Assembly: GCF_002155965.1 (NCBI RefSeq)
Contig: NZ_MUMH01000108.1
Coordinates: 1-34,922, forward strand
Reading direction: 5' to 3'
Source of the DNA: Allokutzneria sp. NRRL B-24872
Lineage (GTDB): Bacteria; Actinomycetota; Actinomycetes; Mycobacteriales; Pseudonocardiaceae
DNA length: 34,922 nt
Shown here: piece after piece, positions 1 through 34,922 of the stretch
Layout: the number at the start of each line of letters is the position of its first letter
Position numbering within the stretch: position 1 is the stretch's first letter
Program-made: the position numbers and the translations under genes
Notes under the pieces: model-generated
The model's database searches: none
Told to the model about the DNA's origin: nothing
What the model saw: the letters and a program-made list of their open reading frames with translations, nothing else

Positions 1-11
1 TCCAGCGCGGG

Positions 12-125
12 GGTCGGCTTGACCTGGGGCCCCTTGCGCGTGCCCTCATTGGCCGGGCGGGCACGGGAGGAATCCCGGCCCACGCGGACGAGCGTATGGC
101 ACGCGCACCCCAGGTAAAGCCGACC
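12..125. repeat. Long interrupted inverted repeat (structured element) upstream of HNH gene
   Basis: The arms nest in three layers. Positions 12-29 (GGTCGGCTTGACCTGGGG) pair with 108-125 at 17 of 18 positions. Positions 36-44 (GCGCGTGCC) pair perfectly with 98-106. Positions 51-57 (GGCCGGG) pair perfectly with 74-80. The whole 114-nt stretch could fold as one long rod-like hairpin. It ends about 50 nt before the -35 of the following gene. There is no T-run after it, so a simple intrinsic terminator is only one option. A small palindromic mobile repeat or a structured RNA are others. The pairing is read directly; the function is unknown. Confidence 0.6.
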
Positions 126-174
126 TAGTTTCGCTGTCGGCTGACAGTTCCATTGTTGTTGCGCTGCAACGGAT

Positions 175-202
175 TTGACGTCCTCGCGGGGCTTGCTAAA
201 AT
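175..202 (+). promoter_or_regulatory. Sigma70-like promoter of the HNH gene
   Basis: TTGACG at 175-180 and TAAAAT at 197-202 are separated by 16 bp, close to the sigma70/HrdB consensus. The likely transcription start is near 209. A Shine-Dalgarno GGGAGG (221-226) and an ATG at 234 follow. This is one of the most consensus-like promoters in the window and sits in a locally AT-richer stretch. Confidence 0.6.
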
Positions 203-233
203 TGAGGTATCCAACAAGAAGGGAGGTGTGATC

Positions 234-1466
234 ATGTTGGATAACAATGCTATCGAGTCACTTTTGCTAGATCATCTCGCACTAAGCGATGTCTATCAGT
301 TGTCTGAGGATGAGCATCTGGCGTTTCTGGTGAAGCTGGAGACCATCACGAATTTGTTGACGGCAGTGAAGATCGACGCTGCCGCGTGTGCTGAGGATCG
401 TGGCCTGCACACCATGCTGGGGTGTCGGAGCATCGCGACGCTGTTGCGGTCGCATCTGAGGATTTCTCCGGCGGAAGCGAAGCGACGCTCGCAACTGGTA
501 GAGGACCTGCCTGGTGTGCCTGACACGCGGGACGCCCTCTACGCAGGCGTGATCAGTGGTGATCACGCGGCGGTCATCGCGGATGTCATCAAGAACGTCC
601 CGGCTGAGGTCGCCGATGAGGCTGAGGAGGCGTTGTTGGCGTGCGCGCCGGAGTTGACTCCGCGTGAGTTGATGCAGGTGGGCAAGCGGGTGCGCTCGCA
701 TGTCGATCAGGCGGGTGCGTTCAGGGACGAGCAAGCAGCTGTGGAGGCGCGCTCGTTCAGGATGACCAAGAACCAGCACGGGTGGCTGGTCTTCAACGGA
801 TGCCTGCCACCCCTCGAAGGTGGCATGGTCGAAGAAGCACTGCACGCGGTCTCGAAACCCCGCCCGGTCGGCGGAGAGGAAGACCCCCGGACGCCGGAAC
901 AGCGGTATGCCGACGGACTCTGCGAGTTGATCACCGTCGCGATGTCCACCCACGATTTGCCGATCAGCGGCGGAGTACGGCCGCAGATGGTCGTGACAAT
1001 GCGGTTGGACTACCTGGAAGAGAAGGTTCGTTCGGGCTACACCGACTGGGATGGCGAAGCCACGGCCTCACTCCTGCGACAGCTGTCCTGCGATGCCGAG
1101 CTGATCCCCGTCGTCCTCAACGGCGAAAGCATCCCCCTCGACTACGGACGCTCCGTCCGCGCCGCGCCACCGCCACTACGACGAGCACTTGCCTTGCGGG
1201 ACAAGGGATGCGCCTTCCCCGGATGTGATCGGCCACCGGCATGGACGGAAGCTCATCATGTATTGCACTGGACTAAGCATCGCGGGCCGACCGATCTGAA
1301 CAACATGACCCTGCTGTGCTCGCACCACCATCACGTGATCCACCAAGAGGACTGGAAGATCGTCTTCGCCGAGGACGGAAGGCCGGACTTCATCCCACCG
1401 CCGTGGGTGGACGCGGAGCGGAAACCGATGCGCAACATCAGAGTCGACCCACGACTGACCGCGTAG
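234..1466 (+). CDS. DUF222 / HNH endonuclease domain protein (13E12-repeat type)
   Basis: The product is 410 aa. An N-terminal helical DUF222-like region is followed by a C-terminal HNH nuclease domain. The domain is visible as CAFPGCDRP (residues 326-334), then EAHHVLHW and LLCSHHHHVIH, which supply the paired cysteines and the His/Asn/His metal-binding pocket. DUF222-HNH proteins are abundant in actinobacteria, are often multicopy and are linked to mobile or repetitive DNA; their substrate is generally unknown. The ATG at 234 is preferred over an upstream frame start at 153 because GGGAGG lies 7 nt before it and 153 would fall upstream of the predicted promoter. The first third has more A/T-ending codons than the rest of the window, which fits recent acquisition. 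It runs convergently to the GH92 gene. Confidence 0.88.
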   Translation: MLDNNAIESLLLDHLALSDVYQLSEDEHLAFLVKLETITNLLTAVKIDAAACAEDRGLHTMLGCRSIATLLRSHLRISPAEAKRRSQLVEDLPGVPDTRDALYAGVISGDHAAVIADVIKNVPAEVADEAEEALLACAPELTPRELMQVGKRVRSHVDQAGAFRDEQAAVEARSFRMTKNQHGWLVFNGCLPPLEGGMVEEALHAVSKPRPVGGEEDPRTPEQRYADGLCELITVAMSTHDLPISGGVRPQMVVTMRLDYLEEKVRSGYTDWDGEATASLLRQLSCDAELIPVVLNGESIPLDYGRSVRAAPPPLRRALALRDKGCAFPGCDRPPAWTEAHHVLHWTKHRGPTDLNNMTLLCSHHHHVIHQEDWKIVFAEDGRPDFIPPPWVDAERKPMRNIRVDPRLTA

Positions 1467-1507
1467 CTGAGAAGGGAACAGCGCATGTCAAGGAGCCGCA
1501 ACAGCAG

Positions 1508-1539
1508 CGAGGCCCCTCGACCGGAGCCGAGGGGCCTCG
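1508..1539. terminator. Bidirectional hairpin between convergent genes
   Basis: CGAGGCCCCTCG (1508-1519) and CGAGGGGCCTCG (1528-1539) form a perfect 12-bp stem with an 8-nt loop. It lies between the stop of the HNH gene (1466) and the stop of the GH92 gene (1556 on the minus strand). It lacks a T-tract, as is common for high-GC actinobacterial terminators, and would serve both strands. Confidence 0.7.
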
Positions 1540-1555
1540 CGTGGTCAGGGCGCGG

Positions 1556-4500
1556 TCACAAGCCCGTGCACTGGCCGGAGCGAGGACCGGTGCCGCCAAC
1601 GGGGAGACCGTTGTTCGACGGAGCGGTCGTGTTGCCGGAGCAGGTGACCGGGCCGACGACGGTGCTCGCGGCGACGGCGGCTGAGCCGGTGTTGTTCACC
1701 AGGGACAGCGGGCCGGTGACGCGAGCGGTTTCCACGCCGACGACGCCGGTGCTGCCGGAGATGTCCACGGGGCCGGTGACGTGGGTGCCCAGGAGGACGA
1801 CGTCAACGGCGCCGGTGGAGCGGACGGGGCCGACGATCCGACCGCCGGAGGCGTACACGGAAGCGCCCGCGGCGATGGTCACCGGGCCGGTGATGGTGGC
1901 GTCCTTGAGGCACACCACGCCGCTCAGCGTCTGCGGGCCGGAGCGCTCACCGGTGATGGTGGTGGTGCACTCGGCACGCGGTTTGCTGAGGAACTCGACC
2001 TCGGACAGCGAGACCTTGCCGCCGAACTCGACGCGGTACCACGTGTAGTGGCCGGGCTTGGCGAGCTTGAACGCCTTGGTCTGCTGGCGCGAGGAGAAGC
2101 TCTGGCCGTCCCGCTCGTCCACGGTGGTCCACGTCTTGCCGTCGTAGGAGCCCTTGACCTTCCAGCTCTTCGGGTCGGCGCCGTCCTTGCCGGAGGTCAG
2201 CGTGTAGAACTCCACGCGCTCGGCGGTCGACGCCTGCAACTGCACGGAGTCGACCACGGCCTGGGTCTGCGAGGTGTTGTCGGCCAGCGGCGCGGAGCTC
2301 GCGGTGCCGGGGGTGTCCCGCAGCGGACGCGGCACCTCGGAGCCCTTGGTGACGGATTCCGGGACGGAGTTCTCCCCGGTACCCCATGCCGACGGGGAGG
2401 CACCCATGTCGAACTCCAGGGTGCCGCCGCGCGCGAGCACGTCGTGCGGGAGGAACGTCTTGTCCCACTTCTGGCCGTTCACCTTGAGGCCCTGGACGTA
2501 GATGTTCTTCGCGCTGTTCTTCGGCGCGGACACGACGAGCTTCTTGCCGCCGCCGAGGTTCACGGTCGCCTTGGTGAACAGCGGCGAACCGACGGCGTAG
2601 TCGGGCTTGCCCATCTGCAACGGGTAGAAGCCGAGCGCGCTGAAGATGTACCAGGCGGACAGCTCGCCGTTGTCCTCATCACCCGCGTAGCCCTGGCCGA
2701 TCTCACTGCCGACGTAGAGCCGCGACAGGATCTCGCGCACCTTCTCCTGCGCCTTGGACGGCTGGCCCGCGTAGTTGTACATGTACGGGATGTGGTGCGA
2801 CGGCTGGTTGCTGTGTCCGTACTGGCCCATGCGGACGTCGCGGGCCTCCAACATCTCGTGGATCACGCCGCCGTAGGAACCGGGGAAACCGGCGGTCTCC
2901 GGGGTGCTGAAGAACTGGTCGAGCTTCTTGCCGAGCCCGGCGCGCCCGCCGTAGAGGTTGGCGAGGCCCTGCCCGTCGTGCGGCACGGTGAACGCCATGT
3001 TCCACGCGTTGGTCTCGGTGTAGTCGTGGCCCCACTCGCGCGGCTCGTACTTGTCGGGGGCGACGCGCCACTTGCCGTCCTCCGTGCGGCCCTGGAAGAA
3101 GCCGACGGACTTGTCGAACATGTTCACGTAGTTCTGCGCGCGGTTGAGGAAGTACTCGTGGTTCTCCGCGTACTCCTTGCGGCGCGGGTCGTTCGGGGCC
3201 GCCTTGTCGTGCAGCGCCTTGGCCATCGTGGCGATGCCGAAGTCGTTGACATAGCCCTCGATCGCCCACGACATGCCCTCGCCCGTCGTGGTCGGGGTGT
3301 AGCCGAGGAAGATCGACTTGTCGAGGCCCTTGCGCCCGACGTTGGCGTTGGGCGGGGTCACGGTCGCGTTCTTCACGGCGGCGTCGTAGGCGGCCTGGAC
3401 GTCGAAGTTGGTGACGCCCTTGAGGAACGCGTCGGAGAAGGACACGTCCGAACTCGTCCCGGTCATCAGGTTCGCGTAGCCGGGGGAGGACCAGCGCGAC
3501 ACCCAGCCGCCCTCCTTGTACTGCTGCACGAAACCCTCGACCATCTCACCGGCCTTCTCCGGCGTCAGCAGCGTGTACGCGGGCCACGTGGTGCGGTAGG
3601 TGTCCCAGAACCCGTTGTTCACGTAGACCTTGCCGTCGACGATCTTCGCGCCGGTCTGCGTCGCGGTGTCCTGACCGGCGGCGGGGGCGACGGGGCTGGC
3701 GTGCTTGTACACCGGAGCCGTCGCGGTGCCGACGTTCTCGTGCCCGGAGTTCGGGTAGAGGAACAGGCGGTAGAGGTTGGAGTACAGGGTGACGAGCTGG
3801 TCCTCGCTCGCGCCCTCGACCTCGATCACCCGCAGCTTCTCGTTCCACGCCTGCTGCGCGCGGTCGCGGACCGACTCGAAGGAGCCGGTCGCTTCCATGT
3901 CGAGGTTCTTCTTCGCCTGCTCGACACCGATCAGCGAGGTGGCGATCCGCATGGTGACGGTCTTCGCCGAGCTGGTGTCGAACTTCAGGTAGCCGGTGAC
4001 GTTGTCGCGCCCAGCGCCGGTGAGCTTGCCGCCGCCGGTGACCGGGCGGTCGAAAGTGGCGTAGACGAACAGCCTCGTGGCACCGGTGGACAGGCCGCTC
4101 TTCACGTCGGAGTAGCCGCTCACCACGCCCTTGGCGGTGTCCAGGGTGAGCCCGCCGTTGTTGTTGGCGTTGTCGAACAACAGGTTCGAGTCGTTGCCGG
4201 TGAAGGTGAAGCGGAACAGCGCCGCGTGGTCGGTCGGCGCGATCTCGGTGCGCATGCCGTTCTCGAACGTCACGCCGTAGTAGTGCGGTTTGGCGACCTC
4301 GTTCTCGTGCTTGAACGGCAGTGCGCGGGCCACGCGGTCGATGTTCGGCGCACCCGCCTGCGGGAAGACCTGGAACGTCTGCCGGTCACCCATCCACGGG
4401 CTCGGCTCGTGGCTGGTGGTGAACGCCTGCAACGTCGGCAGGTTCTGCGCGTTGTTGGCCTTGTGGTAGTCGTAGAGCCAGCTGATCGAGCCCGCGTTGG

Positions 4501-5806
4501 TCATCGGCGTCCAGAAGTTGAAGCCGTGCGGGACCGCGGTCGCGGGGAAGTTGTTGCCGCGCGAGAAACCACCGGTGGACTGGGTGCCGCGCGTGGTGAG
4601 CGCGTAGTCGGCGGGCGTGGCGTACTGCTTCTGGACGGAAGCGCCGATGCGGAAGTCGTCGAACCAGCCCGCGAAGTTGCTCGGGCCGGACGGGTTGTCG
4701 TAGGCGACCAGCACGCGCTTGATCGTCTTGCCCGCCGCGACCGCGCCGATCTTCGAGCGCAGCTTGTTCCACTGGTTGGTGTACAAGGACTTCGACGCCC
4801 CCTGGCCCTTCGGCGAGAGCTCGAAGCCGTACTGGTCCTTCGCGCCCAGCTCGCTCAGGTAGCTGCCGTCGGAGAACGCCAGGTCCACCGCGGCGTGCGT
4901 GCTCGGGTACTTGAGGTCGTCCGGGATGAACTGCGGGAACACCAGGTAGGACAGCTCGGTGTCCGGTTTCACCGCCACGTCGACGTCGAAGACCTTGTTG
5001 TAGGAGAAGCCGCGGTCCTTCGCGACGTGCTCACCGAGGAACTGCAACGCCTTCGTGCCGGTGTAGCCCGCGTTGGACTTCGCCGCGTAGCCGCCGTTGG
5101 GGCCCTTGCCGACGCGGCTGCGCATGTTCGGCGCGGGCTCGGAGCTGGCCTTCACCGCGAACTGGATCTCGGAGAACTGGGTCGCGGCGCCACCGTTGTT
5201 GGCGGTGATCTCGAAGCGCAGGTGCTTGTGGGCGACCGTGTTGGTCAGCTCGAACTTCTTGGTCTCGAAGCGCTTGGCGAAGCTCTGTCCACTTCGGACG
5301 TCCACATCGGACCAAGCCTTGCCATCCGGAGAACCTTGCAGCTTCCAGTTCTTCGGGTCCCGCTCCGGCGCGTCGTTGGCCGAGGAGACCGCGTAGCTGG
5401 TGATCGCGACGGGCTCGGAGAGGGTGAACTCCAGCCAGGCGGTGTTGGCGAAGGCCAGCCACTTGGAGCTGGTGTTGCCGTCGACGAGGTTCTCCTTGCC
5501 CTCGCCGCCGCCGGTGTTCTCCGCGCTCGCCCGCACGTCGGTGACCTTGTCGGTCACGTTGCCCGGGATGCTGATCCCGTCGTTGCCGTTGACCCCGCCC
5601 GCCTTCGGCCTGCCCGCCGCGTCGGTCTCGACCGTGTCGGTCCAACTCGGCTGCGGCTCACCCGCCTCGAAGGAGGACTGGAAGTCGGCGGCGGCCGGTG
5701 CCGCCAGCGCCGCGCCCTGTCCGATGGTCACCACCGACAGGGTCAGGGCCGTGGTCAGCGCGCCCGCCAGGGCCCGCCGTGATCGTCTCGCCCACCTGTG
5801 CGTCAT
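1556..5806 (-). CDS. Secreted GH92 family alpha-mannosidase with carbohydrate-binding modules
   Basis: The product is about 1416 aa and exported. It starts MTHRWARRSRRALAG with a hydrophobic stretch to about residue 30 and an ALAAPAA cleavage region near 34-40. An F5/8 type C (discoidin) module spans about 82-217. The GH92 N-terminal beta domain begins near 415 (NFPATAVPHGF). The (alpha/alpha)6 catalytic domain follows, with GFWDTYRT near 732, YTETNAWNMAF near 929 (family acid Glu) and GDEDNGELSAW near 1042 (family base Asp pair). A second F5/8-like module covers about 1195-1290. The tail (about 1295-1390) has repeated GPV/GPL units. GH92 enzymes are Ca-dependent exo-alpha-mannosidases acting on mannans and N-glycans. 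The ATG at 5806 is preceded by GGAGGC (minus strand 5821-5816). Longer upstream frames lack a signal peptide and were discarded. Confidence 0.93.
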   Translation of the reverse strand: MTHRWARRSRRALAGALTTALTLSVVTIGQGAALAAPAAADFQSSFEAGEPQPSWTDTVETDAAGRPKAGGVNGNDGISIPGNVTDKVTDVRASAENTGGGEGKENLVDGNTSSKWLAFANTAWLEFTLSEPVAITSYAVSSANDAPERDPKNWKLQGSPDGKAWSDVDVRSGQSFAKRFETKKFELTNTVAHKHLRFEITANNGGAATQFSEIQFAVKASSEPAPNMRSRVGKGPNGGYAAKSNAGYTGTKALQFLGEHVAKDRGFSYNKVFDVDVAVKPDTELSYLVFPQFIPDDLKYPSTHAAVDLAFSDGSYLSELGAKDQYGFELSPKGQGASKSLYTNQWNKLRSKIGAVAAGKTIKRVLVAYDNPSGPSNFAGWFDDFRIGASVQKQYATPADYALTTRGTQSTGGFSRGNNFPATAVPHGFNFWTPMTNAGSISWLYDYHKANNAQNLPTLQAFTTSHEPSPWMGDRQTFQVFPQAGAPNIDRVARALPFKHENEVAKPHYYGVTFENGMRTEIAPTDHAALFRFTFTGNDSNLLFDNANNNGGLTLDTAKGVVSGYSDVKSGLSTGATRLFVYATFDRPVTGGGKLTGAGRDNVTGYLKFDTSSAKTVTMRIATSLIGVEQAKKNLDMEATGSFESVRDRAQQAWNEKLRVIEVEGASEDQLVTLYSNLYRLFLYPNSGHENVGTATAPVYKHASPVAPAAGQDTATQTGAKIVDGKVYVNNGFWDTYRTTWPAYTLLTPEKAGEMVEGFVQQYKEGGWVSRWSSPGYANLMTGTSSDVSFSDAFLKGVTNFDVQAAYDAAVKNATVTPPNANVGRKGLDKSIFLGYTPTTTGEGMSWAIEGYVNDFGIATMAKALHDKAAPNDPRRKEYAENHEYFLNRAQNYVNMFDKSVGFFQGRTEDGKWRVAPDKYEPREWGHDYTETNAWNMAFTVPHDGQGLANLYGGRAGLGKKLDQFFSTPETAGFPGSYGGVIHEMLEARDVRMGQYGHSNQPSHHIPYMYNYAGQPSKAQEKVREILSRLYVGSEIGQGYAGDEDNGELSAWYIFSALGFYPLQMGKPDYAVGSPLFTKATVNLGGGKKLVVSAPKNSAKNIYVQGLKVNGQKWDKTFLPHDVLARGGTLEFDMGASPSAWGTGENSVPESVTKGSEVPRPLRDTPGTASSAPLADNTSQTQAVVDSVQLQASTAERVEFYTLTSGKDGADPKSWKVKGSYDGKTWTTVDERDGQSFSSRQQTKAFKLAKPGHYTWYRVEFGGKVSLSEVEFLSKPRAECTTTITGERSGPQTLSGVVCLKDATITGPVTIAAGASVYASGGRIVGPVRSTGAVDVVLLGTHVTGPVDISGSTGVVGVETARVTGPLSLVNNTGSAAVAASTVVGPVTCSGNTTAPSNNGLPVGGTGPRSGQCTGL

Positions 5807-5867
5807 CGAGCTGAAGCCTCCGCGTTGAGGTTGCGCAGTGAGGTGTCTCGCCGCCGTCGCCCCGGCG

Positions 5868-5908
5868 TGACATCGCGTCAGCACAACGGGCGCTGACATC
5901 GTTGTCAA
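5868..5908 (-). promoter_or_regulatory. Promoter and LacI-type operator candidates for the GH92 gene
   Basis: TGACATCGTTGTCA (5894-5907) is a 14-bp palindrome with a central CG and 6 of 7 symmetric pairs, the form typical of LacI-family operators. A related site, TGACATCGCGTCA, lies at 5868-5880. The first site overlaps a consensus -35 box, TTGACA, on the minus strand (plus positions 5903-5908). A weak -10 (TGTGCT) lies about 17 nt downstream. The arrangement suggests repression by a sugar-responsive LacI regulator not adjacent to this gene. Regulation is inferred. Confidence 0.45.
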
Positions 5909-5996
5909 GAAGTTCGTCCCGCCTTGTCCGAAAACATGTCCGCACCGGGAGTAAGTGCTGCTCCGAGCGTTGTAGTCCGCGTCGGCGGGGCATGAG

Positions 5997-6026
5997 TTGG
6001 GGATCGCGTTGGTCTGAAGGCAGTAT
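5997..6026 (+). promoter_or_regulatory. Possible leaderless promoter of the YibE/F gene
   Basis: TTGGGG (5997-6002) and CAGTAT (6021-6026) are spaced by 18 bp. Transcription would begin at or next to the GTG at 6033. No Shine-Dalgarno precedes that GTG, so a leaderless mRNA is plausible. The boxes are moderate matches only. Confidence 0.35.
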
Positions 6027-6032
6027 TGGGCC

Positions 6033-7643
6033 GTGCAAGCGAGCGAACCGCCACGCCGCAGGCGCGCGGCCAGTCGGCACGCCGCTGGCAAGGCCGCCCC
6101 CGACGTGCAGGCCAGGCCTGAGAGCTCTGCCGAGCCCGAGCCCAAGGCCGCGGCCAAGAAGAGGGCCGTGTCCAAGGCGGCGGGCTCAGCGCAGGCCAAG
6201 CCCAGGCGCAGGCGGAAGCCCGAGCCGGAGGTCAGCCTCGGACATGGCCACGGGCACGGACATGGGCACGGCCACGGGCCGGTCGCCCCGGCGTCGCGGA
6301 AGGTGCGCCTCCTGCTCGCGGCGCTGCTCATCCCGTGCGCGCTGGCCACGCTGATCGGAGCGCTCCTGCTCTACCCGTTCGGCCGCGAGCAGGCCACGGG
6401 CTCGCGCGTCGGGCTCAACCAGGTGCCGGTGCAGGGCGTGATCACCGCGGCCAAGTCGGGGCAGTGCGGGGCGGGCGAGTGCCTGTCGCTGTCGGTGAAG
6501 CTCATCGACGGACCCGCCTCCGAGCGCACGGTCACCATTCCCGGCACTCCGATCGAGCCGAGCACCCCGCGCTTCGCGGTCGGCGACGAGGTCGTGCTGG
6601 CCTACGCGGGCAAGGGCTCCGACCCGTTCTCCGGCGCTTCCTACCAGGTCGTGGACTTCCAACGCGGACTGCCGTTGACGGTGCTCGCGGTGCTGTTCGC
6701 GCTGGCCGTGCTCGTGCTGGCGCGCTGGCGGGGGTTGGCCGCGCTGGGCGCGCTCGCGCTGAGCTTCCTGCTGCTGGTGTTCTTCGCGCTGCCCGCGATG
6801 CTGGCCGGCGAGGACCCGCTGACCGTCGCGGTGGTCACCGGTGGCCTGATCATGTTCGTCGCGATGTACCTGACGCACGGCATCACCGCGCGCACGTCCG
6901 TGGCGGTTCTCGGCATCCTGGGCAGCCTCGGCCTGATCGGCCTGCTCGGCTGGCTGTTCAGCGCGATGGCCAAGCTCACCGGCCTCGACGAGGACACCGC
7001 GAACCTCATCGGCATCCTCGGCCACGGGATCGACGCGCGGGGCCTGCTGATGGCCGGGATCGTGATCGGCGCGCTCGGCGTGCTGGACGACGTGACCGTG
7101 ACGCAGGCCAGCGCGGTGTGGGAGCTGCGCCTGGCCAATCCCGCGCTCGGCTGGCGCAAGCTCTACGCGGCCGGTCTGCGCATCGGCCGGGACCACGTGG
7201 GTTCGGCGGTGAACACGCTGTTCATGGCTTACGCCGGGGCCGCGCTGCCGATGATGCTCGCCTACTCGCTGTCCGGGCGGAGCTTCGGCGAGCTGGTCAC
7301 CGCGCAGGCGGTCGCTCAGGAGGTCGTCCGCACGCTGGTCGGCAGCATCGGCCTGGTCGCGGCCGTCCCGGTGACCACGCTGCTGGCCGCCCTGGTCGCG
7401 GTCCGCGAACCCGTGCCGGAGAAGGAGCCCGAAGCCGTCGTCGAGCCGGAACCCGAGCCCGAACCCGAGCCGGTCGCCGAAGAGCCGCCGAAGCCACTGC
7501 CGCGCCGCCCCGCGCGCAAGGCCCCGCCGGAGAACGCGAACGAGATCACGACACCGATCAGCGCCCCGCTCGTCGAACCCCAGGTGCGCTCGCGCCACGA
7601 ACGGCTGAACTCCGCCCGCCACCGCGTCCCCGACCAGAGCTGA
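6033..7643 (+). CDS. YibE/F-like multipass membrane protein with His-rich N-terminus
   Basis: The product is 536 aa. Residues 1-68 are a basic, low-complexity cytoplasmic segment rich in Arg, Lys, Ala and Pro. It ends in alternating Gly-His (His at 71, 73, 75, 77, 79 and 81), a likely metal-binding or nucleic-acid-contacting strip. A membrane segment (about 91-115) precedes a soluble beta-rich domain with a CGAGEC cysteine pair. Several hydrophobic helices follow, including ILGHGIDARGLLMAGIVIGALGVLDDVTV-type sequence characteristic of the YibE/F family. The C-terminus has a Pro-Glu alternating run and a basic tail. The molecular function of YibE/F is not established. It is divergent from the GH92 gene, with no further genes in an obvious operon. 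The GTG start is the only one that retains the basic tail and lacks a ribosome-binding site. Confidence 0.85.
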   Translation: MQASEPPRRRRAASRHAAGKAAPDVQARPESSAEPEPKAAAKKRAVSKAAGSAQAKPRRRRKPEPEVSLGHGHGHGHGHGHGPVAPASRKVRLLLAALLIPCALATLIGALLLYPFGREQATGSRVGLNQVPVQGVITAAKSGQCGAGECLSLSVKLIDGPASERTVTIPGTPIEPSTPRFAVGDEVVLAYAGKGSDPFSGASYQVVDFQRGLPLTVLAVLFALAVLVLARWRGLAALGALALSFLLLVFFALPAMLAGEDPLTVAVVTGGLIMFVAMYLTHGITARTSVAVLGILGSLGLIGLLGWLFSAMAKLTGLDEDTANLIGILGHGIDARGLLMAGIVIGALGVLDDVTVTQASAVWELRLANPALGWRKLYAAGLRIGRDHVGSAVNTLFMAYAGAALPMMLAYSLSGRSFGELVTAQAVAQEVVRTLVGSIGLVAAVPVTTLLAALVAVREPVPEKEPEAVVEPEPEPEPEPVAEEPPKPLPRRPARKAPPENANEITTPISAPLVEPQVRSRHERLNSARHRVPDQS

Positions 7644-7672
7644 GCCCCCGCCAACATCATTAAGGTCGGGGT

Positions 7673-8851
7673 GTGGCCGATTTCCTCTTCGTGCCGTACT
7701 CCTCGCACGGGCACGTCAACCCGCTGCTGCCGGTGCTGCGCGAGCTGACCGCGTCCGGGGACCGGGCGAGCGTCATCGTCGCGCCGAACTTCGCCGACGA
7801 GGTGGCGGCGGCCGGCGCGCGCGTGCTGCGGCTGCCGACCAGCTCGCACGTGATCGTCCCGGAGCGCTTCGACCCGGTCGACGAGGTGCGGCGACTGACC
7901 AAGACCTTCGCCGACCGCAGGGCGATCCACGAGCTGCTGCGCGCGGAGCTGCGTGACCGCGCGCCCGACCTGGTGGTCTACGACCCGATGGTTCCCAAGG
8001 TGTTCCAGCTGGCCAGCGCGCGCGGCGTGCCGACCGTTCTGTTCAGCACCACCTACGCGCAGAACGAGCACGTCATCGCTTCGACCGTCCAACGACACCT
8101 CGGTGCCGCCGTCGGTGACCTGCTCCGCAAGCCCTGGGCGCGGAACCTGCACCCGTGGGCGGTCGAGACGGCGCGGGAGCACCGCCTCGTGTTGATCAAC
8201 GCGCTGCCCGAGCTCCAGCCCGCCGCGCACAGCTTCGGCCCGCGTTTCCGCTTCGTCGGCCCGCTCACCACCGCGCGGTCCGAACGCTGCGGCGACCTCC
8301 CGTGGTCGGAGATCGAGCGCCGCCGCGTGCTGCTGGTGTCCCCGGGCACGGTGTTCACCAGGGGACCGGCGTTCTTCCGCACCGTCGTCGAGGCGTTCGT
8401 CGATGCTGACCAGCTCGTCGTGATCGCGACTGGGCCGACCGCTCCGCAAGCGCTAGGACCGTTGCCACCCAACGTGATCGCTCGCCGCAACGTTCCGCAG
8501 ACCGCGTTGCTGGAGCACGCAGACGTCTTCCTCACGCACGCCGGGATGAACTCCACCCTGGAGGCCCTTGCCGCTGGTGTGCCGATGATCCTCGTGCCGC
8601 GGATTCTCGACCAGCAGGTCAACGCCCGCCGGGTCGCCGAGCTCGGCGCCGGCATCCGGGTCGACGCCAAGCAACTCCAGCCCGAACTGCTGCGACTGCT
8701 CGTCCGCAAGCTCACCACCGACCCGGCCGTGCGCGCGTCCGTCGATGGGTTGCGGGCGCGCGTCACCGCCCAGAACGGCCCCGCGTTGGCAGCCGAGGCG
8801 CTGCGCGAGGCAGCCGACGCGTCGTGCCGCTTCGATCACGCTCCGAGGTGA
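7673..8851 (+). CDS. GT1-type (MGT/UGT-like) glycosyltransferase
   Basis: The product is 392 aa with a GT-B fold. The N-terminal acceptor domain begins FLFVPYSSHGHVNPLLP, the GHxNP signature of macrolide/flavonoid-type glycosyltransferases. The C-terminal donor domain carries a PSPG-like region with NVPQTALLEHADVFLTHAG, MNSTLEAL and GVPMILVP. Such enzymes transfer sugars from NDP donors to small hydrophobic acceptors. The acceptor cannot be told from sequence. Start GTG 7673 gives the canonical N-terminus; the upstream AAGG is weak. Only 21 nt separate it from the STAND ATPase gene, suggesting co-transcription. No biosynthetic genes surround it, so a self-resistance or detoxification role (drug glycosylation, inference) is as likely as biosynthesis. 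Confidence 0.88.
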   Translation: MADFLFVPYSSHGHVNPLLPVLRELTASGDRASVIVAPNFADEVAAAGARVLRLPTSSHVIVPERFDPVDEVRRLTKTFADRRAIHELLRAELRDRAPDLVVYDPMVPKVFQLASARGVPTVLFSTTYAQNEHVIASTVQRHLGAAVGDLLRKPWARNLHPWAVETAREHRLVLINALPELQPAAHSFGPRFRFVGPLTTARSERCGDLPWSEIERRRVLLVSPGTVFTRGPAFFRTVVEAFVDADQLVVIATGPTAPQALGPLPPNVIARRNVPQTALLEHADVFLTHAGMNSTLEALAAGVPMILVPRILDQQVNARRVAELGAGIRVDAKQLQPELLRLLVRKLTTDPAVRASVDGLRARVTAQNGPALAAEALREAADASCRFDHAPR

Positions 8852-8872
8852 TCGTCGGTAGGGTCGGGGGCC

Positions 8873-10843
8873 ATGGGCGAAACGCGCAACGAGCTGACCG
8901 GTGACGTGCTCGGCTCCGTGGTGCAGGCGCGCGATGTCAACACCATCTACCTGGGCGGGAAGCCGGTCGAGGTGCGTGTGCCCCGGATGCTGCCCGGCGA
9001 CGTGTCGCACTTCCTGAACCGCTCCGCCGAGCTGGAGATGCTTGGCAAACGCCAAGGTTCGATCCGGGCGGCGTTGACCGGTGCGCCCGGGATCGGCAAG
9101 ACGGCGCTCGCGGTCCACTGGGCGCACCGGATCAAGGACCAGTTCCCCGACGGGCAGCTGTTCTACCGCCTCAACGGTTCCGGTGACAGCGGCCCGGCCG
9201 CGCCCGCCGACGTGCTGCTCTTCTTCCTCCAGCAGTTCGACGTCGAGCACATCCCGGACACCGAGGACGAGCGCGCCGCTCTGTTCCGCTCCGTCACCGC
9301 CGACCTGAGGCTGCTGATCGTCCTCGACGACGCGGTGAGCGCCCAGCAGGTGAAGAACCTGCTTCCCGGCTCGGACCGCAGCGCCGTGGTGGTCACGAGC
9401 CGTGCCCGGCTCGACGGACTGCGCATGCAGGGGTTCAGCCCGCTCGTCGTCGAGCGCTTCTCCGACGAGGTCGCGCGCGAGTTCGTCGCGTTGGTCGCGG
9501 AGGACCTGGCGGACGAGCCGGAGCACCTGCGCGCGCTGACCCGGCTGTGCGACGGCCTGCCGCTGGCCCTGCACGTCGCGGCGGTCCGGCTCTCGACGGG
9601 CGACTACGCCTCGGTCGCTGAGTACGTGTCGGTGCTCAGCGACAGCAGGCAGCTGTTCAAGGAACTGGCGATCGAGGATGACCGCCTGGTCGAAGCGGTT
9701 TTCGAGGTGTCCTACCGCGAACTCGCGCCGCAGGTCGCGCGGGCGTACCGCTTGCTGGGCGGGCACTTCGGGTCGGACTTCACCGTGCCGCTCGCGTCCG
9801 CCGTGCTCGAACTGTCCGATGTGGACACTCGCCGGGTGCTGAGCGCGCTCGGCAAGAGCAACCTGCTCGGCGCGGTCGACGGCCGGTACTCCTTCCACGG
9901 CCTCATCAAGCAGCACGCGTCCGCCGCCGCGGAGCAGGAATCCGAACGGATCGGCGCGCTGCGACGAGGTGTCGCCTGGTACCTCGGTCGCGCGGTGGCC
10001 CTGGGCAAGGTGATCCACCCGGAGCGTCCGGCCCTGGCCAAGGAGCTGTGGGAGAACACCGAACCCGCTAGCGGCTCGCGAGAGGAGGTGCTGGCGGAAC
10101 TCGCCGCTGAGCGCCTCAACTTCCGCGCGGCTGTTCGCACGGCGAGCCGGTTGCAGGAGAACCTGAAGGTCTGCGAACTCACCGACGCGCTCGCGCAGTG
10201 GCACTACCAGTCCGGCCACTTGGAGGACCGCGCGGAGATGCGCGACCGAGCCGCGACCGCCGCCGAAGCCCTCGGCGATCCTGCGGTTGCCGGGTACGCG
10301 TACAAGCTCGCGGGGATCGCGGCGGAGGCGGTGGGAGACCTTCCTCTTGCGCTGCAATGCTTTGAGAACACGCTTCGGCTGGTGTCGACGCCGATCGACC
10401 GGCAGAGCGTCCTGGAGTGGACCGGCATCGTTCTCGCGCAGACCGGTGACCGCGTGGCGGCGCTCGCCAAGTTCCGGGAAGCCTGGGGCATCGTCGTCCC
10501 CGGAGAGCTGCGGGCGCGGGCAGAAGCATTGCTGCGCATGCACATCGGCCGCACGCTCGGTGCTGACGCGGACCTCGCGGAGCTGAAGAAGTCCCTCGAT
10601 TACTTCGTTGCGCACGGCGAGCGCGGGAACGCGGCGCGGGTGTTGGTGCTGTTCGCAGAGCCTGAAGGTGTTGAGCAGGCGGTCGCGGACTTTGAAGCGG
10701 AGGGAATGTCGCGCCCGCAGGCACAAGCGCTTGAACTGCTCGCACGGCTGCGGCCCGGGGACGCGGCGCAGAGCCTGGAGCGGGCGGCGGACATCTATCG
10801 GAGCCTCGGGCTCATCAGCGATCTTGAGCGCGTGCTGCGATGA
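8873..10843 (+). CDS. NB-ARC / TPR-like STAND ATPase
   Basis: The product is 656 aa. The short N-terminal segment (NELTGDVLGSVVQARDVNTIYLGG) is of a type seen in front of actinobacterial NB-ARC proteins and carries no catalytic effector domain. The NTPase core has Walker A GAPGIGKT (70-77), Walker B LLIVLDDA (147-154), TSR (175-177) and the GLPLAL motif (228-233). Winged-helix-like sequence follows, then alpha-helical TPR-like sequence from about 370 to the end. STAND proteins are sensor switches that oligomerise on binding a signal; in bacteria they act as regulators or in anti-phage and self/non-self conflict. The ATG at 8873 follows a G-rich stretch. The stop overlaps the start of the beta-lactamase-like lipoprotein by ATGA, so the two are translationally coupled. 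Confidence 0.88.
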   Translation: MGETRNELTGDVLGSVVQARDVNTIYLGGKPVEVRVPRMLPGDVSHFLNRSAELEMLGKRQGSIRAALTGAPGIGKTALAVHWAHRIKDQFPDGQLFYRLNGSGDSGPAAPADVLLFFLQQFDVEHIPDTEDERAALFRSVTADLRLLIVLDDAVSAQQVKNLLPGSDRSAVVVTSRARLDGLRMQGFSPLVVERFSDEVAREFVALVAEDLADEPEHLRALTRLCDGLPLALHVAAVRLSTGDYASVAEYVSVLSDSRQLFKELAIEDDRLVEAVFEVSYRELAPQVARAYRLLGGHFGSDFTVPLASAVLELSDVDTRRVLSALGKSNLLGAVDGRYSFHGLIKQHASAAAEQESERIGALRRGVAWYLGRAVALGKVIHPERPALAKELWENTEPASGSREEVLAELAAERLNFRAAVRTASRLQENLKVCELTDALAQWHYQSGHLEDRAEMRDRAATAAEALGDPAVAGYAYKLAGIAAEAVGDLPLALQCFENTLRLVSTPIDRQSVLEWTGIVLAQTGDRVAALAKFREAWGIVVPGELRARAEALLRMHIGRTLGADADLAELKKSLDYFVAHGERGNAARVLVLFAEPEGVEQAVADFEAEGMSRPQAQALELLARLRPGDAAQSLERAADIYRSLGLISDLERVLR

Positions 10844-11646
10844 AGTGGCTGTTCGTGGTGGTCGTGGCCGTGGTGCTCGCAGCGTGCACCACGCCCGTGA
10901 AGTCCGCCCCAGCGCCGCCTCCGGTCGACTTCGCCGAGCGCGTCGCGAACGCGATGAAGTACGCCGAAACACGGCCTGGCGTGACCGGGATCGTGGTGCG
11001 GGACCGGCAGACGGGCGCGGTGTGGCGGAACCGAGCGGCGGCGACCCACGCGTGGGCGTGCTCGACACCGAAGCTCGCGATGGCCGTGGACTTGCTGCTG
11101 CGCAACGACTCCGGAGCTGTGCGGCTGACCGATGAAGATCGCAAGTTCATGCATGACGCGCTGCACACCAGTGACAACGACGCCGCGCACGCGCTGTGGA
11201 ACCGCTTCGGCGGCGAGGCGGCGTTCGAACCGGGACTGCGTTCGCGGGGCATGACGGACATGCGCTTCACCGCCGAGCACCCGCACCACTGGGGCTGGAT
11301 TCTGACCACGCCGGACGACCTGGATCGCGTGATCACGTTCGTGCTGAACATGCTGCCCGCGCAGCACCGGAGCCACCTCGTCAACGAGCTGCGGACCGTC
11401 GCGCCGAACCAGCAGTGGGGCGTGTGGGCGGCTGGGTCGAAAGCCATGCCCGGCAACAAGAACGGCTGGTCGGATGACAACGACGACGGCTCGTGGGTGG
11501 TGAACTCGGTCGGCTTCGCGGGTCCCGCCGAGCGCTACACGGTCGCGATCATGAGCAACACCAAGGTGATCGACAAGGGGTTCGAGGTCGGTGTGGAGAC
11601 GACGTCGAAGATCAGCTCGTTGCTGTTCGAGGGCTTCTTTCCGTGA
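10840..11646 (+). CDS. Class A beta-lactamase-like serine hydrolase lipoprotein
   Basis: The product is 268 aa. The N-terminus is a lipoprotein signal with lipobox LAAC (Cys16), so the protein should be membrane-anchored outside the cell. The beta-lactamase/penicillin-binding fold motifs are present in order: S75-T-P-K78 (SxxK nucleophile and general base), S111-D-N113 (SDN loop) and K207-N-G209 in place of KTG. The omega-loop Glu is not obvious, so beta-lactam hydrolysis is uncertain. Peptidoglycan or D-Ala-peptide hydrolysis, or a sensing role, are alternatives. The 4-nt overlap with the STAND gene is an unusual pairing of a cytoplasmic switch with a surface hydrolase. The 3' end overlaps the convergent gene by 35 nt. 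Confidence 0.8.
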   Translation: MKWLFVVVVAVVLAACTTPVKSAPAPPPVDFAERVANAMKYAETRPGVTGIVVRDRQTGAVWRNRAAATHAWACSTPKLAMAVDLLLRNDSGAVRLTDEDRKFMHDALHTSDNDAAHALWNRFGGEAAFEPGLRSRGMTDMRFTAEHPHHWGWILTTPDDLDRVITFVLNMLPAQHRSHLVNELRTVAPNQQWGVWAAGSKAMPGNKNGWSDDNDDGSWVVNSVGFAGPAERYTVAIMSNTKVIDKGFEVGVETTSKISSLLFEGFFP

Positions 11647-13168
11647 CGCTCAGCTCGTAGCGGACGTCGCCGGTCGCCACGGTGATCGTGGGTGGCAGGT
11701 CCAGCCCAGCGGCGAGGTGTGCGTACACAACGGACGGAAAGCCGGTGGGATCACCGTCGCCGCTGAGTTCCCATGTTCGTCCGTCGTGGCTGGTGATCTG
11801 CGCGTTGCCATCGCCGATCACTGCGATGATCTCGCGGTCTTCGAGCGCGAACGCCTCGTCGGCGTAGCGGAACAGGATGTCGGCGTTGCGTCGGACGGCG
11901 CGACCGGCGTGCAGCGCGTGCGCGACGACGTGACCGTCCTTTGTGGATTCGAAGCCGAAGCCGAAGCGGGTGAGCCGGGTGACTTCGCCGACCTCGCAGC
12001 TCGCCGTGAACGCGGTCACCCGGCCGCTGCCGAGGCCTTCTGCACTGATCGGTTCGAGGAGCACATCGCTTGGCGGCTCAGGGAGATCGAGCAGCCGGTA
12101 GCAGTGTTCCCGCAGCAGCCCAGCGGATTCGTCGGGCGCGTCGGTGACCAGGTCGGTGACCACCTGGTAGTTGCCGGGGGAGTGCTCTGCGATCGCGCGA
12201 TCGATCTGCGCGCGCAGGGGACGGGCGCTGTCGAGCCGAGGGGCGAGCTTGCCGAGCGCGTCAACGGGCGAACCCGGCGGGACCTCGGGGAAAGCGCTGA
12301 GCAGCACGGGTTTGCCGAGCGCCGCGCCGTAGGCGGTGACCGAGCCGTTGTCGCCGATCACGCAGTCCGCCGCGATCAGCGAAGCTCGCCAGCCCTCCAG
12401 TTCCGGCACGAGCGTGAGGCCCGCGCGCAGGCACTCGTCGAACCAGAGCCGGACCTGGAACGGGCCGTGCCAGTGCCAGACGTTGGGGTGCACGATCGCG
12501 ACGACGCGGTACTCGTCGAGCGGCAGCTCGGTCAGCAGCTGGCGGACCAGGCCCGGGCCGGAGCCGAGCAGCGACGTCTGTGACCACGTCGAGGAGACCG
12601 CGATGACCTGGCGATCACCGGCGTTCAGCGCGCGGCGGTAGTGCTCGCGCAGCCCGAGGCTGGCCCGCATCCGGTCGAAGCACGGATCGCCCGCGAGGAC
12701 CGCGCTCGGCACCGCGGCGGGCGCCAAACGGTCGAGCTGTTCGCGGTGAGAGAGGACGAGGGCTGTGGCGAGCGGCTCGCCGTCGCGCAGCACCCACTCC
12801 TCGGAAAGCCCGAAAACCTCTTTGCTGGCAACAGTTTCGCCCGGCGAGTACTTCGTGTACCCGACTCCGTGCGAGAGGATCACCACGGGGGTCGTGAGTT
12901 CGTGCAGCCCGCCGTGGTGGCTGGCGGAAACTGCCAGGTCGAAGCGCTGCGCGACGGCCTGCTCCCACGAGACGAAGATGACGCCGAGCTTGTCCAGCTC
13001 TTCGCGCAGTCCGTGGGTGAACGGGTCGGAACCGCTCCAGGTGGCGCAGAGCTGCACGCGGAAGTCCGAAGCGAAGATCGGCAGGACGTCGCGCATTCGG
13101 GTCAGCGTCGTGATGTTGTGCAGGACGACGAGCACACGGCGTTCAGCCTGGACCGTCGCCCAGTTCAC
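11612..13168 (-). CDS. GT-B fold protein resembling CDP-glycerol glycerophosphotransferases
   Basis: The product is 518 aa. It begins RRVLVVLHNITTLTRM, a Rossmann-like strand-loop. LSHGVGYTKY (99-108) and the segment around 266-290 (AADCVIGDNGS then AYGAALGKPVLL) match the layout of GT-B enzymes of the TagF/CDP-glycerol type, where a D-x-S-S/T loop contacts the donor. VAIVHPNVWHWHGPF (223-237) is also in the expected place. The last 150 residues look beta-rich and are not recognised. The substrate is unknown, and a clear TagF donor motif is missing, so this is a fold-level assignment. Its ATG overlaps the stop of the pentapeptide-repeat gene by 4 nt, so it is the last gene of a minus-strand operon starting with the ArsR-like regulator. 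Confidence 0.6.
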   Translation of the reverse strand: MNWATVQAERRVLVVLHNITTLTRMRDVLPIFASDFRVQLCATWSGSDPFTHGLREELDKLGVIFVSWEQAVAQRFDLAVSASHHGGLHELTTPVVILSHGVGYTKYSPGETVASKEVFGLSEEWVLRDGEPLATALVLSHREQLDRLAPAAVPSAVLAGDPCFDRMRASLGLREHYRRALNAGDRQVIAVSSTWSQTSLLGSGPGLVRQLLTELPLDEYRVVAIVHPNVWHWHGPFQVRLWFDECLRAGLTLVPELEGWRASLIAADCVIGDNGSVTAYGAALGKPVLLSAFPEVPPGSPVDALGKLAPRLDSARPLRAQIDRAIAEHSPGNYQVVTDLVTDAPDESAGLLREHCYRLLDLPEPPSDVLLEPISAEGLGSGRVTAFTASCEVGEVTRLTRFGFGFESTKDGHVVAHALHAGRAVRRNADILFRYADEAFALEDREIIAVIGDGNAQITSHDGRTWELSGDGDPTGFPSVVYAHLAAGLDLPPTITVATGDVRYELSVTERSPRTATS

Positions 13169-13965
13169 GAGCGCCAGTGGTTCGGGCGGGCGAGGCTGTC
13201 GGGAATCGTCGTGCGCGCGTCCCCGCGCGCGGCGTTCACCTGCGTCTGCGTCAGGAACAGGCTCTCGGCGAGCTTCGCCCCGGCCACGTTCGCGTCGCGC
13301 AGGTCCGCCCCGATCACGTCGGCCGACCGCAGGTCCGCGTCGCGGAGATCGGCGCCGATCAGGTAGGCGCCGCGCAGGTTCGCTCCCCGCAGGTCAGTCC
13401 CGCGCAGCTTCGCGCCGATGAGGTCGGCGCCGCGTCGGTTGCGGGACTTGAAGCCCGCGCGCACGAACTCGCTGGCGCGCACCAACAACGTGTTGACCTC
13501 GGCGCGATGCGCGGCCACATCGAGCTTCGCGAGCGCGTCGGCGTTGTCGTCGGTGAGCGCGGTGGTCGTGGCGAGCATCGCGCTCAGTTCGGCGTGCATG
13601 GGCTTGGTGGCGGGCCGGGCCAGCGCCTCCGTGAGGTACCAGAGCAGTTCGTGCAGCTGCCGCATGATCGGGAAGACCTCGAACATCCGGCGGGCGGTTT
13701 CTGCGGAGCCGCGCCAGTCCTCACCGTCGAAAGTGGACTGTGAGACCTTCTGGCCCGCGCCGAAGCAGTCGTAGACCGTGCAGCCGGAGAACCCCTTGTC
13801 GCGCAGGCGGTTGTGGATGCCGCAGCGGAAGTCCTGCTGGAGGTTGGCGCACGGCGTGCCGATCGGCTTGTCCACCGCGAAGTCCGAGGACGCGGAGAAC
13901 GCCAAGGCCACGCAACACAGGCCGAAGCAGTTGCCGCAGTCAGACACGAGAGGCAGGGGACGCAC
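13165..13965 (-). CDS. Cys-rich (YkgJ-like) pentapeptide-repeat protein
   Basis: The product is 266 aa. The N-terminal part is rich in conserved cysteines: C10, C13, C17, C18, C39, C48, C62 and C67, including CGNCFGLCC and GCTVYDCFGAG. This resembles the CxxCxxxCC metal/iron-sulfur-binding YkgJ-type domain. A helical linker follows (about 85-170). The C-terminal part (about 178-245) has tandem pentapeptides of the A(D/N)LxX type, such as ADLIG, AKLRG, TDLRG, ANLRG, AYLIG and ADLRD. These form a right-handed quadrilateral beta-helix. The biochemical role is unknown. The start is GTG at 13965, 9 nt after the regulator stop and without a clear Shine-Dalgarno. The stop overlaps the next gene by ATGA. 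Confidence 0.82.
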   Translation of the reverse strand: MRPLPLVSDCGNCFGLCCVALAFSASSDFAVDKPIGTPCANLQQDFRCGIHNRLRDKGFSGCTVYDCFGAGQKVSQSTFDGEDWRGSAETARRMFEVFPIMRQLHELLWYLTEALARPATKPMHAELSAMLATTTALTDDNADALAKLDVAAHRAEVNTLLVRASEFVRAGFKSRNRRGADLIGAKLRGTDLRGANLRGAYLIGADLRDADLRSADVIGADLRDANVAGAKLAESLFLTQTQVNAARGDARTTIPDSLARPNHWRS

Positions 13966-13974
13966 GCGCGAAGT

Positions 13975-14541
13975 CTATTCCTCGCTCGTGCCCGCTGAGC
14001 CCGGCATGGTCATCGCGGACAAGGCGATCATCAGCGGCACCACGCGCACCTCGGGCACCGAGTACTGGCCGCGACCGCTGGACTGGAGCCAACCGGAGGC
14101 GGTGAGCTGGCGCAGGTGGTGGTAGATCTGCCCCGAGGTGCCCATGTCCTCGTGCTCCTGGAGCTGCGCCACGGTCCGCTCGCCGCGGATGACCTCCTGG
14201 AGCAGCCGCAGCCGCACCGGGTGGGCCAGCGCGCTGAAGGCGTTGCTGAACTCGGCCCAGTCGTGCCGGAGCAGCACGTGGGTGAACGCGCCCTGCTGCC
14301 ACTCGTGGTACTCGCCGTCCGGCAGCGACACCACGCCGGTGAACAGCACGCCGCCCGCCGGGGCCATCGCGGGCTGCTCGGAGAGGCGTTCCCGCAGGCC
14401 ACGCAGGGCCCAGAAGGCCTCGGCCTCCAGGCTGCCGTCCGCCTCCTCGCTCGGCCGGGGGAACTCCTCGATCTTGGCAAGACGTGCTTCGACCTCGGCG
14501 AGGCGAGCCTCCAGGTCGAGGTAGCGCGCGTCGTCATCCAC
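13975..14541 (-). CDS. ArsR-like winged-helix transcriptional regulator
   Basis: The product is about 188 aa. A short N-terminal coiled coil (LEARLAEVEARLAKIEEF, about residues 9-27) is followed by a spacer domain. A winged helix-turn-helix begins near residue 98: FSALAHPVRLRLLQEVIRGERTVAQLQEHEDMGTSG is the ArsR-type core, and GQIYHHLRQLTASGW is its recognition helix. No CxC metal site is seen, so it is probably not a classical metal sensor. The start is taken as GTG 14541. A longer frame from 14607 would run through the operator palindrome and into the secA2 start region. It heads the minus-strand operon and is divergent from secA2, so it could control both. Confidence 0.8.
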   Translation of the reverse strand: MDDDARYLDLEARLAEVEARLAKIEEFPRPSEEADGSLEAEAFWALRGLRERLSEQPAMAPAGGVLFTGVVSLPDGEYHEWQQGAFTHVLLRHDWAEFSNAFSALAHPVRLRLLQEVIRGERTVAQLQEHEDMGTSGQIYHHLRQLTASGWLQSSGRGQYSVPEVRVVPLMIALSAMTMPGSAGTSEE

Positions 14542-14548
14542 AACCCAA

Positions 14549-14587
14549 ACGTACGCAAGTACGTGTTTTTCAACAAACCGTAGATAT
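14549..14587. promoter_or_regulatory. Palindromic operator candidate and secA2 -10 box
   Basis: ACGTAC (14549-14554) and GTACGT (14559-14564) form a perfect inverted repeat around a 4-nt GCAA spacer. It lies in the divergent region between the ArsR-like gene and secA2. TAGATA (14581-14586) is a plausible secA2 -10 box, which would place the palindrome over the -35 region. The geometry fits autorepression by the ArsR-like protein with co-control of secA2. Both functions are inferred. Confidence 0.45.
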
Positions 14588-14597
14588 GCTGTGCGGC

Positions 14598-16913
14598 ATG
14601 CGGGCATGGATACGCCGGTTCCTCCAGCGACCGGGAACCCTGGACCTCGCGCCCTACCGTCGGCTGCTCGGGCCGATCGGGGAGCGCGAGGACGCGGTGC
14701 GCGACCTCGACGACACCGAACTCACGGCGGCCGCCGCCGAGCTGCGCCGGGACGACGGGCGCGAGCTCGACCGCGCCGACGTCATCGAGCTGTGCGCGCT
14801 GGGCCGGGAGATCGCCGACCGCAGGCTCGGTGAACGGCTCTTCGACGTGCAGTTGCTCGGCGTCCAGGCGCTGCTGTCCGGGCGGATCGCCCAGATGGCC
14901 ACCGGTGAGGGCAAGACGCTGACCGCCGCCGTCGCCGCCGCGGGCTACGCGCTGCGCGGGAACCGGGTGCACGTGCTGACCGTGAACGACTACCTCGCCC
15001 GCCGCGACGCGGAGTGGATGGAGCCGATCTACACGCAGCTGGGCGTCACGGTCGGCTGGGTGAGCCAGAGCTCCACGCACGAGCAGCGCCACGAGGCCTA
15101 CTCCCGCGACGTCACCTACATCGCGGTCAACGAGGCCGGGTTCGACTACCTGCGCGACGGGCTGTGCGACTCCGAGGACGACCGCGTGCAGCCGGAGCCC
15201 AAGGTCGCCATCGTCGACGAGGCCGACTCGGTCATGGTCGACGAGGCGCGGGTGCCGCTCGTGCTCGCGGGCACCGTCGCCCCGGACGGCGCGGGTGACC
15301 CGAAGATCGTTCGCGTGGTCGGCGCGCTGCGCAAGGACCTGCACTACGAGACCGACTCCGACGACCGCAACGTCCACCTCACCGAGCTGGGCAGCCAGGT
15401 CGTGGAGAAGGGCCTCGGCATCGATCTCTACGACGCCGACAACTTCGCCACGCTCGCCGCCGTGAACATCTCGCTGCACGCGCACGCGTTGCTGCACAAG
15501 GACGTCGACTACATCGTCCGCGACGGCAAGGTCCAGCTGATCAGCGAGTCCCGGGGCCGCGTGCACCTGCGGCAGCGCTGGCCGGACGGGCTCCAGGCAG
15601 CGGTCGAGGCCAAGGAGACCGTCGCGGTCACCGAGAGCGGCGAGATCCTGGACAGCATCACCATGCAGGGCTTCCTCCGCCGCTACCCCGTGCTCGCGGG
15701 CATGACCGGCACCGCGGTGGCCGTCGGCGAACAGCTCCAGGAGTTCTACAAGCTGGAGATCGCCGCGATCCCGCCGAACGTGGAGTGCGTGCGCGAGGAC
15801 GAGAAGGACCGCCTGTACGCCACGGTGGAGCGCAAGGAGGACGCGCTCGTCGCCGAGATCGTCGAGCAGCACGCCAAGGGCCGCCCGGTCCTCGTCGGCA
15901 CGCTCGACGTCTCCGAGTCCGAGCGCCTGGCCAAGCGGCTGCTCGCGGCCGAGGTGCCGTGCGCGGTGCTCAACGCCAAGAACGACGCCGAGGAAGCCGC
16001 GATCATCGCCGAGGCGGGTAGCCACGGCACGGTGACGGTGTCCACCCAGATGGCCGGTCGTGGAACCGACATCCGCCTCGGTGGGCGCGACGCCGCCGAC
16101 CACGAGCGCGTCGCCGAACTCGGCGGGCTCTACGTGATCGGTTCGGGCCGCTACCCCAGCAGCCGCCTCGACGACCAGCTGCGCGGCCGCGCCGGGCGGC
16201 AGGGCGACCCCGGCGGCTCGGTGTTCTTCACCAGCCTCCAGGACGAGCTCGTCCAGCACTACGGCAAGGACGAGATCCCCGCGGTGGACGACACGGCCGA
16301 GGCGGTCGAGCACTCCGGCGCGCAGTTGGCCGTCGACCACGCCCAGCGCGTCGCCGAGGGCGTCGTCATGGAGATCCACCGCAACACCTGGCGCTACCAC
16401 CAGCTCATCGAGCACCAGCGCGCGCTGCTCAAGCAGTACCGCGAGAAGGTGCTCACCTCCGACATCGCCCTGGAGGGCTTGGAGGAGAGCGCGCCCGATC
16501 GCGTGAAGGAACTGCGCGAGACCGTGTCCGACGAGGTCCTTGCCCAGGTCGCGCGTCGCGTCGAGCTGCACCACCTCGACCAGCGGTGGGCCGAGCACCT
16601 GGCCTTCCTGACCGATCTGCGCGAGGGCATCCACCTGCACGCGCTGGCCCGGCAGAACCCGCTCGACGAGTTCCACCGCGCCGCCGTCCCCGCGTTCAAC
16701 CGCCTGCGCTCCGAGGTCCGCGAGCGCGCGGCGGAAACCCTGGAGAAGGCCGAGGTCACCGAGGAGAAGGGCGTCGACCTGGAGGCCGCCGGAGTGCGCA
16801 AGCCCAGCTCGACCTGGACCTACGTCGTGCACGACAACCCCTTCGGCTCCGAAGCGCAGCGCGCCATGGGCTCGGTCGTCGCCATGATCCGCGGCAAGAA
16901 ACGCCGCCGCTAG
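14598..16913 (+). CDS. secA2: Accessory Sec translocase ATPase SecA2
   Basis: The product is 771 aa, close to mycobacterial SecA2 and shorter than housekeeping SecA. Motifs include the Walker A region MATGEGKTLTAAVAA, TVNDYLARRDAEWM, Walker B VAIVDEADSVMVDEAR, GMTGTAVAVGEQL, VSTQMAGRGTDIRLGG and QLRGRAGRQGDPG. The C-terminus ends STWTYVVHDNPF and a basic tail, with no zinc-binding CxC domain, as in SecA2 proteins. SecA2 drives export of a small subset of proteins through the SecYEG channel. The ATG at 14598 follows the -10 by about 12 nt, so the leader is very short and no Shine-Dalgarno is visible. An ATG at 14586 is possible but less likely. It is unusual only in sharing its promoter region with an ArsR-like regulator. 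Confidence 0.93.
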   Translation: MRAWIRRFLQRPGTLDLAPYRRLLGPIGEREDAVRDLDDTELTAAAAELRRDDGRELDRADVIELCALGREIADRRLGERLFDVQLLGVQALLSGRIAQMATGEGKTLTAAVAAAGYALRGNRVHVLTVNDYLARRDAEWMEPIYTQLGVTVGWVSQSSTHEQRHEAYSRDVTYIAVNEAGFDYLRDGLCDSEDDRVQPEPKVAIVDEADSVMVDEARVPLVLAGTVAPDGAGDPKIVRVVGALRKDLHYETDSDDRNVHLTELGSQVVEKGLGIDLYDADNFATLAAVNISLHAHALLHKDVDYIVRDGKVQLISESRGRVHLRQRWPDGLQAAVEAKETVAVTESGEILDSITMQGFLRRYPVLAGMTGTAVAVGEQLQEFYKLEIAAIPPNVECVREDEKDRLYATVERKEDALVAEIVEQHAKGRPVLVGTLDVSESERLAKRLLAAEVPCAVLNAKNDAEEAAIIAEAGSHGTVTVSTQMAGRGTDIRLGGRDAADHERVAELGGLYVIGSGRYPSSRLDDQLRGRAGRQGDPGGSVFFTSLQDELVQHYGKDEIPAVDDTAEAVEHSGAQLAVDHAQRVAEGVVMEIHRNTWRYHQLIEHQRALLKQYREKVLTSDIALEGLEESAPDRVKELRETVSDEVLAQVARRVELHHLDQRWAEHLAFLTDLREGIHLHALARQNPLDEFHRAAVPAFNRLRSEVRERAAETLEKAEVTEEKGVDLEAAGVRKPSSTWTYVVHDNPFGSEAQRAMGSVVAMIRGKKRRR

Positions 16914-16925
16914 GCAGTCGCTTAA

Positions 16926-17006
16926 GTGCTGAATGAGTCATTGAGGTGGTTGAACGCCCTCAATGACTCGTTCAGCACGTTCAACCACATGAACGAGTCA
17001 TTGAGG
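16926..17006. repeat. Alternating palindromic repeat cluster / probable bidirectional terminator
   Basis: Three copies of a unit with core GAGTCATTGAGG are packed here. Copy A (16926-16946) is direct, copy B (16958-16978) is inverted and copy C (16990-17006) is direct. A and B form a 21-bp stem with one G-U pair and an 11-nt loop. B and C form a perfect 17-bp stem. The two folds exclude each other. A further pair, GGTTGAACG (16948-16956) and CGTTCAACC (16978-16986), lies in the spacers. The cluster sits between the convergent secA2 and Rieske genes, and copy C ends 3 nt before the Rieske stop codon. Confidence 0.75.
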
Positions 17007-17009
17007 TGG

Positions 17010-17444
17010 TCAGGCGAGGACCACCTGGTCCTTCTCGACCTTGACGGCGATGGTCTTGAGGCCGGTGGTGGCGGGGCCGCCGGTGCGGGCGCCGCTGGTG
17101 GAGTCGAAGGTGCTGCCGTGCGAGGGGCACTTGATGGTGCCGCCGACGGGGGCCTGGACGAGGGTGCCCTGGTGCGGGCAGGCGGGGTCGTAGGCCTTGA
17201 CCTCGGTCTGGCCGGTGCGCACGAGCAGCACCTTGCGCCCGCCCGCGTCGACGAGCTTGCCGCCGCCGACGGGCAGGTCGCTGAGCGCGGCCAGCGGCCC
17301 GGTCGGAGCGGCCGAGGGCTGCGCGGGCGACGAGGGCGCCGAGGACGACGGCTGGGGCGAGGACGGCTGGCCGCCGCACGCGGCGAGGACGCAGGGCAGG
17401 GCGAGGCCGGTCGCGGCGAGGACGTTGCGGCGCGTGGTGGGCAC
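17010..17444 (-). CDS. Rieske [2Fe-2S] protein, Tat/lipoprotein exported
   Basis: The product is about 144 aa. It begins VPTTRRNVLAATGLALPCVLAACGG: a twin-arginine motif, a hydrophobic stretch and a lipobox LAAC, so it is probably Tat-exported and lipid-anchored. A Ser/Pro/Ala-rich linker follows. The C-terminal Rieske domain has ACPHQGTL (Cys and His ligands) and KCPSHGSTFD (the second Cys and His), enough for a 2Fe-2S cluster. Stand-alone exported Rieske proteins of this kind are common in actinobacteria; their electron partner is unknown. GTG 17444 is chosen because GGAGGT lies just before it. An in-frame ATG at 17456 would put that Shine-Dalgarno inside the gene. It is divergent from the DUF4235 gene. 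Confidence 0.85.
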   Translation of the reverse strand: MPTTRRNVLAATGLALPCVLAACGGQPSSPQPSSSAPSSPAQPSAAPTGPLAALSDLPVGGGKLVDAGGRKVLLVRTGQTEVKAYDPACPHQGTLVQAPVGGTIKCPSHGSTFDSTSGARTGGPATTGLKTIAVKVEKDQVVLA

Positions 17445-17569
17445 GGGTACCTCCATCGGTTCGGGTAACCCTGCACTACGGACGGGCGCGCCGCTTGGTT
17501 CAGCCGAGCCCGTTCGGGTTATCACTGGGAGTGCCAGAAGCCGATCCGTCGAAAGTGGTGCAAACGGTC

Positions 17570-17830
17570 ATGAAGCTGCTGTTCACCCCGGCCAGGATGC
17601 TCGCGGGAATCCTCGGTGGCGTCGCCGCCAGCGCCGCGTCCGGCCAGATCTGGAAGCTGGTCTCCGGGAGCAAGGAGGCGCCCGACGCCACCGACCGCGA
17701 CCACGGCTGGGGCGAGATCATCGCCGCGGCTGCCCTCCAAGGGGCGGTGTTCGCGGTGGTCAAGGCCGCGATCGACCGGACGAGCGCGGTCGCCTACCAC
17801 CGTGCGACCGGGGAGTGGCCGGACAAGTGA
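17570..17830 (+). CDS. DUF4235 small membrane protein
   Basis: The product is 86 aa from ATG 17570. It matches the compact actinobacterial DUF4235 pattern: MKLLFTPARMLAGILGGVAA (first hydrophobic helix), then GQIWKLVSGSKEAPDATDRDHGWGEI, then a second hydrophobic helix AAAALQGAVFAVVKAAID and a short tail ending EWPDK. Function is unknown; the family is predicted membrane-associated. A GTG at 17531 is an alternative start adding 13 residues, but family members usually begin at the MKLL position. The downstream SDR gene starts 34 nt later on the same strand. Confidence 0.75.
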   Translation: MKLLFTPARMLAGILGGVAASAASGQIWKLVSGSKEAPDATDRDHGWGEIIAAAALQGAVFAVVKAAIDRTSAVAYHRATGEWPDK

Positions 17831-17864
17831 CGACGGGACCCGCGCGCTTCGGCATGCTTGGGGC

Positions 17865-18755
17865 ATGACGAAGACGCGCTGGACCGCTGAGCAGATCCCG
17901 GACCAGGAGGGCAGGACCTTCGTGGTGACGGGCGCGAACAGCGGCCTCGGCTTCGAGACCGCCCGCGCCCTCGCCGCGAAGGGCGCCCGCGTGGTGCTGA
18001 CCGCGCGCAACGCCGAGCGCGGCCGGGCGGCGCTGGCCAAGATCCGCGTGGAGTACCCGGGCGCGAGCCTGGAGCTGGCCTCGCTGGACCTCGCCGACCT
18101 CGATTCGGTGCGCGCGTTCGCGAACGGCTTCGACGAGCCGGTGGACGTGCTGGTCAACAACGCGGGCGTGATGATGCCGCCGCGCAAGCTGACCAAGCAG
18201 GGCTTCGAGTCGCAGTTCGCCACCAACCACCTCGGGCACTTCGCGCTGACCGGACTGCTGCTCGGGCAGATCCGCGAGCGCGTGGTCACGGTGACCTCCG
18301 GCCTGCACCGGCGCGGCGCCATCCAGTTCGACGACCTCGTCGGAGAGCGCGCCTACTCGCCGGTCGACGCCTACGCGCAGTCCAAGCTCGCGAACGTGCT
18401 CTTCGCGCTCGAACTCCACCGGCGCGCGGGCTCGTCGCTGGTGAGCACCTACGCGCACCCCGGCTACTCCGCGACGAACTTGCAGTCCAGCGGGCCGACT
18501 GGCGTGCTGAACCTGTTGCTGAAGCCCGCGAACATGTTGGTCGCGCAGAGCGCCGAGCAGGGCGCGCTGCCGCAGCTGTACGCGGCGACGGCGGCGGATG
18601 TGCGCGGTGGTGACTTCTTCGGGCCGGACGGGCTGGGGGAGATGCGGGGCTACCCGAAGCGCGTGCAGCCCGTGCACGCCGCCACCGACCCGGACACCGC
18701 CGCGCGCCTGTGGTCGGTGTCCGAGGAGCTGACCGGGGTGACGTACGCCTTCTAG
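17865..18755 (+). CDS. SDR family NAD(P)-dependent oxidoreductase (retinol dehydrogenase-like)
   Basis: The product is 296 aa. The Rossmann cofactor loop is TGANSGLG (22-29), followed by NNAG (98-101), catalytic Ser145 (TVTSG) and Tyr170/Lys174 (YAQSK). Sequence such as FATNHLGHFALTGLL is typical of the retinol-dehydrogenase/WW-oxidoreductase-like SDR group, which uses NADP(H) on alcohols, aldehydes or ketones. The substrate is not predictable. The start is ATG 17865; the upstream region is G-rich without a strong Shine-Dalgarno. The TAG stop interleaves with the stop of the convergent SDR in a CTAG. Confidence 0.88.
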   Translation: MTKTRWTAEQIPDQEGRTFVVTGANSGLGFETARALAAKGARVVLTARNAERGRAALAKIRVEYPGASLELASLDLADLDSVRAFANGFDEPVDVLVNNAGVMMPPRKLTKQGFESQFATNHLGHFALTGLLLGQIRERVVTVTSGLHRRGAIQFDDLVGERAYSPVDAYAQSKLANVLFALELHRRAGSSLVSTYAHPGYSATNLQSSGPTGVLNLLLKPANMLVAQSAEQGALPQLYAATAADVRGGDFFGPDGLGEMRGYPKRVQPVHAATDPDTAARLWSVSEELTGVTYAF

Positions 18756-19516
18756 TCCAGCTTCTTCTGGAGTTCGCGCATTCCGGCCAGCCAGTGGTCG
18801 GTGTCCGCGCCGCGATGGGCGTAGTACTTGGCGACGTCGCCATGCGGCAGGATCAGAAAACCGCCGTCCACCAAGGCATCCGCGGTGATTCGCGCGACCT
18901 CCTCGGCCTCGAGCGCGTTCGGCTTCAGCAGCAGTTCGCCCATCCGCCCGGTGTTCTCGATCATGTCTGTGCGAACCCCTTGCGGGCACAGGCACTGCAC
19001 TGTGACGCCGCGGTGCCCGTAGGTCGCCGACAACCACTCCGCGAAGCTGAACGCCGCGTGCTTGCTCACCGAGTACGGCGCCGCGCCCAACGACATCAAC
19101 ATCCCCGCCGCCGACACCGTGCTCAGGAAGTGCCCGCGCCCGCGCTCCAACCACGGCTGCACCAGCAGTCTCGCCGCGCGCACGTGCGACATCACGTTCA
19201 CCTGCCAGGCCCGCTCCCACTCGGCCTCAGACGCCTCCGGCCCGCCGAGCGGCGCGATCCCCGCGTTCGCGCAGTACAGGTCGATCTCGCCCAGCACCTC
19301 GCGCGCCCGCCCGATGAGTCCTTCGACGCCCTGCTCCGAGGCCGCGTCCCCGGGCACCGCCGTCCCGCCGACCTCCTCCGCCACCCGCCGCGCCGCGTCC
19401 CCGTCCAAGTCGTTCACCACGACACGGGCCCCGCGCCCCGCCAGTTCCCGCACCAGCGCCGCACCGATCCCGTTCCCGCCGCCGGTGACGACCACCCCGG
19501 CCCCGTCGAGCTGCAT
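18752..19516 (-). CDS. Classical SDR family oxidoreductase
   Basis: The product is 254 aa. It has TGGGNGIG (11-18) for NAD(P) binding, ANAG (83-86), Ser135 (STVS) and Tyr148-x-x-x-Lys152 (YSVSK), the complete classical SDR active site. Sequence NVMSHVRAARLL and CPQGVRTDM fit the family. The substrate is unknown. The ATG at 19516 has GGGAG about 8 nt upstream. It lies 83 nt downstream of the caspase-TPR gene on the same strand and may be read through from it. It is convergent with the other SDR, sharing four bases. Confidence 0.88.
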   Translation of the reverse strand: MQLDGAGVVVTGGGNGIGAALVRELAGRGARVVVNDLDGDAARRVAEEVGGTAVPGDAASEQGVEGLIGRAREVLGEIDLYCANAGIAPLGGPEASEAEWERAWQVNVMSHVRAARLLVQPWLERGRGHFLSTVSAAGMLMSLGAAPYSVSKHAAFSFAEWLSATYGHRGVTVQCLCPQGVRTDMIENTGRMGELLLKPNALEAEEVARITADALVDGGFLILPHGDVAKYYAHRGADTDHWLAGMRELQKKLD

Positions 19517-19599
19517 CTCAATTGCTCCCTACCTCGCAGTGGCATTGATGGCGGCCTCGACAGTGTTCCGCGTTTGCCCGCGCCAGGGAACTAGGTGAA

Positions 19600-21807
19600 C
19601 TACCGCTCCAGCTGTCGCAGCTGCTCGCGCGCTGTCTCGGTCTGCGCGGGCACGTCGAAGTCGAGCGCGCGTTGGAAAGCGGCGCGGGCGCCCTCGGTGT
19701 CGCCCTCGTTGAGGTGGACGAGGCCGAGGTTGTTGTGGGCCAGCGCGGCCTGCTCGGGGGAGTCGGTCTCGCTCGCGCGCCGGAAAGCGTCCTCGGCGCC
19801 GCGCATGTCGCCCTGGCTGAACAAGGCGGCGCCGAGGTTGTTGAGCGCCATGGGCACCACGGTCGTGTTGCCGGAGTCCACGGCCCGGCGGTAGCACGCG
19901 ATGGCGCCGGGGAGATCGCCCTGCTCGTTGAGCAGCGTGCCGAGGTTGTTCAGCGCCAACGGTGTCCAGTGCGGGTGCCGGGCGTCGATGACCCGCCGGA
20001 ATGCGGAGCGCGCCCCGCCGACGTCGCCGGTGCGGGCGAGCAGGCCCCCGAGGTTCAGGGCGGCCTGGGGTGCCATCTCGGCGTGGCCGGAGTCGATGGC
20101 GCGTTGGAGCGCGGACCGAGCGGCGAAGTTGTCGCCGTTGCGCATGAGGAGCAGGCCGAGGTTGTTCGCGGCCATCGGGGCGTAGGACACGTGCGCGGTC
20201 GCGATGGCCCTCCAGTAGGCGGCCTGCGCGCCGTCGATGTCGCCCTGCCGTTCGAGGAACGTGCCGAGCGCGCTCATCGCGTACGGCGCGGCGTCGGCGT
20301 GCCCGGAGTCGATGGCCCGCTGGATGAACCACCGCGCGCCGGTGGTGTCGTTGAGCCGCACGTCGAGGAGGGGGCCGAGCAACGCCATCGCCCACGGCGC
20401 GTGCTCGGGGTGGCCGGAGTCGATGGCGAGCTGGTAGGCGGTACGCGCGCCCTCGACGTCGTCCTGGTAGTCGAGCAGGGAGGCCAGGTTGATGGCGGCG
20501 ACGGGGGCGAACTCGGGGTGCTCGGAGTCGATCGCCGTTTGGAAGGCGGCGTGGGCTCCGACGACATCACCGTTGTGCCCCAACAGCATCCCCAGGTTGG
20601 CCGCGGCGTGCGGGCCGAACTCGGGGTGCCGCGCGTCGATGGCGATCTCGTAAGCCCGTTGCGCGCCGGGCACATCGCCCTCCGCGGCGAGAAGGACGCC
20701 GAGGTTGACTGCGGCGTGGGCGCTGGCGTCGGGGTGACCGGAGTCGATCGCGCGCCGGTACGCGGCCTTGGCGCCGATGGTGTTGCCCTGCTTGTCGAGC
20801 GCGTAGCCGAGGTGGCTGTAGGCCCACGGCGTCAGGTCGGGGTCGCGCAGGTCGATGACGCGCTGCATGGCCGAGCGCGAGCCGGACAGGTCCCCCTGCG
20901 TGAAACGGAGGTAGCCGAGTTCGTAGAGGGCGTCGGCGAGCACGTCGGAGCCGCCCACCTCGATGACGCGGAGGTACTCGGCGATGGCGCCGTCCACGTC
21001 GCCGGCCTCGCGCAGTCGCCGCGCCTCCTCCAGGAGGTCCACAGTGGACAGTGGTGGCAGCTCGACGACGGCGCCGGAGTGCGCGGGATTGCGGGTCAGC
21101 CCGAGCAGCGCGATCGTGTCGGTGCCGCTCTGCTGCGGTCGCGGCAGGTTCCGCGCGAGCATGGCGCGCAGCAGGGGGAGGTAGAGGTCGCCGACCGGGA
21201 GCAGCGGCCCCGCGCCCTCGACTCCCTTGCGCAGCAACGTGATCAGCTCGCCGGTGAAGGCGGTGTTGCGCGCGCCGGGCGGAGCCTGTGCGGCCTGGTT
21301 GGGCGGAGCGGAGGTGAGGATGTAGGAGCCCTTGACCTGCACCTGCCCGGTGACCAGCGACTGCGCGTCGGCCATGGCGCCGATCGCGCTGCCGGAGAAG
21401 CAGCAGTCGAGCACCACGATCCGCGACTTCGCGGGGCTGCTGGTCTGCACGCGCCGCAGCGCCGAGAACGGCAGCGCGGTGGACCAGACGTGGTCGGGAT
21501 CGGTGCTCGGCAGCGCGAGGTAGAGGTCGCCGTCCTCGTCCACGAGGCCGTGCCCGGCGTAGTAGAGCAGGAGCACGTCGCTGGTGGCCCTGGCGATCTG
21601 GGTGAGCTCGCGCGCGATGCCGAGGCCGGGGTCGAGGAAGGTGTGCACGCGCGCGGGGTCGAAGCCGCCGTGCTCGGGGTGGGTGAGCAGGGCCGCGAGG
21701 TCGGCGAGGTTGTTGGCGACGGCGTCGAGCGCGTGCAGGTCGGCGTGGTGGTGGGTGGCGGTGCCGATCAGCACGGCCGAGGAGGTCAGCCGGTCGGGGA
21801 GGCGCAC
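19600..21807 (-). CDS. Caspase-like (C14) peptidase fused to 13 TPR repeats
   Basis: The product is 735 aa. Residues 1-240 are a caspase/metacaspase domain. Catalytic His86 lies in LLYYAGHGLVDEDGDLYL and catalytic Cys136 in VVLDCCFSGSA, followed by the expected SYILTSAPPNQAA segment. Residues 258-725 hold 13 tandem TPR-like helical repeats, each 35-37 aa, with consensus AxxNLGxLLxxxGDxxGAxxAYxxAIDSGHPExAP. Caspase-like peptidases with repeat sensors are proposed effectors in bacterial conflict and programmed cell death. Start GTG 21807 is 7 nt after the EACC1 stop, so the two are one operon. No separate NTPase is encoded beside it. The target protein and activating signal are unknown. Confidence 0.92.
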   Translation of the reverse strand: MRLPDRLTSSAVLIGTATHHHADLHALDAVANNLADLAALLTHPEHGGFDPARVHTFLDPGLGIARELTQIARATSDVLLLYYAGHGLVDEDGDLYLALPSTDPDHVWSTALPFSALRRVQTSSPAKSRIVVLDCCFSGSAIGAMADAQSLVTGQVQVKGSYILTSAPPNQAAQAPPGARNTAFTGELITLLRKGVEGAGPLLPVGDLYLPLLRAMLARNLPRPQQSGTDTIALLGLTRNPAHSGAVVELPPLSTVDLLEEARRLREAGDVDGAIAEYLRVIEVGGSDVLADALYELGYLRFTQGDLSGSRSAMQRVIDLRDPDLTPWAYSHLGYALDKQGNTIGAKAAYRRAIDSGHPDASAHAAVNLGVLLAAEGDVPGAQRAYEIAIDARHPEFGPHAAANLGMLLGHNGDVVGAHAAFQTAIDSEHPEFAPVAAINLASLLDYQDDVEGARTAYQLAIDSGHPEHAPWAMALLGPLLDVRLNDTTGARWFIQRAIDSGHADAAPYAMSALGTFLERQGDIDGAQAAYWRAIATAHVSYAPMAANNLGLLLMRNGDNFAARSALQRAIDSGHAEMAPQAALNLGGLLARTGDVGGARSAFRRVIDARHPHWTPLALNNLGTLLNEQGDLPGAIACYRRAVDSGNTTVVPMALNNLGAALFSQGDMRGAEDAFRRASETDSPEQAALAHNNLGLVHLNEGDTEGARAAFQRALDFDVPAQTETAREQLRQLER
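19633..21036 (-). repeat. Tandem ~108-bp coding repeats (13 TPR units)
   Basis: Residues 258-725 of the caspase protein are 13 back-to-back units. Eleven are exactly 36 aa, one is 35 and one is 37 (the DVRLNDTTG unit). Phrases such as GHPE, AIDSG and NLGxLL recur at DNA level, with repeated 'gtggccggagtcgatggc'-like words every 108 bp. Such arrays can gain or lose units by recombination. Confidence 0.8.
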
Positions 21808-21814
21808 GGCGGCG

Positions 21815-22201
21815 CTACTCGGCGTCGGGGGCCCGCTCGGCGCTGCGGTCGGCCTGCTCGATGCTGCGGTAGGCCAGCCCCACCGCGCCCGACGCGGGCA
21901 GTCCGTTGATCTTCAGCGAGGTCTCGCCGTCCGGGGTGCGGATGGTGACCTCCACGTTGGCCCTGCGCTGCCGCAGCCAGGTCTTGACCGCGCTGCGGAG
22001 CACGGCCATGCCGTTGGCGGACACCAGCAGCAGGATCGTGTCGGCCAGCGCGCCCATCTCGCCCTCGGCGGGGACGGCGGGAGCCAGCCTCGGCGTCTCC
22101 AGGTCGTCCTCGCGCAGCAGCCAGCCCAGCAGCGAGCGCAGCTCCGCGGCGGCGTCGCCATCGTCGCCGCCGTCCGTGACGGTGATCTTGACCTGCTCCA
22201 C
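21815..22201 (-). CDS. EACC1-like effector-associated constant component
   Basis: The product is 128 aa. It opens with a beta strand (VKITVTDGG), then a helix (LRSLLGWLLRED). The signature stretch is AEGEMGALADTILLLVSANG, a hydrophobic helix, followed by a helix ending WLRQRR and a beta hairpin VEVTIRTPDGETSLKING. This order (PxxGEMGALAD, hydrophobic helix, WLRxRR, VTxRxxDG) matches the EACC1 family, the invariant partner in modular actinobacterial effector systems that include caspase-like peptidases. The assignment is from remembered family pattern, not a search. GTG 22201 has AGGGGG about 8 nt upstream. It is the first gene of the operon with the caspase-TPR gene 7 nt downstream. The mechanism of EACC1 is not established. 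Confidence 0.78.
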   Translation of the reverse strand: MEQVKITVTDGGDDGDAAAELRSLLGWLLREDDLETPRLAPAVPAEGEMGALADTILLLVSANGMAVLRSAVKTWLRQRRANVEVTIRTPDGETSLKINGLPASGAVGLAYRSIEQADRSAERAPDAE

Positions 22202-22265
22202 CGGGCACCCCCTGCCGAAGATCGTTGACGGGAACCAGGCACGCTACAGCGGCGAGGTCTCGGAA

Positions 22266-22291
22266 GAATCCGGGATTCAGGTGATCGCCTG
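22266..22291. promoter_or_regulatory. Two adjoining palindromes upstream of the EACC1-caspase operon
   Basis: GAATCCGGGATTC (22266-22278) is a perfect 13-bp palindrome around a central G. It abuts CAGGTGATCGCCTG (22278-22291), a 14-bp palindrome with 6 of 7 pairs. They lie 65-90 nt before the EACC1 GTG, in the divergent space shared with the LacI gene. An operator for the conflict operon is possible; no -35/-10 pair could be assigned with confidence. Confidence 0.35.
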
Positions 22292-22339
22292 AGCTTGACG
22301 GGCGCCCCGCCGTGGGGAATCCTCTCGTCCCATCCCCGC

Positions 22340-22353
22340 TGTAAAGGTTTCCA
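22340..22353. promoter_or_regulatory. LacI-family operator candidate O1
   Basis: TGTAAAGGTTTCCA closely matches the downstream site O2 (one base different) and the general LacI-family form with A/T-rich half sites around a central dyad. It lies 59 nt before the LacI-regulator GTG. Confidence 0.6.
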
Positions 22354-22373
22354 GCGCACCGCCCGACGCGGAC

Positions 22374-22387
22374 TGTAAACGTTTCCA
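22374..22387. promoter_or_regulatory. LacI-family operator candidate O2
   Basis: TGTAAACGTTTCCA has a central CG dyad and near-symmetric halves (GTAAAC and GTTTCC), a classic LacI-family operator shape. Its centre is 34 bp from that of O1, about three helical turns, so two dimers could bind the same face. It is 24 nt upstream of the regulator start and is the best candidate for control of the importer-glycohydrolase operon. Confidence 0.7.
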
Positions 22388-22411
22388 GGAGGGGTCGGGA
22401 GCGGAGGCGGA

Positions 22412-23425
22412 GTGACGAGCGCGGACAGCGGACCTGCGACGATCGAGACGATCGCGCGGCGGGCGGGCGTGTCCATCGCCTCGGTCTCCCGGGTGCTCAA
22501 CGGGCTCGGCGGACGGCCGGACACGGTGCGCAAGGTCCAGGCCGCGGCCACCGAGCTCGGGTACGTGCCCAACGCCATGGCGCGGTCGCTGCGCGGGGGT
22601 CGCTCCGGGCAGATCGCCTTCGCCATGGAGGACATCGGCAACCCGGTCTACGTCGCGATGGTGCGGCGCATCCAGGCGGTGGCCAAGGAAGCGGGCTACC
22701 GGTTGCTGCTGCACTCCACCGGGGCCGACCGCGAGGAGGAGCTGCGCGCGCTGCGCAGCCTGGCCGACCGGCACACCGAGGGCCTGATCATCTCGCCGAT
22801 CCGGATCACCCGCGAGCACCTCGACGAGCTGAGCCGGGCGGTGGCGCCGGTGGTGGTGATCGGGTCGCTTCCGGAGGGCGTGCGACTGGACAACGTGCGC
22901 GTGGACTCGCGGGTCGGGGCCGCGATGGCGGTGGCGCACCTGGTCGGCATCGGGCGCAGGCGGATCGGTTTCCTCAACGGCCCCTTGGACACCGTGCCCG
23001 GTCAGGCCCGCTACAAGGGCTACCTGGACGGCCTCGCCACCGCCGGGCTCGACGGCGCGGAGCTGGTGGAGTCCGGGCAGTTCCAGACGGATTCCGGTGC
23101 CGAGGCGGCGAAGCGGCTGCTGGAGCGCGTTCCCGATCTTGACGGCCTGTTCTGCGCCAACGACCTGATCGCGGTCGGGGCGCTGCGGGCACTGCGGGAG
23201 GCGGGTCGCCGCGTCCCGGACGACGTGGCGGTGGTCGGCATGGACGACACCGAACTGGCACGCGTCACCTGGCCGACCCTGACCAGCGTGGGGCTGGGGT
23301 CGGCGCGGCGCGGGGAGCTCGCGGCAGAGCTGCTCGTCGACCGGCTCGGGGAGGGCCGGGACCGCGAACCGAGGTGGGTGTCGGTGACACCCGAACTTGT
23401 CGCGCGAGAGTCCACCCGCTCGTAG
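22412..23425 (+). CDS. LacI family transcriptional regulator
   Basis: The product is 337 aa. The N-terminal helix-turn-helix ATIETIARRAGVSIASVSRVLNG (residues 9-31) and hinge region (YVPNAMARSLRGGRS) are typical. The rest is a periplasmic-binding-protein-like effector domain with GQIAFAMEDIGNPVY, DGLFCANDLIAVGALRALREAG and VPDDVAVVGMDDTELA. It should sense a sugar or glycoside and repress the operon downstream. GTG 22412 is preceded by GGAGG (22403-22407). The two operator-like sites directly upstream suggest autoregulation. The importer genes start 16 nt after its stop. Confidence 0.95.
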   Translation: MTSADSGPATIETIARRAGVSIASVSRVLNGLGGRPDTVRKVQAAATELGYVPNAMARSLRGGRSGQIAFAMEDIGNPVYVAMVRRIQAVAKEAGYRLLLHSTGADREEELRALRSLADRHTEGLIISPIRITREHLDELSRAVAPVVVIGSLPEGVRLDNVRVDSRVGAAMAVAHLVGIGRRRIGFLNGPLDTVPGQARYKGYLDGLATAGLDGAELVESGQFQTDSGAEAAKRLLERVPDLDGLFCANDLIAVGALRALREAGRRVPDDVAVVGMDDTELARVTWPTLTSVGLGSARRGELAAELLVDRLGEGRDREPRWVSVTPELVARESTRS

Positions 23426-23441
23426 GAAGGCATCCCCGCCG

Positions 23442-24347
23442 ATGACCGTGCTGGCCGTGCGCAGGAAGGGCCCGTTGGGGCTGGAGCGCGACGCCTGGTT
23501 CCTGGTTCTGCCCGTGCTGATCCCGATCCTGCTGCTCAGCGTCGGTCCGCTGGTCTACGGCCTGCTGCTGGGCTTCACCAACGCCAGCTTCGGCCGCGAG
23601 TCGGTCACGGCGGTCACCGGCGTTGACAACTACGCCGACCTGGCCAGGGATTCGCTGTTCTGGGCCTCCTTCAAGATCGGCCTCATCTGGGCGGTCGTGG
23701 TGACGGCGTTGCAGTTCGTGCTGTCGCTCGGCTTGGCGTTGCTGCTCAACCAGAACCTGCGCCTGCGGTGGCTGGCGCGCACGCTCGCGCTGGTGCCGTG
23801 GGCGATGCCGGAGGTCGTCGTCGGCATCATGTGGCGGCTGGTCTACCACTCCGACGCGGGCGTGCTGAACCACACGCTGCGCGACGTGGGTCTGCTTGAG
23901 GACAACGTGGACTGGCTGGCCACCTTCGGCATGGCGCTGCCCGCCGTGATCGTGGTCGGCGTGTGGGCCGGGATGCCGCAGACCACCGTGACCCTGTTGG
24001 CGGGCCTGCAGAACGTGCCGAAGACGCTGCACGAGGCCGCCGCGATCGACGGAGCCGGGCCGCTGCGCCGGTTCTGGGTGGTGACCTGGCCGTCGCTGCG
24101 CCCGGTGGTCACGGCGATCACGGCACTGAACTTCATCTGGAACTTCAACTCCTTCGGCCTGGTCTACGTGCTGACGCAGGGCGGCCCGGGCGGCGAGACA
24201 CGGCTGCCGATGCTCTTCGCCTACGAGGAAGCCTTCAAGTACGGCCAGTTCGGCTACGCCGCCGCGATGGGCTCGGTGATGGTCGCGGTGATCGCGGTCT
24301 TCCTCGCGGTGTACCTGCGCTCGCGGCTGAAGGAGGTCGACCAGTGA
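23442..24347 (+). CDS. CUT1 ABC transporter permease (MalF-like)
   Basis: The product is 301 aa, an inner-membrane permease of a carbohydrate importer. It has about six membrane helices, starting WFLVLPVLIPILLLSVGPLVYG, and the cytoplasmic EAA loop EAAAIDGAGPLRRFWVVTWP that contacts the ATPase. LTQGGPGGETR is typical of MalF/UgpA-type subunits. The ATG at 23442 has AGGAAGG upstream and gives the usual short cytoplasmic N-terminus. No ATP-binding subunit is encoded in the window; actinobacterial CUT1 importers commonly share a multitask ATPase of the MsiK kind. It overlaps the second permease by GTGA. Confidence 0.95.
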   Translation: MTVLAVRRKGPLGLERDAWFLVLPVLIPILLLSVGPLVYGLLLGFTNASFGRESVTAVTGVDNYADLARDSLFWASFKIGLIWAVVVTALQFVLSLGLALLLNQNLRLRWLARTLALVPWAMPEVVVGIMWRLVYHSDAGVLNHTLRDVGLLEDNVDWLATFGMALPAVIVVGVWAGMPQTTVTLLAGLQNVPKTLHEAAAIDGAGPLRRFWVVTWPSLRPVVTAITALNFIWNFNSFGLVYVLTQGGPGGETRLPMLFAYEEAFKYGQFGYAAAMGSVMVAVIAVFLAVYLRSRLKEVDQ

Positions 24348-25162
24348 AGCGGACGGCCCAGTACTTCGCGTTGATCTGTTACCTCGTCTTTCTCGGATTT
24401 CCCCTGGTGTGGTTGGTTTCCACCGCCTTCAAGGGGCCGCGCGAGCTGGCGTCGATCGATCCGACCTGGATTCCGCGCGAGGCCACCACGGCGAACTTCA
24501 TCACGGCGTTCACCGAGCAGCCGTTGGTGCAGGCCGGGATGAACAGCCTCACGGTCGCGGTGACCTCGTCGCTGATCACGATGGTGCTCGCGGTGCCCGC
24601 CGCCTACGTGCTCGCGCGCTACCGCTCGACGCTGACCAGGCTCACCACGGGCTGGATCCTCGTCAGCCAGATGTTCCCGTTCGTTCTGGTGATCATCCCG
24701 CTGTTCCTGCTGCTGAAGAGCTTCTACCTGGTGGACTCGCAGGCCGGGCTGATCATGGTCTACGTGGTGTGGAACCTGCCCTTCACGCTCTGGATGCTCC
24801 AGGGCTACGTCCGCGCGATCCCGCCGGAGCTGGAGGAAGCCGCCTCCGTCGACGGCGCTTCGAAGGGAAGGGCGTTGTGGCACATCGTCTTCCCGTTGCT
24901 CACGCCCGGGCTGGTGGCGACGGTGATGTTCTCCTTCATCAGCGCGTGGAACGAGTTCTTCTTCGCGCTGGTGCTGCTGAAGACGCCGGAGAAGCAGACG
25001 CTCCCCGTGCTGCTGACCCGCTTCCTCGGTGCTGAGGGCGTCGCCGACCTCGGCCCGCTGGCCGCCGCGGCGCTGCTGACCACGATCCCGAGCCTGCTGT
25101 TCTTCATGTTCATCCAGCGCCGGTTGACCGCCGGCATGCTCACAGGGGCGGTGAAGGGATGA
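24344..25162 (+). CDS. CUT1 ABC transporter permease (MalG-like)
   Basis: The product is 272 aa. Helices start at residue 7 (YFALICYLVFLGFPLVWLVS). The EAA loop is EEAASVDGASKGRALWHIVFP. ISAWNEFFFALVLL and PLAAAALLTTIP are typical of the MalG/LacG/UgpE family. It pairs with the preceding permease. GTG 24344 has AGGAGG (24331-24336) at ideal spacing and overlaps the previous stop by 4 nt. Its own stop overlaps the binding-protein start by ATGA. Confidence 0.95.
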   Translation: MKRTAQYFALICYLVFLGFPLVWLVSTAFKGPRELASIDPTWIPREATTANFITAFTEQPLVQAGMNSLTVAVTSSLITMVLAVPAAYVLARYRSTLTRLTTGWILVSQMFPFVLVIIPLFLLLKSFYLVDSQAGLIMVYVVWNLPFTLWMLQGYVRAIPPELEEAASVDGASKGRALWHIVFPLLTPGLVATVMFSFISAWNEFFFALVLLKTPEKQTLPVLLTRFLGAEGVADLGPLAAAALLTTIPSLLFFMFIQRRLTAGMLTGAVKG

Positions 25163-26436
25163 AGCGCCTGGTGCTCCTGCTGGTGCTCGCGCTCGTCGGG
25201 TGCTCGACCGCGCCGAAGTCCGACGTGGTGAAGCTGCGGTTCCTCAGCCTGGCCTGGCAGAAGGAATCCGTGGCGGTGAACAAGCAGATCGTCGCCGAGT
25301 GGAACCGGACGCACCCCAAGGTGCAGGTGGAGTACGTCCCGGGCAGCTGGGACAGCATCCACGACCAGCTCCTCACCTCCTTCGCCGGTGGCGAGGCGGC
25401 GGATGTCATCCACAACTCCTCCGACGACCTCTCCGAGTTCGCCCACGGCGGCTACCTCGCCGACCTGACCACGTTGTTGCCGCCCGGTTTGAAGGCCGAC
25501 ATCCCGGACGCCACCTGGGAGACGACGCGCTTCAAGCAGGGCGTCTACGGGGTGCCGTTCCTCCAGGAGCCCAAGGTGATCCTGGCCAACCGCGCGCTGC
25601 TCACCCAGGCGGGCGTGCGCGTCCCGACCCCGGACAGGCCGTGGAGCTGGGACGAGTTCGCCGAGATCAGCAAGAAGCTGACCAAGGACACCAGCGGTGA
25701 CGGCAAGGCCGACCAGTACGGCTTCGCGTGGCCGATGAAACAGCCCGTCAGCACGATGCTCAACCTCGCGCTGAACTTCGACGGGAAGTTCTTCTACCCG
25801 CAGGACGGCAAGCTGCTCGCCACCGTCGGACCGGCCGAACGTGAAGTGCTGCAACGGGTTCACGCGCAGCTGCACACAGACGGCTCCGCGGCGCCCGGCG
25901 CGCTGGGCATGAGCGGATCGGACTCGTTGCCCGGATTCTTCGCGGGCAAGTACGCGATGGTCTTCCTCGGTCTGTCCTACCGGCAGCAGATGCGCCAGCA
26001 GGCGCCGAAGGGCTTCGACTGGGTGACGCTGCCGCCGCTCACCGGGACCGGGCCGGAGCAGGGCGTCAGCCCGCAGACGCTGTCGATCTCCGAGGACAGC
26101 CCGCACAAGCGCGAGGCGATGGAGTTCATCGACTACCTGGTGAACCCGACCAACACCGCGCGTTTGGCGTTGGGCGACTGGATGTTGCCGACCAGCACGA
26201 GGGCATTGGCGGCGCCGGAGCTGAACGTGGAGCAGTTCGGGTGGAAGGTCGGCGTCGCGGCGGGCGCCTCGCTGCGGACCTCGCCGTCGCAGCGCGTGCG
26301 CGGCTACGCGGAGTGGAAGGACAAGATCGCCACTCCGGCCTTCCAGCAGTACTTCCGCAACCAGATCAGCATCGACGAGCTGAGCCGGAAACTGACCGAG
26401 GACGGGAACCGAGTGCTGGCCAGGTACCAACGATGA
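25159..26436 (+). CDS. ABC transporter solute-binding lipoprotein (family 1)
   Basis: The product is 425 aa. The signal MKRLVLLLVLALVGC ends in a lipobox with lipidated Cys15, so it is tethered to the outer face of the membrane. The body has MalE-type features: VVKLRFLSLAWQ, NRTHPKVQVEYVPGSWDSIHDQL, AADVIHNSSDDLSEFAHGGYLADLT, GVYGVPFLQEPKVILANRALL and KREAMEFIDYLVNP. It captures the imported ligand. MalE-type (CUT1) binding proteins usually take glycosides or oligosaccharides rather than free ribose, which uses CUT2 systems. This fits import of a ribosylated compound (inference). It is coupled by ATGA at both ends. Confidence 0.94.
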   Translation: MKRLVLLLVLALVGCSTAPKSDVVKLRFLSLAWQKESVAVNKQIVAEWNRTHPKVQVEYVPGSWDSIHDQLLTSFAGGEAADVIHNSSDDLSEFAHGGYLADLTTLLPPGLKADIPDATWETTRFKQGVYGVPFLQEPKVILANRALLTQAGVRVPTPDRPWSWDEFAEISKKLTKDTSGDGKADQYGFAWPMKQPVSTMLNLALNFDGKFFYPQDGKLLATVGPAEREVLQRVHAQLHTDGSAAPGALGMSGSDSLPGFFAGKYAMVFLGLSYRQQMRQQAPKGFDWVTLPPLTGTGPEQGVSPQTLSISEDSPHKREAMEFIDYLVNPTNTARLALGDWMLPTSTRALAAPELNVEQFGWKVGVAAGASLRTSPSQRVRGYAEWKDKIATPAFQQYFRNQISIDELSRKLTEDGNRVLARYQR

Positions 26437-28454
26437 CGGCCGAGAAAGCACGCGGCGCGCTGCTCGGGCTCGCGGTCGGCGACGCGCTCGGCGCACCGGC
26501 GGAGAACCTGTCGCGCGCGGAGATCGCCCGGCGCTGGGGTCGCGTGGAGGGCTTCGTCTCCGACGACCCGGTCGGCACCGACGACACCGAGTACGCGGTG
26601 TTCTCCGCGCTGCTGCTCATCAAGCACGGCGCGGCGCTCTCACCCGCCGACGTGGAGAAGGCGTGGCGGGAGTCCATTGTGGACCAACCGCTCAAGGGTG
26701 CCGGGTTCAGCGAGCGCGGCACGGTGGAGAACCTCCAGCACGGGTTCTCCGCCCCGCTCAGCGCCCAGCACCGGCATGCGTGGAGCGACGGCCTCGCCAT
26801 GCGCGCAGCGCCGTTCGGCGTGTTCGCGGCAGGGGACCCCGCCGAGGCCGCGCGCCTGGTCGCGGTGGACGGCTCGATCAGCCACGAGGGCGAGGGCGTC
26901 CTGGGCGGTCAGGCCGTCGCGGGCGCGGTGGCCGCGGCCATGGGCGGGGCGACGCTGAAGGACTCGATCTCCGCTGGTCTCGCGGTGATCCCGGAGGACT
27001 CCTGGACCTCGCGAGCCATTCGCAGAGCCGTTGCGGCGCAAGCGGAAGAGGAGATCCTGGACGCGGTGGTCGTGCGCGACTACCCGTGGACCGACCTCGC
27101 GCCGGAGGCCGTCGCGCTGGCCTTCGGAGCCCTTGAGCTGGCGGGCGGCGATGTCCGCGCCTCGATCCTGACCGCGGTGAACATGGGCCGCGACGCGGAC
27201 ACCACGGCGGCCATCGCGGGGGCGATCGCTGGCGCGCTCAACGGGGAATCAGCCGTTCCCGCCGAGTGGGTCGAGCAGATCGGGCCGGTGCGGGGTGCCT
27301 GCATCAGCGCCGTCGCCGGGCACCACATCGCCACCGTGGCGACCGAACTGCACGCCGCGCCACGCGATCGTGTGTCCACGCCGCAGCCCGTGCGCGAAGT
27401 GGCCTCGCTGCCCGTTCGCCACGTGCGCGGGAAGACGCGGGGCGGGAGCGTGGTCGGCGCGCTGATGGGCCTCGCGGTCGGTGATGCGCTCGGCTGGCCC
27501 GCCGCGAAGCACCGCGCGGGGCTGCTGCCCGCGTGGACCCGTCGCCTGGCAAGGGAACTGGACACCTTCGCCGAGGAGCACGGGGTGAGCAGCCTGCCCG
27601 TGCCGATGGCGTTGAACCAGCCGACCGCCGCGCTCCGGCTCGGCCCGTCCGACGACGCCGAGTGGGCCGTTTTCGCCGCGCTGGCGGGAACGGGCGGAGC
27701 CGACGCGGTGCGCTCCGCGTGGATCGAGCTGGCCGAGTACAAGCGCCCCGTCTCCGCGCGGATCTCCGTGCGCGCGGGGCTGGCGAACCTGGCCGCCGGG
27801 CTGCGCCCGCCCGCGAGCGGCCACGACAACCCGCACTTCTTCGACGACGCGGCCTGCGCTCGCGCCGTCGGGCTGGCGACGTTGTGCCCGGGCGATCCGG
27901 CCGCCGCCGCCGAGCTGGCCGAGGTCGACGCGCGGCACACCCAGGACGGCGACGGCGTGCTCGGAGCGCGGGCGATGGCCGCGGCGATCTCCTCGGCGCT
28001 CGGCGGAGCGAGCCCGGCCGAAGCCGTGGACGCCGCGCTGCTGGAGCTGCCGGACGGGACGGAGATCGGCCGCAACGCGCGCCGCGCTGTCCACTATGGA
28101 CGGCACAGCGACACGTTCAGCCTGATCCCGTTGCTGGAGAACGGGGTCGTCGACCACGTGTACAGCTACGGCACCGCGGCCGCGGAGACCGTTCCGGTCG
28201 CGCTGGCGCTCGTGCTGGCATCCGGAGCGCGCTTGGGCGAGGCGGTCTCGGCCGCCGCGTGCCTGTCCCGGCTGGCCGACTCCGCGCCCGCGCTGACCGG
28301 CGCGCTCGCCGGAGCCCTGTCCGGGTCACAGTCCGGGGACGTGCCGATGACCTGGCGGGCGAGCTGCCGCGAACTGCGCGGCACGAGCCTGCCGTGGCTG
28401 GCCGGAACGGATCTCATCGACCTCGCGGGCCGCATCTCCGCCCGCGGCAACTGA
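26433..28454 (+). CDS. Tandem two-domain ADP-ribosylglycohydrolase family protein
   Basis: The product is 673 aa with two ARH/DraG-type domains in a row. Domain 1 (about 1-310) has GLAVGDALG (12-20), the metal-binding T49-D-D-T52 and NMGRDADTTAAIAGAIAGAL, whose Asp254, Asp256 and Thr257 complete the two-metal site. Domain 2 (about 338-673) has GLAVGDALG again (346-354). However, its first metal motif is S406-D-D-A, and the last is S612-R-L-A-D616-S, so one metal aspartate is replaced by Leu. Domain 1 looks catalytic; domain 2 is probably weakened or structural. ARH enzymes hydrolyse alpha-linked ADP-ribose or related ribosyl bonds. The start is ATG 26433, overlapping the binding-protein stop. 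Confidence 0.88.
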   Translation: MTAEKARGALLGLAVGDALGAPAENLSRAEIARRWGRVEGFVSDDPVGTDDTEYAVFSALLLIKHGAALSPADVEKAWRESIVDQPLKGAGFSERGTVENLQHGFSAPLSAQHRHAWSDGLAMRAAPFGVFAAGDPAEAARLVAVDGSISHEGEGVLGGQAVAGAVAAAMGGATLKDSISAGLAVIPEDSWTSRAIRRAVAAQAEEEILDAVVVRDYPWTDLAPEAVALAFGALELAGGDVRASILTAVNMGRDADTTAAIAGAIAGALNGESAVPAEWVEQIGPVRGACISAVAGHHIATVATELHAAPRDRVSTPQPVREVASLPVRHVRGKTRGGSVVGALMGLAVGDALGWPAAKHRAGLLPAWTRRLARELDTFAEEHGVSSLPVPMALNQPTAALRLGPSDDAEWAVFAALAGTGGADAVRSAWIELAEYKRPVSARISVRAGLANLAAGLRPPASGHDNPHFFDDAACARAVGLATLCPGDPAAAAELAEVDARHTQDGDGVLGARAMAAAISSALGGASPAEAVDAALLELPDGTEIGRNARRAVHYGRHSDTFSLIPLLENGVVDHVYSYGTAAAETVPVALALVLASGARLGEAVSAAACLSRLADSAPALTGALAGALSGSQSGDVPMTWRASCRELRGTSLPWLAGTDLIDLAGRISARGN

Positions 28455-28470
28455 AGGAGGAGAAGGAGCA

Positions 28471-29619
28471 GTGTCGAAACCCCTGGAGGACCGCGCCAAG
28501 GGCTGCCTGGTCGGGGCCGCCGTCGGAGACGCGCTCGGCGGACCCGCCGAGGGCTGGACGCCGGAGGACCTGATCGAGCGCTACGGCGGTCGCATCCAGG
28601 GGATCGTGCCGCCGTTCTACGAGAACTGGCGCGACGCGCGGCCGATCGCGCCGTACCACAAGGGCGACGGCAACGTCACCGACGACACCCTGATGACCCA
28701 CGCGCTGGTCCGGGTCTACACCAAGGTGCGCGACCACATCGACGCCTACTCCATCGCCGAGCACCTGGTGCCCGAGCTGATCGGGACCAAGGTCTGGATT
28801 CCCGAGCTGGAGGCGGAAGCCCTTCCGCTGCAACGCATCTTCCTCGCCGAGAAGTGGATCGTGGCGCGACTGCACTACGGGCACGTCGACCCGCGTGAAG
28901 CCGGGGTCGGCAACATCGTCAACTGCGGCGCCGCGATGTACATGGCGCCGGTCGGCGTGGTCAACGCGGGCAACCCGGACGCCGCCTACGCCGAGGCGAT
29001 CGAGGTCGCCGGGCCGCACCAGTCCAGCTACGGCAGGGAAGCAGCCGCGGTCTTCGCCGCCGGTGTCGCATCCGCGTTCCGCCCGGAGTCCACAGTGGAC
29101 ACCGTAGTCGCGGACTGCGTCCGGCTGGCCAAGGACGGCACCCGCGCGGCGATCGAGTCGGTGTGCGAGGTCGCGTCCAAGCACGACGACTGGGAAGCCG
29201 CGATCCCCGCGCTGCGCGACGCCGTCGAGCCCTTCGACACGGTCGGCCCGGAGTACCGCAAGCCCGGCCTCGGCGCGCGCAGGCCCAGCAGGCTGCACTC
29301 GATCGAAGAGCTGCCGATCGCGCTCGGCATGCTGGTGGTGGCGCGCGGCGACACGCGGGGCACGATCCTCGGCGGGGTCAACTACGGCCGTGACTGCGAC
29401 TCGATCGCGAGCATGGGTGGCGCGATCTCCGGCGCGCTCAACGGGATCGACGACGTGCCTGCGGACTGGCGGGAGCGCGTGGCTACGGCCAGCAAGCTCG
29501 ACCTGGAGGCTCCGGCGGTGGAGCTGGCCGAGGTCGCCCGCGAGATCTTCGACCGCGACGTGCGCCGTCGCCGCGAGCACGAGGACGCCTTCCGCGTGCT
29601 CCTCGCCGGGCGGGCGTGA
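28471..29619 (+). CDS. ADP-ribosylglycohydrolase family protein
   Basis: The product is 382 aa with a single ARH domain. CLVGAAVGDALGGPAEG (12-28), GNVTDDTLMT (T70, D71, D72, T73) and NYGRDCDSIASMGGAISGAL (D308, D310, S311) give a complete set of metal ligands. An insert of about 90 residues between them (PELIGTKVWIPELEAEALPLQ and onward) may shape substrate choice. The C-terminus is a charged helix. GTG 28471 has a strong Shine-Dalgarno (AAGGAG at 28463-28468), the only clear ribosome-binding site at a gap within the downstream half of the operon. It is 16 nt after the tandem ARH gene, and the next ARH overlaps its stop. Confidence 0.92.
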   Translation: MSKPLEDRAKGCLVGAAVGDALGGPAEGWTPEDLIERYGGRIQGIVPPFYENWRDARPIAPYHKGDGNVTDDTLMTHALVRVYTKVRDHIDAYSIAEHLVPELIGTKVWIPELEAEALPLQRIFLAEKWIVARLHYGHVDPREAGVGNIVNCGAAMYMAPVGVVNAGNPDAAYAEAIEVAGPHQSSYGREAAAVFAAGVASAFRPESTVDTVVADCVRLAKDGTRAAIESVCEVASKHDDWEAAIPALRDAVEPFDTVGPEYRKPGLGARRPSRLHSIEELPIALGMLVVARGDTRGTILGGVNYGRDCDSIASMGGAISGALNGIDDVPADWRERVATASKLDLEAPAVELAEVAREIFDRDVRRRREHEDAFRVLLAGRA

Positions 29620-30965
29620 TGCGCCTGTCCTGGGTGCAGCCCGAGGACCTCGTGGGTCACGAGCTGCGCCAGGCCGAGGAGGACGGCCGCGACGCGAAGA
29701 CCGTGGCGCGTCGGTGGCTCGCCGCTGGCGGGGAGCTGAGCCCGGCTCTCGCGGGGGCTTCGACGGAGCGCGCTTCGGCTGAGCTGCGGGCGTTGGCAGG
29801 GGAGTTGCTGGACGAGCTGGCGCTGTTGCCCGGCGCGGCGGGCCCGACGGATCTCGCTGAGATCAAGTCGCAGTGTCCACAGTGGATGGACGAGTGCGGC
29901 TCGCGTGCTCCGTCGTTGGACTCGGTGCACGGCGCCTGGCTCGGTCGAGCCGTGGGTTGCCTGCTCGGCAAGCCGGTGGAGAAGATCCCGCGCATCGGGA
30001 TCGAGGAGATCGCCCGTGCCACCGGCAACTGGCCGATCCAACGCTACTTCACCGAGATCGGGCTCTCCGAGGCGATCGCGGCGCGGTGGCCGTGGAACCG
30101 CCGCAGCAGGCCGACGAGCCTCATCGAGAACATCGACGGCATGCCGGAGGACGACGACCTCAACTACCCGTTGCTCGCGCTGATGCTGCTGGAACGCAGG
30201 GGCTTCGGGTTCACCACCGATGATGTCGCCGACCTGTGGCTCGCCGAGCTGCCCGCCGGGCGGACGTTCACGGCCGAGCGCATCGCGTACCGGAACCTGT
30301 TGCTGGGCCACTCTCCGCCGGATACGGCGAGCTACCGCAACCCGTTCCGCGAGTGGATCGGCGCGCAGATCCGGGCCGATCTGTTCGGGTGGATCAACGC
30401 CGGAAGGCCGGGCGTCGCGGCCGAGATGGCATGGCGCGACGCGGTGCTCAGCCACACCGCCAACGGCGTGTACGGCGCGATGTTCGTCGCCGCAGCGGTT
30501 TCCGCCGCTGCCGTGCTGGAGGAGCCCGTGCAGTGGCTGGAGGCGGGCCTCTCCGTGGTGCCTGCCCAGTCCCGGCTCGCCGTCGCGGTGCGGCATGCAA
30601 TCGTTGCTGCACAAGAAGAATCCAACTGGAGTCGTGTTCTCGACCGGATCTACGACCACAACGGGCACCTGCACTGGGTGCACGCGGTCAACAACTCCGC
30701 GCTCGTCGCGGCGGCGGTCGTGCACGGCGGCGGTGACTTCGAAGCATCGATCTGCAGAGTCGTCGCCGGTGGCTGGGACACCGATTCCAACGGTGCGACA
30801 GTCGGTTCGCTGCTCGGCGTGCGGCTCGGCGCGGCGGCGCTGCCGGAGAGCTGGACGGCTCCGCTGAAGAACCGGCTCGCGACGAGCGTCGGCGGGATGG
30901 ACGGCATCGGGTTCGACGAGCTCGCCGCACGGACGGTCGCCGTTGCCGGGAAGGGGAAGCGATGA
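29619..30965 (+). CDS. ADP-ribosylglycohydrolase family protein with N-terminal extension
   Basis: The product is 448 aa. Residues 1 to about 100 are an unrecognised helical extension. The ARH domain starts HGAWLGRAVGCLLGKPVEKIP. The first metal motif is E177-DDD-LNY rather than TDDT, and the second is AGGWDTDSNGATVGSLLG (D387, D389, S390). The DDDLNY/DTDSNGAT combination defines a distinct ARH subgroup, so its substrate probably differs from the other two. The start is ATG 29619, overlapping the previous TGA; GTG 29616 is equally possible. It overlaps the kinase gene by ATGA. Confidence 0.88.
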   Translation: MRLSWVQPEDLVGHELRQAEEDGRDAKTVARRWLAAGGELSPALAGASTERASAELRALAGELLDELALLPGAAGPTDLAEIKSQCPQWMDECGSRAPSLDSVHGAWLGRAVGCLLGKPVEKIPRIGIEEIARATGNWPIQRYFTEIGLSEAIAARWPWNRRSRPTSLIENIDGMPEDDDLNYPLLALMLLERRGFGFTTDDVADLWLAELPAGRTFTAERIAYRNLLLGHSPPDTASYRNPFREWIGAQIRADLFGWINAGRPGVAAEMAWRDAVLSHTANGVYGAMFVAAAVSAAAVLEEPVQWLEAGLSVVPAQSRLAVAVRHAIVAAQEESNWSRVLDRIYDHNGHLHWVHAVNNSALVAAAVVHGGGDFEASICRVVAGGWDTDSNGATVGSLLGVRLGAAALPESWTAPLKNRLATSVGGMDGIGFDELAARTVAVAGKGKR

Positions 30966-31858
30966 TCGTCGTTCTTGGCAGCGCGAGCATGGACCTGACG
31001 ACCTACGTCGCGGTCGCGCCCGCGCTCGGCGAAACCGTGATGGGGCGCGAGTTCCGCACGGTCCCCGGTGGCAAGGGCGCCAACCAGGCCATCGCAGCTG
31101 CGCGGGCCGGCGGTCGCGTCGCGATGATCGGCGCGGTCGGCGACGACTCGTTCGGCGAGCCGGTGCGACGTACGCTCGCGGAGTCCGGAGTGGACGTTGC
31201 CGGAGTGCGCACCGTGCCCGGGCCGACCGGCACCGCGCACATCGTGGTGGACGACAGCGGCGGCAACTCGATCGTCGTGGTGCCCTCCGCCAACGCGACG
31301 ATCACCGGAACCGAGGACGGCGACGCCGAGCGGATCGCCGCCGCCGACTTCCTGCTGTTGCAGCTCGAAGCGCCGCTGTCCGCCGCGATCGCGGGCGCCG
31401 AGGTGGCCAGGGCCAATGGCACGACGGTCGTGCTCACCCCGGCGCCGACCCAGGACCTCCCGGGCGCACTTCTGTCCAATGTGGACGTCATCGTGCCGAA
31501 CGAGCACGAGGCACGAGCGCTGTCCGGAGTGGACGATCTGGACAAGACGATCGACTGGCTGCTGGAGCGGGTTCCCGTCGCGGTCGTGACCCTCGGCGAG
31601 CAGGGCTGCCTCTACGCGGCGCGCGGCGAGACCCCGGTCCGCGTGCCCTCCTTCGCGGTGACCGCCGTGGACACCACGGCCGCCGGAGACACGTTCGTCG
31701 GCGCGCTCGCGGTGGCGCTGGGCGAGAAGAAGCCGGTTGCCGAGGCGCTGACCTGGGCGAGCGCTGCGGCAGCGCTGGCGGTCCAGCGGCCGGGCGCGTC
31801 CAGTTCGATGCCCGCGCGCGCTGAGATCGAAGCGTTGGTCGAGGAGGGGCAGCGATGA
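30962..31858 (+). CDS. Ribokinase-like PfkB family sugar kinase
   Basis: The product is 298 aa. Ribokinase signatures appear in order: GSASMDLTTYV (N-terminal sugar contact), PGGKGANQA (35-43), N180-E (NEHEA), VTLGEQG (209-215) and the catalytic DTTAAGDTFVGAL with Asp243 as base. The pattern matches ribokinase better than fructokinase or adenosine kinase. It would make ribose 5-phosphate from ribose released by the glycohydrolases. It is coupled by ATGA to the ARH before it and to the CoA-transferase after it. The symbol rbsK would be reasonable but is withheld, as the true substrate is unproven. Confidence 0.88.
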   Translation: MIVVLGSASMDLTTYVAVAPALGETVMGREFRTVPGGKGANQAIAAARAGGRVAMIGAVGDDSFGEPVRRTLAESGVDVAGVRTVPGPTGTAHIVVDDSGGNSIVVVPSANATITGTEDGDAERIAAADFLLLQLEAPLSAAIAGAEVARANGTTVVLTPAPTQDLPGALLSNVDVIVPNEHEARALSGVDDLDKTIDWLLERVPVAVVTLGEQGCLYAARGETPVRVPSFAVTAVDTTAAGDTFVGALAVALGEKKPVAEALTWASAAAALAVQRPGASSSMPARAEIEALVEEGQR

Positions 31859-33042
31859 CCGGACCACTTGACGGACTTCGGGTCCTGGACATGTCCACCC
31901 TGTTCGCGGGGCCGCTCGCGGCGACCCTGCTCGGCGACTTCGGCGCCGAGGTGATCAAGGTCGAGCACCCGCGCAGGCCCGATCCCTCGCGCGGCCACGG
32001 CCCGGCCAAGGACGGCGTCGGCCTGTGGTGGAAGCTGCTGGGCCGCAACAAGAAGACCACAACGATCGATCTGTCCTCAACGGACGGTCAAGACCTGGTG
32101 CTCAAGCTGGTCGAGACGTGCGACGTGGTGATCGAGAACTTCCGTCCCGGCACGTTGGAGCGCTGGAACCTCGGCTACGACAGGCTTTCCGAGGTCAACC
32201 CCGGCCTGGTGCTGGCGCGGGTCACCGGCTTCGGCCAGTTCGGCCCGTCCGCGCGCCGCGCCGGGTTCGGCACGCTGGCCGAGGCGATGAGCGGGTTCGC
32301 CGCGATCACCGGCGAGCCGGACGGGCCGCCCACGCTGCCGCCGTTCGGGCTCGCCGACTCGATCAGCGCGCTGACCACGGCGTACGCGGTGATGGCCGCG
32401 CTGAACGGGCGCGCGAACACCGGCAAGGGCCAGGTCGTGGATCTCGCGATCATCGAGCCGATCCTGACCGTGCTCGGACCGCAGCCCATCTGGTACGACC
32501 AGCTCGGCTACGTGCAGCCGCGCACCGGCAACCGGTCGATGAACACCGCGCCCCGCAACACCTATCGGACCTCCGACGACAAGTGGGTCGCCGTGTCCAC
32601 GTCCGCGCAGAGCATCGCCGAGCGCGTCATGCGGCTCGTCGGCCGCGAGGACCTGATCGAGCAGCCGTGGTTCGCCTCCGGAGTGCAGCGCGCCGCGCAC
32701 GCCGACGTCCTCGACGAGGCTGTCGGCGGGTGGATCGCCAAGCACACCCGCGATGAGGTGATGGCGGAGTTCGAGCGCGCTGAGGCCGCCGTCGCGCCGA
32801 TCTACGACGTGCGCGACGTGCTGGAGGACCCGCAGTACGAGGCGCTCGGCACGTTGCAGCGCGTGCCCGATCCCGAGCTTGGCTCCGTGCTCATGCAGAA
32901 CGTCCTCTTCCGGCTCTCCGAGACGCCCGGCGAGATCCGTTGGGCGGGCCGACCGCACGGCGCCGACACCGACGAAGTGCTTGGCGGGCTTGGTCTTTCC
33001 TCGTCGGAGATCGCCACTCTACGGGAACGAGGTGTGGTGTGA
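31855..33042 (+). CDS. Class III (CaiB/BaiF) CoA-transferase
   Basis: The product is 395 aa. The family layout is clear: LDGLRVLDMSTLFAGP at the N-terminus, EVIKVEHP, ENFRPGTLERWNLGY, and catalytic Asp168 in FGLADSISALTTAYAV. GKGQVVDLAIIEP and PRNTYRTSDDKWVAVS follow. Class III enzymes move CoA between carboxylic acids through an aspartyl-CoA anhydride. The acid substrate is not predictable. Its position between the kinase and a CitE-type lyase suggests activation of a carboxylate aglycone or breakdown product. It overlaps both neighbours by 4 nt. Confidence 0.93.
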   Translation: MTGPLDGLRVLDMSTLFAGPLAATLLGDFGAEVIKVEHPRRPDPSRGHGPAKDGVGLWWKLLGRNKKTTTIDLSSTDGQDLVLKLVETCDVVIENFRPGTLERWNLGYDRLSEVNPGLVLARVTGFGQFGPSARRAGFGTLAEAMSGFAAITGEPDGPPTLPPFGLADSISALTTAYAVMAALNGRANTGKGQVVDLAIIEPILTVLGPQPIWYDQLGYVQPRTGNRSMNTAPRNTYRTSDDKWVAVSTSAQSIAERVMRLVGREDLIEQPWFASGVQRAAHADVLDEAVGGWIAKHTRDEVMAEFERAEAAVAPIYDVRDVLEDPQYEALGTLQRVPDPELGSVLMQNVLFRLSETPGEIRWAGRPHGADTDEVLGGLGLSSSEIATLRERGVV

Positions 33043-33833
33043 TCACGTGGCTTTACGTCCCCGCCGACCGGCCTGATCGAGTGGTGAAGGCGTTCGCGTC
33101 CGGTGCTGACGTGGTGATCGTCGACCTTGAGGACGCGGTCGCCCCGGAGCGCAAGTCCTACGCCCGTGACGCCGCGAAGGACCTGCTGTCCTCGCCAACG
33201 CCGGTGCCGGTTCACGTGCGGGTCAACGCGTTGGACGGGCCGCTGGCTTCGGCTGACCTGGCCGCCCTCGTCGGATTGCCCGGCGTGAGCGGGTTGCGGT
33301 TGCCGAAGGTCGACGATCCCCTTGTGGTGCACCGTGTTGCGGCGCAGGCGCCCGGCTTGGCATTGGTGCCGCTGCTGGAGTCCGCGCTCGGTGTGGAGCG
33401 GGCGTTCGAGATCGCCTCCGCCGGTGTCACCGGAATCGCGTTGGGGGAGGCCGACCTCTCCGCCGACCTCGGAGTGTCCACTGAGGATGGTCTGACGTGG
33501 GCGCGCAGCCGCGTCGTCCTCGCCGCGCGGGCCGCCGGGCTCCCTCCTCCCGCGCAGTCGGTCTACACCAACGTCCGCGACCTCGAAGGGCTGCGCCGCT
33601 CCTGCGAACGCGGTCGCGCGCTGGGCTTCCTCGGACGCGCCGCGATCCACCCCGCGCAGTTGGAGATCATCGCTCACGCGTACCGGCCCACGGAGGCCGA
33701 GCTGGCCCGAGCCCGCGAGATCGTCGAGGCCGCCGTCACCGACGCTGGCGCGCTCGCGCTTCCCGACGGCCGCTTCGTCGACGCCGCACTGGTCGAAGGT
33801 GCCCGCCGCACGCTTTCCGTTGCAGGAGAATAA
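33039..33833 (+). CDS. CitE-like (HpcH/HpaI family) acyl-CoA lyase
   Basis: The product is 264 aa. LYVPADRPDRVVKAFASGADVVIVDLEDAVAP is the CitE-type opening. Also present are RVNALDGPL, Glu114 in PLLES, the metal-binding GEADLSADLG (136-145) and GRAAIHPAQ (199-207). Members cleave malyl-, citramalyl- or related beta-hydroxyacyl-CoA into acetyl-CoA plus an oxo acid. It would act after the CoA-transferase. No citF or citD is nearby, so it is not a citrate lyase complex. GTG 33039 overlaps the transferase stop by GTGA. The last gene of the coupled block ends with TAA. Confidence 0.9.
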   Translation: MITWLYVPADRPDRVVKAFASGADVVIVDLEDAVAPERKSYARDAAKDLLSSPTPVPVHVRVNALDGPLASADLAALVGLPGVSGLRLPKVDDPLVVHRVAAQAPGLALVPLLESALGVERAFEIASAGVTGIALGEADLSADLGVSTEDGLTWARSRVVLAARAAGLPPPAQSVYTNVRDLEGLRRSCERGRALGFLGRAAIHPAQLEIIAHAYRPTEAELARAREIVEAAVTDAGALALPDGRFVDAALVEGARRTLSVAGE

Positions 33834-33890
33834 TTTCGACGTTCTTCGGCATCGGCCTGCTCTCGGCTCGGGCGTCCTTACCGTGAGGAG

Positions 33891-34922
33891 ATGCAGACAC
33901 TTCGGATTGGCGCCCGGATCACCGCGGTGAAGGCCACCTCGCAGCTGTTCGCGCTCTTCGGTGATCTGTTCGCGCAGTTGGAGCGACCTCGCTGGCAGGA
34001 AGATCCTTACCCGCTGTACGAACGGATTCGGGCGAGGGGACCGGTGTACCGCGCTCCGTCCGGGATCATGGCGGTGACGTCCTTCCCGCTGTGCAACCAG
34101 GTTCTGCGGGATCGCCGCTTCGGCATGAAGACCGCGGAGGGTGCGACCGTGCCGATGTCCGGGCTCGACGTGGTGGAGGGGCACTTCCCGGAGAGCTTCC
34201 TCGACATGGACCCGCCCGACCACACCCGGCTCCGCCGCCTCGCCGCTCCCGCGTTCAACCCCAAGCGCGTGGAGAGCTACCGCTCGCAGATCGCGGCGAC
34301 TGCGGATGCTTTGCTGGACAAGGTTTCCGGTCCTTTCGACCTTGTGTCCACTCTGGCCGCGCCGCTACCGATCGCCGTCATCAGCGACCTCCTCGGCGTC
34401 CCTCCGCGCGACCGCACGCGGTTCGCCGAGTACGGCGCGCTCGTCGGCGCGGCACTCGGCGGTATTCGCTCCGTGCGCCAGGCGAAGGAGCTGATGGCAG
34501 CGGCGGCGTCGCTGATCTCGCTGTTCGAGCGCTTGCTCCGCGACCCCGCCGACGGCGTGCTCAAGGACCTCGCGTCCGCGCTGGACGAGTCGAAAGTGAG
34601 CGCGCGCGAGGTGTTCGGCATCGCGACGCTGCTGTTGATCGCGGGCTTCGAGACCACCGTGAACCTGATCGGCAACGCCGTGCACACCTTGCTGCGCAAC
34701 CCTTCCCAATGGGAGCTGCTCCGCTCCGACCCGTCGCTCGCCGCGTCCGCCGTCGAGGAGACCCTGCGCTACGAGCCGCCCGTGCAAGGCACCGTCCGCA
34801 TCGCGCACACCGAGGTCGACCTCGCCGGGAAGCTCGTCAAGCCCGGTCAGCTGGTCGGCGTCCTCATCGCCGCCGCCAACCGCGACGCGTCGTTCTTCGA
34901 GGACCCGCACCGCTTCGACATC
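33891..34922 (+). CDS. Cytochrome P450 (3' end outside the window)
   Basis: 344 codons are visible and the frame is still open at the edge. PPDHTRLRRLAAPAF (C-helix region), the I-helix oxygen-binding motif LLIAGFETTVNL and the K-helix ExxR in VEETLRYEPPVQG identify a bacterial class I P450. The heme-ligand Cys loop lies beyond the window. The start is ATG 33891; GAGGAG abuts it with very short spacing. It follows the lyase gene by 57 nt with no clear terminator, so it may be read through from the operon, but it has no obvious role there. The substrate is unknown, and its redox partners are not in view. Confidence 0.9.
   Translation, partial: MQTLRIGARITAVKATSQLFALFGDLFAQLERPRWQEDPYPLYERIRARGPVYRAPSGIMAVTSFPLCNQVLRDRRFGMKTAEGATVPMSGLDVVEGHFPESFLDMDPPDHTRLRRLAAPAFNPKRVESYRSQIAATADALLDKVSGPFDLVSTLAAPLPIAVISDLLGVPPRDRTRFAEYGALVGAALGGIRSVRQAKELMAAAASLISLFERLLRDPADGVLKDLASALDESKVSAREVFGIATLLLIAGFETTVNLIGNAVHTLLRNPSQWELLRSDPSLAASAVEETLRYEPPVQGTVRIAHTEVDLAGKLVKPGQLVGVLIAAANRDASFFEDPHRFDI

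Follow-up and report, generated by a model that had tools for sequence, protein, structure and literature searches.

The window (the whole 34,922-nucleotide stretch of Allokutzneria sp. NRRL B-24872 that was analysed) contains a set of ten genes on the + strand, preceded by a probable operator:

22373-22388, no strand assigned: probable LacI operator CTGTAAACGTTTCCAG, with the core AAACGTTT at 22377-22384
22412-23425, + strand: LacI-family regulator (PF00356, PF13377)
23442-24347, + strand: ABC importer permease 1, MalF/UgpA type (PF00528)
24344-25162, + strand: ABC importer permease 2, MalG/GlcU type (Pfam/NCBIfam)
25159-26436, + strand: solute-binding protein, lipoprotein-type (PF01547; lipobox LVGC read by eye)
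26433-28454, + strand: ARHa, with two ARH domains (two PF03747 stretches)
28471-29619, + strand: ARHb, with one ARH domain (one PF03747 stretch; TDDT, RDxDS)
29616-30965, + strand: ARHc, with ~100 extra N-terminal residues and an EDDDL/WDTDS motif (one PF03747 stretch)
30962-31858, + strand: ribokinase (TIGR02152, 304.6 bits vs a cut-off of 299.65)
31855-33042, + strand: class III (CaiB) CoA-transferase (PF02515, 404 bits)
33039-33833, + strand: CitE-type beta-hydroxyacyl-CoA lyase (Pfam/NCBIfam; aligned catalytic residues)

All ten reading frames are free of internal stops. The first-pass annotation had placed nine + strand genes after the LacI gene, and the coordinates of all ten agree with that count and those places; the protein families it had named were recovered with Pfam and NCBIfam. 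Seven of the nine junctions are 4-nt overlaps and two are 16-nt gaps. The gaps lie after LacI and before ARHb, as had been annotated, but the third exception, a GTGATG overlap, shortens to 4 nt (GTGA) when ARHc is taken to begin with the GTG at 29616. A P450 gene starts at 33891, 3' of the lyase; it is not counted as part of the set because the flanks of full clusters vary between genomes outside Streptomyces (by eye).

Ahead of LacI in the window stands the core AAACGTTT, which is found at this place in 22 of 22 other LacI-holding actinobacterial clusters of the same type as well (all 18 LacI-bearing loci among L038-L117 and L126, and 4/4 further clusters). Across the 2.25 Mb examined, 29 of the 32 sites with this core sit at most 375 nt upstream of LacI; nine LacI-bearing loci that are more distant (L118-L125, L171) have no such site. 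The conserved operator lends support to LacI control of the operon.

The importer is of the CUT1 carbohydrate type: it comprises an SBP_bac_1 binding protein and two MalFG-type permeases, with an MsiK/UgpC-type ATPase presumably encoded elsewhere in the genome. The operon itself has no ATPase gene, and places elsewhere that are 54-55% identical to Sinorhizobium UgpC are candidate partners. The best matches of the binding protein to PDB sequences are 6wpm and 6rjy, the latter an arabino-oligosaccharide binder; we rejected a ligand assignment from these matches, which are too weak.

The kinase passes TIGR02152 and falls short of a second ribokinase model, PRK11142 (272.7 vs a cut-off of 341). 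Its GGKGANQA and AGD motifs are kept in 48/48 rows, and the window protein has Ser at a position, presumably near the sugar site, that is Asn in 47 of the 48 aligned rows. Asp168 of the CoA-transferase, which we take to be the catalytic Asp, is invariant (87/87 rows), and near kin of this protein adjoin CitE lyases, HMG-CoA lyase, PrpD/PrpF-type proteins and an SLC13 permease. The lyase has the CitE-type Mg ligands (Glu and Asp) and an Arg near the hydroxyl: Arg61, Glu114 and Asp139 are invariant in 86/86 rows and align with Arg64, Glu112 and Asp138 of Rv2498c, a CitE-type relative reported in PMC6689899 to cleave (S)-citramalyl-CoA and (R)-HMG-CoA.

The first-pass annotation had read the set as a riboside catabolic system and had named a lack of conservation outside close relatives as evidence against this; the gene set is in fact conserved well beyond close relatives. 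We used the 80 best named loci from a search with ARHc as query, some of which are cut by contig ends, and in which ARHc is present by construction. ARHb lies beside ARHc in all 80, and the CoA-transferase/lyase pair is kept in the same order in 79; these two counts and the shared order show that the grouping is more than chance. Ribokinase is present in 43 of these loci and absent from 37, while LacI and the importer are found in 17 each. Jiangellaceae, Streptomyces, Micromonosporaceae and Nonomuraea also have the core of the set, although the Nonomuraea locus has no CoA-transferase/lyase pair, and on plasmids of Rhizobiales it is found rearranged. An extra gene of ~650 residues is found in three relatives, either between the kinase and the CoA-transferase or replacing the kinase; an FGE-type C-terminal domain is present in both proteins scanned (two of the three). 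The N-terminal half of this protein resembles a glycosidase barrel, by eye only. Genes on unannotated DNA were called by a simple codon-position score, and these calls are rough.

ARHb is present in 150 of the 199 Streptomyces genomes sampled (about three quarters). The binding protein is missing from 41 of these 150, and ARHb is missing from 25 of the 134 Streptomyces genomes with the binding protein, a weak association of importer and ARHb (OR 2.6, p 0.008, without correction for kinship). In the majority of Streptomyces loci the ARH cluster includes neither importer nor LacI, and the binding protein often stands alone. Several of the stand-alone importer copies (L196-L199, L201-L213) adjoin a glycosyltransferase-like gene. 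The neighbours of the same copies were considered as a guide to the substrate, and no shared catabolic enzyme was recognised among them by eye.

In Streptomyces the set could instead serve an internal metabolite, in housekeeping or repair, with import added later elsewhere. This would fit the wide occurrence of ARHb in the genus and the 55 of the 80 best named loci that hold ARHa, ARHb, ARHc and the acid pair with no LacI or importer in the stretch examined. However, in other Streptomyces (L070, L086) a version with LacI and the importer occupies that same gltB/lgt site, and in one genome the importer alone is left there (L200), which suggests loss of the importer rather than gain. We consider an internal metabolite very unlikely, and retain import followed by catabolism as the preferred reading.

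Seven operons of Rhizobiales contain ARHb. Two of them (L121, L123) combine LacI, importer, ARHb, a second ARH and an ATPase with the CoA-transferase/lyase pair, and L119 and L171 (divergent) combine the same components with a ribokinase. The acid pair is absent from the other five (L118, L119, L120, L122, L171), and L118, L120 and L122 have neither the pair nor an intact ribokinase; L120 has a single ARH. The permeases and binding proteins are distant from those of the window (~21-32%), so the Rhizobiales substrates may differ. In the CoA-transferase tree the L121 and L123 proteins group with stand-alone acid-uptake modules, and a single clade of Rhizobiaceae and actinobacterial CoA-transferases is rejected (p-AU 7.7e-5; this tree was the second, made after the first was seen, its background rows were chosen from search hits, and both trees gave long-branch warnings). 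By this topology the Rhizobiaceae CoA-transferase/lyase pair is of separate origin from the actinobacterial one. A third lineage joins ARHb and an importer to a LarA lactate-racemase-type enzyme, scored above the cut-off. Thus the combination of ARHs with hydroxy-acid enzymes has recurred, and the acid arm gains support from the separate recruitment in Rhizobiaceae and from the hydroxy-acid racemase of the third lineage.

Among six further ARH-bearing plasmid loci, four adjoin parts of sugar- or nucleoside-type importers. One distant ARH adjoins a BMP-family importer, of the class that takes up nucleosides, and one adjoins a galactonate dehydratase. The first of these neighbours, together with the ribokinase of the set, would suit catabolism of ordinary or modified nucleosides, with the ARHs as N-ribohydrolases and the acid pair handling the base product. 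The importer of the window is nevertheless of the carbohydrate (MalFG) type, no base-degrading enzyme is found within the gene set, and a CoA-transferase/lyase pair is unsuited to nucleobases. Nucleosides are also beta-linked, whereas the human ADP-ribosyl hydrolases whose tests are reported in PMC13036486 were inactive on the beta anomer. We regard nucleosides as a quite unlikely substrate. The idea of an established role of ARHs in deoxyribonucleoside catabolism was dropped: a term search of the PMC6365646 text gave no mention of ADP-ribosyl.

The galactonate dehydratase would point in another direction, to a different furanose or oligosaccharide (for example arabinofuranosyl, or a hydroxy-acid ester of a mixed glycan) in which the acid is a mere substituent. 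The two to four ARH domains of each actinobacterial cluster, the ~650-residue gene of the three relatives and the weak similarity between the binding protein and 6rjy would agree with this. Against it stand a kinase above the ribokinase cut-off with its motifs kept, and the single ARH of L120. We judge another sugar unlikely and continue with a ribosyl substrate.

PF03747 is above the cut-off in all three ARH proteins. The three proteins and four domains that had been annotated are thus present, but the C-terminal domain of ARHa is degenerate and lacks one metal ligand: the first Asp of DxD is missing in 74/74 rows (SDDA / mostly V or L-ADS). The metal ligands are kept in the N-terminal half of ARHa (TDDT/RDADT; 71/71 aligned rows), in ARHb (82/82) and in ARHc (82/82, with the motif variant EDDD). 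Judging by these residues, three ARH domains are probably active and one is degenerate. ARHa is coded by split genes in 66 of 70 loci and fused in 4, a call made from the reading frame alone. The best PDB matches of the AlphaFold2 models of ARHb and ARHc are MJ1187, DraG and ARH3; the other structures among the 50 matches listed include a Thermus ARH-related protein, a toxin/immunity pair and an FtsHi motor complex subunit. A reading of an ADP pocket in ARHb was dropped, as confidence in the model is low over residues 109-149.

Family and fold would also be expected if the ARHs reversed the ADP-ribosylation of protein or nucleic-acid targets and their position in a transport operon served regulation. 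The S. coelicolor counterparts have been classed accordingly: PMC9411070 lists eight ARH homologues as putative ADP-ribosyl hydrolases, and in PMC5087735 the presence of seven DraG-like and three macrodomain proteins is taken to suggest 'a lively ADP-ribosylation metabolism'. SCO2028 and SCO2030 are probably the counterparts of the window ARHs, and inferred synteny suggests that SCO2028-2031 belong to this cluster. According to the assays reported in PMC13036486, SCO2028 and SCO2030 had no detectable activity on U-alpha-ADP-ribose; human ARH3 was just slightly active on the same substrate, so this single-substrate negative is weak support for another function. Further points against ADP-ribosylation are that no ADP-ribosyltransferase is found among the ten genes with Pfam/NCBIfam, that the acid pair adjoins ARHb and ARHc in all but one of the 80 loci, and that the distant ARHs adjoin importers too. 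ADP-ribosylation is, in our estimate, about as unlikely as another sugar.

On balance we lean slightly towards a LacI-repressed operon by which a ribofuranosyl conjugate of a hydroxy-acid is imported and split by the ARHs, with both parts catabolised. Conservation, the operator and the acid arm speak for the riboside catabolic reading of the first-pass annotation, while one degenerate ARH and the loose tie of the importer in Streptomyces speak against it. The binding protein and two permeases, with an ATPase encoded elsewhere, would import the conjugate, and the metal-dependent ARHs would act as glycosidases, not as ADP-ribosyl hydrolases, releasing D-ribose and the free acid. Going by its family, the ribokinase would convert ribose to ribose 5-phosphate. 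From family and conserved catalytic residues, the CoA-transferase would activate the acid, and the CitE-type lyase would cleave the beta-hydroxyacyl-CoA, giving acetyl-CoA plus an oxo acid. The most likely acids are di- or tricarboxylates with a beta-hydroxy group, similar to malate, citramalate, 3-hydroxy-3-methylglutarate (HMG) or citrate; the bond to ribose may run via the hydroxyl (a glycoside) or the carboxyl group (a glycosyl ester). Characterised ARH enzymes are active on alpha-linked ribose, which favours the alpha anomer. Among other substrates considered, methanopterin, cobalamin riboside and opines were dropped, since they did not suit the lyase chemistry or had no evidence in their favour.

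No description of the pathway, and no riboside activity of any ARH, was found in the titles and abstract openings searched (subscription papers mostly fell outside this scope), nor was anything on ribosyl hydroxy-acids under six names. ARH proteins are commonly counted as a sign of ADP-ribosylation signalling. It is conceivable, though we hold it to be somewhat doubtful, that a large branch of the ARH superfamily consists of catabolic glycosidases for a common but so far undescribed class of soil metabolites, alpha-ribofuranosides or ribosyl esters of hydroxy di-/tricarboxylic acids, and that four of the eight S. coelicolor ARHs act in this pathway and not in ADP-ribosylation. If SCO2028-2031 are nutrient glycosidases, the S. 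coelicolor ARH count halves and the superfamily gains a new chemistry. Given the share of Streptomyces genomes with ARHb, the substrate should be common in soil.

Compared with known systems, the window ARHs have the same fold and metal ligands as DraG, ARH1, ARH3 and MJ1187. They differ in sitting in an importer/kinase/acid operon, in the EDDD motif and extra N-terminal region of ARHc, in the conserved degenerate domain, and in scoring far below the DraG and Tri1 models (TIGR02662, best 78.2 vs a cut-off of 337; NF041672, best 59.6 vs 490). The RipC system likewise places a CitE-type lyase after a class III CoA-transferase, and RipC is the best NCBIfam lyase model; however, the window lyase is below its citramalyl-CoA lyase cut-off (NF038242, 164 vs 375 bits), no itaconyl-CoA hydratase is found among the ten genes with Pfam/NCBIfam, and the set is linked to sugar genes. 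As in rbs operons, there is a LacI-family regulator (best model RbsR, below cut-off), an importer and a ribokinase, but the importer is MalFG-type and not RbsABC, and the ARH glycohydrolases and acid arm are extra. Stand-alone hydroxy-acid modules contain the same two acid enzymes, CoA-transferase and CoA ester lyase, with an ABC or TctABC importer and, in three of four, a hydroxyacid dehydrogenase and RraA. Their acid enzymes are close kin of the Rhizobiaceae copies, they have no ARH or ribokinase in the stretches examined, and the type of their importers makes it probable that the acid itself is taken up.

The ten-gene arrangement put forward in the first-pass annotation stands: the genes run on the + strand from the LacI start at 22412 to the end of the CitE-type lyase gene at 33833, the families match, and the junctions comprise seven 4-nt overlaps and two 16-nt gaps. 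The operon and its neighbours are as follows.

19603-22201, - strand, adjoining the operon: protein combining a caspase domain (Peptidase_C14) with many TPR repeats; small protein of the EACC1 type (Effector Associated Constant Component 1)
22412-33833, + strand, regulation and import: LacI; two MalFG-type permeases; SBP_bac_1 binding protein
22412-33833, + strand, remaining genes: the ADP-ribosylglycohydrolases (ARHs) ARHa (two ARH stretches), ARHb and ARHc; ribokinase; class III CoA-transferase; CitE-type lyase
33891-34922: cytochrome P450, starting 57 nt past the lyase and running off the window end

The Peptidase_C14/TPR and EACC1 pairing looks like a bacterial conflict system. No P450 was seen beside the other clusters whose flanks were listed. 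The operon kinase scores over the curated ribokinase cut-off. There is no ATPase gene among the operon's genes; in actinobacteria the importer ATPase is usually encoded elsewhere in the genome, and outside the operon this genome has places 54-55% identical to Sinorhizobium UgpC.

Conservation of the neighbourhood, the check named in the first-pass annotation, was found: the gene set recurs in Jiangellaceae, Micromonosporaceae, Nonomuraea and Streptomyces, and comparison of these groups by eye gives constant set borders and variable flanks. An ARHc scan of named genomes yielded at least 573 relatives among at least 591 candidate stretches. In the best 80 of these at least 573 loci, some of which end at contig ends, ARHb is always present (80/80), the CoA-transferase and lyase are found in 79/80 (the exception is locus L107), the ribokinase in 43/80, and LacI and the importer in 17/80 each. 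Across 396 genomes of the phylum, ten, including the window's own, have an ARHc match of at least 463.8 bits; the same ten match the Sinorhizobium ARHb at 279 bits or more, the next ARHb match being at 42 bits. ARHb is present in 150/199 Streptomyces genomes; its patchy distribution in the window's wider kin (6/60 genomes, the window's own counted) suggests transfer or loss. A species of the window's genus carries a second ARHb copy (88%; L235, 9597-10742) apart from its full cluster, with no other set genes in the 20 kb fetched. Four Streptomyces genomes (L127-L130) also encode, away from the cluster, a paralogue resembling ARHc (44-48%). It has no ARHb, kinase or CoA-transferase in its vicinity; in three of the four a weak lyase match lies 5 kb off.

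Concerning the catalytic residues, the metal ligands are invariant in the N half of ARHa (71/71 rows), in ARHb (82/82) and in ARHc (82/82), whose ligand motifs are EDDD and WDTDS. In the C half of ARHa, DDA is kept but all 74 of 74 rows lack the initial Asp of the second motif, so this half looks like a maintained non-catalytic domain. Structure models of ARHb and ARHc (mean pLDDT 81.6 and 86.0, respectively) have matches to MJ1187, DraG and ARH3. The lyase residues aligned with Rv2498c Arg64, Glu112 and Asp138 are kept in 86/86 rows and the CoA-transferase Asp in 87/87, both including background from loci without ARH.

In Streptomyces the tie to the importer is weaker: of the 199 genomes, some with fragmented assemblies, 134 have the binding protein (109 with ARHb, 25 without), 41 contain ARHb alone and 24 have neither (odds ratio 2.6, p 0.008, without correction for kinship). 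Many importer copies are isolated. A loosely coupled importer would also show this pattern. We read it as loss from a set that was complete in the ancestor, because at the gltB/lgt site, where other genomes carry the ARH cluster, L200 has the importer alone, and L070 and L086 have LacI, importer and ARH genes (neighbours named by eye).

The motif CTGTAAACGTTTCCAG is located at 22373-22388, its core 28-35 nt upstream of the window LacI start. The 2.25 Mb of loci examined hold 32 copies of this core, AAACGTTT, and 29 copies fall within 375 nt upstream of LacI; for these distances LacI starts are estimates from alignments. It is found upstream of LacI in 18/18 LacI-bearing loci among L038-L117 and L126, and also in four further clusters of relatives (L234, L236, L237 and L238). 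Since neither the Streptomyces clusters without LacI nor nine LacI-bearing loci that are more distant (L118-L125, L171) yielded it, the putative operator is a feature of the actinobacterial version.

Plasmids of Sinorhizobium sp. B11 and Ensifer sp. PDNC004 contain LacI, importer, ARHb (44% and 42% identical to the window's, respectively), a second ARH of ~700 residues, an ATPase, CoA-transferase and lyase. The CoA-transferases of both group with stand-alone modules bearing their own importer, not with the actinobacterial copies. A single clade for the 15 ARH-linked CoA-transferases is rejected (p-AU 7.7e-5; tree of 24 rows), so the CoA-transferase-lyase pair was either recruited to ARH operons on two or more occasions or replaced. 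Counting against recurrence, this pair is missing from five of seven ARHb-bearing Rhizobiales operons, of which three (L118, L120, L122) are also without an intact ribokinase alongside. Agrobacterium has the same operon type with a ribokinase in place of the pair, and in Deinococcus a ribokinase is flanked by two ARHs. In a further lineage (L239), ARHb (66%) lies directly 5' of a LarA racemase (549.8 vs cut-off 460; malate-racemase models are under their cut-offs); an importer and proteins of the UPF0261 and PEP_hydrolase families are encoded within 10 kb.

ARH proteins of ~700 residues are encoded at L121 11129-13228, L125 10076-12178 and L215 7971-10106; in the two scanned (L121, L125) the C-terminal half matched no Pfam family and, by eye, looks like a beta-sandwich carbohydrate-binding domain. 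The Deinococcus operon (L125, 6697-7809) also encodes a 370-residue hypothetical protein, with no Pfam match, between binding protein and ARH. An extra ~650-residue gene, not present in the window, is found in relatives (L234 12085-14028, L237 11948-13906, L238 about 5235-7250) between kinase and CoA-transferase, taking the kinase's place in L237; in the copies scanned (L234, L237) the C-terminal domain is of the FGE/SUMF1 type and the N-terminal half has no Pfam match.

The Streptomyces cluster sits between gltB and the lgt-trp genes (named by eye); by this position, the trp numbering in PMC5036795 and the gene count, the S. coelicolor cluster should be SCO2028-SCO2033. Uncharacterised DraG/ARH homologues listed in PMC9411070 include SCO2028, SCO2029, SCO2030 and SCO2031. 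On U-alpha-ADPr, a uracil-linked ADP-ribose probe, activity was undetectable for SCO2028 and SCO2030 (PMC13036486); this fits a non-ADP-ribosyl role but does little to prove it, because human ARH3 has only slight activity on the same probe (same source).

Kin of the window's CoA-transferase co-occur with CitE lyases, HMG-CoA lyase, PrpD/PrpF-type proteins and an SLC13 permease, and Rv2498c is a lyase of (S)-citramalyl-CoA and (R)-HMG-CoA that accepts malyl-CoA weakly and (S)-citryl-CoA not at all (PMC6689899). Based on these partners and substrates, our best guess for the acid is a beta-hydroxy di- or tricarboxylate. Context and recurrence give good support to a catabolic role for the operon, predicted from its genes, and a ribosyl acid is a reasoned guess for the substrate, from which the ARHs would release ribose and the acid. 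The system would be a sugar-catabolic operon, a known kind, with an unusual putative glycosidase family.
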